64,000 nucleotides of DNA, from positions 68,635,676-68,699,675 of the forward strand of contig CAMGYJ010000006.1 of NCBI GenBank assembly GCA_946122785.1, in the 5' to 3' direction. A program made the position numbers and the translations under genes. Shown here piece by piece: positions 1 to 64,000 of the stretch (the first letter of the stretch is position 1; each line of letters opens with the position of its first letter). The notes under the pieces were generated by a model, which worked only from the letters and a program-made list of their open reading frames with translations, did not search any database and was not told the DNA's origin. The stretch is from Linum tenue (lineage: Eukaryota; Streptophyta; Magnoliopsida; Malpighiales; Linaceae).

Positions 1-1871
1 ATTACTGGTAATAATTGTACAATTACGGGTCATTTTTCATCTCATGACCATGACGAATAATATTTTTACACTTCAATGGAAGGCTTTAGATTTTTTGGAA
101 AAAATTATATGATACGGTCTATAATGACTATTCCTGAATTTCCTCTAAATTTTCTAATCTTGACTGGCAATATCCTGTTAATTAACAACCAAGTTGGGGG
201 TGCAACTACTCTGGGAAATCAACTTGCACTTGCCAAAATCTGTGTCTCACTCCCTATTTAATTAGCTTGGAAGGCTAAATGGCTAATCCAAGATCAACAC
301 CTCCACCTAATTATTGGGAATATTACTTGGTCACATCAATGACATTTTCCAACGCAATAAAACATAAAGAAACTATGTAGATTGCAGCTTTCAAGACATT
401 GTAGCTAGTCACTTCTCAAATTTAATTCCTTTTAGCGACTTCTTGGATCAATCGCTCAATATTCGAAAGCAACCAAATCCAAATTGCAAAAACCCAATCT
501 CCCTAGAGATTACATTTACAAAGAAGCCAGCTAATCGGTCTACTTTTTCAATTAAATTTATCAACACTTCATAGTTGGTTGTATTACTAGTCTTGTCTCA
601 CATCAAATGGCACTTGCTAAAATCTCTCTAAATTGAATTGGATGATCCCACCAATCGCGTATTTGCGATGCATTTTATTATTGGAATCACAAAGTGTGAA
701 TAAGCATTTTCTTTTTTTATAAGATCTACAACTATAAGTCTATAACTATTTCACAATGAACGACAACGTACTCTTTGTGGAGTATGCAATACCCCTAGTA
801 ATCTCATTATTAGATATCTTTCAACGAATTAAAATAGTTGAATATTGTATTTTGTCAAATTGATGTTAGTATTTGGGTTTAGACAATTAGGACCTGATAC
901 TTGTATTAACTTGATGCGGCCAACTGGGATTGTGGAGTGGGTTCGGACGTCGAGGTGAATTCTTGGCACAACCCGGTTCCGAGCTCCTTCATTAGAAGTG
1001 AACTCTTAAGAAAGGAAATTTGGAACTATAGTCCATTCGCAATCCACCGCCCCGGTCAATAGTATGATATAAAGCAGATAAAAAGAGGACCTTGGATGAT
1101 CGAAAAATAAATGTTATTACTTATTAGAGAGAATGTGATCTTTGATTCCTTCCTCGAGGCCTTAAATGTTTTATTTATAGCTTCTCCAATCTTCATTAGT
1201 GATTGAGTATCAAATGTGATATGACCGTTGTTTTAGACATTCTTGAATGATTGCGACAAGCGCCGATACCTGAACAACGAGATAGGAAGATGATCCTTAC
1301 ATTTTGATGGGCGGTAGTTCTTGTATGCAACAATACTCAACTTTTCATATAAAAAGGCAAGAGGATATTAAAAATTTACAATGCAGACAATACCAAATGC
1401 TTGTTACCCCAACAATGTCATACTTCAAATGGATAATATTTGGTGGAATATGGCATATCTTAACCCCTTTGATTGCTGCATCCATTTTCTTGCTCTATAA
1501 TAATTTATAAAAAGATCTACAATTCCATGAGTTTGGGCTTCTGTTGCGGACATAAAAACATCCATTTCCATGTCTTCGGATCAATTGATAATAAAGATAT
1601 CTTCTCTTATTAATGATTGTTGATTACTGCATCATCAATAGTGTTGGACTAAACTAACAATGTGAGATTACCAATTTGATTTTTTTTTAAGCAAAACAAA
1701 TCCAAATGCAAAAATACGAACTCCAAGTCCTAGAGATTTACATATTTACAAAGACGATAGTTGTGACTTAATTATTAAAATTTGACTAATCAACAGTTTA
1801 TCGATGGTTACATTACACGTCGCTTTTGTTTTACGTTTTCATCCAAAAAATTGTTTAAAAAAATCAATTAA
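1..1871. other. AT-rich intergenic stretch, nothing recognised
   Basis: Only short open frames occur and none shows a recognisable motif. I see no flanking repeats or TSDs here. It is downstream of the minus-strand gene that follows, so the last few hundred bases may contain its 3' UTR. Confidence 0.4.
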
Positions 1872-2816
1872 TCAATGAAAAGAACCCGACCCGACCACTT
1901 GGAGCGGGCGGGGCGGCTCCATGGTCCGCCTCTTCCACAGGTTCACTTCTTTCCGGGGCCTCAGCCTCAATCCTTCCACGTCAGCAGCCGTACCGATCCG
2001 AATCGGCGCCGAGAAGGGAATCATCGCATCCTTCGCCCCCACCTCATCGTCGCTGTACCCGCCATCGTCACCATCGGAGTCATACCCCCGGCTAAACTGA
2101 TCATGATCTGGCACAATCCGAGCCGTCCAATCAAAATCCCCCAACCCGTCCCGGTGCCCGCTCGCAAACCGCCTCATCTGGCTCAAACCGGGCGCCCGGT
2201 CCGGCAGCGGCTGCCCCGATCCCATCCCCGTCGTCGGCCTTTCCCCGCCCTCTTCGTCGGAGACAAATAAATTGTCGGCGGCGGAAGTACTGTTGGATCT
2301 CCTCTTCCTCCCCGGAGCCGACGACGGCCCCAATTTGAACGACGCGGACCCAAATATCTTCCAGATCCCGGGCGACCCGGCTTGCGGCTTCGGGTTTTTC
2401 TGCTCCGACGACTTCTTGCTCTGTTTCTTCTCTTTCGCCGCCGGCTTGGGAAGAACCGCGGCCTTCTTGCTACCGCACTTCTTGTGCTTGATTTGCCCGA
2501 TGCAGGAGATCTTCGGCGACGTCGGCTCCTCGGCCGCCTCGCCGGACTTGAATTGCCCGCGGACTTGTCGGGGAACCTTCGGCAGGAAAATCGGGCCGGA
2601 GAATCCTCTGTAATTCCCCTGGTAATTCGGTACTTTATTGTGGTCGGAGAAGGGCTGCTGCTGCTGCTTATTGTTGTTATGGGTATTGTGGTTCGGGTCT
2701 CGGGTCGGGCTGAAAGTTGGGTTGTTGAAGTTGATCGAGGAAGCTACTTTGAGGAACTTCAGTACGTTGTGATGGTTGTTGTTGTTGTTGTTCTTCGGCT
2801 TACTCTGTTTCTCCAT
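1872..2816 (-). CDS. At1g76070-like (syringolide-induced 14-1-1-like) basic plant protein
   Basis: Single-exon frame of 314 residues. It opens with MEKQSK, followed by an Asn-rich tract and the hydrophobic LKFLKVASSINF patch near residues 19-30. The family hallmark SPKISCIGQIKHKK lies at about residues 100-113. Lys/Ser-rich low-complexity sequence follows, then an acidic patch (DSDGDDGGYSDDE) and a conserved-looking C terminus with PFSAPIRIG. No enzyme domain is visible. From memory, this plant-only family includes Arabidopsis At1g76070 and soybean syringolide-induced protein 14-1-1, both elicitor responsive; its biochemical role is unknown. The composition suggests a largely disordered, possibly nuclear protein. 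A shorter paralog lies at 8703-8942 on the same strand. The long frames on the opposite strand mirror this GC-rich coding sequence and are not genes. Confidence 0.88.
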   Translation of the reverse strand: MEKQSKPKNNNNNNHHNVLKFLKVASSINFNNPTFSPTRDPNHNTHNNNKQQQQPFSDHNKVPNYQGNYRGFSGPIFLPKVPRQVRGQFKSGEAAEEPTSPKISCIGQIKHKKCGSKKAAVLPKPAAKEKKQSKKSSEQKNPKPQAGSPGIWKIFGSASFKLGPSSAPGRKRRSNSTSAADNLFVSDEEGGERPTTGMGSGQPLPDRAPGLSQMRRFASGHRDGLGDFDWTARIVPDHDQFSRGYDSDGDDGGYSDDEVGAKDAMIPFSAPIRIGTAADVEGLRLRPRKEVNLWKRRTMEPPRPLQVVGSGSFH

Positions 2817-2925
2817 TGTTGGGCTGTAATTCTGAAGAGAAAGAGAGGAGAAGAGTGGATTGCTTTTGGGATTGAAATTGGGTTATCTTTATGGAATCGG
2901 ATTTGCTTGATAGATGTTTATATAT

Positions 2926-2935
2926 GGCTTTGAAT
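2926..2935 (-). promoter_or_regulatory. TATA box of the At1g76070-like gene
   Basis: On the minus strand this reads atatataaac, about 110 bp upstream of the start codon at 2816. That is a plausible distance for a plant core promoter with a short 5' UTR. Confidence 0.5.
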
Positions 2936-2949
2936 TCTTGTATTGAATA

Positions 2950-4170
2950 TATGGGTGCCTTGATTTGTGTCGAGACCGTGTAAAGAATATATAGAGATGG
3001 TCAAAGGAGGTGAGGATTGAGAAAATTGATTTTCAAATTATTATTTAATTCCCCACGTTATGTTGCGGGCCGGCTAAACAAGATTTTGTATATTTTCTAG
3101 GGCAAACTTACCATCCTCTATCTGAGTAGGGATTTTGTTACCAACTTACCATCAAGTATGCGGATGTGAATAAGTAAAGAAATCGTGTAGTTCGATTCGC
3201 ATTTTAAATTCGAGATTTGAAATGAAGATGCTTGAATTTGATTAAGGAAAGAGATCATGTTGACAAATAAATATTGAGTTGGGAGATTTGAAGAAATTAT
3301 AGGTTGACTAATGTTTTATTGAATCTATCCAATTTGATAGTTTTTTTTACGCGTCATAATTGATATATAATTTGACACGAATCTACATGAATTCTTCAGA
3401 GTGAAGATAATTAATAATAATTTAAGACCAAAATAATAAAATTTCTCGCATCTTAGATTGAAACTTTGCGCACACGACAACCATAGAGAAAGAGATGACT
3501 CCCTTCTATAAACATTGACCAACATAAATTCAGCCATCCTGAATATGTTTGGAAGCTTAACCATAATTGTTCTTGTTGTTAACATTGACCAACATTAATC
3601 CTCCACTAATAGTGGATTTGTCCAAGCATAAATATAACTACATTTGCGAAACCATAATATTTCTTTTATCGAAATCTGTTAGTAATAAGCCTATAAAAAC
3701 AACATTAAATCTGCATAAGTGATAAGTTATAATATAGCCATCGAAAATGTTCTTCGTTCTACATTTCCACGACCCTTGCTAATTCATACACTAGTTGGTT
3801 AATTTAATGGTATTTCTATTTTCCCCTCTGAAAATTCATAATTATGCAGCTGAAAACGGAAGGTATTAATGTGAGGAAACCTACCAATGGCTCAGTTTGT
3901 CAAATACATCTATTTATTATTATTATTTTTGGATGGTTCCAAGAACGTACCAACCAACCAAGCAATAGTGTAACAGCCAGCCGGCAACGTAAATATTTAC
4001 AATATATTTAATTATTTATAAAGACTCTCTCCTACCATGCAATTTGTTTTCTTATTTAATTGTTCATTGTGGAGGTTGATTTTGTATGCATGTGACTATG
4101 TGAGACTCATTACAAAAGTTGAGAGGATCGAAATTAAACAATCAAACTCGTGTTAAACAATTACATGCAA
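2950..4170. other. Intergenic AT-rich DNA
   Basis: No coding frame with recognisable motifs. The first part should hold the upstream regulatory region of the minus-strand At1g76070-like gene. No TSD-bounded element was recognised. Confidence 0.35.
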
Positions 4171-4175
4171 AGATG

Positions 4176-4580
4176 AGTAGTTAAGATAATTTATATTTGT
4201 GGTTTTGAAATTTTATTGACAAAGGAAAGCTGGAGTGTTGATATTGTGCGTCAGTATTGTATGACGAACGGTCTCGACAGTTAGTTTTTGAATTTTGTTT
4301 TGTTGACTTGGTACAATCTGAGGGTGTTGATGATAGCTGCTAGTTTCAACTCTCAACTGGTTTACTAGAACAGTTGCTACATAATAATTAGTTAAGATAA
4401 TTCATATATGTGATTTTGAAGAAAAAAATTGACAAAGGGAAGTTTGAGTGTTGACACTGTGTGTCGGTATTTCATGACGAGCGGTCTCGACAGTTAATTC
4501 TTGGTCTCGATTTATTGATTTGGTAAATTCGAGGGTGTTGATAGTTGCTGGTCTCGACCGGTTCACTAGAATAGCTGGAG
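4176..4580. repeat. Diverged tandem duplication, two units of about 200 bp
   Basis: Unit 1 (about 4176-4380) and unit 2 (about 4391-4580) share the order agttaagataatt, ttgacaaagg, gagtgttga, tgacga.cggtctcgacagtta, gagggtgttgat and actagaa.agctg, with many substitutions. The second unit carries extra ctcgac motifs. Function unknown; it may be a decayed tandem element. Confidence 0.6.
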
Positions 4581-4817
4581 CAACTACAACTCCTACTATC
4601 CCTAAAAACTTACGTGGGTTGTTGGCTAGGCTCGAATTAAACCGCCGGACTTATCTATTTTTATCAGTAGATCATGCCTCCATAATTTTTGTTATTTAAT
4701 ACTTTCATTTATCGCCGATTTCTCTGATCGATCTTAACGACATTTCTACAAAGTTGTCATTTCTTATATCAATAGGGAATACAATCACGTAACAGTTTAT
4801 TGAGCTATTTAAGAATA

Positions 4818-5314
4818 GGGTTATAGGTATAATATGCCCCTCTACTATGATGTTCTATCAAACATGCCCCTCTACTATTTTTTACATCAAACATGCCCCT
4901 GTACTTTCAAAAAATTATCAAACATGTTCTTCTGTTAAAATTTTGATTGAAAAAATCGTCAATCATGGTTGAACCGATATTTAGACGACCCGACATCGAC
5001 AAATGGGAGGGAAAATGATAGTTTTGTCCCCCGTTTTATTCCTCTAAGTATCTTCAAAGTGAAATTATTTGAGTTATTTGGCTATACAGAAGAACCAAAA
5101 TAAATTCTAAAGTGAAATTATTAGGGATATTTTAGACATTTGTGTCGCCCAAACCAAAGTTCGGCATTGGTTAATGGTTTTTGGATGCAAATTTTAACAA
5201 AAGGGCATGTTTGATCATTTTTACAAAGTACAGGAGCATGTTTGATGTAAAAAATAGTAGAGGAGCATGTTTGATAAAACGTCATAGTAGAAGGACATAT
5301 TATACCTATAACCC
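4818..5314. mobile_element. Mutator-like MITE with long terminal inverted repeats
   Basis: The left end gggttataggtataatatg is repeated inverted at the right end, and the inverted homology continues inward for about 100 bp through repeated catgcccctctactat-type motifs. The element is flanked by a perfect 9-bp duplication, ttaagaata, at 4809-4817 and 5315-5323. Nine-base duplications and long TIRs are typical of the Mutator superfamily. No transposase is encoded, so it is non-autonomous. Confidence 0.85.
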
Positions 5315-5471
5315 TTAAGAATACTAGCCAAATGCTAGTAATTGTAATGACTCAAATCTTAGATACTAGTTAAACTATTGAACCCTGAATTATTATGATA
5401 ATTAGTATTTTTGGGCCGACTTTCACGTCTTATTTCTTTAAAGAACATACGGCCACCTACTCTTTTCAAAT

Positions 5472-6855
5472 TCCCGTAGTGCGATGGCAGATTGGGGAAG
5501 GGTCTCAGGTTAGCATTTTGGAGGATAACTGGATCCCGGGTTTTAGACCAGAGGCGATTGAGTTACAGGCCTCGGCGCCAGATCTGACAGGAGTGAAGGT
5601 CAATACATTGCTCATCCCGGGTAAGGGGGAGTGGTGTTTGGATTGTCTGAATCAATGCTTTACTCGGCAGGTGGTACAGGCTATTCAGGCCATCCCGTTG
5701 CCAAAGGGTGAGGTGGTGGATTGCCAAGTCTGGGCAGGTGAGGGGGACGGGGAGTATACGGTGAAATCAGGATATCATTTGGCTTTTCAGAATGCTAGCA
5801 GGTCTCAGGAGCGGAAGGCTGAGGTTTCTTTTTTTGATATGGCTTGTTGGAAAAAGTTGTGGGGGTTACCCATTCCTCCGAAATTGAAGAGTTTTCTTTG
5901 GCAATGCATGAAGCGTATCCTTCCTACTATGGAAACTATAATTGAGAGGACAGGTAGAAATCTGGGAGAGGTCGAGCTTGATCCTGGGGCTGAGGGGCAG
6001 GAAGCTGCAATTGACCCTAAGTGTCCGGTGTGTTGGGAGCCTTTAGAGACACTAGAGCATATGTTTCTTTCCTGTCGGCTGGCTTTGGGGTTATGGGAGA
6101 GGTCGGGATTGGGGATAGGCCTGGTGATGCAGCCTTCTTTGAACTTTGCTTTGTTTCTTCGCAGATTCTTTGAACAGGAGAACACTGTAGAGAGGATAAT
6201 TCGATTTGTGGCATTGCTATGGAGGATTTGGAAAAGTAGGAACTGGGTGGTGTTTGATCAGGTCCAGTATGGGGTTAGTACTTTGGTGAGGCAGTTTGAG
6301 GAGCAAGTTCGGGAGTGGTTGGCGGTGATTGAGTCTGGAGATAGCAGGCAGGTTCAAATGCAGCAAGTGCGGGGTCTGGTTGGTGTGGAGGGTGGTTCAC
6401 AACCTGGTACGGCGTACTGCTGTTATGTGGACGGGGCTGTTCTCGCTGGATCTCATGGGGCTGGGGGATTGGTAGTGTATGATGGGTGGGGTAGGGTGTG
6501 TTTTGTTCAAGGTTTTCGTTATGCAGGTTTGGTGGACCCTTTTCTGGTTGAGTTGGTGGCTTTTCGTGATGCAATTCAGTGGTGCTCTTTGAAGGGTCTA
6601 GTTGAAGTGCAGTTCTACGGGGATGCGAAGACAGTCATTGACAAAGTTCGGACTAGGGATAATCGGGATGTGAAAGGTGGACGGATTCTTGAAGAAATTC
6701 AAAAGTTAGGACAGCTCTATCTGCGTTCTGAAGTGGCTTTTATTGGCAGGAGTAGCAATTGGGTGGCCCACGAGGTGGCTAGGAAGACCCTTTCTTTGTT
6801 GCCTGCAGTTGTAGACACTTTCGATTTTTTTCGTTGGTTTGCTCTTGAGATGTAA
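5472..6855 (+). pseudogene. LINE ORF2 C-terminal part: zinc-binding (zf-RVT) and RNase H domains
   Basis: The frame stays open across the whole insertion. Near its start it carries the LINE signature WQIGEGSQVSILEDNWIPG. The zf-RVT domain follows, with WKKLWGLPIPPKLKSFLW and Cys residues in CPVC and HMFLSC. A plant-type RNase H follows, with YVDGA, the VELVAFRDA helix, YGDAK and NWVAHEVA. Endonuclease and reverse transcriptase domains are missing because of the 5' truncation. The open frame extends into host DNA upstream (to 5395), which is chance. No start codon or promoter of its own is expected. The lack of internal stops suggests a fairly young insertion. Confidence 0.9.
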
Positions 6856-6914
6856 ACTTTTCTAGCTGTTTGCCTTGGTAATACAAGTGATCTATTGGTA
6901 AAAAAAAAAAAAAA
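5472..6914 (+). mobile_element. 5'-truncated LINE (non-LTR retrotransposon) with perfect 16-bp TSD
   Basis: The insertion starts abruptly inside ORF2 and ends in an A-tract (about 6900-6914). The 16-bp sequence cctactcttttcaaat occurs immediately before it (5456-5471) and immediately after the tail (6915-6930). Together these show target-primed reverse transcription with 5' truncation. Length is about 1.44 kb. Confidence 0.95.
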
Positions 6915-7067
6915 CCTACTCTTTTCAAATGAATAGGATTCATCGTGGTCGAGATAGTAGGTAATTTTATTTTGTTGATTGCAAAAGGCAGCCTTGATTT
7001 ATACTAAAAAGTAAAAAAGTCATATATGTACAATACAAACGTTGTCATAATTGGGGGCTTCCTATCA

Positions 7068-7068
7068 A

Positions 7069-7132
<64 letters not shown>
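7068..7132. repeat. (AAT)n microsatellite, about 21 units
   Basis: An uninterrupted run of aat trinucleotides. It is flanked by similar ggggg-c tracts (gggggctt on the left, gggggcct on the right). Likely highly length-variable. Confidence 0.97.
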
Positions 7133-7364
7133 GGGGGCCTTTTCTTCTTCTCCTTTAGTCCTTTTGTGGCGTAGAATTTAGTGTTCTTGGCCTTGAGCCG
7201 TCAATGACTCTCCAGCTGGTTATGTAAAACAAAAGATACATTTTGTATATGGCACACATAAAAGACAAACATATGTTCTTTAATTGACTAAAGGGGATTT
7301 TGGCGCACACTCTCTATTTTAATAACTCGTTTGATTGTTAAACATCTATATGAAGCAAGAGCAC

Positions 7365-7800
7365 GGGGAATGACGATGGGCAGTTACGGGCGGGTTTTTT
7401 AGTACTCAGAACCGCCTTGTGACAGGTCGGGTAATTTATCACGGGTCGCGGGTTGGTGTAGGTCGATCCAATGAGTATGCAATTTATATGAAAAATATTA
7501 GAAATATTCGTTATTTTATTATAAGACAAAGAAAACAAACAACATTATGATCAATATAGTTAAATTATTAGAGAAATTGAGATTTTCACTAATTTACAAC
7601 TTTATTATAGCTAAAATATGATGTAATAAAAGAAAATTTCTTAGTAATTTGACTAAGATTACATGTAATGTAGGCAAGAACAGGTCGAGAATGAGGAGGA
7701 TCAGGGCAGGTCGGGTCGATGAGAGTATCCATGCCAGCTTCGCCCCAAAACAGGCCAAACAAGTCGTGTAAAACGGATCAGGTCGAAATTGTCATCACTA
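7365..7800. mobile_element. hAT-type non-autonomous element
   Basis: Flanked by a perfect 8-bp duplication, aagagcac, at 7357-7364 and 7801-7808, as expected for hAT transposons. The ends are imperfect inverted repeats: ggggaatgacgat on the left, and the right end inverted reads tagtgatgacaat. These resemble the tagggatgacaat ends of the elements at 14012 and 16185. The interior has gggcgggt and gtcgggt motifs and no coding capacity. Confidence 0.75.
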
Positions 7801-7808
7801 AAGAGCAC

Positions 7809-8702
7809 ACCTTTTTTTGGTTTGTCTAAATGAATGAAAAAGACATATTAGGACAAGTTTTGGTTAGATACAACAAAATTGATGGGATTGATGAAATTTT
7901 AAACTCAAAGCAATTGGTAACCATCCTGTGGAAGAGCCCGAGGGAGGAATGGTGCGTCAAGTTGTTAAGTTAGATGATGGTGGAGAGGGAAACAAATTTC
8001 GTTTCCTTTTAGAAGGGAGGCAAAGGTCACATTGTTAGGGATCATCGAAGACATGTAAAATTAAACTTCAGGATTAATTTACACAAATGGATTTAGGTAC
8101 TCAGTCTTTGAATTATACTCCAAGTAATAAGGTACATCACACAATCCATTAAGGTTTGATGTGGCCAGTGCAAGAGATCTTTGTTGGGATTTTTAATGGT
8201 GTGAATGGAAATAAAAGGGAAAGATCCAAGAGAATCTCTTGAAGTATCATGTTGGTAAATGTGAGAAGGCACGGTCTCGAATTCGATCGATTTGATGTAA
8301 TATGTTAGTAATCGGTTAAATTGGTTTGTGTAACCAATCGGACCAAACCAAATCGAGTTGAACCAAGTCGAACCGATATGACGATTGGAATAACCAAACC
8401 GGTCCAACTTACATGGGCCGAACTGATGCAATGGTTGAAATATTTTAAATGGACCATTGCAATGGTTGGGGTGTAACCACCCATACGAAGAGTTGCCTCC
8501 CTTTGTACGTACCCCTTCATTTTCTATAAATAGCATCTAACCCCTCTGGTTTTTACATATGTTTTTCTCATACCAAAACTCTCCCAAAATCTAAAGCGAT
8601 TTTTTCTGTATTGGTTTTCAAGGGGAATAAGATTCCTTAAGGAGAGACATTGAATTATGTCGGTTAGGACGTTTGTATGTGTCTTTGCATGTTTTCTTAA
8701 TC
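7809..8702. other. Intergenic DNA, possible relic of an LTR or promoter
   Basis: No convincing coding frame. About 8290-8430 is rich in alternating aaccaa/ggttt tracts. A TATA-like ctataaatag lies at about 8524-8533, followed by a region without long frames. This may be a decayed LTR, but I found no matching partner or TSD. Confidence 0.3.
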
Positions 8703-8942
8703 TTATGTGTTTGCTTGTGTTGCAAGAAAATCGTATACGTGAACAATTTTCACAACAATCTTTGGAGAAGGCGGCTCGTCGATCGCCATGATCAGGATTG
8801 TTGTCTTATTAAACTTTGACGTATCAAGAATGGCCAGGACTTCCGGAATTGGAATTTGAGTGCAGCAGATGATCTCGAGGAACTTGAAGATGCTGTTGTT
8901 GTTGTTCTTCTTCTTCGGCTTATCAGCTTGCTGCTTCTCCAT
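8703..8942 (-). CDS. Short paralog of the At1g76070-like protein
   Basis: Frame of 79 residues. The N terminus MEKQQADKPKKKNNNNSIF followed by KFLE matches the opening of the 314-residue protein at 1872-2816 (MEKQSKPKNNNNNN, then LKFLK). A later DEPPSPKIVVKI patch matches EEPTSPKISCIGQIK there. Everything C-terminal of that motif is missing, and the Cys of the SPKISC motif is lost. It is either a truncated tandem duplicate turned pseudogene or a minimal family member. A copia element inserted about 75 bp upstream of the start codon (9017) separates it from its former upstream region. I cannot tell whether it is expressed. Confidence 0.55.
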   Translation of the reverse strand: MEKQQADKPKKKNNNNSIFKFLEIICCTQIPIPEVLAILDTSKFNKTTILIMAIDEPPSPKIVVKIVHVYDFLATQANT

Positions 8943-9016
8943 CTACGCTAGCTTGTGTTTGGCTGCTGGTAATTAATTAACACTGGGAGCCCTGTGTTTC
9001 GAATATATAAGCAGGT

Positions 9017-9191
9017 TGTTATAAACGCGCTGCTACGGATCGAGAAATCGCTGGAATCGACAAAGCAAGACTACGAAAGCGAGAATCGAAAAACACGACA
9101 CACGATTTATGTGTGTTAGCTACGTCCACGGGCGAGAGACCCCCAATTACCAGTCGTAGCGGCTGATAGTCCGATTCAAGTCATATCAACA
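9017..9191 (-). repeat. 3' LTR of the copia element, internally deleted (175 bp)
   Basis: The first about 140 bp align with the other LTR. It lacks a short piece after gattta(c/t)gtg and most of the later portion, and its last part is unlike the partner until the shared tcatatcaaca end. An intact LTR would be 305 bp. Confidence 0.85.
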
Positions 9192-9285
9192 AATCTCCAC
9201 CTTGACTTGAATCCTCTTCCTCTGAAATCTCTGATGTACTCTGCTCCTTTTCTCTCTCCCGCCATCAATGCCCCGTAGGGCGGAG

Positions 9286-12200
9286 TCACCCACTCAAGAC
9301 ATTCAGCAAGTCCAAGCAGTGTTGGAACTTTCCATGTGGAACCGGCTTCGTGAACATATCAGCAGGATTATCCGCGGTGCCAACCTTCTTCACCTTAATC
9401 CTCTTCTCTGTCCTCAAGAAATGATACCTCACATCGATATGCTTAGTCCTCTCATGGTGGACTTGATCCTTGGCCAAGCATATTGCACTCAAACTGTCGC
9501 AATACACCACTGCCTGATCATGATGTAGACCCAGATCACCAACTAGTCCCTTCAACCATATTCCCTCCTTAGCAGCTTCTGTCAACGCCATATACTCTGC
9601 CTCAGTAGTAGACAACGTCACCGCCGACTGCAAAGTTGCCTTCCAGCTCACTATAGAACTCCCAAGAGTGAATACATAACCGGTCATCGATCTCCTCGTG
9701 TCAACATCTCCAGCATAGTCTGAATCAGAATACCCAGACACCAAGCACACTGTATCACTACCGAAGCTAATCCCCACATCAGGTGTACCCTTAAGGTACC
9801 GGAAGATCCTCTTCACAGCCTGCCAATGCTCCTTCCCAGGTTGTATCATAAACCTGCTGACAACACTAACAGCATGTGCAAGATCAGGTCTAGTGCATAC
9901 CATAGCGTACATCAAGCTACCTACTGCACTAGCATATGGGACTCTCGACATGTACTCCTTCTCAGCCTCTGACTGCGGTGCATACGCTGAGGATAGATGA
10001 ACATTTGAAGCACTAGGAGTATTTAAGGGCTTTGCTGAAGACATGCCAAACCTCGACAGTATCTTCTGGATGTAGCTCTTCTGTGACAAGAAAAGCTTCT
10101 TCTTCGACCTGTCCCTGTAAATCTCCATACCCAAGATCTTCTGAGCAGCTCCCAAATCCTTCATCTCAAACTCAGCACTGAGAAGCCCCTTTAACTTCTG
10201 GATATCAGACTTTGACCTCGCAGCTATGAGCATATCATCCACATACAGAACTAGATATATCATCGAACCATCCTCTGCCTTGCTGTGATATACCAAACAA
10301 TCATATGGACTACTGCTGTAGCCCAGCTCAAGCATGTAACTGTCAAATCTCTTGTACCACTGCCTCGGAGATTGCTTAAGTCCATACACGGACTTCTTCA
10401 GCTTACAAACATAGTCTTCTTTTCCCAGAACCTCGAATCCTTCTGGCTGAGTCATGTAAATTTCTTCTTCCAACTCTCCATGTAGGAAAGCTGTCTTCAC
10501 GTCTAGCTGCTCGAGCTCCAAGTCATAATGTGCCACTATTGCTAGTAGCACTCCGATCGAAGTATGTCTGACCACTGGTGAGAAAATCTCATTATAGTCA
10601 ACTCCTTCCCTCTGCGAGAAGCCTCGTGCAACCACCCGAGCTTTAAATTTCATGCCCTCTTTAGAAGTGATTCCTTCCTTCTTCTTGTAGATCCACTTGT
10701 TTGTAACAATCTTCCTTCCCTGTGGTCGTTTGACTAGCTCCCAAGTCTGATTCCTGTCATGGGATTCCATCTCATCTCCCATTGCGGCAAGTAACCGATC
10801 AGCTTCACCACCCGAAACTGCTTCTCTATAGGACTGTGGCTCTCCTGCATCCACTTCCTCAGCAACCTGAAATGAATACGCCACCATGTCCTCGAAGCCA
10901 TACCTCTGTGGAGGTACTCCTGCAGTCGCTCTCTTCGGTCTACCAGAAGCAATAGACTGTTGAGCTCGTGCACTGGACTCTGAAGTTTCTGGCTCTGCAG
11001 AGACATCCTCATCATGTTGATCTTCTCCACCTTGGTGCTCAAACTCACTCTCATTGAGAGTTTGCAGCTCCACCTGCTTATCAACATTCCTGCTACCTTC
11101 AACAATAGTAACCTTCAACATGGGGTTAAACATAGACTTCTCATCAAATATCACATTTCTACTAAGTATAACTTGATGCTCAGAAGGTGACCAAACTCGA
11201 AATCCCTTAACTCCATCTCCGTAACCCACAAATACACCCTTCTTTGCCCTTGGGTTCAGTTTACCCTCATCAACGTGATAATAAACAGGACACCCAAAAA
11301 ATTTCAGTGAAGAGTAATCAGCAGGCTTACCATACCACACTTCATAAGGAGTCTTACACTCGATACCTGTGTGTGGTCCACGGTTGATCAGGAAGCACGC
11401 CATGTTTACTGCTTCTGCCCAGAATCTTCTCTCTAGTCCAGCATTAGGGAGCATGCACCGTGCTCTCTCCAACAATGTCTGGTTCATCCTTTCTGCAACG
11501 CCATTCTGCTGGGGTGTATCTCTAACAGTCCGATGACGGGCAATCCCTTCATCCTTGCAGAATTCATTGAACTCAGAATTACAGAACTCCAGACCATTGT
11601 CCGTTCGCAGCTTCTTGATCTTCTTACCGGTTTGATTCTCCACCAATGTCTTCCACTGCTTGAACTTCGTGAAAGCCTCACTTTTCTGCTTCATCATAAA
11701 AATCCAAGTAAATCTCGAATAATCATCAATAATAGACAGAAAATACCTGCTGCCTCCAATGGATTCAACTCGTGAAGGACCCCAACAGTCAGAGTGGAGG
11801 TAATCTAGTATCCCCTTCATCCGGTGGATACCCTTCTTGGGAAACTTGTTGCGATGTAGCTTCCCAAACACACAATGCTCACAGAATTCCAAATTCTGCA
11901 CCTTGTGCCCGCAAAGAAGATCCCTCTTCGATAGAACTTGCATCCCCCGTTCACTCATATGCCCCAGTCTCATGTGCCAGAGAGTGGTCATATCTTCCTG
12001 TTGAACCTGAGACGATGCAACTGCAGCAGAGCCAGACAACACAGACCCTTGTAATGCATACAAGGTCCCACGCTTCACGCCCTTCAGTACCTTCCTCGAA
12101 CCCTTGCAGACATACACAACTCCACATTTTCCTTTGAAGCTGAAACCCTTGCTGTCGAGTAGACTCAAGGAGATCAGGTTCTTTGTCATTCGTGGAACAT

Positions 12201-12471
12201 GCCTGACATCATTCACGGTACAGAACGAACCATCATGTGTCCGAACCTTTATGGACCCGATTCCAACAACCTTGCAGACAACTCCATTAGCCATGACCAC
12301 GTTACCACCATCTATCTGCTCGTAGGTTGTGAAGCAATCCCTGTTCGGAGACATATGATATGAGGCTGCAGTATCCAGAAACCACACATCACCACGATGT
12401 GCCTTCTCATCTACAGCCAAGGCGAGATCGTCTTCAGAACTGTTGTCCACTTCTGCCACGGCAACTGAACC
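9286..12471 (-). CDS. Copia Pol: protease, integrase, reverse transcriptase, RNase H
   Basis: About 1,060 codons in one open frame. Numbering from the first Met (12459), domains in order are: protease active site DTAAS at 29-33; GAG-pre-integrase/zinc finger HMRLGH..CEHC; integrase core with [21 protein letters not shown] and [10 protein letters not shown] (D,D,E set visible); the FFGCPVYYH and FVGYGDG region; a variable linker; reverse transcriptase with [11 protein letters not shown] and YVDDM; and RNase H with [15 protein letters not shown] and the KHIDVRYH end. The frame is continuous with gag upstream except for one TAA at 12472-12474. All catalytic motifs look present. Tnt1-like features are the gag start and the DTAAS protease. 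Confidence 0.95.
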
Positions 12472-13230
12472 TTATTTCTTCTGTTGCCCTCTTCTCTTGG
12501 GACAGTTGTACTTCCAATGCCCCACTTCCTTACAGTTGTGACAAGCATCACCTGGCTGTGGACCGGGACCCTTGGAATTCTTGCTCGAATTCCCTTTACC
12601 AGATTTCTTCTTTCCCTTTCCACCTGTAACAGCCAAACCCGATGCCTCACCAACTGTACCAGATCCGAACGCCTTATGCATGATCTCTCTCGTATGAAGA
12701 GCAGACCTGACATCCTCCAACGACACGCTTTCTTTACCAGCAATAAAAGAATCAACAAAATTCTCATATGAACTCGGCAAAGAAACCAGCAGGATTAGGG
12801 CAGCATCCTCGTCATCAACTTGAACATCTATATTACGCAGATCCAGCAAAATAGAGTTAAGTTGTTCGAGATGTTCCCTCAAAGGCGTACCTTCTTGCAT
12901 CCTCAAGCTGAACAACCGTTGCTTGAGATGCAACTTGTTGGTTAGAGACTTAGTCATGTACAGACTCTCTAGTTTCAACCACAAGCCCGCGGCAGTCTTC
13001 TCAGCAGCGACTTCAATGATGACGTCATCAGACAACGATAACATGATGGTCGAGTAGGCCTTCTCCTCCAGGGTATTCCACTCATCGTCATCGACCGCTG
13101 CCTTCTTCTGTTTCGCAGACAGCGGCCCCCACAGCCCTTGCTGTTTTAATAAAGCCTGCATCTTGATCTGCCATATAGCGAAGCTGTTCTTCCCCGTGAA
13201 CTTTTCGATCTTCATGTTCACCGACGTCAT
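12472..13230 (-). CDS. Copia Gag with CCHC zinc knuckle
   Basis: Frame of 252 residues starting MTSVNMKIEKFTGKNSF, followed by the typical copia gag pattern FAIWQIKMQALL (DUF4219/UBN2-like). The central YSTIMLSLSDDV..LESLYMTKSL region is characteristic of the UBN2 domain. The C-terminal knuckle CHNCKEVGHWKYNC gives a CCHC zinc site, followed by a basic tail. It lies in the same frame as pol. A TAA directly follows the basic tail, whereas Tnt1-type elements encode one Gag-Pol polyprotein, so this stop is probably a lesion. The nucleocapsid would package element RNA in cytoplasmic particles. Confidence 0.93.
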   Translation of the reverse strand: MTSVNMKIEKFTGKNSFAIWQIKMQALLKQQGLWGPLSAKQKKAAVDDDEWNTLEEKAYSTIMLSLSDDVIIEVAAEKTAAGLWLKLESLYMTKSLTNKLHLKQRLFSLRMQEGTPLREHLEQLNSILLDLRNIDVQVDDEDAALILLVSLPSSYENFVDSFIAGKESVSLEDVRSALHTREIMHKAFGSGTVGEASGLAVTGGKGKKKSGKGNSSKNSKGPGPQPGDACHNCKEVGHWKYNCPKRRGQQKK

Positions 13231-13269
13231 TCTTCTGAATCGAAAAACCTAGCCTGATTTCCCGCCGCG

Positions 13270-13281
13270 GCTCTGATACCA
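13270..13281 (-). promoter_or_regulatory. Primer binding site of the copia element
   Basis: On the minus strand this reads tggtatcagagc, complementary to the 3' end of initiator tRNA-Met. It lies 2 nt inside the 5' LTR, as in most plant copia elements. Confidence 0.92.
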
Positions 13282-13283
13282 CT

Positions 13284-13588
13284 TGTTATAAACGCGCTGC
13301 TACGGATCGGGAAATCACTGGAATCGACAAAGCAAGAATACGAAAGCGAGAATCGAAAAACACGACACACGATTTACGTGGTTCACTAACACGATGTGTG
13401 TTAGCTACGTCCACGGGAGAGAGAGAGCCAGTTTCACTATATCAAGGAGATTACAGATTACAGAGGAGTATGAGAAGTATTTATAGTACTTCTCCATGTG
13501 GGTCTAAACCTAATTCAATCTAACAAAGGAAACGGTTACAGACCAGACTCAGAATCCGAACCCAAATAACATTGAGCCCATATCAACA
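13284..13588 (-). repeat. 5' LTR of the copia element (305 bp)
   Basis: TG..CA ends (plus strand tgttataaac ... catatcaaca). On the minus strand a TATA-like actataaata lies inside (about 13479-13488), suitable for U3/R. It is the more complete of the two LTRs. Confidence 0.92.
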
Positions 13589-13593
13589 TAGGT

Positions 13594-14003
13594 ATTTAGT
13601 GTTTGTGATGAGATTCTGCATTTTTATATGCCCCTAGCTATATGGAGAGAGCCAGAGAGGGAGAGAGACCGTGTGGGCTTTCAAGGTCAACGGACCTCGG
13701 AATAACTTCTAACCTTTATATTAAAAGAAACTAATAGGCGCACATGGTTCACAATTGCCTAATATTTGTTAGGGTCGACTACTTTGGTCCGGTTGACAAA
13801 ATTACGTGGATGGGTGGTTGGTTGGAGGAACCAAGCAAGAACTAGCTGTCTAGCCGTGACCAAGAACATTATGACTACTGGTTTTGATTTTGAATTTGGA
13901 GGTCTTATATTCGAATTCATTAAGTGATACTTAATTGTAAAAATTAAACAAATCTATATAACGTGTTTATAAAAAAAAATAGTGATGTAGCCAACATCAG
14001 TTG
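13594..14003. other. Intergenic DNA with a possible SINE-like relic
   Basis: About 13885-13978 reads ggaggtcttatattcgaattc ending ctatata..tttataaaaaaaaa. This resembles the tail half of the SINE-like repeat at 24633-24734. I could not define its borders. The rest shows nothing. Confidence 0.3.
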
Positions 14004-14011
14004 GTAGATTG

Positions 14012-14565
14012 TAGGGATGACAATTTACCCACCCATGGTTAATTTTGCCCAAACCCAAGTAGACCCATTTATTATGGGTAGGGTTTGGGTGATGTGTGTA
14101 TGGGTTTGGGGTTTGTATATGGGTTTGGGTTAGATATGGATATTATCTAAATGGGTATGGGTTGGATATGGATATCCATTTACTTTAGGATGTTTTAACT
14201 ACACATGCAAAAATTGGACTTATTTGTAAAACTTGAAAAATTTAGGTACCAAAATGTAAGACCAAAAAAATTTAGGTACCAAAACGTACTTTTCCATCGA
14301 CATTTTGAGGACTTATATGCAAAAAAAATTAAATTTAGGTACTAAATATGCATATCTATTAAGTTTAGGTACCAAAATGTAATTTGTATTTGGGCATGGG
14401 TACAAACCCAAATCCATTTGTTATAAACCCAACCCAACCCAAAGTAAATGGGTATGGGTACAAACCCATCAAACTTTACCCATATCCATATATTTGGATT
14501 TCATACCCAACCCAATTGGGTTGGATAGTAAAATACTCATGGTATGTGCAAAATTGCCGTCCCTA
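14012..14565. mobile_element. hAT-type MITE (554 bp)
   Basis: Perfect 8-bp TSD gtagattg at 14004-14011 and 14566-14573. Terminal inverted repeats: tagggatgacaattt on the left, and the right end inverted reads tagggacggcaattt. Interior consists of inverted tracts of atgggtatgggtt and tttaggtaccaaaatgta. No coding capacity. A 550-bp relative lies in opposite orientation at 16185-16734. Confidence 0.92.
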
Positions 14566-14573
14566 GTAGATTG

Positions 14574-15333
14574 TATGTCCATAATATTAAGCCAACCTCT
14601 CTTAATTAAATATTGTTTTGGGTTTCTCATGTGAATTGGTTAAATTGGGGTTGCACTTTCCATGGTTTCTTTCGAGTTCAATACGAATTAAAATAATATT
14701 AATCGTTTGTGTGATATTTAGATGATTCATAGCATAACCATACGCCGTAATGGAAAGTTGGAAAACTTCCAAGAAATAATCATAGGCTCATCATCACAAT
14801 TTGGTTAACTAAGGTTCTAAAGTCATACATCAGGTTGGAAAAGTTGAAGGGTTCAAACAAATCTATCATGAGCCCATTATTACAATTTTGACGGGCTAAG
14901 GTAGTGCGATTTTAAGGGTGTTCTTTTAAAATTAAATAAATTAATAATAAAAAATAATCTATGATTCTTAAAAAAAAAATCTAATGGTACAATTTATAAC
15001 AACCATTTTCATGCTCTAAATTTTTATGATTATAAAATACCGTAATGTCTACTGCATTCAATAAATCCTTTTAAATATATCCTACTAAAAAATCATTTAT
15101 AAACTGATTGTTTGTTGGATTCTGAAGCTTGGTCTTGATATGGCTTGAAGCTAAAATTCTCTTTCAACACTTGCAATTGGAACCAATAACTTCAATACAA
15201 GTTTTTATGAATATATTAAATTCACTTTTTTCTTCACCATCAACTAAACTAATTCATAATAAAAAAATTAATCTAATAATTCCTCATCATTCTCAACACA
15301 ATAATAATACCTTTTGAAAACATGAACAACCAC
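14574..15333. other. Intergenic AT-rich DNA
   Basis: No coding frame with a recognisable motif and no TSD-bounded element seen. Confidence 0.35.
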
Positions 15334-15731
15334 ACTCAAAGGGCGTACATGGGGCATCCAATACCTGCCGTCAACTTTGTTTCGTCAATTTTCCTTGCAG
15401 GTAACTGAATGGCAAGAGGCTTCGCACGTACGGGCATAGACATCTCAGGCTGTGGAAGTGAATACGAGAATAATCGGCCCAGCTCCACAGTCCGGCACAT
15501 TGATTTCCACTTTGGTTATTGATGTGTATTGGAGCAGCACTCGGCCCAGTCTCCCAAGCCCATCGACGACTCACGTCGGGCCCATGTTGCGCATGCATGT
15601 ACGTCCTCCAACGAGGAAACGGAAACCCTAGTGACCTATTGTAGAGAGGGTTATATATGTTCCTGTAACTATCGGCTGCGGCCATCAATTCAAGAATAAT
15701 AATATCAGCAGCAGGAGAGCTTGAGCTCTCC

Positions 15732-15812
15732 CGTGGATTAGTCTCGGCCATCACACCGGTCGAGGATACCACGTTAAATACTTGTCTTCGTTTGCGATTT
15801 ACATATTTCACA
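15732..15812 (+). repeat. Copia LTR-derived fragment
   Basis: The stretch gtggattagtctcg..tcgaggataccacgt.aaat..ttgtct matches the 3' part of the solo LTR at 56753-57026. The upstream part to about 15560 may belong to the same LTR, but it is too diverged to delimit. No TSD found. Confidence 0.6.
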
Positions 15813-16881
15813 ATGTCCCATGCCGGGCAGAGGCGGTGCTAGTGCGATTTGATGGTGATCTGAAGCGAGGTGTTGGGGTAGCATTGGCTTCGTAGGATTC
15901 GATTCGGCAGGGACAGTAAGCTTTGCATTTGGAAGCTATTATGATAGAAATGTCGGATCCTTTTCTTATGGAATTTATTGCTCTACGAGATGCCATGAAA
16001 TGGTGTTTAACAAAATTCTATGGTGATTCACAATAAGTCTTTTGTTTTGGCAAAATTCTATGGTGATTCACCATAGTGGTGTTGACGAGGGATCACGGCC
16101 ATGACCGAGGCGGGGCTATCCTCGAGGATATTTCTCTTCTGGACAAGAGTTTTGACTTATGCTCTTGTCATTATACTTCACGGATAGGGATGACAATTTT
16201 GCCCATACCCATGGATTTTTTACTATCTAACCCAATTGGGTTGGACATGAAATCCAAATAGATGGATATGGGTAGAGTTTGATGGGTTTGTACCCATACC
16301 CATTTACCTTGGGTTGGGTTGGGTTTATAACAAATGGATTTGGGTTTGTAACCATGCCTAAATACAAATTACAATTTGGTACCTAAACTTTATAGATATG
16401 CATATTTAGTACCTAAAATTAAAAAAAAATTGCATGTAAGTCCTCAAAATAGCGATAGAAAATTACGTTTTGGTACCTAAATTTTTTCGGTCTTACATTT
16501 TGGTACCTAAATTTTTCAAGTTTTACAAATAGGTCCAATTTTTGCATGTGTAGTTAAAACCCCTAAAGTAAATGGATATCCATATCCAACCCATACCCAT
16601 TTAGATTATGGAAGCAATATTCATACCTTATCCAAACCCATTTACAAACCCCCTTCACCCATACCCAACCCATTATGAATAGATCTACTTGGATTTGGGT
16701 ATAATTACCCATGGGTGGGTAATTGACATCCTTATCCACGGAGCTTCAATAGGGCTGCCCATCTTGTGGCGAAATAGACCCTTTCATTAGAAGTTCGACT
16801 ATTAGTCGACTTTCGCCCGTGGTTGTTGTTCGTTCTCTGACTATGTATTTATCTGTACTCTTTGACTATGTTAAAAAAAAA
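15813..16881 (+). pseudogene. Decayed LINE 3' end (RNase H region) split by a hAT element
   Basis: Translated pieces match the RNase H of the LINE at 5472-6855. RFDGDLK..GVGVALAS corresponds to VDGA..GAGGLVV there, DPFLMEFIALRDAMKWC to DPFLVELVAFRDAIQWC, FYGDS to FYGDA, and GGAILEDISLL to GGRILEEIQKL. Stops and frameshifts abound. A hAT MITE (16185-16734) interrupts it, and the flank after it reads like the usual RAAHLVA-type end. It terminates in an A-tract (16873-16881). The 11-mer actcaaagggc follows the tail (16882-16892) and also occurs at 15334-15344. This may be the TSD, in which case the insertion began at about 15345. Confidence 0.7.
16185..16734. mobile_element. hAT-type MITE (550 bp), opposite orientation to the copy at 14012
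   Basis: TIRs tagggatgacaatttt on the left and, inverted from the right, taaggatgtcaatt. The TSD is ttcacgga (16177-16184) and tccacgga (16735-16742), 7 of 8 identical. The interior is the reverse complement of the 14012-14565 element. It is nested in LINE RNase H sequence. Confidence 0.9.
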
Positions 16882-16968
16882 ACTCAAAGGGCATCCCATA
16901 GGACTAAAAAAGAAAAAATTATTCAACAAAAAAAATTGCCCCTAATCAAGAAGGTTGATTTTTTTTTT

Positions 16969-17275
16969 TTAGGGTTAAAGACACATTTGGTCACTGAGAT
17001 TACTAAATCGGGACATGTTTAGTCACTAGAAAAAGTTAATATCAAATTTGGTCACTATAATTACTAAAACAGGACACATTTAGTCACTCGCCGTTAGTTG
17101 TCGTCCAACTCCGTTAACAGAGTCCGTTATGTGCTGACGTGGCTAACGTGAGCGCCTAGTCAGCGCCGTTTTGGGCCAGAAATGATCAAACCCGACCCGC
17201 CATGTCACTAAACCCGCCACGTCAGACATCCAACCCACACCATTAACCCAACCTGACCCAGAAATAAACCCTAAC
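16969..17275. mobile_element. Solo end of a Mutator-like element
   Basis: The sequence from agggttaaagacacatttgg through ccgttatgtgctgacgtggc to the cgccacgtcag zone matches the left TIR of the Pack-MULE at 21202. No inverted partner was found before the LYRM2-like gene, so this is one end only. It lies about 600 bp upstream of that gene's start codon. Confidence 0.75.
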
Positions 17276-17877
17276 CCACCTAAAGATACAATTATTACAA
17301 ATTAGTTGAAATCAACCCGGCCAACGGGCCGGGCTCACAGCTTGCACGTAGTTCAATTGCCGAAGCCCAATTAAGCAGGCTCGCCTATTCGGCCTGACAA
17401 GACTTGGCGTCTCAAATCGGCACCGCATGGGCACTTTTTTCATCCGTTTGTTTTACACTTTTACTACATTTTGCCCCTTCACCACTTTCCACTCTATTCA
17501 TTGGCAATTTGGCATATTACCAAGCAACTCGCCGGAGCCAGCCACCGTCGGTTCCTTCTCCCCCTTCACCAGCTGCTCCAATTGAAGAAAACCCTACTTC
17601 CGGCGGTCACGATTCCTCTTCCCCATCCCTTTCTCTACTTCAAGGTACGTTCATTTGCTGCGATTCCTCTCACCTATACGATTTCGTCGAGCTCATTGAA
17701 GAGCACTGAATCAAGCAAATGAGCTCGCTGTCTAATTCATCTGAATACGGAATCTAGGCATTTGAATAATGTATCGGCTTTCAGCTTTCTCAATTCTTTC
17801 ATTGTACAAATCCTTTGTAGAGCTGGATTTAAGTTTCTCACTTTATGGAGGCTTCTTTTTGAGGAGAGGAATTGGGC

Positions 17878-18904
17878 ATGGCTCGAGCCTTGGATCTGCA
17901 GGACTTCATTGTTCGAGCTAAGGTGCTGAAGCTGTACAGGCAGGCTCTCCGGGTCGTCCGTAGAGCACCTGATGGTGCTAGAGGTATAACTTAGCTATAT
18001 GGGGTTTTGATTTGCTGCTGGAATTGCTCTTCAAATCTGAATCTTAAGATTTGTTGAAGTTGCTTTCATTGAAGGTTCTAGGTTTTCAATTCTTCTGTTA
18101 ATCCGGGATAGTAAAAGTTTCTGAAATTAGGGCTCAATTGATGAAGTTTAGGCCTTGCATTACAACTATCTGTAGCATAGAGCCAAAGGGAATTAAGCTT
18201 TCTTGAATTTCTGTTGAGTGGTTTTGCTAGATAATGTGGTGGAGAGTGCACCTTGACTTGATTTTTCCCTGTAGCTTGATATGCCACTCGAGAGTCTTGA
18301 CCACTTTTTGGCAGAATGGATTATAGTATACACTTCTGGTTCCATCTGTTCTTCACAATGTTCTGTTCTAAGTTTCAGGAGGGGGATGACAGTTGAGCCG
18401 ATTTGAAACAAGTATCTCACAAGTAGCAAGCCTCTAGTTTCTAAGAGAGTTTTAACTTTTCTGCATTATGGAAGCAGCAATTGATATTAACCTTCAGCAC
18501 TAGCTATTCTCTATTTTTCTCTTTTGCTTTAAGGTTTAGATATTTCTGAGTTTCTGAAAATGGGTTCAGGAATTGATAATCAACTTTCGGTATTTGCTCT
18601 CTCTCTCTGAGTTTCTGATAGTATCTAGTATCTACACAAAATCTGGTTATGCAGTCTTGATCTATAAGTTGGTGAGTTTCTGAATTGTGTCTGTGAACTG
18701 AGTAGAAAGCTTACAGATCCAGTAAATTCTGCTTCATCTCTGAGACAACGATGGTGTATTGCAGATGAACTGAAGCAAACAATTAGGCAGGAAATGGAGA
18801 ACAACCGGAACTGCAATGACAGGCAAACGATTCGGTTTCTAATGAGTGACGGATTAGAGAGGCTGAAACGTTTAGATGAGACCCTTGATATGCAGGGCCG
18901 ATGA
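17878..18904 (+). CDS. LYR motif-containing protein 2-like (LYRM2), two exons
   Basis: Exons 17878-17983 and 18765-18904, joined by a 781-bp GT..AG intron in phase 1, give 81 residues. The LYR tripeptide is at residues 19-21 (KLYRQALR). It is followed by RRAPDGAR, then exon 2 with ELKQTIRQEMENNR and the end LDMQGR, a pattern I know from LYRM2 proteins. The length fits the family (about 80-90). LYR proteins are small mitochondrial adaptors that bind acyl carrier protein and assist assembly of complex I or Fe-S enzymes; LYRM2 is linked to complex I. From memory the Arabidopsis counterpart is At1g76065. A solo Mutator-like TIR lies upstream at 16969-17275. The 5' UTR probably lies in 17400-17877; an open frame at 17404-17709 has no visible homology. 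Confidence 0.9.
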
Positions 18905-19104
18905 TTAGCATCAGCAGCAGTACACTTGGTTCTTCTTCATTGACGGAGTGGGTTCAAAACTTAACTGCGGCATGGCATATTAATGGAAGAAGACGAAGGT
19001 TTATGAATTCATTAACAGAGTTAAATAATCCATGTCATAAAATTGTTTGTATGTTTTTGTATTTGGGATTAGGACTACTTAAGAATCGCAAATTTCATTC
19101 TGAT

Positions 19105-20215
19105 TAATGTGATCATGTGCTGTAAAACAGTCCCTGTTGATGTTGAATGTTATATTTCATTGGACTAATGTCACTAAAAAAACCAACCATTAGCAACTTT
19201 GCCATTTGCCCATTTGTATTACACAACTATCGATATATGTGTATACCAATTTTTTTTTTTCCGTTAGTTGGACTGTTAAATTTAACTACGAGACTAGTCA
19301 ATGCCTAGTTAGCGCCTAGCTGGCTTGCTAACATGGAAATTTTAACCGACATATCCAATTTCTACATTAACAAAACGAAAAAGATAAAATAGAAGACAAA
19401 AGTAGAAAAAAGAGGGGGTCAAACACTTATTTTGATATTTTCATGTCAACCTCACCCTTCCTCTTAGTTGCTATCAAAGTCGAACAGAAGACGAACTCTA
19501 AAAAAATTCCTCCAAAATTGATCTAGTTGATGAAATCAGCCTACGCATGAGTAGAGTCTGAGGCTTCAAATAGTCTGCGGAAGTGAAATCGAAGAAGTGG
19601 AATGATCGAATTAGATCAGAGAATGAATTTCCCACTCTTCATCTTCTGCCACAGTTAGTAGACGAAGAACTTCGAACCAAGGGATTAGAAGTAATATCGA
19701 AGCAAGGAAGTAGGATTCAAACATAGGTATGAATCTTTACCTTTTGGAAGCACAAAAAGTGATTGTGAAGAAGTGGTTGAGGCTAAATTTTTAAAGGTTT
19801 TTTTTGGGCATTAGAAGCTATTGTCTTCATCGGTCTTTGTGGCAAAATCTGGTGGTTGGGAAGCAATTGATGGCTAAGTAGGCTACATAAATTATTGGAG
19901 GTGAGGAATAGTGGGTGCACAATTGAAGATTCCCACCAAAAGCTTGGACCATGATTTTGATTGCGAAGACAAATTTAGCTATGTTGTCTGGTGAAAAGCA
20001 AGTTAGTGATGCTTCCTTTAGCTAGCATTTTCATCAATTTTATTGAATTTTCGATATGACTGTGGTGTTGTTGTGTTGGCTTTGTTTATTTGTTTATGTG
20101 GACAGTTTGGTTGGGAAATGAACAGTTTAATTGTGGTAAAGCATTTATTAATGTTGTTTATTTCAGGATGACTTATAATCTTGTAGAGCTGATTTTCAAC
20201 CATGATAATTGGACG
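19105..20215. other. Intergenic DNA with transposon-like remnants
   Basis: About 19262-19345 (ccgttagttgg, agcgcctagc) resembles the Mutator-like TIR family weakly. At 20161-20235 a short frame reading NLVELIFNH resembles the start of MuDR-type transposases, but it ends within 25 codons. Nothing else is recognised. Confidence 0.3.
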
Positions 20216-20221
20216 GAGGCA

Positions 20222-21201
20222 CACCATATTTTATAAACATCATGCTAAATTTTCGTGTATAATAACAATAACACTCATATTCATCAACAATAGCTTGCTA
20301 CACTTTGAACAACAACGATAACATCTTCATCACTTCAACCAACAACAACAAACAACACACATAAGTAATCCTACTAACACATACAGTACTCAACCTAGCA
20401 TTTTCACACCTGATCTTGGCCAAATCTAGACAGATCATTTTTACCCCCTCTTCATCTGTTATGTCTTAGCTTCTTTAACTTTTAGCCTTTCTTCTAACAT
20501 TTGTGCTCCGAACTTCATGGAAACGAGCTTCAACTCTGAATAATCTTTCACAGTTGTTGGGGTGTCAACCCACAGAAAATAATTACAATTGATGGCATCA
20601 TCCTTCCAATACGGGCAGCAATAAAACTCTCTCCCCGGGTTATTGGGTGTCCCACTCCCATATACATACACAATAGAGGGTATCTTGTGTTTGCACTTCA
20701 CAACATGTGAGTTGGCAGAACTGGATTCGGCTTTGTTGTGGTTACCTTTTCTTCCAAACATGGTAAACTTTCTACAAAACACATGAACCTAAAATAGGTT
20801 TTGCTTGAACTGCAATTTTGACACAAAACAATGGAAATGATTCATTTAACTCCAAATCGAACAACAAGGAAGTTTACCATGAAACAGAGGAACACAACCG
20901 AATCGACTAATTCACCAACCACTATTTCCACCAGTCGAGAGCCATCGCTCGTCTTTCCTTTTACAACGACTTCACTATTGTTATGGGTCACTTCTTGCAA
21001 AGCTCGACTGTCTGCGCTTTCCAAATCCCCAACACCGCCGCCTTCCAAAGCGTTGTTGCCGCCTCAGTCGTTGTTTCAAGCCGGAAGAGGAGAAAGATGA
21101 AGAACAGAGCGAGGAGGGGGAAAGCCCAATGGCCGTAAAAAAATAGAGGTCGGGGTAGGATGAAACAACCAAATATCTTTCCATTATTAAATTAATTATT
21201 A
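20222..21201. repeat. Repeat copy 1 (interrupted by the Pack-MULE; continues at 22694-22750)
   Basis: Starts caccatattttataaacatcatgc and ends ..gtaggatgaaacaaccaaatat. Copy 2 at 22757-23425 matches at both ends and over the minus-strand frame described as MEGGG..VRFGV. Copy 1 additionally carries the GRF zinc-finger frame (20459-20782), which copy 2 lacks. Copy 2 runs uninterrupted through the position where the Pack-MULE sits in copy 1. Confidence 0.75.
20459..20782 (-). CDS. GRF-type zinc-finger protein, repeat-associated
   Basis: Frame of 107 residues. The central part has the zf-GRF pattern: KCKHKIP near residues 28-34, then GSGTPNNPGREFYCCPYWK, then CNYFLWVD, with the ligand Cys residues and the GR.F..CP core. 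The C terminus (LEERLKVKEAK) is charged and possibly helical. GRF fingers bind single-stranded nucleic acid in larger proteins. In plants, short stand-alone GRF frames are abundant and often lie within repeats. It sits inside a duplicated repeat unit whose second copy has lost it, so it is more likely a mobile-element cargo than a host gene. Confidence 0.55.
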   Translation of the reverse strand: MFCRKFTMFGRKGNHNKAESSSANSHVVKCKHKIPSIVYVYGSGTPNNPGREFYCCPYWKDDAINCNYFLWVDTPTTVKDYSELKLVSMKFGAQMLEERLKVKEAKT

Positions 21202-22683
21202 GGGTTAATGCTACATTTGGTCACTGTGATTACTAAATTGTGTCAAGTTTAGTCAGTAGAAAAAATTCATATCAAATTTGGTCACTCTAATTACTGAAAT
21301 AGGTCACGTTTAGTCACTCTCCGTTAGTCTCCGTCCAACTCCGTTAAGGAAGTCCGTTATGTGCTGACGTGGCTAACGGGAGCGCCTAGTCAGCACCATT
21401 TTGGGTCAGAAATGGTCAAACCTGACCCGCCACGTCACTAAACCCGCCATGTCATACACTCAACCCAAACCAAAACCAAACCCTCACCCACTGTACAAAA
21501 CAAGATTGGAAAATCGATCGGGTTATTGGCCATTTCAGACCAAAACCCTTTCTCCTTCCTCGAATCAATTCCCCCACCAAAAAATCCCCAAATTCATCAT
21601 AAAAAATCTCATTCAATTGACCTTGCATCTTCTGCACTCATACAAAGAGATTGATTAAGGGAGAGGGAGAGTGAGGTCTGTCCTCTCGTTCAGCAAACAT
21701 GGAAGATGACAGGAGGGAAGAAGTAGATGAAGAGAGAACGGACCTCATAGTGAGTAATCCAGATGTCTACGCCGAGAGCTCACTGGTACTGATCCAACAT
21801 CCCCTTGCTTCTGCGCTCCCAACCAAACCACACAAACAAAAACAAAAGCAAAAATCCGACGCTCAGCTCAACGAGATTGAAAAATTGTGCTATCCAAGCT
21901 TGGATTGAAACTTCCGAGACGAAGACGAAGACTGATCAACTCGGATTCAGCTCGCTCTCATCTGGAATCGGGAATCTAGGGTTTCGGAGAGAGGAAGGGA
22001 GAGATTGAATGAAAGTAGAGGTGATGTAGACTGACGTGGCAGCGGGGTTGATGAACTCGTGGAGCTTGCCGGTGCTGGAGACTTTGGCGTCGCAGAGGAC
22101 GGTGAGCTCGTTGGCCTTCTTGAAGAGCCCTTTGCGGCGCTTATAGTAAGTCACCTACCAGTTCGTCGAGTTTTGGATACTCTTAATCTGGATCTTCCAT
22201 CGAGCTATCGCCAGCTTGCTTCAATCGAACGTACGTGCTTCTAGGGATTCCGGTTTTTGACGAATTTGGGGATTTATTTGTGGGGGATTGATTCAAGAAA
22301 GGAGCAAAGCGAGGAAGGAGAAAGGGTTTTGGTCTGAAATGGCCACTAACCCGATCGATTTTCCAATCTTGTTTTGTTAAGTGGGTGAGAGTTTGGTTTT
22401 GGGTCGGGTTGAGTTAGTGGGTTGGGTGTATGACATGGCAGGTTTAGTGACGTGGCGGGTCGGGTTTGACTATTTCTGACCCAAAATGGTGCTGACTAGG
22501 CGCTCCCGTTAGCCACGTCAGCACATAACGGAGTCCCTTAACGGAGTTGGACGGAGACTAACGGAGAGTGACTAAACGTGACCCATTTCAGTAATTAGAG
22601 TGACCAAATTTGATATTAATTTTTTCTAGTGACTAAACTTGACACAATTTAGTAATCACAGTGACCAAATGTGGCATTAACCC
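21202..22683. mobile_element. Pack-MULE (Mutator-like, 1.48 kb) carrying captured gene fragments
   Basis: Long terminal inverted repeats: gggttaatgc followed by tacatttggtcactgtgatt on the left, mirrored at the right end (aatcacagtgaccaaatg .. gcattaaccc). The inverted homology runs about 290 bp on each side, to about 21490 and from about 22395. The TSD is ttaattatta at 21192-21201 and 22684-22693. The empty site is preserved in repeat copy 2 (aaattaatcattatttaaa near 23370), which supports the borders. Between the TIRs lies non-transposon sequence including a MADS-box fragment (22044-22196, minus). That is the definition of a Pack-MULE. No transposase is present. Confidence 0.9.
22044..22196 (-). 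pseudogene. Captured APETALA3/DEFICIENS-type MADS-domain fragment
   Basis: Minus-strand translation gives KIQIK, then QNSTN, an in-frame stop (TAG at 22155-22157), then [18 protein letters not shown] and [19 protein letters not shown] then follows directly. The [15 protein letters not shown] and KLHEFI(N/S)P combination is typical of AP3/DEF-lineage B-class floral MADS proteins. The stop replaces the RQ of the usual STNRQVTY, and the four residues normally between AKVS and SSTGKL are deleted. It is therefore a non-functional capture of first-exon sequence. Flanking DNA within the element (21690-21910) may derive from another gene, but I do not recognise it. Confidence 0.85.
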
Positions 22684-22756
22684 TTAATTATTATTTAAAA
22701 TTTTAAATATGAATTTCCTACGTGGCACCAACATTGGTGGTTGGATGGACTTCTCC

Positions 22757-23425
22757 AAATGCACACCATATTGCATAAACATCATGCCAGATTTTGGTAT
22801 AATAAAAACAACACTCATATTTATCAACAATAACTTGCTACATGTGATTAATCTTCTCTCCTTCTTTTCATAAATTAATAAAATATTTCATCATTATAAA
22901 AAAAAAACCTTGCTACACTGTGAACAACAACAATAACATCTTCATCACTTCAACCAACAACAACAAAAAAATAACGACTATCAATAATTCTTCTAACACA
23001 TACACAACAGAAGCCAACCTAGCTGATTTTCAACTCCAAATCGAACAAAAAAGAAGGTTACCAGGAAACAGAGGAGCGGAGTCAAATCGAGTAATCCACC
23101 AACCACTATTTCCACCTGTCGAGAGCCGTCGTTCGTCTTTCCTTTTACGACGACTTCACTGTTTTCATGGGTCACTTCTTGTAAAGCCCGGCCGTCGGCG
23201 CCTTCCAAATCCCCAGCACCGCCGCCTTCCAAAACATTGTTGCCGCCTCAGTCATTGTTTCAAGCTGGAAGAGGAGAAAGATGAAGGACGGAGCGGAGAG
23301 GAGGAAAGCCCGACGACCGTATAAAAAATTGAGGCCAGGGTAGGATAAAACAACCAAATATTTCAATTATTAAATTAATCATTATTTAAAATTTTAAATA
23401 TGAATTTCCTACATGGAATCAACGC
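22757..23425. repeat. Repeat copy 2 of the GRF-associated unit
   Basis: Starts caccatattgcataaacatc and ends near gaatttcctacatgg. It shares with copy 1 the caacaacaa tract and a minus-strand frame (22993-23232) starting MEGGGAGDLE and containing ALQEVTHENSEVVVKGKT; copy 1 reads MEGGGVGDLE at 20842-21048. It lacks the GRF zinc finger. I do not recognise the shared frame. Confidence 0.7.
22843..22908 (+). mobile_element. 66-bp retroposed tail insertion
   Basis: Copy 1 of the repeat reads gcttgctacactttg without interruption. In copy 2 the same site is duplicated (cttgctaca at 22834-22842 and 22909-22917) around an insertion ending in an A-tract. The TSD plus A-tail indicates a strongly 5'-truncated LINE or SINE copy. 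Confidence 0.75.
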
Positions 23426-23717
23426 TAGGTCAACCGTGACTTCTAATAGTCCACAGAGAATAGCGTAACACAAATGATGTTGACCGTCGATAAGTTGAAT
23501 TATTATTGTAAATATTGAAATTTTGGATACAAATGGCAAATTCGCTAGTTGGAAAAATGCATATATCTAGGAATTGTGGAAGTCCGAATCCTAGTTGGAA
23601 AACAGGTTTCCGAATCCTAATCGGGAGGAAACTAATAATGAGTTCCTTTCCTTTTCTGGAACATGAACGAAAGTAGCTATATAAACACAAACATGCCAAT
23701 TCCATTCCCCACCAACA

Positions 23718-23972
23718 ATGAACGAGGTCGACGGAGCTCCTAAGCTGGTGGCTCTAAAGGACGTCCTGCCGCCGCATCCGGCGAGCTTGAATCGGCGGCG
23801 GTACGTTAAAGTGAAAGAACCCATCTTCAGGAATGGCGCCAGGGTCTACTGGAAAGAAGAAGTGTCTCAAGAACAAGAACGGCGTGCTGCCGGCGATGAC
23901 GACCAAGACTATGCAGCGGTGGCGTGTCTCAGCGTTCTCTCCTTCATTCTTTCCATCGCTGGGGTTCTTTAG
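23718..23972 (+). CDS. Hypothetical 84-residue protein with C-terminal membrane segment
   Basis: MNEVDGAPKLVALKDVLPP at the N terminus, then a basic LNRRRYVKVKEP stretch, an acidic EEVSQEQERRAAGDDDQD region, and a hydrophobic end AVACLSVLSFILSIAGVL that could be a tail anchor or single membrane helix. A good TATA box (ctatataaac, about 23675-23684) lies about 35 bp upstream of the start codon, close for a plant transcript but usable. The coding part is GC-richer than its surroundings. I do not recognise the family. An alternative frame at 23833-24108 overlaps and is less likely. Confidence 0.45.
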   Translation: MNEVDGAPKLVALKDVLPPHPASLNRRRYVKVKEPIFRNGARVYWKEEVSQEQERRAAGDDDQDYAAVACLSVLSFILSIAGVL

Positions 23973-24632
23973 AGTAGCCGAGCCTCAGTTGGGCTGCGAG
24001 TTAAGGCTTTGTTTGCATATTATGTTCTTCTTTTTAGGACTGGAACGAACGATCAAGTCCCTGGTCTTTCTTTCGAATTTTTCTAGCCGTGAATACTTTT
24101 TCCGTTAGGTAAATTGTAAGCTCTGTAGTGTAGTCCTTATTTCTTGATAACGTTATGGAAGTTGTAATATTCTATCTAGCATCTACATTCTACTAATATC
24201 AAGATTAATTTTTTTTTTTTTTTAGTTTATGGATGAGTTTTGTTAGAACCAAGAGTTGTGATTGAGTTACTTAGACTAGTTTATCGTACAACATCAAATT
24301 ACCAATATTTTGTGTTATCATATTTTATGGTTCATTTGATCGTAGGTGAGTGCTTTGATTAACTTAGTATCACATGAGTTAATGGGTTGCTTAAAGAAAT
24401 CAAAAGAGAATTACAAAAGCCTAGCCAAATTGATCCCTACTTAATATCCTAGATTAAATTTGTATTCACGTTATAAATAGATATTATAGGCAATAATTAA
24501 CAATTAATTACGACAAGAATGATGCATAAGTTATATTTTCACCGATAATTTAAAATATTTTTTGTTGCTCGTACTTTTGCCAGTACGTTTATCGTGTTTA
24601 GTTACGTGAATGAAATATGAACAATGAATTAG
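23973..24632. other. 3' flank of the hypothetical gene and intergenic DNA
   Basis: No further coding frame seen. A T-tract at about 24210-24224 is the only notable simple sequence. Confidence 0.3.
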
Positions 24633-24734
24633 TCTAGTGATAATATCACTAATTTTGTTGGAGATCCCAAGTTCAAATTCTTTAAATAATACCTATAAAA
24701 CATAAAAGTAAATCTATATCATCCTTATAAAAAA
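24633..24734 (+). mobile_element. SINE-like short retroposon
   Basis: The head tctagtgataatatcac resembles a tRNA A-box region, and cccaagttcaaattc resembles a B box. The element ends ccttataaaaaa. It is flanked by gaattag at 24626-24632 and 24735-24741. Length about 100 bp. The pol III boxes are degenerate. Confidence 0.5.
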
Positions 24735-24952
24735 GAATTAGATGCACAAATAACACCAAATTTCATCTTTATTCTAAATTTTTATGATTCGGTGGATCGG
24801 TACTAGTTCCACATGATTTCATACTTCATATTCCACCTTCTTTTTCCCATAGTCATATATAGACTCATAGTCCACCTTCAAAGTAAGGGTGAAAGTTACA
24901 AAAGGCGCCAATTACATTCAATCAAAATTCACATACATTTATGATTTTATTA

Positions 24953-25587
24953 GGGTTAACAGAACTATGATTATATAATCAATTTTGATATGTGGTTTTA
25001 GAAATTAACATTATGACCTCAACTATGCAGTATATAGACTCGGTTGGCCCGACACATGGTTTGACTGTCGATTTGGACAGTTAAGATTGTTGACCGTTAG
25101 TTAACACGCCATGTCATTGCCTCGTCACTCTAAAAATTATTAAAAAAATCAAAATAAAAATCAAATTATTTTTCTAATTTATATTATTTATCATTTTCAA
25201 ATTAACCAAAAAATAAAATTTTAAATTTTAAAAATAATTTGATAATTTTTGGTTAATTTATAAAATTTATCATTTTCAAATCACCAAAAGAATAAAAAAA
25301 AATTAAATTTATTATATATTTTTTATAATTTGGTTAATTTGATAATGATAAATAATAGAGATTAGGAAAATAATATGATGTTTTAAATGATTTTTATGCT
25401 GACGAGGCAATGACATTGCGTGTTGATTAACTGTCAATGATGTTGACCGTCCAAATTGACAGTCAAAGCATGTGTCGGGCCAATTGAGTCTATATGTTGC
25501 ATAGTTGAGGCCAATATGTTAATTTCTGAAACCACGGGCCAAAGTTGATTATATGGTCATAGTTTGAGCCAAAATAAAGTATTAACC
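24953..25587. mobile_element. Mutator-like MITE with about 180-bp inverted repeats
   Basis: The left arm (gattatataatcaattttgat, tatagactcggttggcccga, cacgccatgtcattgcctcgtc) is mirrored in the right arm (gacgaggcaatgacattgcgtg, tcgggccaattgagtctata, ttgattatatggtcatag). The AT-rich middle is non-coding. The TSD is uncertain because a hAT element inserted exactly at the right border. Confidence 0.75.
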
Positions 25588-26354
25588 AGTGTTATTAAGA
25601 CCGACCCGAGCCGATCGGTCCGACCGGTAAAACCGACACCCGGACGCAAAACCGGCTCGGATTAATCTAAACACCATAGCGGGCAGAATGATCGATCGGT
25701 GAATGGTCGAAGCGATTAACAGCTCAACCCACTCGAACCGCCTGCCCGGTTTTTGGGGCCGACCGCCTGATATTAAAAAAATGATGTCGAAGGTCGCAGA
25801 CCTCCCCTGTGCTGCCGCTTTTTCGAGCTTCTTCGATCTCAGCTCGGCGACCCAGCGACAGACAAGGCATCGCTGGCAGCTTTGGTGAAGAACTAACGAA
25901 TGACACAGTGGGAATTCAATCAATACCCATTTTTTTACTTTTGCTTTGTTGTTGGACTTGGACTTTGGGGTTATTTCATAAGAGGAAAGGAGGAATGGGA
26001 GGTTGGGGAAAAGGCGGAACATAATAATTGAGCAAATGGAAGAGTTTCAGAACTGATGTGGAGGAAAGGAAGAGGAGGGGTTGGACTTTGGAGAGGGCGG
26101 CGCCTGTGCAAAGTTGATGGGAGGCAGGGTTTTTAATGGTCTTATATAATGTAAAATTACTTTACATGTAAAGTAAATTTCATTTTCCCTATTAAATTGT
26201 TAAGTTATTACTTACTTTTGATATTATTATTTATATAAGGTATCGGTTCACCAACGATTTTTTAATGATTTGATATCTGTTGGACCAATAAAGTACGAAC
26301 TGTTGATGTTATCGGTGCTGCTCCCGTGCCCCGGCTCGGTTATGACAACATTTG
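25588..26354. mobile_element. hAT-type non-autonomous element (767 bp)
   Basis: Perfect 8-bp TSD tattaacc at 25580-25587 and 26355-26362. The ends are diverged inverted repeats: agtgttattaagaccgaccc on the left, and the right end inverted reads caaatgttgtcataaccgag. The interior holds short frames without recognisable motifs. Confidence 0.75.
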
Positions 26355-26553
26355 TATTAACCGATTTAACTAACCGTTTGCCATTTTGGACGCTTTTGGG
26401 CTTCTACGTGGGCTATTTTTGGAGGTAATCAGAACAACAGAATAAGAGCCCAAGAGGAAGGCCCATTTTAATAGTAAACGACCCAACTTTATTGCGTGGA
26501 ATTCGATATTCCCCCACCGTCTCGTTTCGCCACCAAGAGGAAAGTGTCGACGA

Positions 26554-27066
26554 ATGACGACGATGAAGCTCCAGCGATGGCGGGATCTAGCCATCTCAAT
26601 GAACTGCTCATCTCGTACCGCCCCGTTTCTCAACCTGCGCCTTCTGCACGAAGGCCCTGACACCGTGGAGGAGCTCTTCGAGCGGCACACGGCGGAGAAG
26701 AAGCAGAAGAAGTCGTCAATCCTCGACGACGAGGAGGAAGAGCTCCTGAACCGGCGGCGGCTCACCAGCACGCGCCGGGAGGCGCTGCACCTGTACAGGG
26801 ACATCCTGAGAGCCACGCGATTCTTCGCGTGGCCGGACGCTCGCGGCGTGCCGTGGAGGGATGTCCTGAGAGAAAACGCGAGGAAGGAGTTCGAGGCGGC
26901 TCGGTTCGAGAAGGATCCGGAGATCGTGACGCGGCTGCTAATCAACGGCCGCGATGCCGTGGAATCGGCTCTGGAGAAGCTCGCCGAGAAGCAGCGGCAG
27001 CAGATTGAGAAGGAGCACGGCGGCGGAGATGGCGGTGGTGGTGGTGGTGGATACGGCCGATTCTAA
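26554..27066 (+). CDS. LYR-motif protein of the Complex1_LYR family (EMB1793-like)
   Basis: Single-exon frame of 170 residues. The LYR tripeptide is at residues 80-82 (REALHLYRDILRAT). It is followed by FFAWPD, then WRDVLRENARKEFE and ARFEKDPEIV..LLINGRDAV, the conserved helical core of a plant LYR family. A basic, Gln-rich helix and a Gly-rich tail (GGGDGGGGGGGYGRF) end the protein. The N-terminal 60 residues contain RRRL and KKQKK patches and may include a mitochondrial targeting segment. The start at 26554 is chosen as the first ATG; 26563 is also possible. Role by family: mitochondrial adaptor for acyl carrier protein or Fe-S assembly. From memory it corresponds to At1g76060 (EMB1793). 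Coding GC is far higher than the flanks. Confidence 0.85.
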   Translation: MTTMKLQRWRDLAISMNCSSRTAPFLNLRLLHEGPDTVEELFERHTAEKKQKKSSILDDEEEELLNRRRLTSTRREALHLYRDILRATRFFAWPDARGVPWRDVLRENARKEFEAARFEKDPEIVTRLLINGRDAVESALEKLAEKQRQQIEKEHGGGDGGGGGGGYGRF

Positions 27067-28899
27067 ATTCTGAGTACGGTTCTGATTCCGGTAAATTAGA
27101 GAGTCTTACTGTCTTTTTTAGGTCTGCAATTTGTTGTATTCTTCTCTTTTGGTATCTCTCTGTAAGCTATACATAGGAATGTGTTCTTTGTGGAGGTGAG
27201 TGACTTCTGTATGCCAATGGGTTCCAAAGTAACACACAAAGAGCTTCTAGCATTGCAGAATTGCTAATTTGATTTGCCTGTTTCGATATGATATTAGTAG
27301 CATCGAATTGGTGACGCTGGCTGCGGCATTCGAGGGTAGATTTGGTGAATTGTTCATTCTTCAATACACCAGGCTAATCATGTTGGAGTTGATTACAGTG
27401 ATTGAAGAACTAGTGTACTCTGCTGCAGAAGATTTTGGATCTCCGCCATATAATTTTGACTGTCTCCAAGAGATCGAGGAAGAGGAATGTGGCAAAGATT
27501 TTGGCAACAATGGTTGCTTGGTGATTCAGTTGGCATTGTGTTTGTGAGATAAAAAGCCAGAAGACTCATGGCTTTCGGTAATATGTCAAGCCGAATCCAG
27601 ACTAAGCTGGTGAGTGAGAATTGAAGAAGAGTGGTTGTTTCCATTTAGAAAATTCTGATTGTAGAGAACTGCAACTGCTAGTTCGCTACTGACATTTTTT
27701 ACAAAGGTGTCTCTCGAGGATTGCGGTTGAACAAAAGCTGTGCTTAAATGTCAGTGCCCTGGAGTTGTACTTTGGCAGCTACAGTTGTGGAGATTAATGA
27801 TATTGTTCACTCCTAGAGATATACTCCAGTTTCCAGCTTGTTTCGCATGGCGAGCTGTTGAATTGTGAGGGTTTCTGGCAATGGTGGAAGTCAGGCAGTT
27901 GAAGCTATATAAGGGAAATGGCTTAAAGTTGATGCTTGCATTTCCTGTTCTGATCATGTTGACAGCAGATCGTCTAGCGAATGACATTGGCCTTTAGGGA
28001 TCTTCTCATTTCCTAAGCTGCAGCACCATGGACTCTTCTCTGGTTTGGTGGAAGTGCTTTCTTGGAGGGTGGAGCATTTCTCTGCGAGCATTTCCTGGTT
28101 AGCCTTCTGAATTCAGACATTTGAGAGTCTTGTTTCTGTGTCGTTTCGTTCGCGCTGGTCTCTGCATTCCCAGTTGCCAAGGTGAACATCACTGCTGCGA
28201 CCTGCATGAACGAGAATACGTGGTAAGGTAGGCTTTCAGTCAAACCTATGGGTGATTTGTGTGGGTTCTGGAGCAGAAAGCCTGGTGCCATTAGACTAAC
28301 GTTCGCCCGGAAGAAGCAATCATTGCTTTGTTTACTTGCAGAAGGGTTAGTCATGGCTTTTGGTAAGCATAACAGACTACTGGTGCCATTAGTCTAACGT
28401 TGGCCCGGAAGAATCGAATCGGTGACTGGTATGCTTACCATTTTGCAGGTAGCTGTTCTATGATCAGGAGGGGACAAGTAGGGCAGCAGTATCTAACCAC
28501 TTCTCATCACTCATCTCTCATCAATTACGTATTCAGCACTAAATTTTTTCATATAATCATTCATGATTCATCCCCCCAAGATGGATCTCTCATTTGTTTA
28601 TCTAGAAAGGAGAAAGAAGAGAAACACAAATGGCGAGCAAGCTAAGAGAATATTCATGCGTAGGGTACATTAATTATTGTGACAGAATTGCCCACTATTT
28701 CATTAATTAGTGCCCCGGTAAACTAGTAGGGTAAATTGATTATTCCAACGCAAGTTAGGCAATTTTTCCCAATACGATCAGCTACTGGCTAGCCTCTCAA
28801 GAGTAGTGACTAAGCCCTCTCAGCCTTTAGGTCTGTACACACCAATCTGACAGTTAAAAAGTGGGAAGGATTTTTAAATTAATGACAAGTGTAGTTTGG
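27067..28899. other. 3' flank of the LYR gene and intergenic DNA
   Basis: Transcript tail of the LYR gene is expected in the first few hundred bases. A 34-bp imperfect direct repeat (ctggtgccattag.ctaacg and onward) occurs at 28282-28315 and 28380-28413. No convincing gene seen. Confidence 0.35.
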
Positions 28900-29460
28900 G
28901 TATTATGAAAATTTACGAAGTATACAAACCAGACTTACAAACAGTACAAAGCATACAAGCATACGAACAATACAAACTAGAGCGACAAAACATACAAACA
29001 ATACGAAACATACGAACTATACAAATAATACAAACTTGACCAACAAACATTACAAAATGTCACTACTTACAATGCGAAACAGTAACTTGTATTACAAATC
29101 AATGAATACAAATCACAACATAAAGTATACAAACTGGACAAACAAACATTACAAATTACAATGTATACAAATTAGTCATATAAACATTACAAATATCTTG
29201 TAAAAAAAACATTACAAATATAATAGATAAAAATGACAAAGTAGAATGATAAACGATACAAACCGAATGGATACAAAATCACAAAACATACTTACAAACA
29301 TTACAAAAGTGTTCGACAAACATCTCTCTCACTCACTCATTACAAACATAATAAATAAAAATGACAAAATAGAATGATAAATGATACAAACCGAATAGAT
29401 ACAAAATCACAAAACATACTTACAAACATTACAAAAGTGTTCGACAAACATATCTCTCTC
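28900..29460. repeat. tacaaac-rich low-complexity array with a 120-bp tandem duplication
   Basis: Dozens of short atacaaac/tacaaa motifs. Within it, a unit containing aaatgacaaa, gaatgataaa, gatacaaaccgaat and gtgttcgacaaacat occurs twice in tandem (about 29215-29333 and 29339-29452). Confidence 0.8.
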
Positions 29461-29502
29461 TCTCTCCCTCCCTCCCTCCCTCCCTCCCTCACACTCTCTC
29501 TC
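29452..29502. repeat. (CT)n / (CCCT)n microsatellite
   Basis: A run of ctctct, then repeated ccct units, then ctctct again. Confidence 0.9.
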
Positions 29503-29709
29503 TGACGCCTGTGGGACTCAAGAATGGAACGCCTGTGGGACTAAAGCCTATTCCCCTCTTCATATGTTGGCACTATCCTCTTCATAGTCCCCCTTTCATG
29601 TTTCTTATTCAGAAAGAAGAAAAAATGTTATCGTCAGTAAAGAATAGACGAGATACCATCAGTCCATCTTACTCACTTGAATCACCGGTAAATTTTCAGC
29701 ATTAACACA

Positions 29710-29957
29710 TAATAGGAATAGCTTCAATAGAATGATTCAGAGTTCTTGTAGAGTGGAACCATGCAATACCAGATGCGAGATATATCTTCTAAAGAACAAG
29801 GCTTTTTTCGAATAAGCCAATCTGTTTAGAATCCTGTAGGTCCACTCTTTTTCCTATTCAAAGATTAGCCCTTTGTCTTTGTGTTTGACATCGAGAATTC
29901 TTTGCAGATGAAGAGATGCCGAAGGGGCTTCTTACTTCCTAAACAGACCTCACGAAG
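29710..29957 (+). pseudogene. ycf2: Nuclear plastid DNA insertion: fragment of chloroplast ycf2
   Basis: Plus-strand translation reads NDSEFL*SGTMQYQ, then RDISSKEQGFFRISQ, then GPLFFLFKD, then ADEEMPKGLLTS. These match, in order, the C-terminal part of plastid Ycf2 as I know it (SEFLQSGTMQYQ, SSKEQGFFRISQ, DPLFFLFKDQPF, ADEEMSKGLLTSQTD). Several Gln or Trp codons have become stops, consistent with C-to-T or G-to-A decay after transfer to the nucleus. One frameshift is needed before the ADEEM part. It is about 250 bp and not functional. Confidence 0.88.
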
Positions 29958-30059
29958 GTTGTATAATCCCGGTCTAGTCTCCATTTACCAATGCTGAGTA
30001 TGTTACTATTATAACACACAACATAATTAGTTTAATCCACCTTTCTTACCATCCCAACT

Positions 30060-30420
30060 TCAACATATTGTCTTCAGGAAAGTCCATTCAACCCTATCAT
30101 AGACTTTGGTGATATCCAACTTTGCTGTCACAAACCCTTTCTTGTCTTCCTTCTTATTCTTTTATTGCGTGGAAGCATTTAAAAGCAACCACAACATTTT
30201 TCTTTTTGCGATGTTTCTGTCTGGTACAGTAGCGCTTTGCATGTCTGTCATCACAGTCTCAAAGATTTTTTCAATCATACACTTTGAATAGGATTTTGCA
30301 CATAACTTTGCATAAACTAATCGGTCTGAACTCTTTTGATCAGTTTGTGCTCTTTGTTTTTTGAGGAGCAGGGCTAGTAGGGTATGATATATAGATTGTC
30401 GGAATCACTCCTTGTAGAAA
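30060..30420 (-). pseudogene. LINE reverse-transcriptase fragment, antisense
   Basis: Minus-strand pieces read LQGVIPTIYIS, then KEFRPISLCKVMCKILFKV, then AKLDITKVYDRVEWTFLK. These are successive blocks of the LINE RT fingers/palm (compare DFRPIALCKVLYKILSKVL and AKLDIAKTYDRVEWAFLEG in the adjacent plus-strand LINE). The part between the FRPIS and AKLD blocks is deleted, and stops occur. It abuts the next LINE head to head. Confidence 0.75.
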
Positions 30421-30421
30421 A

Positions 30422-33400
30422 CCCCATAATTGGAATCCCACGACAGTTGCAAGAGTAGCTGCACTACTCAAAGAGCAAGACCCCAGCATAGTCTTCCTCA
30501 TGGAGACTAAGAAGCAAGAACACGAATGGGAAGAGACTGTCAAACAACTCGGATGGTCACAAGGGAAGGGTGTTGGATCACAAGGTAGAGCAGGAAGGCT
30601 GCTGCTCTTATGGACAGAGGAAATGCAAGTGACTGTGAAAAACTTAACCAGGAATTTCATTGATGTTTGGATTAGCAAAGGGACTGAAGGGAATCAGTGG
30701 CGGTTTACAGGAGTCTATGGGTGGCCTGAACAAGAAAATAAGCCACAGACTTGGGAAATGATCAGAAGGCTGCGTGAGCAACAAAATATGCCCTGGCTGG
30801 TCTGTGGGGATTTCAACCAAGTGCTTAGCTATGAAGAGAAGAATGGAGTTAATCCTCCAGATTTCCAAAACATGGAGGAATTCCAAACAACGATTGATGA
30901 ATGTCAGTTAGAGGATTTGGGATATTACGGCAATATGTTTACTTGGGATAATGGAAGGGTAGATGAAACCTTCCTAGAAGAAAGACTTGATAGAGCTTTA
31001 GCCAACTCAGAGTGGAAGGAGTGGTTTCCTGAAGCTAGAGTGTGTCATCTGGATAGGTAGGTTTCTGACCATCTACCAATAAAAGTGGAGCTGAATTTGC
31101 AGGAGGAGAAATTGAGATGGGGATGACATTTTAATTTTGAAGCTTATTGGCAGACTCATGAAGAGTGCTCTGCCATCATTGAAGCAGAATGGATAAAAGA
31201 TCCTGATAAGCCTCTGGAGGATAGGATCAAGGATTATGAGAAAGCTTTGTTGGAATGGAGCAAGAGGACTTTTGGTAGTCTAAGAGCTCGAAAAAAGAGG
31301 ATTGAGAAGGCTTTGGCCAAGATTGCTAAGCAAAGAAAGAACAAGGCAGTTCTACTGCAAAGAAGAGTGCTAGAAAAGGAACTAAACGAGGTCCTGCATC
31401 TTGAAGAGATTAGATGGAGGCAAAGATCTTGTACAGATTGGCTAAAGGAAGGGGACAAGAATACTGGGTTTTTCCATCGAAAAGCCTCAAACAGGCAGAA
31501 AAGGAACACAATTAAAGAATTGAGGGATGAGAATGGAATAGAGTTCAAAGGACATGAGGAGGTTATGAACTGTTTCTGGCAGTATTTGGATAAGCTATAC
31601 CAGAGAGGGCATATTCAAAACATGGATGATGTTTTTGCAGCAGTGGAGCCTAAAGTGACTCCCCAAATGAATCAAGAGCTTTTGGCTCCTTTTACTAGGG
31701 AGGAAATATGGGAAGCTGTAAAGTTAATGGCACCCACCAAAGCACCAGGCTCAGATGGGATGCCAACCCTTTTCTTCCAAAAGAATTGGGCAGTGGTTGG
31801 GGACACAGTTTGTATGGAGTTACAGAGAATCCTGATAACAGGTCATATTCCTCGATCTTTAAACCATACCCTGCTGGCTATGATTCCAAAGACTCAGAAG
31901 CCAAGTTCTCCTAAGGACTTTAGACCTATTGCACTATGCAAGGTACTGTACAAAATACTATCCAAAGTGCTGGCCAATAGGCTAAAGAGGATCTTAAATG
32001 AGGTGATCACTGAGACTCAGAGTGCCTTTGTTCCTGGAAGGAACATCACAGACAACATAATGTTCGGGTTTGAGTGTTTTCACGCCATGAAGAATAGAAA
32101 ACAAGGGAAGAAGGGGTATGTTGCAGCAAAACTGGACATAGCCAAGACATATGACAGGGTAGAATGGGCTTTCCTGGAGGGGATTATGCTTAAACTGGGA
32201 TTTCATGAAGACTGGGTTCAGTTAATTATGCAGTGTGTGTCTACTGTGACCTACTCTGCTTTAATAAATGGCCACCAAACAGCTATTATTCAACTAACAA
32301 GAGGTTTAAGACAGGGGGACCCTATATCCCCCTATCTCTTTCAGCTTTGTGCAGAAGGTTTGTCTGCTTTAACTAAAAAAGCAGTGGAGGAGGGGAGATT
32401 ACATGGGATAAAAGTGAGTAATAATGGCCCTATGATCACTCACCTCTTCTTTGCAGATGACAATATCTTTTTCTTTGAGAATAAGAAAGAAGAGGGTGAG
32501 ATGGTGAGGGATATTCTAAGCACCTATGAGAAAGCATCGGGACAACAAGTCAGCCTAGCCAAATCAGAACTATCTTTCAGCACAAATGTTGTGGACAGTG
32601 ACAGACAGGAGATGGCTGGAATCCTAGGCATGAAGACTGTCATGTTTCATGACAAGTATTTGGGCCTACCTACTGTAATTGGAAGGGCAAAAAAAGCTGT
32701 GTTTGCTCAGCTTATTGATAGAGTCCGAAACAAGATCAAACACTGGAAAGGAAAACTCCTATCTAATGCAGCTAAAGAGGTACTCATTAAAGCTGTGGCT
32801 CAATCTCAAACACTATATGCTATGTCAGTTTTCCTAATCCCTCAGGGGGTGATTCAGGAAATACAGAGTATGATTGCCAGCTTCTGGTGGGGAAAGAAAA
32901 GGGAGGAGAAAAGGATACACTGGATGAGTTGGGAAAAGCTGTGTCGACCTAAATATGAGGGAGGAATGGGATTTAGAAACCTCCATGGGTTCAATATAAT
33001 CCTTCTGGGAAGGCAGGTCTGGAATCTCTTACAAAATCCTAACACCCTAGTAGCTAGTGTTTTAAAGGCAAAATATTATCCTCATAGTGATGTACTGGAG
33101 GCTGAGATGGGTACAAACCCAAGCTACATCTGGAGAAGTTTAATGCAAGCTCAAAGTCTGGTTAGGGAGGGGACGAGATGGAGGATAGGAGATGGGGAAA
33201 GTGTACGAATCTGGTGGGATAGATGGATCCCAACAGCTGAGAACTACAAAGTTCAAACACAGGTGAATGGTTTGGGAATGATGGAGAGGGTGTCAAAATT
33301 GATTGATCATGAGAATCGGTCGTGGAAAAGCAATCTTTTGCAAGCAAATTTCGAACCAGTGGACCGAGATCGGATCAAACAAATACCACTTCCTTTCAGA

Positions 33401-34483
33401 TCAAGACCAGATGTTCGAATTTGGGGGAAGGAGAAATCTGGGAAGTATTCTGTGCGCTCGGGCTATAAAGAGTGGAGGAGACGATACTTAAACAGCCAGA
33501 TAGAGCACTATGTCCCCATCGATTGGAAACAGCTCTGGATGCTGAAACTACCTCCTAAGGTTCGAGTGTTTGTGTGGAGATGGGGTAGTAATATTCTACC
33601 TACGGGTGCAAATCTGAGCAGGAGAATTCCAGAGGCACACGATGAATGCCCATTTTGTGGTTTAGTAGAGACGCAAGAACATATCACGAGGGACTGCGAT
33701 TGGGTTGGAAGAGTATGGAGACCAAGTTATTTGGCGAAGTATTTTGAAATGGGAGAAGGGAAGAAGTGCGAGGAATGGCTCTGTAACCTAATGGAAGGAA
33801 CGACTGAGGAAGAACTTACTATGGTTCTGATTACCCTATGGTTTCTCTGGAAAGAGAGAAACAACCATCTATTCAACAACCACAAGCTGGAGGAGTGGGA
33901 AGTAGTGATGAGAGCGCAGAATTACCTGGAGGAATACCAGCAATTGCAAAAGGGCCCTGACCCGAAACCAAAGCTGTCGCCGATTAGGGTTGCATGGGAG
34001 CCTCCGCCTCAGGGATTCTACAAGATGAATACCGATGCGGCTGTGTTGGGAGAGGAGGGAACGGGTTTCGGGATGGTGATTAGAAATGGGGAGGGGACTT
34101 TTCAGATGGCGGCGATGCATCGAACAAGGACGAAATGGCCACCGGAGATGGCAGAAGCTCTTGCTCTCTTATGGGGTTTGAAATTGGCAAAAAGCCATGA
34201 TTTTGGGCCTCTAATTATGGAAACAGACTGCAAATCGGTGGTTCAGAAGCTGGATAGAAGGGATTCAACGGCATGGGAGATTGGGGGGATCTGTGATGAG
34301 ATTCGGGAACTGGCAGAGGAAGCTGGAAATGTGCAATGGAGATTCTGGGGGAGAAATGCGAATGAGTGTGCTCATCTGTTGGCTCGTACCCAATGTCGAC
34401 CGGATGAAACTGAAGTGTGGTTCAACCGAACCCCTAATTTTCTCATACCTCTTTTAGCAAAAGATGGCATTGTAGTACCTTAA
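30422..34483 (+). pseudogene. LINE ORF2: endonuclease, reverse transcriptase, zinc-binding, RNase H (two nonsense codons)
   Basis: One reading frame of about 1,350 codons broken only by TAG at 31058-31060 and TGA at 31124-31126. The endonuclease starts at NWNPTTVARVAALLK, having lost the usual SWNCRG start, and shows METKK, CGDFNQ and, after the first stop, SDHLPI. The RT shows APGSDGMP, FRPIALCKV, AFVPGRNITDN, KLDIAKTYDRVEW, GLRQGDPISPYLF and the FADD catalytic motif. The zf-RVT domain shows WKQLWMLKLPPKVRVFVW with CPFC and HITRDC. RNase H shows MNTDAA, PPEMAEALAL, METDC and the NECAHLLAR end. Not translatable as a whole without suppressing two stops. Confidence 0.92.
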
Positions 34484-34531
34484 CTTTCTTAATTTTATCA
34501 ATACAGGTTACTTGTAAAAAAAAAAAAAAAA
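30422..34531 (+). mobile_element. LINE lacking its 5' end, with A-tail
   Basis: Nearly complete ORF2 followed by a short 3' UTR and a 16-nt A-tract (34516-34531). ORF1 and the first residues of the endonuclease are missing. I found no TSD; the sequence after the tail (ccatagtttcc) has no match before 30422. Confidence 0.9.
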
Positions 34532-34950
34532 CCATAGTTTCCTCGTGACCACTTCCCCAACAATCTGTCAATTAGCTGAAAGAATAAGACAGACATTTCA
34601 TCCTGAGTATGGGGCTTTGGTTGGTGCCATATGTCTTGATGCTTACCATATTTCCTTTGAGCTGACATTGGATTGGAGAAGCTTGGGGCCAACATCTAAT
34701 GAAAACAAAACTTAATTGTTACATAGTAACTGTTTGGATCGCCGCGGATGATCTCTACCATACATACGGCGGATAATATTTCATAGCAAATCCTTCGTCA
34801 GAATCAGTCAGTCCAACGAAAATCTGGTGCTGTCTGCCCACAGAACGCCAGCGCCGCATAAAAACGAAGTCGTAAATCAAATGCAAATGACGAAATACCC
34901 CTCCGCTTCCGTTTCGTTCACTCTTCAGAAGTGTCTTGTTTGGCAGACAC

Positions 34951-34958
34951 TATAAATA
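34951..34958 (+). promoter_or_regulatory. TATA box of the prolyl 4-hydroxylase gene
   Basis: tataaata about 230 bp upstream of the start codon at 35179. The 5' UTR in between includes a T-tract (about 35019-35030) and a cgg repeat just before the start. Confidence 0.6.
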
Positions 34959-35178
34959 CCGAGATCCCAGTTGCAGAATCCCTTTCTCCTCACTATACAA
35001 CAGAGAGAGCCCTTCCAGATTTTTTTTTTTTTGCACGAGAGCTCCTCTTTCTGCCGCGATTCTTCAAAATCAACAGAGCAGACAAATTCCTTTAGCAAAA
35101 CTTCGCAGATTCGAAGAAACGGTATAGCTGCGGCGGCGGCGGCGGGTGAACCCCGGCGCTTCTTCGAGCGAAGGTTTA

Positions 35179-38116
35179 ATGGCGAAGCTGAGGCACTCGC
35201 GATTGCATTCGAAGAAATGGTCGACGATCAAGCTGGTTTTCTCCATGCTCTTTATGCTCTCGTTCGTTCTCCTGATTCTCCTAGGCTTGGGAATCTTCTC
35301 GCTCCCTGTGAGCACCGACGATTCGACTCCTAAGGATCTGCCTGCTACCTACCGCCGCATGGCCGCCGAACGGTAAGCGAGAGCGAGAGAGAGCGCGGCG
35401 GCGGCGGTCTGTGATTGCTTGAGTTTCAGTTGACTAGATTTCGATTCGATGTGCTGAATTTTTTTATTTGAAACGGTTTTGCGTTGGTGCAGAGATGGCG
35501 ACGGGCTAGGTAAGCGAGGCGAGCAGTGGACTGAGATCGTTTCTTGGGAGCCTAGAGCCTTCGTGTATCACAATTTCTTGGTGAGTTCATTTTCCGAGTC
35601 AATAGCTTCAGCATTCGTGTGGTTCATTGAGTTTGCTAGTATGAGATTCCTTTGAGCTACAGCTGATTCAAATCTAGCTTTCTTACGGCTCAGCTTTCGA
35701 TTCACAGAACGAGTTCGCTCGCTACTGTGAGAATTCCTTAATAATAGGATTCTTGAGTTCTGGTTAGTTTGAGCTGTTAGCTGATTCAAGCGTAATCCTC
35801 TAACTACTGCGATTTCCCTGTAGCTTCTATGCGCTTTTGCTTTGGAGTAACGTAGGTGGAGAAAATTCCATTCATTGGAAAATGCATCTGTCTAGCTGAG
35901 CCGATGGATCCATTTTCTAGTTTCAGTATTCGTTTTCATAGATTTGATTTTGCTAGCTTGAGATTCCATAGAGGAAGAGTTCTCTTGCGGTTTTGTAATT
36001 TCAAGCTACTGCTGATGCGCTGTTAGGTTTCTAATGGTTTCAGCTATTCGTTTCATAGACTGAGCTTTGCTAGTATGAGATTCCATAGAGGAAGAATCGT
36101 ATTGGACTGTTGTAATGTTGAGTTGGAGCTGATTTAGATTTTGATATACATCTTATTTCTGGAATTTTGGTAGTTACGAAGGGAATTATAGCTGGGATGC
36201 TTGTGCCTCCTTTCTTGAGAGTAACCTATATTGAGGATGTTCAATTGATTAGAGAAATGCATTTGGTTGGCTGAGACATGGATCCATCTTCTCGGTTCAG
36301 CATTTATTTCATATATTTGAGTTTGCTAGTATGAGATTTTATAGAAGAAAAAATCCTAAAGTTTTTTCTTTCTTTCTAACTTCAAGCTGCTTGTTCCAGT
36401 ATGATCTTCTGGCTTCAGCCTTTGTGCATAGATCGAGTTTTACAAATATAAGATTTACAAAGAGGAAGAATGTTCTGCTTGTAGTTTTGAGCTGCAGTTG
36501 ATTCAATCTCATCTTTGCTTATTTCGGCTTCCTTTTTTTTCAGTTTCTAGTGGACTTATAGATTGGTGCTTCCCTTTCTTTAGATTAATGTAGATTGAGG
36601 AAAGTTCAATTGATTAGACACTTGCTTTGCCCTTGTGTGGAGTTCTTCTATGCTGTTCAGTCGCATTGCCAGGTTCTATGTTCATTACTTCCAGTAATAG
36701 TGATTTTTAATACTGGATTCCAACTTCGACAGTCCAAAGAAGAATGCGAGTACCTAATCTCTCTAGCTAAGCCTCACATGACAAAATCAACCGTGGTGGA
36801 CAGCAAAACAGGGAAGAGTAAAGATAGCAGGTGCTGTTATCTACATGTCCTGAATACCATTAGGCAGATCTAGGGAATGTTTGGAATACCGCTTAGTTTG
36901 TGCCTTCTTGAGATTCAGTTAAATAGTTAGTTATGTGGACACTTGGAAAACTATTTTTTCTTGCAGGGTTCGCACAAGCTCAGGGATGTTTCTCAGCAGA
37001 GGACAGGATAAAATCATTAGGACTATAGAGAAGAGGATCTCAGAGTTCACTTTCATTCCTGTAGGTACGACGCGTCTTAAGTATTAGAGAGGGTTCATAA
37101 AATTAGGGCTTCCTATAATGAAAGGTCATGGGTCTAACTCTAAACAATCATTATCTCTATTTTTTCCAATATCACTAACTCCTACATCCTGAATAATTTC
37201 CAGTGTCCCCTAGATTGTGCACCTTTTTGCTTCATTGAAATAGTTCCATTATATTCAGACAATGGTTAAGAACTTCATTGAATCTTAGTTCATTTTACAC
37301 TAGACTTCCTGTCATAAATGATGATATAATTGAAAGCCTACTCAGCTCTATGTTTCCCATACCAATGTTGTCCTCTTCATAAACCATATCCCATTTCTCT
37401 GCTAATGTGAGGCGCTACAGTCATTGAATGAGTTCCATGCCATGATATATTGCAGAAAATGGTGAAGGCCTCCAAATCCTCCACTACGAGATCGGTCAGA
37501 AGTATGAGCCTCACTTCGATTATTTCCTTGATGAGTTCAACACCAAGAATGGAGGCCAGCGGACTGCTACTCTGCTAATGTATCTGTGAGTGTTGATCCT
37601 TCCTTCGGGTCCCATGTTTCATTGCTCTGTTTGACACACTTATCTACATTCCAAACGTGATAGTGAATTCGTATTCACGGTTCTCTGGCCCTTCCGATCC
37701 AGGTCAGACGTCGAAGAAGGAGGCGAGACTATCTTTCCGAGCGCCAAGGCGAATTCCAGTTCGGTGCCATGGTGGGATGAATTGTCTGAATGTGGTAAAA
37801 AGGGTCTTTCCCTGAAACCGAAGAGGGGGAATGCCTTGTTCTTTTGGAGTACAAGGCCCGATGCCTCATTAGATCCTTCCAGTTTACATGGTATTTTGAT
37901 TCATTGGTTCGCAAAGCTGTCGGAAGAGAAACGAAATCAAGTCCTTAGTTGTATCCATCTTTTTTTATCAGGGGCTAGTTGAAAAGAATTTCATTCCTCC
38001 CTTGGATTTCTGAATTGCATTTCGTTTGTTCCTTTCCAGGTAGTTGCCCAGTGATTATAGGGAACAAATGGTCAGCTACAAAATGGATGCACCTCGGAGA
38101 ATACAAAGCCAGATAA
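35179..38116 (+). CDS. Prolyl 4-hydroxylase (P4H), type II membrane 2-oxoglutarate dioxygenase, seven exons
   Basis: Exons: 35179-35372, 35493-35580, 36733-36830, 36967-37064, 37456-37585, 37703-37890, 38040-38116. All introns are GT..AG with consistent phases, giving 290 residues, the usual plant P4H length. The N terminus is basic and cytosolic, followed by a signal anchor at about residues 19-42 (LVFSMLFMLSFVLLILLGLG). The catalytic core follows (SWEPRAFVYHNFL, VRTSSGMFL, LHYE). Iron ligands are H179 and D181 (PHFDYF) and H265 (SLHG); K275 (NKWSATKW) should bind 2-oxoglutarate. The enzyme hydroxylates proline in extensins and other secreted proteins in the ER/Golgi. The short end GEYKAR replaces the usual EYK(V) tail. 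A full-length LINE sits antisense in the 3' UTR, with its TSD starting 4 nt after the stop codon. From memory the closest Arabidopsis type is At1g20270. Confidence 0.95.
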
Positions 38117-38194
38117 AAGGTAACTGCTTTTTTTTTTTTTTTTTTTTTTTGACAAGGACACAAGCATTCATTAATAGAGGCAAAAGCCGGCTCG

Positions 38195-41100
38195 TTACAA
38201 AAGGGGGGAAATAACATCTAGAATGGTAATCCATTCCGCTGGGAGCTGGTTCCTAACACAGGATCTAGCAACCCAGTCAGCTTTGGAGTTACCCTTGCGA
38301 TTGATCCAATCAAAACTGATGTTATGGAAACTGCTGGTGATGTCGATGATTCTTCCCAAGCAAGCTGCAGCTCGCCATGGCCAACCACTTGGGTGTCCTC
38401 TAAGGGCCTTAATAAGAGTAAGGCAATCAGAGTAAACCCGGCACGGGACATTCAGGTTCACCGCGTACAAGGCCCCCTTAAGAAGAGCAGAGGCTTCCGA
38501 TTCTATTGCAGAGTTGCAGTGCAGGTGCTCAGCCATCCCATCCACAACTTGACCATGGCCGTTCGTAACAACGACGCCATATGCCGCCTCCTGGGAATCG
38601 TGAAGATACGATCCATCACAGTGTACCTGCAAAGCGTGGGTACCTGGCGGTGGTAAGGTTGATTCAGGGGGTGAAACTGACTGAGGGTGGGGAGAGGACT
38701 TTCTGATTTTGGGGCAGGTTCGCCAGCGGTGGGCTTCCTCCATTGCGCGAGAAGCAGTAGCAAACGGCCCCGGGGCTTTATCCTTGAAGACTTTCTCGTT
38801 TCTTGCTTTCCAGGTTTGCCACAGAAGGTAGATGCAATTCTGGACCAGCTCGGCCGGCGCGTGGTTTGACATGGCATAGAGCCAATCAAGCACATTCGTA
38901 AGAGGTGGAGGAGTGCCCAGGTTTGGTAATATCAGATTCCAGCCAGCTTGTGCATGAGGGCATAAGAACAGGCAGTGGTGAGTAGACTCCTCTTGGTCAG
39001 CGCACACCGGGCAGGCCGAGGAGGTGGAGCATCTTCTGCCAAACAGATTGTGTTTCGTTGCCAGGGCCCCTCTTGAAGCTCGCCAGACAAAGTACTTCAT
39101 CTTTGGGGGTAGATGAAGCCCCCAAAGCCATTTCCATCTTTCTTTTGCAATATCCGGGAGGTGTAGCTCTTCTCCTCGATCCCTCCTCCATTGGTGGTGG
39201 AAGAGGTGAAACGCCGACCTGACCGTGAAGACGCCCTTGTCGTCATATCTCCACGCCCAATAATCCGTCATCGAGATGGGCCCGACCGGCGTTTTTGCCA
39301 CGTCCTGCATCTCCGACTGGCTAAGGTACTCCTGCAAAACATCAAATCGCCATTCTCTGGATATGGGGTCAATGAAGTCAGCAGTTGACTGGTTTGATCC
39401 ATTGCCATCCTGTCGCAGGGGTCCAGTTCGCATAAACAACCATGGGTCATGGAGGAGGCTTGTGTCTTTCCCGTTGTTAATGACTCTGATAATCCCTTTT
39501 TCCATCCATTGCCTTGCTTCCCAAATTCCTGACCAGATCCAAGAAGCCTTTCCCCCTTTCTTCGCTTTCGTGAACTCAGTTCTGGGAAAATACAAAGCCT
39601 TCAGAACTTTGACCCACAAAGCCTCCGGGTTCGTGAGAATGCGCCAAGCTTGTTTTGCAAGCAGAGCGAGATTGAATATGTGGAATGGTCTGAATCCCAG
39701 CCCTCCTTCGGATTTGTGAGCATAGAGAACTCTGCCTGCCTTCCAGTGGATGGATTTCTTTGAAAGTGACCCGCTCCAGAAGAATCTCTTGAGGAATGCA
39801 TCCATTTTGGTAGTCATCGATCGAGGGAGGAGAAACAAGCACATGATATAGGAAGGGACGGCTTGGAACACTGCTTTGAGAAGTGTCTCCTTCCCTCCTG
39901 GGGACAGCAATAGGCTCTTCCACGCTTCCCCTTTGGCTTCCAATCTTTGGATCAGGAATTGGAAAGTTTCTTTCTTCGATCTGCCCCAGTCAGTGGGTAC
40001 CCCCAGGTAATTTGAAGGTGCGTTGGAGCACTCGAAATTAATGGATAGAGCAATGATTCCTTTCTCCTCCTCCGTCACATTCTGACTGTAAAAGACGGAC
40101 GACTTTTCTCGGTTAACTTCCTGCCCTGTGATTGCACCATACGAGTCCAGAATACTCATAATAGCTTGAGCTTCTTGTGTTGAAGCTTCCCCGAAAATAA
40201 CTGTATCGTCAGCGAAAAGGCAGTGTGTCAAGAGGGGGCAGGTTCTGTTCAGCTTGATGCCCCTGATTTCCTGTTGCTGAACCGCCTTCTCTATAAGGAA
40301 AGAAAGGGAGTTTGACATGAGGATGAAGAGCAGAGGGGAAAGGGGATCCCCTTGTCTCAGACCTCTTGAAGGGGTGAATTCCGAAGAAGGCTCCCCATTC
40401 ACTAGCAACCGGAACTTGACTGTTGTGATGCAGGCCCTAATCCAAGAGCACCAGACCTGGGAGAACCCATACGCGTCCAAAAGGTTCAGTAGGAAGTCCC
40501 ACTCAACAAGGTCATAAGCTTTTCGCATGTCCAGCTTGAGCATCATGTCTTTGCGGGATCTAGTCCTGTTTTTTTTGAACTGATTCAAAACCTCATGGAC
40601 GATGATAATGTTATCCTGAATCTGTCTACCTCCTGTAAAGGCTGCTTGCAGTTCGTTCACCAGTCCGGGTAGCCATCTTTGCAATCTATTCGTCATGATT
40701 TTTGTGATTACCTTATACTTGAAATTGCAGCAGCTAATAGGCCGAAACTGGCCAATAGTCTCAGGGGTCTCCACTTTGGGGATGATGATGATGAAAGTTT
40801 CGTTCCAAGTATCTGGGATCACCTTTCTTCTGAAAAAATCGATGATCTCTTCACACAGTTGCTCCCCAATCAGGTTCCAGAATTTACGGAAGAAGAAGCC
40901 CTGGTAGCCATCAGGTCCGGGCGCCTTATTTGCTCCCAATTGGAAAACTGCCTTGCGTATCTCATTTGTGCTTATTTCTGCTGTGATATCGTCATTCATT
41001 TGGGGTGTCACCAGTCGAGGGAACCCGGCCAGGAGGTCGTGCTCGAAAGGTATCTCTTTGCTTGTGAAAAGACGTCGATAGAAAGTATTAATGTGGTGGT

Positions 41101-42250
41101 CCAGTTCTTGAGGGTCTTCAAGCCAAATGCCTTCCTCATTTTTCAGTTTCAAGATTCTGTTTCTGCTCTTCCTCTTGATGGTGCTTGCGTGGAAAAAACC
41201 CGTATTTTGGTCCCCCTCTTGAAGCCAGTTGTTTCTGGAAGTCTGTGCCCAGAATTCCTCCTCATTGTTCCATATTGCTGCGAGTTCCATTTGGAGATTT
41301 CCCTCCTCGTTGACCATCTCCTCAGTTCGAACCGGCCCTTGGACCTCCTGTATTCTAGTTTTTATCTCAGTTTCCCTTCTAAGCTTTCTGTTATAATCTC
41401 TACGAGCCCATTCTTGTAGTTCCCTTTGGCAGTCTCTCATCTTTTCCCCAATCTGTCCCTCTCTATTCCATCTACTTGTAATTATATGACAGCATTCATC
41501 ATTTTCTCTCCACCTTTTGTCGAATCTAAAAGGGGTGTTCCTGGCTTGATTCTTCGGGTGAAGATCAATTCTGATGGGGCAGTGGTCCGATTCCACAAAA
41601 TCTTCGTGGTAGACAACTGCCGATCCAAAACTCATCCTCCAAGATGTCGAACACAAGGCTCTATCCAGTCTCTCGCGAATGAGATTGTCCCCTTGTTGCT
41701 TGTTAGTCCAGGTAAACTGTTGGCCATTAAAACCCAGGTCCAAGAGAGCATTCTGCTCTATGAAATACTTGAAAGGGATCACATTCTCATTTCTCAGGGG
41801 GCATCGCCCCTGTTTTTCAAAAGGAAACAGAGCAACATTCAAGTCACCCAAAATCAGCCACTTCTCATCCCGAGCTTCCCTTAGGTTCGTAAGTCGTTCC
41901 CAAAGGCTTCTCCTCTCCACCGCCGTGGTTGGAGCATGGATGAAAGTACAAAAGAAAGATTCCCCATCCCTATCGATCCTAGTGTCCATGTAGGACTTAC
42001 ACACATCAAGAACCTGTAAATCAACTCCTTCTTTCCACAAAAGGGCCAAGCCGCTTCCTTCTGTTGACGGACTACAATACCTCGAGTGCTCCATCCTCAT
42101 TGCCCTCATCTTCCCTTCCATGAAAAGGTCTTCTTTTTTCGTCTCCATGAGGAATAGCACTGAGGGGCCAAATTTTCGGCAGAGCCTGCCACAATAGCCT
42201 CTTGTAAGGGGCTGGCCAAACCCCCTACAATTCCAGCTGATGATCCTCAT
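38195..42250 (-). CDS. LINE ORF2: APE-type endonuclease, reverse transcriptase, zf-RVT, RNase H
   Basis: 1,351 residues without interruption. The endonuclease (about 1-230) has SWNCRGFG, the catalytic Glu in METKK, GDLN and ESDHCPI. The RT (about 440-750) has APGPDGYQGFFF, FRPISCCN, AAFTGGRQIQDN, KLDMRKAYDLVEW, GLRQGDPLSPLLF and FADD. The zf-RVT domain has WKWLWGLHLPPKMKYFVW with CPVC and HHCLFLC. RNase H (about 1200-1340) has HCDGSY, ESEASAL, YSDC and NSKADWVA, giving the full acidic set. All catalytic motifs are present, so the protein looks functional. The start codon overlaps the ORF1 stop in an ATGA. Confidence 0.96.
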   Translation of the reverse strand: MRIISWNCRGFGQPLTRGYCGRLCRKFGPSVLFLMETKKEDLFMEGKMRAMRMEHSRYCSPSTEGSGLALLWKEGVDLQVLDVCKSYMDTRIDRDGESFFCTFIHAPTTAVERRSLWERLTNLREARDEKWLILGDLNVALFPFEKQGRCPLRNENVIPFKYFIEQNALLDLGFNGQQFTWTNKQQGDNLIRERLDRALCSTSWRMSFGSAVVYHEDFVESDHCPIRIDLHPKNQARNTPFRFDKRWRENDECCHIITSRWNREGQIGEKMRDCQRELQEWARRDYNRKLRRETEIKTRIQEVQGPVRTEEMVNEEGNLQMELAAIWNNEEEFWAQTSRNNWLQEGDQNTGFFHASTIKRKSRNRILKLKNEEGIWLEDPQELDHHINTFYRRLFTSKEIPFEHDLLAGFPRLVTPQMNDDITAEISTNEIRKAVFQLGANKAPGPDGYQGFFFRKFWNLIGEQLCEEIIDFFRRKVIPDTWNETFIIIIPKVETPETIGQFRPISCCNFKYKVITKIMTNRLQRWLPGLVNELQAAFTGGRQIQDNIIIVHEVLNQFKKNRTRSRKDMMLKLDMRKAYDLVEWDFLLNLLDAYGFSQVWCSWIRACITTVKFRLLVNGEPSSEFTPSRGLRQGDPLSPLLFILMSNSLSFLIEKAVQQQEIRGIKLNRTCPLLTHCLFADDTVIFGEASTQEAQAIMSILDSYGAITGQEVNREKSSVFYSQNVTEEEKGIIALSINFECSNAPSNYLGVPTDWGRSKKETFQFLIQRLEAKGEAWKSLLLSPGGKETLLKAVFQAVPSYIMCLFLLPRSMTTKMDAFLKRFFWSGSLSKKSIHWKAGRVLYAHKSEGGLGFRPFHIFNLALLAKQAWRILTNPEALWVKVLKALYFPRTEFTKAKKGGKASWIWSGIWEARQWMEKGIIRVINNGKDTSLLHDPWLFMRTGPLRQDGNGSNQSTADFIDPISREWRFDVLQEYLSQSEMQDVAKTPVGPISMTDYWAWRYDDKGVFTVRSAFHLFHHQWRRDRGEELHLPDIAKERWKWLWGLHLPPKMKYFVWRASRGALATKHNLFGRRCSTSSACPVCADQEESTHHCLFLCPHAQAGWNLILPNLGTPPPLTNVLDWLYAMSNHAPAELVQNCIYLLWQTWKARNEKVFKDKAPGPFATASRAMEEAHRWRTCPKIRKSSPHPQSVSPPESTLPPPGTHALQVHCDGSYLHDSQEAAYGVVVTNGHGQVVDGMAEHLHCNSAIESEASALLKGALYAVNLNVPCRVYSDCLTLIKALRGHPSGWPWRAAACLGRIIDITSSFHNISFDWINRKGNSKADWVARSCVRNQLPAEWITILDVISPLL

Positions 42251-44784
42251 GGTTGGGAAGGCGGCTTCTGGCTTGCCGCCGACGCCATCTGGAAGCTCGA
42301 TTCTCCCTCTCCTGACTGGTTTCCATCCGCATTAATCTCCCTGATGCTCCTTCTCCTAATCGAGTTCCTCTTTCTTGCATACCTCCTGATCTCCCCTCCT
42401 GTTGTAAAAGGCATAGATTCAACAGACATAAGGTTAGTAAAGATTTGTTGGGGTGCCGACTCGGTCTGTGATTCTCGGTGTTCTGGTTTCCTTTTTTTCT
42501 CCGGTCTGGTGGTGTTCTCCTCTGGTTCATCCGCGATCTGTATCCCTGGGCCCAGTTGAGAGGGTTGAGTAGCTAGTAGGGTGTTGGCCGGGCTCTGATG
42601 AAGGGGGAAACTGATCGGTTGGGCTCTCTGGTCTGGGTTCTGGGCTTCACCTCCTTGGGCCTGGGACATCTCCTGGAAAGGAAATGTTGGGCTGGCTAGG
42701 GATAGGGATTGGCCCATCTCCAGCAGGCCGGCCTGATCCTCCCTTGATGCTTTCTTCTTCCCCGACAGGTCCATCCCCCTTTGCATCGCCGCTGCGGCTA
42801 GGTCCACCTGCAACATCGCCACTTGCGACATGTTTGTGGGGCTGCTTCCCTCTCCTCTGAAAAGCCATTCTCCTTCTCTGTTGTTTCCATAGTTGTCGAT
42901 GGGCAGGGCAACAAACCCTGGCGGGCAGGAGGCTCGAGACTGTACTGGCTGACCCACCAGTGTCAGCAAGGACGATTCACCTCGGGATTTTGGCTGATGG
43001 CGGGCCCTCTGCTCGAGCATTGTGCTTTGTCTGACTCTGTCTTGTTTCTCCCGGAAAGAGGCCGGGGGGACGTTTTCCGGCGAATCATGGCCTGCCTTGA
43101 GAGCCGCCGTGTAGACTTCCGATGGGTCCGTACATAGACCCCTCCTCCTGTGATCTTCCCGCACCAGGCAGTTCTGGATGAGGTGACCCAGTTTGCCGCA
43201 AAAGTAGCAAAGATCAGTGATCCTCTCGTACTTGAAACTTACCCAGGTTGATCTCTCTCCCAGTGGGTATTCGAAGCCAATAGGGATAGGTTGACCCAGT
43301 TGGACTTCCACTTTAGCCCGGACGAATTTCAGCCATCCTCGGAATTCGAAGTTGGTGTTGTCGATTCCATGATACTGTGGGAATATAAACTCAGCAACCG
43401 CCTGGATGGATTCCTCGTCCTTCAGTGACTGAGGCAGATCGTGCATTTGCACCCACAGTGTGATAGTGTTGATATCTTCCAGCTCTGGTTTCTGTTCCCC
43501 GTCCCATTTTCTCATGGCTACCATGGTGTTCCCCAGTAGCCAAGGCCTAGCTTCCCAGACTGCATCTCTTTGCTTCATGGTTGGGAAGGAATAGATGAAG
43601 AGGTTATCCGCCTCTTTGGTGGCCTGGATTTCTCCATAAGCTCTCCATTTGTGGAAAGCCGTGTTTCTGGCTTTGTGTAGTGGGATATTTGCATCCGTCA
43701 CCCATCTACAAAGTAGCATTGGGATGCCGCTTTCTACTGTACCCACCACCTTTGGTCGAACGTTCAGGACCAGGTGGCTCTTCATTCCTCTCGAGCTTGA
43801 TGCACTCAGCTCCATTTCCGTTTGCTTTGCCGAGATAAGTGTGAGTAGGTAGGCTCTGGTTGTTGGGATTCTCTGAGGAGTTTGTGTTTGCTTTTCTGGG
43901 CTGTTGCTATCGAAAGGATTCGGTTGCTCTGGCCTTGCATGCATTATCCTCTTCTTATAGTGCCCTTTTGTCTGCCTCAAATGGGTTGTCCTTCTCGTGC
44001 TTGTCTCTGCTTTTTCTGGTAGTAAATGAGGTAGTTGGGAGGATCCTCCCTCTTTGAGTCTCCGTCCCTGTTCTCCTCTTAATTGCCTTTTCTGGTATGG
44101 GTTTTCTTCCCCAGGTAGCCGCCTATTGGCAGTTGAGTCTAACTGCGGGCTGCCTGGTGACTGCTCTGCTCCCACTCGCTGATTTAATGCACTCCCCTCC
44201 TTCATTCTCTGGGGGTTGTATCTGGGTGTAATTGTGTGGGTAGCCATAGCGGTAATGATTGGTAGATCCTGCTCCCAGATCTTTTCCAGGGGCTGGATCC
44301 GTGGGCATTTACTCCATGGGACACCTTTTTCCTGTTGTTCCTGCACATAGGCATTACATCCTCCCCCTCTTTGCTTGCTCTTAGTCTCCTTTCTGTCTGG
44401 TGCTTCCAAGCTTCTTATTCCTCCTCTCTCTTCCTTGCTGTTCGACTGATCAGGTGGCTTCGGTTGTAGATCTTCTGATTTCCCCTGGCGTGCCCGATCT
44501 CTGGCCTTCCTTCTCCCTGATTGGGTACCCAGAGAGGGGGCTTCCTCTGTCCTTGAAACCCCCCTTCCATAAATGCTCCCCTGATCTTTCTTGATCTTCC
44601 TCACTTCCTTCTGACATTGGTGATTAATGGCGATTCCATTTTGATTTTGGCGTATGTCAACGCCCTGAATTCTGAATGCTCCGAAAGCGGCAGCTGGTGA
44701 GAAAAAAAGAGAGAGCGATGAGAGGGTAGAGAGAGACACCATTTGAGTTGCACTACAAGTCCCTTGCTCGATCCAAAAGGGCAA
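42247..44784 (-). CDS. LINE ORF1: Gag-like nucleic-acid-binding protein (DUF4283, CCHC knuckle)
   Basis: Open frame of 845 residues. The N-terminal third is basic and low-complexity. The true start may be a later Met, since the first ATG lies only 4 nt from the element's 5' border; candidates include the Met near residue 323 (MELSAS). The DUF4283-type domain spans about 335-480 (HKWRAYGEIQ, LFIYSFPTMKQRDAVWEARPW, LWVQMHDLP). The zinc knuckle CYFCGKLGHLIQNC is near 525. A long charged, Gln/Pro-rich C-terminal region follows. It would coat LINE RNA in the RNP. Its stop codon TGA (42249-42247) overlaps the ORF2 start. Confidence 0.9.
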   Translation of the reverse strand: MPFWIEQGTCSATQMVSLSTLSSLSLFFSPAAAFGAFRIQGVDIRQNQNGIAINHQCQKEVRKIKKDQGSIYGRGVSRTEEAPSLGTQSGRRKARDRARQGKSEDLQPKPPDQSNSKEERGGIRSLEAPDRKETKSKQRGGGCNAYVQEQQEKGVPWSKCPRIQPLEKIWEQDLPIITAMATHTITPRYNPQRMKEGSALNQRVGAEQSPGSPQLDSTANRRLPGEENPYQKRQLRGEQGRRLKEGGSSQLPHLLPEKAETSTRRTTHLRQTKGHYKKRIMHARPEQPNPFDSNSPEKQTQTPQRIPTTRAYLLTLISAKQTEMELSASSSRGMKSHLVLNVRPKVVGTVESGIPMLLCRWVTDANIPLHKARNTAFHKWRAYGEIQATKEADNLFIYSFPTMKQRDAVWEARPWLLGNTMVAMRKWDGEQKPELEDINTITLWVQMHDLPQSLKDEESIQAVAEFIFPQYHGIDNTNFEFRGWLKFVRAKVEVQLGQPIPIGFEYPLGERSTWVSFKYERITDLCYFCGKLGHLIQNCLVREDHRRRGLCTDPSEVYTAALKAGHDSPENVPPASFREKQDRVRQSTMLEQRARHQPKSRGESSLLTLVGQPVQSRASCPPGFVALPIDNYGNNREGEWLFRGEGSSPTNMSQVAMLQVDLAAAAMQRGMDLSGKKKASREDQAGLLEMGQSLSLASPTFPFQEMSQAQGGEAQNPDQRAQPISFPLHQSPANTLLATQPSQLGPGIQIADEPEENTTRPEKKRKPEHRESQTESAPQQIFTNLMSVESMPFTTGGEIRRYARKRNSIRRRSIREINADGNQSGEGESSFQMASAASQKPPSQP

Positions 44785-44801
44785 AGTTTAACTGCTTTTT
44801 T

Positions 44802-46703
44802 CTTAGTGGAACGTTTCTCTCTAGTTTGAAGCAAGCTCAAAGTTCACTTGCCGCTCTTAGAAAATTGGGAATTCCATCATTTTGAGTTCTCACTTTTGAA
44901 ACAAATAGTGGAATCTGTTGATTTCCTTCGCTCTTGAATTTGAAACACAATTTCATCTTTCTTTTGTTGGTAGAAAATTTCATCTTTCAATTCATTCATC
45001 CAAACCACGCCTTAAATTCTAGCAGCCGATTTGTCTAGAGAGTAATGTCATTAGCTATTACCCGTGAAGAATACTCCAAATCTCTTTAACAACACATTTC
45101 CTGGATATTAATACCGAAACGAGCGGATTTCTGAGCTTCTAATTACATTTGCAAGACTTCATTTTCATCACGCTATTAATTTTTTTTGGTAATGACAATA
45201 CGTGACAGTTTGACACACAATCAGCAGTTTGTGACAGTTCCTCTAACAAAAGTATGACTGATCTAATTTCTTTCAGCTGCAGAGGTTGGTGTAGATTGTA
45301 GACCGCTTCATTCAGAGAAGAGCTACCATACAGAGTTTTTGCTCCATTTTGAATAATTTTATTTATCTTTTGGTTCCGCCCGACCAGGGGTTTGTGGGTG
45401 TTGTTGAGAAAATGTTGTATACTAATTGTTGTTTATTAATGTATTAGGGATCCAATGTTGCTAGCTCGCTTACACCACCTTACTGTACAGCAACAAACGG
45501 AAAACTTCGCCCGTGATCAAAATACATACATATACACACCCTGGATCGTTACCAACTCATTGTCTTGTGACGCCTGAGGGACTGGTTTGGCGCTTTCTTG
45601 TTAATTGGAAAATTCCAGTAGCAATGATTTCGGCGCTTTACCAAAATCTTGGTTCAACAGTTCCGATTAATCGTCAGAGTCAACGTCAGGTTGTGCTTTA
45701 TTTTCAGCCTTCCTGACAGTTGCCCTAGTTCAGTTCACCCCATCGAATTGCTTAACGTACAGCTAAAAAGTGAAACCCCAACAAATAAATAAACACACGC
45801 ACATTCTAGAGCCAGGGTGAAATGAAGATTGCAACCAAAAAGGGCACTAATCAGCAGCCCTTAGGGAAAGGTAGGCAACGCAAGGACTTTGTATATATAC
45901 TCTGGTGACTTGCTGGCGACATCAGTAAAGAATCTCACGGAAGAAAGGCACTACGCGCAAAACATCATGCCGCTACAACAAGCAACCAAGAGATTCAAAG
46001 GTTAGAATGTGTGTTGGAGGGGAGACGATGAAAAAAAGGCTCAACCTCTGGAATCTTTCTATTCTTAATAAAAAAAATTATATTGCCCATAAAAAAATAA
46101 TAGTAAATTAATTAATTCCGTCCACCTTTCTGAACATGAGGCAGCATAGTTTCATATGAAGTGAAGAGGGAAGAGGAGGGATTAAGCAGGCAGCTTATTT
46201 TTCCTTTCATCTTTTAGACCCTTTATCACTCTATCTATCAAACTATGGAATAAGGACGAGAGCAATTCCTTTTCTTCTGTTTCCACGGGTGCATATGTTT
46301 CAATTTTAAAACCTGGTGATTGTGATAAAGATTTTGATGAAAACAAATTAAACGAATAAAGCCAAGTGACAAGAGAAAGCTATATCGCTCTTACCTCTGT
46401 AGAGGCCGGCCTCGTAGAAGGTACTCTAGCAGTTCCATGTCGATGACTCTGAAAACGTGTTAAATGACATGGTGTTGATTGATTTTGCCCCACTAGCTCT
46501 GGCATAATGTCTGAACCTCATGATGCAGTCATCACCTTTTTCTGCACAACAGTTATTCATATGCAAAGGATTAGCTCCTTTCTTCTATCTCAGTAGCCAA
46601 TACCGAAGAGGCTGGCATATCTAACAACAGATCATCAGATGCTAAACATTTCTATAATTGCAATCTCTTTTGTGGATATTATTAAGGATTGTAAGTTAAG
46701 CAA
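44802..46703. other. Original P4H 3' region and intergenic DNA
   Basis: The stretch after the LINE TSD (cttagtggaacg onward) should be the displaced 3' UTR of the P4H gene. No other gene recognised. A short frame at 45513-45716 shows no family motif. The right end should contain the 3' UTR of the minus-strand pseudouridine synthase. Confidence 0.4.
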
Positions 46704-49516
46704 TTAAGCAGCAGGGAGGAATATAGACAGAAGTACCGTCTCTGTGCTCATTTTACGGAGCTGGATTAGCATCTTCTCGAAATCAGGGGGAGGAGGGCAT
46801 GAGAAATGTATTTCTTTCCCTGTACGTGGATGGTTAAACCTACGAAAACAAATGGCCGAGATAATTACTGCCTGCTCAGTCTGTGGTGTTTGTGTAGGCG
46901 AATCAAATGAGGCATGCCACACAACGATATGTTTCAATGGTCTTACCCAAGGGAGAAAGCATGCAGGCAAGGCCTATCTAACTCCGAAAGCAACTCCAGA
47001 AGTCGACCATGGTGGCTTGGAGATAGTTTGGGTTGAAGCAGCGACAGAGCCATGCTTCTGGTCGCTCCATAGACTTCGTCACCTAGCAATGGGCATCCGA
47101 TATATTTGGCATGTGCACGAATCTTCCACGAGAAAAGAGAAAGTGAGAAAGATGGATTACATGGAAGATTTATCATCAAGTTGCAGGACACAAGTCATTG
47201 AAGGTAATAAAGTGAATGAATTAAGATGTTGAGTACCTGGTGAGTACGCCCAGTTTCTAGTTTCCACTCAACTAAAGCTGAACCACCACCAGCAAGAGTT
47301 TCAATCACCTTATACCTGATCAATATTCAACAAACTTCATAAACATTGAGTTGGCCGTATGAATCAATTGTTAAGCACACGAAAGGAAGAATCACTACAG
47401 TACATCAATAATTCGGAGTAAGGGTCACTTGTTACAGACATCTATATGCTTATCTCGAGATCTTTGTTTTAATAACGATGGACGTGCTCTATTATTCTAT
47501 GCAGAAAGACCAGACGCAAGATACATACAAACTGAATAAGCCAGCAGGGTCCTCAAATTGGTTAATATTTTCGCTTTGACATAAAACCTGTCAAGCAGAC
47601 ATTGTTTATAGAAACTATTTCGTGTAAAAGTACCAGTAAGCAACTTATAAGTTGCACAGTATTAGTATCTACTAGCAATAAACGTCTATTTTATATAAGA
47701 AAACATTAGTAAAAGCAAGCATACACCAGCAGAGTGTCCAGATAGAAAGAGAGATAAGTAGCAGCTAGAAATAGAGACAAGACAAGAGCAAGGGACGGAG
47801 ACAAGGGAAACAAGGAAGGGGAGCTAAAAATTGTGAAACAAGGCAATTCATGGCGGCAAAACAAGCTCAGCACTTCTGCTGCAGAAATTGCAGCAGCCCC
47901 ATGATCAAACCCCAAGCAGAAGTGAGAACTCCTATTGAGTAGGACAACAATACGGGATGCAGCGAGCCTAATATCTATATGTTGATCTAGGGATTTTCAC
48001 TTTGTCAGCTGATTGATGAAGTCGATTGCACAAAAATGCCAAGGTTCTTAAAAGGGCCAGGAAACAAGGATCCTATGAACAACCTAGGTTAATCTCTTTT
48101 TTCTGACATCAAACCGAACCAGAGAGACATTCACATTGTTCCCTAGAAACTGTTTGAGGCATGCAAACTCAGCGAGCAGCCGAAAGTTACACTATAATCA
48201 TAATGGCACTATTACCTAGAGATTAACAGAACCAGTTTAATGACAATATCATCATCAAATGAAAGGCAGGATTAGAGAAACCAATCACCTACTAGCAGCA
48301 TGACGGGCCTTCCCTCTGGCCATTGGTCCAGTGATAGCAGCCATGCGAATTCTGTTATGGACATCACGGCCAATTGGAACTTCTACTCGCCCAGATACCG
48401 GTGAAGGGACACCAGCAGTAAGACTCAAGTACACTCTTCTGATGGTACGTAGCTTGAATTGTTCAGACAAGTGAGCATGCGAATGTTCGTCCTAGCAACG
48501 ACAACAAAAATTCCAGCAGTTTAGAAGAAAGCATTATGTCTATTACCTTAAACCTACAGCCAGGACAGGAAACTCACCTTAGCAACTACAAGTAATCCAC
48601 TGGTGCCTTTGTCCAATCTATGCACAATTCCAGGCCGAATCGATGCGGCATTCGAGCTGGAAGCTAGATCTTCATCATCGGAAAGATCCTCCAGATCTGT
48701 GATAATGTCCTGAGTTGAAGACGCGAGTCCTGGAAGACTGCAGTGGTGAAGAATCCCGTTCACGAGCGTTCCCGTCGGATTTCCAGGCGCTGGATGAACG
48801 ACCTGGTGAATCGAACAGTGCGAAACAGCATAATTTCTGCTCAGGAAATTTTGAAGCCAAAAAAACGAGATTCCTTGAGGAAATTTCTAGCTGAAGTCAG
48901 AAGTAGTTACCATATCTGCAGGTTTATTAACAACGAGAACGTGTTCGTCTTCGTAAACTATATCCAGCGGTATGTTCTCCGGCTGAGCTCTCAGCGGCTG
49001 GAGCTCCGAGATTGTGCAGCGGATCTCATCTCCGCCTCTAACGCTATACGAAGCCTGCTCAAATCATATCGGAGAGACTAATTCTCATGAACAAAACTCA
49101 AATCGAAGCGAACTCTAGAAGTGGATTCTGAAGCTCGAGGATACGAATTCGAATATTTCGAAACGAACGAGAAATCGAACCTTATCGACGACCTTGCCAT
49201 TGACGCTGACGAGACCGGTCTTGATACTGGACTGGACGCGAGCTCTACTGATTCCGGAAATCCGAGTAGAGATCCAGGAATCGAGCCGGAGCTTTCCGGA
49301 ACCGGTCTCGACGGTCTCGTCCAATCTCGTGCCGGCGTAATTGCTCCGCGGAGTCGCGTTCTCGCCGGGGGAGGAGGCGGAAGTCGAGCAGCAACGAGCT
49401 GAGAGGAATCTGGCGAGGAACTCCGGACGAAATCGCCTAGGGTTCCGATTGAAGGAGGAGGAAGAGAAAAACGGCGAGGATTGCGGAGGAACAACAGAGC
49501 GCGGCGAGACGAGCAT
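46704..49516 (-). CDS. RluA-type RNA pseudouridine synthase, probably chloroplast (At1g76050-like), seven exons
   Basis: Exons in transcript order: 49181-49516, 48911-49054, 48578-48802, 48289-48491, 47237-47315, 46947-47122, 46704-46839. All introns are GT..AG in minus orientation and the phases agree, giving 432 residues. The N terminus is Ser/Arg/Pro-rich with few acidic residues, like a transit peptide. An S4 RNA-binding domain at about 75-112 ([26 protein letters not shown]) precedes the catalytic domain. This has [26 protein letters not shown] and the active site [15 protein letters not shown] with D224 as catalytic Asp, then [32 protein letters not shown] and LHAF. It isomerises uridines in structured RNA, probably rRNA. 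An acidic insert ([10 protein letters not shown]) lies before the active site. The promoter is invaded by a palindromic element 50 bp upstream. Confidence 0.95.
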
Positions 49517-49566
49517 CGTTGTTTTCTTTCCACTGTGAACGCCGAAATGAGTAACAGAGGAAATGG

Positions 49567-50482
49567 CAGCCTAGTTATTCTGCTAACTTGAAAATTCGTT
49601 AGTATATACTAACTAATATCCAAAATGTATGAACTAATATCCAAGTCTGCTGAGTATCTAGATAGCACAGACTAGTATTCTAAACATTACAAACTAGTAT
49701 CCAGATAGCAGATACCAACTAATATCCACAATCAACCAACTAGTATTCAATATGGATACTCTTATGTGTTATTTGGATACTTTTATGCGTTATCTGAATA
49801 CTAATTATGTTCTATATGAATACTATTCTGTGTTGTCTAGATATTAGTTTGTGAATTTGAGATAATAGTTGATGCATGGTGGATATCAGTTAGCAAACTT
49901 TAAATACTAGTCTGTGCTCTCTAGATACTTTAATACTTGGATACTAGTTCATATATTTTGGATATCAGTTAGTATCTGCTAACGAATTTTCAAGTTAGCA
50001 GATTAACTTTTCCCCTCAGGTGATACCATTTCCTGGGAAAAGTTAATCTGCTAACTTGAAAATTTGTTAGCAGATACTAACTGATATCCAAAATACATGA
50101 ACTAGTATCCAAGTACTAAAGTATCTAGAGAGCATAAACTAGTATTCAAAGTTTGCTAACTGATATCCACCATGAATCAACTATTATCCCAAATTCACAA
50201 ACTAATATCTAGACAACACAGAATAGTATCAATACAACACATAATTAGTATCCAGATAACCCATAAGAATATCCAGATAACACATAATAGTATCCATATT
50301 GAATACTAGTTGGTTGATTGTGGATATTAGTTGGTATCTGCTATCTGGATACTAGTTTGTGATGTTTTGAATACTAGTCTGTGCTATCTAGATACTCAAC
50401 ATACTTGGATATTAGTTCATACATTTTGGATATTAGTTAGTATATACTAACGAATTTTCAAGTTAGCAGAATAACCAGGCTG
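49567..50482. mobile_element. 916-bp palindrome: two inverted 434-bp foldback units
   Basis: Unit 1 (49574-50007) and unit 2 (50042-50475) are both 434 bp and are near-identical inverted copies, separated by a 34-bp spacer. Each unit also has its own terminal inverted repeats (gttattctgctaacttgaaa at one end; ttcaagttagcagattaac at the other). The interior is built of recurring actagtatccaga / ggatactagt motifs. The outermost cagcct.gttattctg repeats extend the palindrome by 7 bp on each side. No coding capacity. No clear TSD. Probably a MITE or foldback element that was duplicated in inverted form. Confidence 0.85.
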
Positions 50483-50555
50483 TCGCCTGAGTCCCACTTT
50501 AGCGGAAAAAGATAAATCTTCTTAACTGGAAATCTGGAATGGGCAGATGGCGCCA

Positions 50556-50924
50556 TGTTAGAAACAAAGTTTCTAACGGGTCTCTATTTCAGATCTAGAG
50601 ATTGAGAATTTAGGGTTTATAGAACAGAATTGGGGATTTAGGGATTTGAAGAGAATTTGGGGAAGAACAGAAGAGAATCGGCCTAAGCCTTTGAGGGATT
50701 GAGGTCAAGAATTGAGAGGATTGGGATAGGAATTTAGGGAGATAATTCTTTATTAACTTCTGCTTAATCTGACGAATGACCCAAAGTACATATATATAGA
50801 GAAATACTAGAAAACCCTAATACTAAACCTAATTCTACTAGAAAACTACTAACCATAATAAGAATTACCCTAATAATGATTATAATAATAAATATAGAAA
50901 CCCGATATAATTCGGTTTCTAACA
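50556..50924 (-). repeat. 3' LTR (369 bp)
   Basis: tgttagaaacaaag ... cggtttctaaca, with the inner inverted ttagaaac/gtttctaa at the termini. Identical to the other LTR by eye. On the minus strand the frame of the orphan protein runs into it and stops at 50764. Confidence 0.95.
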
Positions 50925-53151
50925 TCTCCTCCCCCTTCAAACCAACCTTGTCCTCAAGGTTGACCGTCTTAACCCACGTCTTCTTAATTCTCGCGCGCTC
51001 TGTGTGTACACTGTGTCGTTTCTTACGCTTTCTTTTCTTCCAATTTCGTTCGAGGTTACAAGCGCCTCCATTAAAAGCATCTCCAGCTTCCATCGATCCT
51101 CCTTCTGCCAAGAAGTGCATATCATCATTACCACGACCACGATCACGATCAAATGAGTCCCTGTTCCTCACTTCAAACTTCATCAAATAATTCCACCTTC
51201 TCGTTGATCCAAAAACACCTTTTAGCATAGGATCTATCATCTTCCTTTCGACAAAGATGATGACTTTTTCACATCCAGTACCCACTCCCCATCCTTGTGA
51301 TTTTACTTCTATGGTGAAGCTATCAGCCCTCGAATCACCTCCTCGAGCTTGCCACCCAAGCTTGAGCTGTGCATTATTTCCACCAACTCTTATAGTGAGT
51401 CTTGAGTCCGTACTCACTAGCTCCTTAAATTCTCCATCAGTGGTGCCTTCTCTAACTTTTGTCCATCTCGCCTCTATCTCCCACATTCGGCGGTACTCCC
51501 TGGGCCCTCGGCAATGAACTGGTTGCAGGGATGCATGGTTCATGTGATTGAGCTTTGAATTGAAAACCAAAACTCCAACTCCTTCCCTTTGGCTCGACCC
51601 CCGACGGCTTGTCCACGCATTCCGATCATACTGGTCATAAAAGAATGCATTCGTTGAGCTCCACCTGTTCCCTTGCCCGCTCGGATTTGGAGCAGCCACT
51701 TCACCGCTGGACTCCTCTCCCGATAACCCAGCATCCATCCAAATTGAATTCATAAATTGTTCCTCATCCAAAGAACCTCCACCTTCGCCCCAAGCTGTGA
51801 ATTGCAAGTTTTGCCTATTATAGATCCCCAGCCCCCAAAGAGAGCCCCAGTTACACCCTTCCTGGCTATGAAACTCCATCACCTCCATATCCCTTCCAAA
51901 CTTCCCATTCATCACAAATAGCGAGGCTGTGTAATTCCCACTAGTTTTAGAAGTCAACATGGCATTTACGTACTTACAAACCAGCTGTAGGAATCTCTTC
52001 TTTAGCCAATGGTGTTGCCGATTTGGAGATTCCTTCCATTCATCGTTTGACATCCCTACCGCCAGCAGTACCCAGTGAGGCAATTGCAGTTCGCGCCCAC
52101 CCACGATTTGCGACGACACGGTCACAAGGGACAGGAGGTCGTCGAATGATGGCGTTGGCCACGGTGGCAAGGTGACATGTAGTCTGAGTGGTGCGGCAGC
52201 TCTGGTCACCGACTCGTTGGGCGACGATGTCGCAGCCGTCCCCAGGATTGCTTCGTGAGAGACGGATGCAGCGGTCTTTCCAATCCACAGGATGTCGCTT
52301 TTCGTTTGCGATTGTTCGGTTAACAACCCTTTTTGGTCTTTCTCCGACCCGCCAACGAGTTCAGCAGGGGCGTTAGTGATTGCCCAACCGTCCTTCTCCT
52401 TCTCCGGCAGAGCTTTATCCTCCAACAACTTCCGCCTTTGTTTCTTCTTCTTCTTTCTAAATTTCCAACTCCAAATGGCAGCCGCTCCAATTTTAATTCC
52501 AAAATCACCTCCCAAAGCAAACTCATCATGATATTTCTTTGCGGCGGCGTTTGGTGATATTGCAGCAGCTTTTATGTAGGATAGTGCTGCAGGAATGGTG
52601 GTCACGGCTGAAACGACGCCGACGGCTGGGGGTTTCTCCTCTGACGTGGGTTGTTCTGCTGGTAGCTTCGCGACAACCATCTTATCGATGCCCACAGCTA
52701 TGGCGGGAAAGGCAACATTGGCAGAAAGCTCCGATCGACGGGGAATCGCGCCTCGCGTCAGAGGGGACTCCGCGCCGTCCTCCGCTTCCCCGTTGACCTC
52801 CATTGCCGACGCTGAAGGAAAAGTAGCAGCAGCTGTCGATGTCGTGGAGGGCAACGTTTGGGACGCCGCCTCGGCTGTCATCGCCGGCGCACCAGGTGGT
52901 GGCTCGACCGCCGCCTTCCTTTTGCGCGCTAGCATCACCAGATCAAGCGCGTCGATTGCTTCTTGCAGCAGTTGTTGGATTTGAACCCACTCCTGATCTG
53001 AGAGCTGTGACGAGCTCATGTCGGCGACTCGGGTCATCGTCTCTGCTTGCATGGTCGGCGACTCTTCGGAGCTCCAACGGCGTCCGATGCGGCGAGCCCG
53101 GTCACGCAGCTCTGCCCACGACAGGTTCGAGAGCTTTGAAGAGCTCATCAT
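50764..53151 (-). CDS. Orphan 795-residue protein of the LTR element
   Basis: Not recognised. The start MMSSSKLS lies about 60 nt after the primer site. Two similar openings occur, SSSKLSNLSWAEL near residue 3 and SSSQLSDQEWVQI near residue 46, followed by a probable helix (LLQEAIDALDLVML). An Ala/Pro/Ser-rich linker (about 75-220) follows. A basic patch FRKKKKKQRRKL lies near 233. A middle region with LHVTLPPWPTPSFDDLLSLV and RELQLPHWVLLAVGM has several Trp residues and looks folded. Gly-rich sequence and a second basic patch (NWKKRKRKKRH) near 690 come next, then LEDKVGLKGEEML over the polypurine tract. The last about 53 residues are encoded by the LTR and are hydrophobic. There is no zinc knuckle and no polymerase motif. 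It could be a divergent Gag or captured host sequence. The uninterrupted frame suggests selection or youth. Confidence 0.75.
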   Translation of the reverse strand: MMSSSKLSNLSWAELRDRARRIGRRWSSEESPTMQAETMTRVADMSSSQLSDQEWVQIQQLLQEAIDALDLVMLARKRKAAVEPPPGAPAMTAEAASQTLPSTTSTAAATFPSASAMEVNGEAEDGAESPLTRGAIPRRSELSANVAFPAIAVGIDKMVVAKLPAEQPTSEEKPPAVGVVSAVTTIPAALSYIKAAAISPNAAAKKYHDEFALGGDFGIKIGAAAIWSWKFRKKKKKQRRKLLEDKALPEKEKDGWAITNAPAELVGGSEKDQKGLLTEQSQTKSDILWIGKTAASVSHEAILGTAATSSPNESVTRAAAPLRLHVTLPPWPTPSFDDLLSLVTVSSQIVGGRELQLPHWVLLAVGMSNDEWKESPNRQHHWLKKRFLQLVCKYVNAMLTSKTSGNYTASLFVMNGKFGRDMEVMEFHSQEGCNWGSLWGLGIYNRQNLQFTAWGEGGGSLDEEQFMNSIWMDAGLSGEESSGEVAAPNPSGQGNRWSSTNAFFYDQYDRNAWTSRRGSSQREGVGVLVFNSKLNHMNHASLQPVHCRGPREYRRMWEIEARWTKVREGTTDGEFKELVSTDSRLTIRVGGNNAQLKLGWQARGGDSRADSFTIEVKSQGWGVGTGCEKVIIFVERKMIDPMLKGVFGSTRRWNYLMKFEVRNRDSFDRDRGRGNDDMHFLAEGGSMEAGDAFNGGACNLERNWKKRKRKKRHSVHTERARIKKTWVKTVNLEDKVGLKGEEMLETELYRVSIFIIIIIIRVILIMVSSFLVELGLVLGFSSISLYICTLGHSSD
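50925..50938 (-). promoter_or_regulatory. Polypurine tract of the LTR element
   Basis: On the minus strand this reads gaagggggaggaga directly before the 3' LTR. It is a textbook plus-strand primer. Confidence 0.9.
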
Positions 53152-53212
53152 CGCACCAGTTGTAGAACTCGTCCCCGGTTGAGAGTTGTGGTGAACTCAA
53201 TTCTCGAACCGG

Positions 53213-53224
53213 GCTCTGATACCA
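53213..53224 (-). promoter_or_regulatory. Primer binding site of the LTR element
   Basis: On the minus strand this reads tggtatcagagc, complementary to initiator tRNA-Met, the same primer as the copia element at 9017-13588. Confidence 0.93.
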
Positions 53225-53226
53225 AA

Positions 53227-53595
53227 TGTTAGAAACAAAGTTTCTAACGGGTCTCTATTTCAGATCTAGAGATTGAGAATTTAGGGTTTATAGAACAGAA
53301 TTGGGGATTTAGGGATTTGAAGAGAATTTGGGGAAGAACAGAAGAGAATCGGCCTAAGCCTTTGAGGGATTGAGGTCAAGAATTGAGAGGATTGGGATAG
53401 GAATTTAGGGAGATAATTCTTTATTAACTTCTGCTTAATCTGACGAATGACCCAAAGTACATATATATAGAGAAATACTAGAAAACCCTAATACTAAACC
53501 TAATTCTACTAGAAAACTACTAACCATAATAAGAATTACCCTAATAATGATTATAATAATAAATATAGAAACCCGATATAATTCGGTTTCTAACA
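53227..53595 (-). repeat. 5' LTR (369 bp)
   Basis: Base-for-base equal to 50556-50924 in my reading, implying very recent insertion or recent gene conversion. On the minus strand a TATA-like ctatatatatg is present in it, suitable as promoter. Confidence 0.95.
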
Positions 53596-53600
53596 CGCCA

Positions 53601-54353
53601 TTACAAGTTGTTACCCTAATAACAACTAGAATGTTAGCGGTCTATTTGGTCCTTCAATTACAAGTTAATAGATTCATTTGTCATTCATTCTCTATCAAAA
53701 TACCAAAATAATACAATTCTAAACTCCTTAAATTCACGTTTGTGATTCAATTAACACATATACATCTACAGTCCCCCATAAAAAAAAAAAGACATATACG
53801 TCGCTTCTTAAACCTAATTTTCCTAACCGTTTACACTTTGTTATGTTTAGCATATATTTTGTGGTTAGTTTATGACATATGATGTATATTCAATGTTCGA
53901 GCTTTAAAATTATACATATTTTTAACTTAATTACATTAATTTTAAACTGGATTTGCGTGTAACGTATGGGTATGAATTATTCATGAGTATCTGGAAAATG
54001 TGAGATGGATGATAAAAAAGAATTACAATCACAAAAAATGGGAGAGCATGAGTTTAGAAATCGTAAATAGGAATGATGATGGGTTCAACAAAACCCTATA
54101 CACTACCAACCCTAGGTATTAAAACCTTAAGATGTATTGAACAATGGCACTCGAACCAAATTTACATATGCTGACCGTAATGAAATATGTGACCATATTA
54201 TGCACTTATATACATTTTCTCATTACTGAAGACATCTTTTCATTTTAGTTTAGAAGTCAAATTATTGGGGAAAGAACAAGACTTCAATTTCATCTTCATA
54301 TAAATGTTAATAAACATAAAATAACGAGTGCATCTTCATCCAAACTTTTATCT
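53601..54353. other. 3' flank of the kinase gene, AT-rich
   Basis: No coding frame recognised. The right part should contain the 3' UTR of the minus-strand kinase gene. Confidence 0.35.
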
Positions 54354-59485
<5,132 letters not shown>

Positions 59486-59486
59486 G

Positions 59487-59504
59487 TTTTTTTTTTTTTT
59501 TTTT
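59487..59504 (-). promoter_or_regulatory. A18 tract immediately 5' of the kinase start codon
   Basis: In the transcript, 18 consecutive A residues and one C directly precede the ATG at 59485. This is an unusual A-rich leader that may influence initiation. Confidence 0.6.
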
Positions 59505-59550
59505 GGTTTGGGTGGAAGGTGTTTTTGGGGTTGTGAGATGGAAGAGTTAA

Positions 59551-59558
59551 CATATAAG
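59551..59558 (-). promoter_or_regulatory. Possible TATA box of the kinase gene
   Basis: On the minus strand this reads cttatatg, about 66-73 bp upstream of the start codon. It would give a short leader consisting mainly of the A-rich tract. Confidence 0.4.
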
Positions 59559-59639
59559 GAAGAGGGTGTGGGTAGAGTTGTATGCCTGGCTCTAGAGAGA
59601 TACCCACTGAGCTGGTCTGACCCAATAGACTAAATTCCG

Positions 59640-60890
59640 AGAGTCGGATTATCAGTTTGTCATCAGGGTTAGTTTAGTAGTCAGGTCAAATTTTTTTTTT
59701 TGTCATGTAAGGTTTGGTAGGATCATATGATTTATCGGTAGGGTGAATGGCCACACCGTGTGGGTAGTGATTCGATTTGGGGATTGGATCGGAAGACTTG
59801 TAGAGTTTGTCTGGATGGATAAAAGAGATTTTTAGAACTAGTTTAAAGGGTATTTTGTTTAACGAATCAGATCATGATTGACGCTAATGGAGATTAAAAA
59901 GGTTATGAGGTGGAATAAGAGTTGAGTTAATCCATATATTGTACTGCGAGAGTGAAAATTGAACTTATAAATTTTCGTGAGATCTTACTAAATGTTGAAT
60001 TGGAGAATACGTGTGGGAGGGTTGGCTCGGTTTAACAGATATGGGTTGGACCGAACTGGTTTGTCCTGGATTGGAGTTTTGCGAAGGAGAAGAGTCATTG
60101 TCAAGATAAACCTTTGGTTTTGGTTCCTTGCTTTTGCTTTGTGGACTGTGATGGGTATCATTCTGTGTGGCTGCTTTGTAACACAAAGTGGCTTTAGTAT
60201 ATTGCCCATATCAGATATCATTTTAGGAAAAACAAAATTGAGCTGGCTATGGAGAAGAAAGGGAAGAAGTAAAGAATAAACGGATTTGGGGGTGCCCAAA
60301 TCATTAAGCCTTCATATATTAGTCGAGAGTGCCTTTTGTTTTGCATGTTTGCCAATTTCATTATCCTTTCTCCAGTCCGATTGTTAATATTTTTTCTTTC
60401 CTACTGTAGTTATGTATTAACAGTTGATTAAGAGACAAATTAATAAAGTTTCACCAAATATTTCACGCCACCAAAAAAAAAAAATTATTGAACAAGCAAG
60501 CACAATTGAAATGAATTGACAATATAACAATCCAATACGTGATATTCTTAAAATGTGAAGATTAATACACGAAAGAATTAGAATCCTTTAAACTACGGCC
60601 TTTAACTATGGTTTTCGTTGAGTTCTGTAGCAACATACAAAGTATCAACATATACCACTGGAACCATGCCCATATGAAATTATGAATGGAGTTCAATATA
60701 TAATCCATTGGATCGTCCATGGGCTTCATAGACTAATCACATATTTGTGGGCTTTTTGGCTAAGCAACTATTTATGGACTATATACAAATTTATACTTAA
60801 TAATATATGATCTAACAACCTCCTCTAAAGGTCATTAAACATTAATTTTTCAAAAAAATGTCAGTAACGTTTCGTAGAGAATGTTTGAGT
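59640..60890. other. Upstream region of the kinase gene, nothing coding recognised
   Basis: Short frames only, some Pro/Ser-rich and reminiscent of decayed retrotransposon linkers, but without diagnostic motifs. An A-tract (about 60473-60484) is present. Confidence 0.35.
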
Positions 60891-60897
60891 AAGAAGT

Positions 60898-61131
60898 TCA
60901 ACAATGTGGTCCTCTGACCAAGTTCAACAATGTGGTCCTCTGACCAAACATTGTGAGTAACAGTACCATCGCTGACCCAATCGCAAACATAGTGGACATG
61001 AATTTCATGTGCTTGGAACGTTCAAGCAACACAAGATTAACGACAATGTGAATGTTGTCCACAAAGAGATCTATTGGGATCAGATAAGCCATACCCAAAT
61101 CAATCAGTGCATGCGATGCAACATGTGTCAA
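60898..61131 (-). pseudogene. Relic of copia RNase H
   Basis: Minus-strand translation: GMAYLIPIDLFVDNIHIVV, then NLVLLERSKHMKFM. This corresponds to the copia RNase H end (D-N-x-x-A.., NPVLHDRTKHIEVH in the neighbouring element). It is heavily diverged. Its left end contains a 28-bp tandem duplication (aagttcaacaatgtggtcct and onward). Confidence 0.7.
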
Positions 61132-61340
61132 AGAATCAAGAACATGAATCGAAAGAACATAAAGACTTTTTTAACGTGGTATCGTCAGTGTGACACTAGT
61201 CCACGGAGAGGATCTCCCTCTCAGGTTTTAGGTTTTCTTATTTCGTTAAGTCTCCAGTACAGTTTACAGTCATATATATAGGTTGTGAATACAACCCTTA
61301 TTCCGAGAGGCCATTTACAAATAAGTACCTACAATTAACA
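61124..61340 (-). repeat. 3' LTR of the right-hand copia element
   Basis: On the plus strand it starts near tgtgtcaaag and ends ctacaattaaca, giving TG..CA termini. A purine-rich tract (minus strand gagggaggg, 61341-61349) sits directly inside. The partner LTR lies beyond the window. The outer border is my best estimate. Confidence 0.65.
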
Positions 61341-64000
61341 CCCTCCCTCAAATTGATGCTGGGTACGCAACATTAATTTGCCTGATAGGTACCAATGACG
61401 ACTAGAGGATACTGCCTTTGTAAGAATGTCTGCAGTCTGATCTTCTGTATTCAAATAGCTAATCTGTGTCGTTCCTTCTGCAACCAGCTGACGAATATAG
61501 TGCACGTGAACTTCAATGTGCTTCGTACGATCATGTAGAACAGGATTAATCGCTATCTGAATTGCACTTGTGTTATCCCCATAAAGACGCATAGGCATTT
61601 TACATGCAACGCCCAGCTCAAGGAACAACCGCTGCAGCCAAACCATCTGGGAACTCACCTCAGACGTGGATCTGTACTCTGCTTCGGTTGAGGATTTAGA
61701 AACCCTCTCCTGTTTACGACACCTCCAGGAAACAAAAGCCTTACCAAACCGAATACACCAACCAGACGTGGATCGCCTCGTATCCAAACAGCCGGCATAG
61801 TCAGCATCTGCAAAGGCCTCAATCTCTGCTTCTCCCCCAACAAGAAAGAATAAACCAACCTCTCTGGTGTGCTTAAGATATCGAAGAAGACGGTGAACTG
61901 CATCCAAATGTGACGTACGTGCCATACCCACGAACTGGCTCAGAACCTGGACTGAATATGCAATGTCTGGACGCGTATGAGTAAGGTAGATTAAACTACC
62001 TACTATACTGCGATAAAACGACTGATCATCAAGGAGATCTCCATTGGATCGACTCAACTTCAAATTCTGCTCCATAGGTGTGGCACATGGCTTGCAATCC
62101 GTGTATTGTGTTGCCTCCAAAAGATCACTGATATATTTCTTCTGACACACGAGAATACCCGATGATGACTGTTGAACCTCCAAACCAAGGAAATAAGAGA
62201 CCGAACCCAGCTCTTTTAGATTAAAGACAGTATGTAGATGCTGAGTAACCTCACTGATGCTGTCACTGTCATCCCCTGTCACAATCATGTCATCCACATA
62301 GATAAGAAGAACTGTAATCCCATGAATAGTCCGCCTAGTAAACAAAGAGGGGTCGCAGTTACTCTGTGTGAATCCTGCCTGCAGAATAGTACTATGGAAT
62401 TTGTCAAACCAAGCTCTAGGAGCTTGCTTTAACCCATACAAAGAGCGATTCAATTTGCAGACTAGATCAGGATTACCCTTGGCATAACCGGGAGGACACT
62501 CCATATATACCACTTCCTTCATATCTCCGTGTAGAAAGGCATTTTTAACATCTAGTTGATGAAGAGGCCAGGACTTGCTTGCAGCAATAGCTAAAACACT
62601 TCGGACAGTATGCATCTTTGCAACCGGAGCAAACGTCTCGTCATAATCTATCCCAAATTCCTGTCGAAAACCTTGCGCAACCACACGAGCTCTAAACCGC
62701 TCAATCTCCCCATCTGGCTTGACCTTAATATTATAAACCCAGCGGCTGCCAATCACCAACATCTCCGGACGACGAGGAACTAAGTCCCATGTGTGATTAG
62801 CTTCCAAAGCTGCAAACTCCTCGTTCATAGCTCCATTCCAGTTGGGGTCATTCTTCGCGTCACGATAGTGCTTGGGAATGAGTGTAGATTCCGTAGAGAA
62901 GCCAACACAGTCATAATCAAGTAATCTACATGGAGGTTGTCCATGAGTGCTGCTAGGGGTGTCCATTTGGTTTTGGTTTTTTGGTTTTAACCGAAACCAA
63001 ACCAATTGGAAAGCTAATGGTTTTGGTTTTTTGGTTTTAAACCAATAAGCAACTTAATGGTTTTGGTTTGGTTAAAACCGAAAAACCAATATAAACCAAT
63101 AAGAATAAAATTATTTATCAACAAATATTTTTTCTTTTTTTTCTTTTGACACACATGCCAACCAATAATTTGTAAAGGCCATTTACCATTATTATGACGT
63201 TTATTCAATAAAAAGGAGGGAAATAGGAATAAATATGAGTGTATGAGTACATATTGGTTTTTTGGTTATCCAAACCAAAACCAAAACCATTAGGGCCCTT
63301 ATTGGTTTTTGACAACAAAAAACCAATAAGGGCCTTAATGGTTTTGATTTTGGTTTTTGGTTTTTCATACTTAATGGTTTGGTTAACCAAACCAAACCAA
63401 ATTGACAGCCCTAAGTGCTGCGTTGGGATCTTCTAAGTACAGGTAAAGGAGGAGGCGAAAGACTCATATGATCATGGGAAGAAGTTGCCGAAGTGGACGC
63501 ACCAGTGGAATTGGAGGAAGAGGAATTATCCCCTGTAGAGGACATTTGGTGGGTAGATGACGAGGCGGCCGAAGTAGAATGAGAAGTAGAAGAAGTGGAA
63601 GCCTCGGAGGATGAGATTGATGAATAATTATGCCCTGCGGAAGGAGTGCTAGGAGGTGAAGTTCCCGAGAGGCTACCAGAGGAATCATCACCATCATTCG
63701 GCCCTTGATTCACCTGAGCGGGCACAACATCAAACGACGGCAGACTAGACAATAACTCAAGTGAGTTGTCTGCACGCGAACGATCATCAACTGGATAGTG
63801 CATCACTTGCTCCAAGAAGACGACATGGCACGAGATACGCATCCGGCGAGCAGCAGTATCATAGCATAAATATCCCTTATGCTGATCACTGTATCCCATG
63901 AAGACACATCTGGCCGTTTTAGGATCAAGTTTACTCCTCTCCTTTTTGGGAAGTAGAACAAAACACACACACCCGAATACCCGAAGAAAGGAATAGGATG
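61335..64000 (-). pseudogene. Copia Pol C-terminal part (integrase end, RT, RNase H), split by a hAT element; runs off the window
   Basis: From the right edge leftward: the integrase C-terminal FGCVCFVLLPKKERSKLDPK and FMGYSDQHKGY, then a Ser-rich linker. A hAT insertion (62954-63413) follows. The RT then has YDETFAPVAKMHTVR, QLDVKNAFLHGD and YVDDMIVTGDD. RNase H has FADADYAGCLDTRRS, SSTEAEYRS, YGDNTSAIQIA and RTKHIEVHVHYIR. The frame ends at 61335 just inside the LTR. Apart from the hAT insertion, both parts are open. It is a different copia lineage from the element at 9017. The window ends within pol, so gag and the 5' LTR are not visible. Confidence 0.93.
62954..63413. mobile_element. hAT-type MITE inside copia pol (460 bp)
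   Basis: Perfect 8-bp TSD agtgctgc at 62946-62953 and 63414-63421. TIRs taggggtgtccatttggttt on the left and, inverted from the right, tagggctgtcaatttggttt. The interior is made of inverted ggttttggtttttt and aaccaaaacc tracts. Confidence 0.93.

What the first reader, a model, noticed from the sequence alone, without database searches (positions are those of the whole stretch)
50556..53595. LTR retrotransposon with identical LTRs carrying only an unrecognised 795-residue protein
The element has every cis-feature of a competent retrotransposon: 369-bp LTRs without a visible difference, a perfect cgcca TSD, a tRNA-Met primer site and a clean polypurine tract. Yet it encodes neither a recognisable Gag nor any Pol domain. 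It is too long for a typical TRIM, and unlike typical LARDs its interior is one uninterrupted frame. The protein has basic patches, a duplicated SSSxLS N-terminal motif and a hydrophobic C terminus encoded by the LTR. It may be a new class of non-autonomous element with a diverged Gag or a captured gene, mobilised by a copia helper that uses the same primer site.
Basis: partly seen in the sequence, partly recalled or inferred. Interest (0 to 1): 0.82.

Follow-up and report, generated by a model that had tools for sequence, protein, structure and literature searches.

The report
Mosaic-protein LTR retrotransposon family in flax relative
A short jumping element in a flax-like plant carries no recognisable retroelement gene but one long protein, and it belongs to a large family whose recently moved members carry different patchwork versions of that protein, parts of which look conserved by selection.

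Summary
In detail: a 3,040-bp element with identical 369-bp LTRs, CGCCA target duplication, iMet-type primer site, polypurine tract, one 795-codon frame, and no Pfam Gag or Pol. It is not a lone oddity. In its own 692-Mb genome the LTRs and both internal ends recur, mostly at 81-96% identity, around quite different interiors. Other elements with fresh LTR pairs also carry one long frame (359-839 aa). The protein is a mosaic: two N-terminal modules, an interior and a C-terminal module, each found in other elements of the family, around a private 345-residue centre. The N- and C-modules show protein-level constraint (pN/pS 0.28; dN/dS 0.56-0.63, upper limits just below 1); one further comparison (0.60) does not exclude neutrality. 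Long open frames go with young LTRs. The family shares primer site, 3' hairpin and PPT region with Gag-only Ty3/gypsy elements, and one locus combines both kinds, so a Ty3/gypsy rather than copia helper is likely. No Pol donor was found; protein function is inferred. Closest precedent: maize Bs1. Best reading: Gag- and Pol-less LTR elements with a modular, partly constrained, probably cis-useful protein, mobilised in trans. New variant of a known kind.

The parts
53596..53600 (.). target-site duplication CGCCA (right copy)
50551..50555 (.). target-site duplication CGCCA (left copy)
53227..53595 (-). 5' LTR (369 bp; TATATATA at LTR 127, AATAAA at 171)
50556..50924 (-). 3' LTR, identical to the 5' LTR
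53213..53224 (-). primer-binding site TGGTATCAGAGC (tRNA-iMet type by recall)
50925..50938 (-). polypurine tract
50943..50962 (-). hairpin CAACCTTG-AGGA-CAAGGTTG, also codes NLEDKV; same motif in the Gag-only bodies of L036 and L047
50764..53151 (-). single 795-codon ORF ending inside the 3' LTR
53020..53148 (-). N-module 1 (residues 2-44), MSSSKLSNLSWAELRDRARRIGRRW type; 16 DNA-selected copies, no stop in 29 codons, pN/pS 0.28
52906..53025 (-). N-module 2 (residues 43-82), SSSQLSDQEWVQIQQLLQ type as in L031 and L034
52435..52911 (-). interior module (residues 81-239), related to L019-L025; ends with the WKFRKK motif (residues 229-234)
51400..52434 (-). private centre (residues 240-584): no relative found except two short DNA matches (79 and 38 bases) at or in its edge
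50947..51399 (-). C-module (residues 585-735) shared with L026-L028; dN/dS 0.56-0.63
51019..51042 (-). basic motif WKKRKRKK (residues 704-711), recurring in the family

Best explanation
It is a recently inserted member of a large family of Gag- and Pol-less LTR retrotransposons in a Linum-type genome. The LTR drives an RNA (inferred) that carries a primer site, PPT and 3' hairpin like those of Ty3/gypsy Gag-bearing elements, so it is packaged, reverse-transcribed and integrated by proteins supplied in trans (inferred). Its one gene encodes a mosaic protein: N-terminal helix module(s), a variable middle often with a W[KR]FRKK motif, and a C-terminal W[KR]KRKR basic motif followed by NLE[DG]K. 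Modules have been reshuffled between subfamilies (shown), most simply by template switching between co-packaged RNAs (inferred). The N- and C-modules look constrained as protein (shown on small samples), so the protein probably helps the RNA that encodes it, for example by binding that RNA, bringing it to the particle, or bringing the preintegration complex to the nucleus (inferred).
For: Anatomy and TSD. Family ends around swapped interiors. Module map. Young relatives keep a long frame: longest open frame covers at least 0.97 of the primer-site-to-3'LTR interval in 8 of 10 elements with LTR pairs at least 99.5% identical (the other two 0.59, 0.58) and at least 0.90 in 3 of 10 older ones; Mann-Whitney p = 0.0016. 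C-module v L026/L027/L028: 150 codons, dN/dS 0.63/0.59/0.56, bootstrap upper limits 0.96/0.91/0.86; no stop and no frame-breaking gap at about 30% DNA divergence; no stop in 144 codons has P = 0.006 in a simple neutral simulation. N-module in 16 copies picked by DNA alone: 0 of 16 with a stop in 29 codons, pS 0.215, pN 0.059, ratio 0.28. Composite L036 joins a Gag-bearing Ty3/gypsy body and an ORF-only body between LTRs that match L038's at 93%. L047 is a Gag-only element with identical 383-bp LTRs, TSD ccgcc and the same primer site and 3' hairpin.
Against: No Pol-bearing partner found; no expression data. L026, L027 and L028 are close to each other, so the three C-module ratios are one observation in effect. 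L027 v L028 over 479 contiguous codons gives 0.60 with interval 0.28-1.41, and L026 v L028 and L026 v L027 also include 1; the 0.40 came from an identity-filtered alignment with mismatched ends and is not relied on. N-module codons 14-29 alone give 0.57. The 24 codons around NLEDKV, although picked by that peptide, give 0.83. Relatives of the 81-239 module are broken in the compared stretch in 6 of 7 loci. Open frames in young copies are partly expected from age alone. Structure models were uninformative.
Confidence: 0.62

Rival explanations
1. The protein is a patchwork that includes captured host-gene fragments, as in maize Bs1; it is carried along and need not act for the element.
For: Private centre of 345 residues without relatives in the family; capture by LTR elements is documented (PMC13317346 section 5; PMC3726574 abstract); flax has many LTR elements with host-gene or unidentifiable interiors (PMC3544724 section 13).
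Against: No match by Pfam, in the protein collection for residues 300-735 (only proteins of 437-1391 aa were candidates), or in the own genome by DNA; other modules are shared within the family, two of them apparently constrained.
Confidence: 0.18
2. An ordinary deletion derivative (TRIM/LARD-like) whose frame is open only because the insertion is young.
For: Identical LTRs; most older copies have broken frames; interiors vary freely; L027 v L028 does not exclude neutrality.
Against: 757 open codons against a shuffle maximum of 351; coding codon usage; no stop or frame-breaking gap in the C-module at 30% DNA divergence; N-module pN/pS 0.28.
Confidence: 0.14
3. A strongly diverged Gag: the elements supply their own particle protein and only borrow Pol.
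For: N-terminal helices, long disordered middle and C-terminal basic motif recall Gag layout (inference).
Against: No Pfam or PDB match; hhalign to one copia and one gypsy gag 0.11% and 0.06%; a separate Gag-only family with the same primer site and 3' hairpin exists.
Confidence: 0.06

Closest known systems
Bs1 of maize
   Same: LTR element with a hybrid frame built of several pieces (transduced segments described in PMC13317346 section 5; its shortness, lack of Pol and ORF length are recalled)
   Different: Bs1's pieces come from named host genes; here the pieces that can be traced lie in other elements of the same family, and several elements, not one, carry such a frame
TR-GAG elements (definition recalled)
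   Same: Non-autonomous LTR elements with one frame; the Gag-only element L047 and the Gag body of L036 look like TR-GAGs and share primer site and 3' hairpin with ours
   Different: This element's protein is not Gag by any test made
TRIM and LARD elements
   Same: LTR, PBS, PPT, no gag/pol, thought to be mobilised in trans
   Different: TRIMs are small and without coding capacity (PMC4717578 passages), LARDs have long non-coding interiors (recalled); here one long, partly constrained frame
Undetermined LTR elements of flax (PMC3544724)
   Same: LTR elements with unidentifiable interiors, 32 of them with identical LTRs
   Different: Section 13 and the passages I saw do not describe a shared protein, modules or selection

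Membership tests
LTR retrotransposon (non-autonomous) | paired LTRs, PBS, PPT, TSD | tested here: met
LTR retrotransposon (non-autonomous) | no recognisable Gag/Pol of its own | tested here: met
   positive controls
TRIM | very small, no coding capacity | tested here: not met
   3,040 bp, 795-codon coding frame
LARD | large non-coding conserved interior (recalled) | tested here: not met
   one open frame fills the interior; interior not conserved
TR-GAG | single ORF with a Gag domain (recalled) | tested here: not met
Bs1-type gene-capturing element | segments traceable to host genes | tested here: inconclusive
   none found; protein-level genome search did not complete
Ty1/copia-mobilised element | LTR or ends shared with a copia element | tested here: inconclusive
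   no similarity to the copia at 9016-13424 of the window apart from the primer site; other copias of the genome not tested
Ty3/gypsy-mobilised element | ends shared with a Gag-Pol Ty3/gypsy element | tested here: inconclusive
   shared with Gag-only Ty3/gypsy bodies L036 and L047; no Pol-bearing copy seen

The most novel reading that the evidence does not exclude
A plant retroelement lineage has discarded both gag and pol and keeps instead one new kind of gene: a hypervariable, modular, cis-acting protein with conserved terminal motifs that is traded in pieces between subfamilies and is selected because it helps its own RNA exploit Ty3/gypsy particles, a gene of a retroelement's parasite.
Probability: 0.36. 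Interest if true: 0.82.

Novelty: new variant of a known kind. Interest (0 to 1): 0.62.

Why it matters
Parasites of retrotransposons are usually thought of as non-coding (TRIM, LARD) or as Gag carriers. A large young family that keeps a long non-Gag, non-Pol protein, partly constrained and rebuilt by module exchange, would make testable the question what such an element gains from coding at all, and would be a natural source of new plant proteins.

Tried and rejected
Diverged Gag: Pfam, PDB profile and hhalign negative. LINE ORF1 relation: hhalign 0.12%. Structured RNA: no Rfam match at E <= 1; leader and 3' folds not clearly beyond shuffles (z -1.46, -0.73, 1.32, -0.99). Structure prediction: residues 300-735 alone mean pLDDT 32, whole protein with 5 sequences 38, confident only in N-terminal helices and the LTR-coded tail, so no fold search was made. 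Plasmid records: no match. Papers: searches on Linum non-autonomous elements, LARD ORFs, gene capture, Bs1, TR-GAG and hypervariable ORFs and the 3' motif as letters (0 papers); in the listings I saw no description of this family, but I read only the sections and passages named in the report.

Errors found on checking: the 'intact' flag was wrong for L040 and for L001 (this element, intact); L045, flagged intact, is an odd recombinant without the NLEDKV end. I rely on the open-fraction measure, over the 20 elements where the script found an LTR pair of 250-480 bp next to a primer site. Dropped by that filter although some LTR pair was seen: L002, L004, L005, L007, L019, L029, L031, L042; of these L042 (LTRs 96.8%) has a 377-codon open frame from the N-module into LTR sequence. 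The dN/dS of 0.40 for L027 v L028 rested on an identity filter and mismatched ends; the contiguous comparison gives 0.60, interval 0.28-1.41. The N-module ratio used copies picked by peptide; one search repeats it with copies picked by DNA. Because of these two mends I lowered confidence from 0.68 to 0.62 and the novel case from 0.40 to 0.36.
Full report
OBSERVATION. The element lies on the minus strand at 50556-53595. The two 369-bp LTRs do not differ, CGCCA flanks both ends, TGGTATCAGAGC follows the 5' LTR after two bases and GAAGGGGGAGGAGA precedes the 3' LTR. The ORF has 795 codons, starts 75 bases after the 5' LTR and stops 161 bases into the 3' LTR; in the LTR, AATAAA stands at position 171. 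Inside the LTRs 757 codons are open; 1000 dinucleotide shuffles gave a mean of 164 and a maximum of 351. Codon usage scored 0.077 in this frame, within the range of ten frames of the window used as controls (-0.029 to 0.135; nine of the ten have a Pfam match, the tenth was not scanned), against a null of -0.047 +/- 0.017. In six of seven 100-codon windows this frame scored best of the six frames; in the second window one reverse frame was level (-0.063 v -0.068), and the first two windows score no better than the null.

IDENTITY OF THE PROTEIN. Pfam gave nothing above noise, whereas gag, integrase and reverse-transcriptase frames of other elements in the window scored 8.6e-13 to 9.9e-73. The protein collection gave four relatives, all annotated in Linum trigynum, three and one more (P0001-P0004); they share mainly the first 35-44 residues with ours. 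Only proteins of about 437-1391 aa could be found. A search with residues 300-735 found none at E <= 1 among 4918 candidates. The window is probably from a Linum species (inference).

FAMILY IN THE OWN GENOME. The genome search answered: the window lies on contig C6 of a 692-Mb assembly. Of 1973 candidates 40 were scored, giving 56 matches. Only this copy matches in full. Most others match the two ends (LTR plus about 120 bases on the 3' side, LTR plus about 200 bases on the 5' side); pieces longer than 350 bases are 81-96% identical. A search with the interior alone (21 of 21 candidates scored) found pieces at 20 other places: the DNA of residues about 95-234 at 88-91% at seven places plus a 61-base piece, the C-terminal module at 69-70% at three places, and short pieces. 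I fetched 9.5 kb around each of the 20. In 19 of 20 the stretch also holds sequence related to our LTR or ends (not L035; weak in L034). In 13 of 20 a self-comparison showed an LTR-like pair at that place; in L021, L022, L024, L025, L033, L035 and L037 it did not. So the traceable parts of the interior lie with related LTR sequence; I saw none in a host gene, but the loci carry no annotation.

OTHER ELEMENTS WITH A LONG FRAME. L027 (LTRs 406 bp, 100% identical; 839 aa), L028 (100%; 694), L032 (100%; 703), L038 (100%; 408), L046 (100%; 359), L043 (99.7%; 359) and L006 (99.7%; 472) each hold one frame from near the primer site into the 3' LTR, as does the older L040 (98.9%; 406). L043 and L046 are 99% alike and count as one lineage. 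Their LTRs are 74-92% like ours where they align; L027's LTR did not align with ours. Five-base TSDs are visible at L026, L027, L028, L032, L038 and L040, and at L043 and L046 once their cut ends are shifted by a base; L006 could not be judged because its locus ends there. Pfam found no family above its cut-off in the long frames of L026, L027, L028, L032 and L038. Among the 20 elements with an LTR pair next to a primer site, the longest open frame covers at least 0.97 of the interior in 8 of 10 with LTRs at least 99.5% identical, and at least 0.90 in 3 of 10 below that (p = 0.0016, Mann-Whitney; rows dropped are named under Tried and rejected). Age alone contributes to this, so it is supporting, not decisive.

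MOSAIC. The 795-aa protein divides into residues 2-44 (as in L032, L043 and others; 93%), 43-82 (as in L031 and L034), 81-239 (L019 type; 75%), 240-584 (no relative at E <= 1e-3 among the held loci), 585-735 (L026-L028; 41-53%) and an end from about residue 724 found in 32 or more of the held loci (some loci overlap). The SSSxLS 'duplication' is thus two N-terminal modules of different subfamilies joined in frame; by eye L027 likewise holds two N-type modules, and it has two WKFRKK motifs. Of the ten frames flagged intact, W[KR]FRKK is in six (this element, L027, L028, L032, L043, L046), W[KR]KRK in seven (this element, L006, L027, L028, L032, L038, L040) and NLE[DG]K in nine (not L045).

SELECTION. 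C-module against L026, L027, L028: about 30% DNA divergence, no stops, no frame-breaking gaps, dN/dS 0.63, 0.59, 0.56 over 150 codons, bootstrap upper limits 0.96, 0.91, 0.86; these three relatives are close to each other, so this is one observation in effect. N-module, 16 copies picked by DNA: no stop in 29 codons in any, pS 0.215, pN 0.059, ratio 0.28, and 0.57 for codons 14-29; pairs are not independent. Against: L027 v L028 over 479 contiguous gap-free codons 0.60, interval 0.28-1.41; L026 pairs 0.56 and 0.66 with intervals that include 1; 24 codons around NLEDKV 0.83; the 81-239 module has ratios of 0.33-0.62 but is broken by stops or frame-breaking gaps in 6 of 7 relatives. Protein-level constraint is thus indicated for the two ends and the C-module, unproven for the middle, and untestable for the private centre.

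HELPER. L036 is a composite: LTR of the L038 type (93%), primer site, a frame with Retrotrans_gag (1.7e-13), hairpin and PPT region, an LTR like that of L047, a second primer site, an ORF-only body 97% like L038, and the first LTR type again. A query with its LTR-to-gag start had 40 scored matches of 1341 candidates; besides L036 itself, 30 run from the end of U5 into gag at 83-96% and nine match the LTR only. One of the 30, L047, is a complete element with 383-bp identical LTRs, TSD ccgcc, a Gag-type interior without Pol (1.9e-13; one in-frame TAG in this copy), and the same primer site and AACCTTGAGGACAAGGTTG hairpin as ours (3' end 77% over 86 bases). So the family shares cis signals with, and in one case is combined with, Gag-only Ty3/gypsy elements. 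No Pol-bearing partner was identified; the protein-level genome searches did not complete.

LITERATURE. Flax was reported to hold many LTR elements with unidentifiable interiors, 32 with identical LTR pairs (PMC3544724, passages, section 13). Gene capture and Bs1: PMC13317346 section 5 and passages, PMC7264820 passages, PMC3726574 abstract. TRIMs: PMC4717578 passages. Retand antisense ORFs: PMC11963269 passages. Linum genomes: PMC12371154 passages. TR-GAG papers: search listing only. The original Bs1 papers were not read (not held); Bs1's size and ORF length are recalled.

MECHANISM. Shown: anatomy, family, mosaicism, indications of protein-level constraint at the N- and C-modules, one combination with a Gag-bearing element. 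Inferred: transcription, trans-packaging by Ty3/gypsy proteins, module exchange by template switching, and a cis-useful protein whose basic motifs bind RNA or direct nuclear import.

Noticed in passing
49567-50482: 916-bp near-perfect palindrome (93% to its own reverse complement), ending 73 bp from the element's LTR
   Followed up: no
9016-13424: copia element with short LTR-like ends (84.5% alike), the same type of primer site, and gag and pol frames in one frame separated by one stop codon
   Followed up: partly
30395-34483 and 38195-44787: two L1-type LINEs with endonuclease, RT and RNase H-like domains, the second with a DUF4283/zinc-knuckle ORF
   Followed up: partly
L036, minus strand, sense positions 1449-5947: composite LTR element joining a Gag-only body and an ORF-only body between matching LTRs
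   Followed up: yes
L047 149-3168: young Gag-only (TR-GAG-like) element; 16 scored places match its relative L036 at 95-96% from U5 into gag
   Followed up: partly
L002 1022-2026: two LTR copies of the family abut head to tail (element sense 2552-3040, then 51-576), as in tandem elements or an LTR-LTR junction
   Followed up: no
L045: recombinant copy whose 3' boundary is another LTR copy without the usual 3' internal end
   Followed up: no
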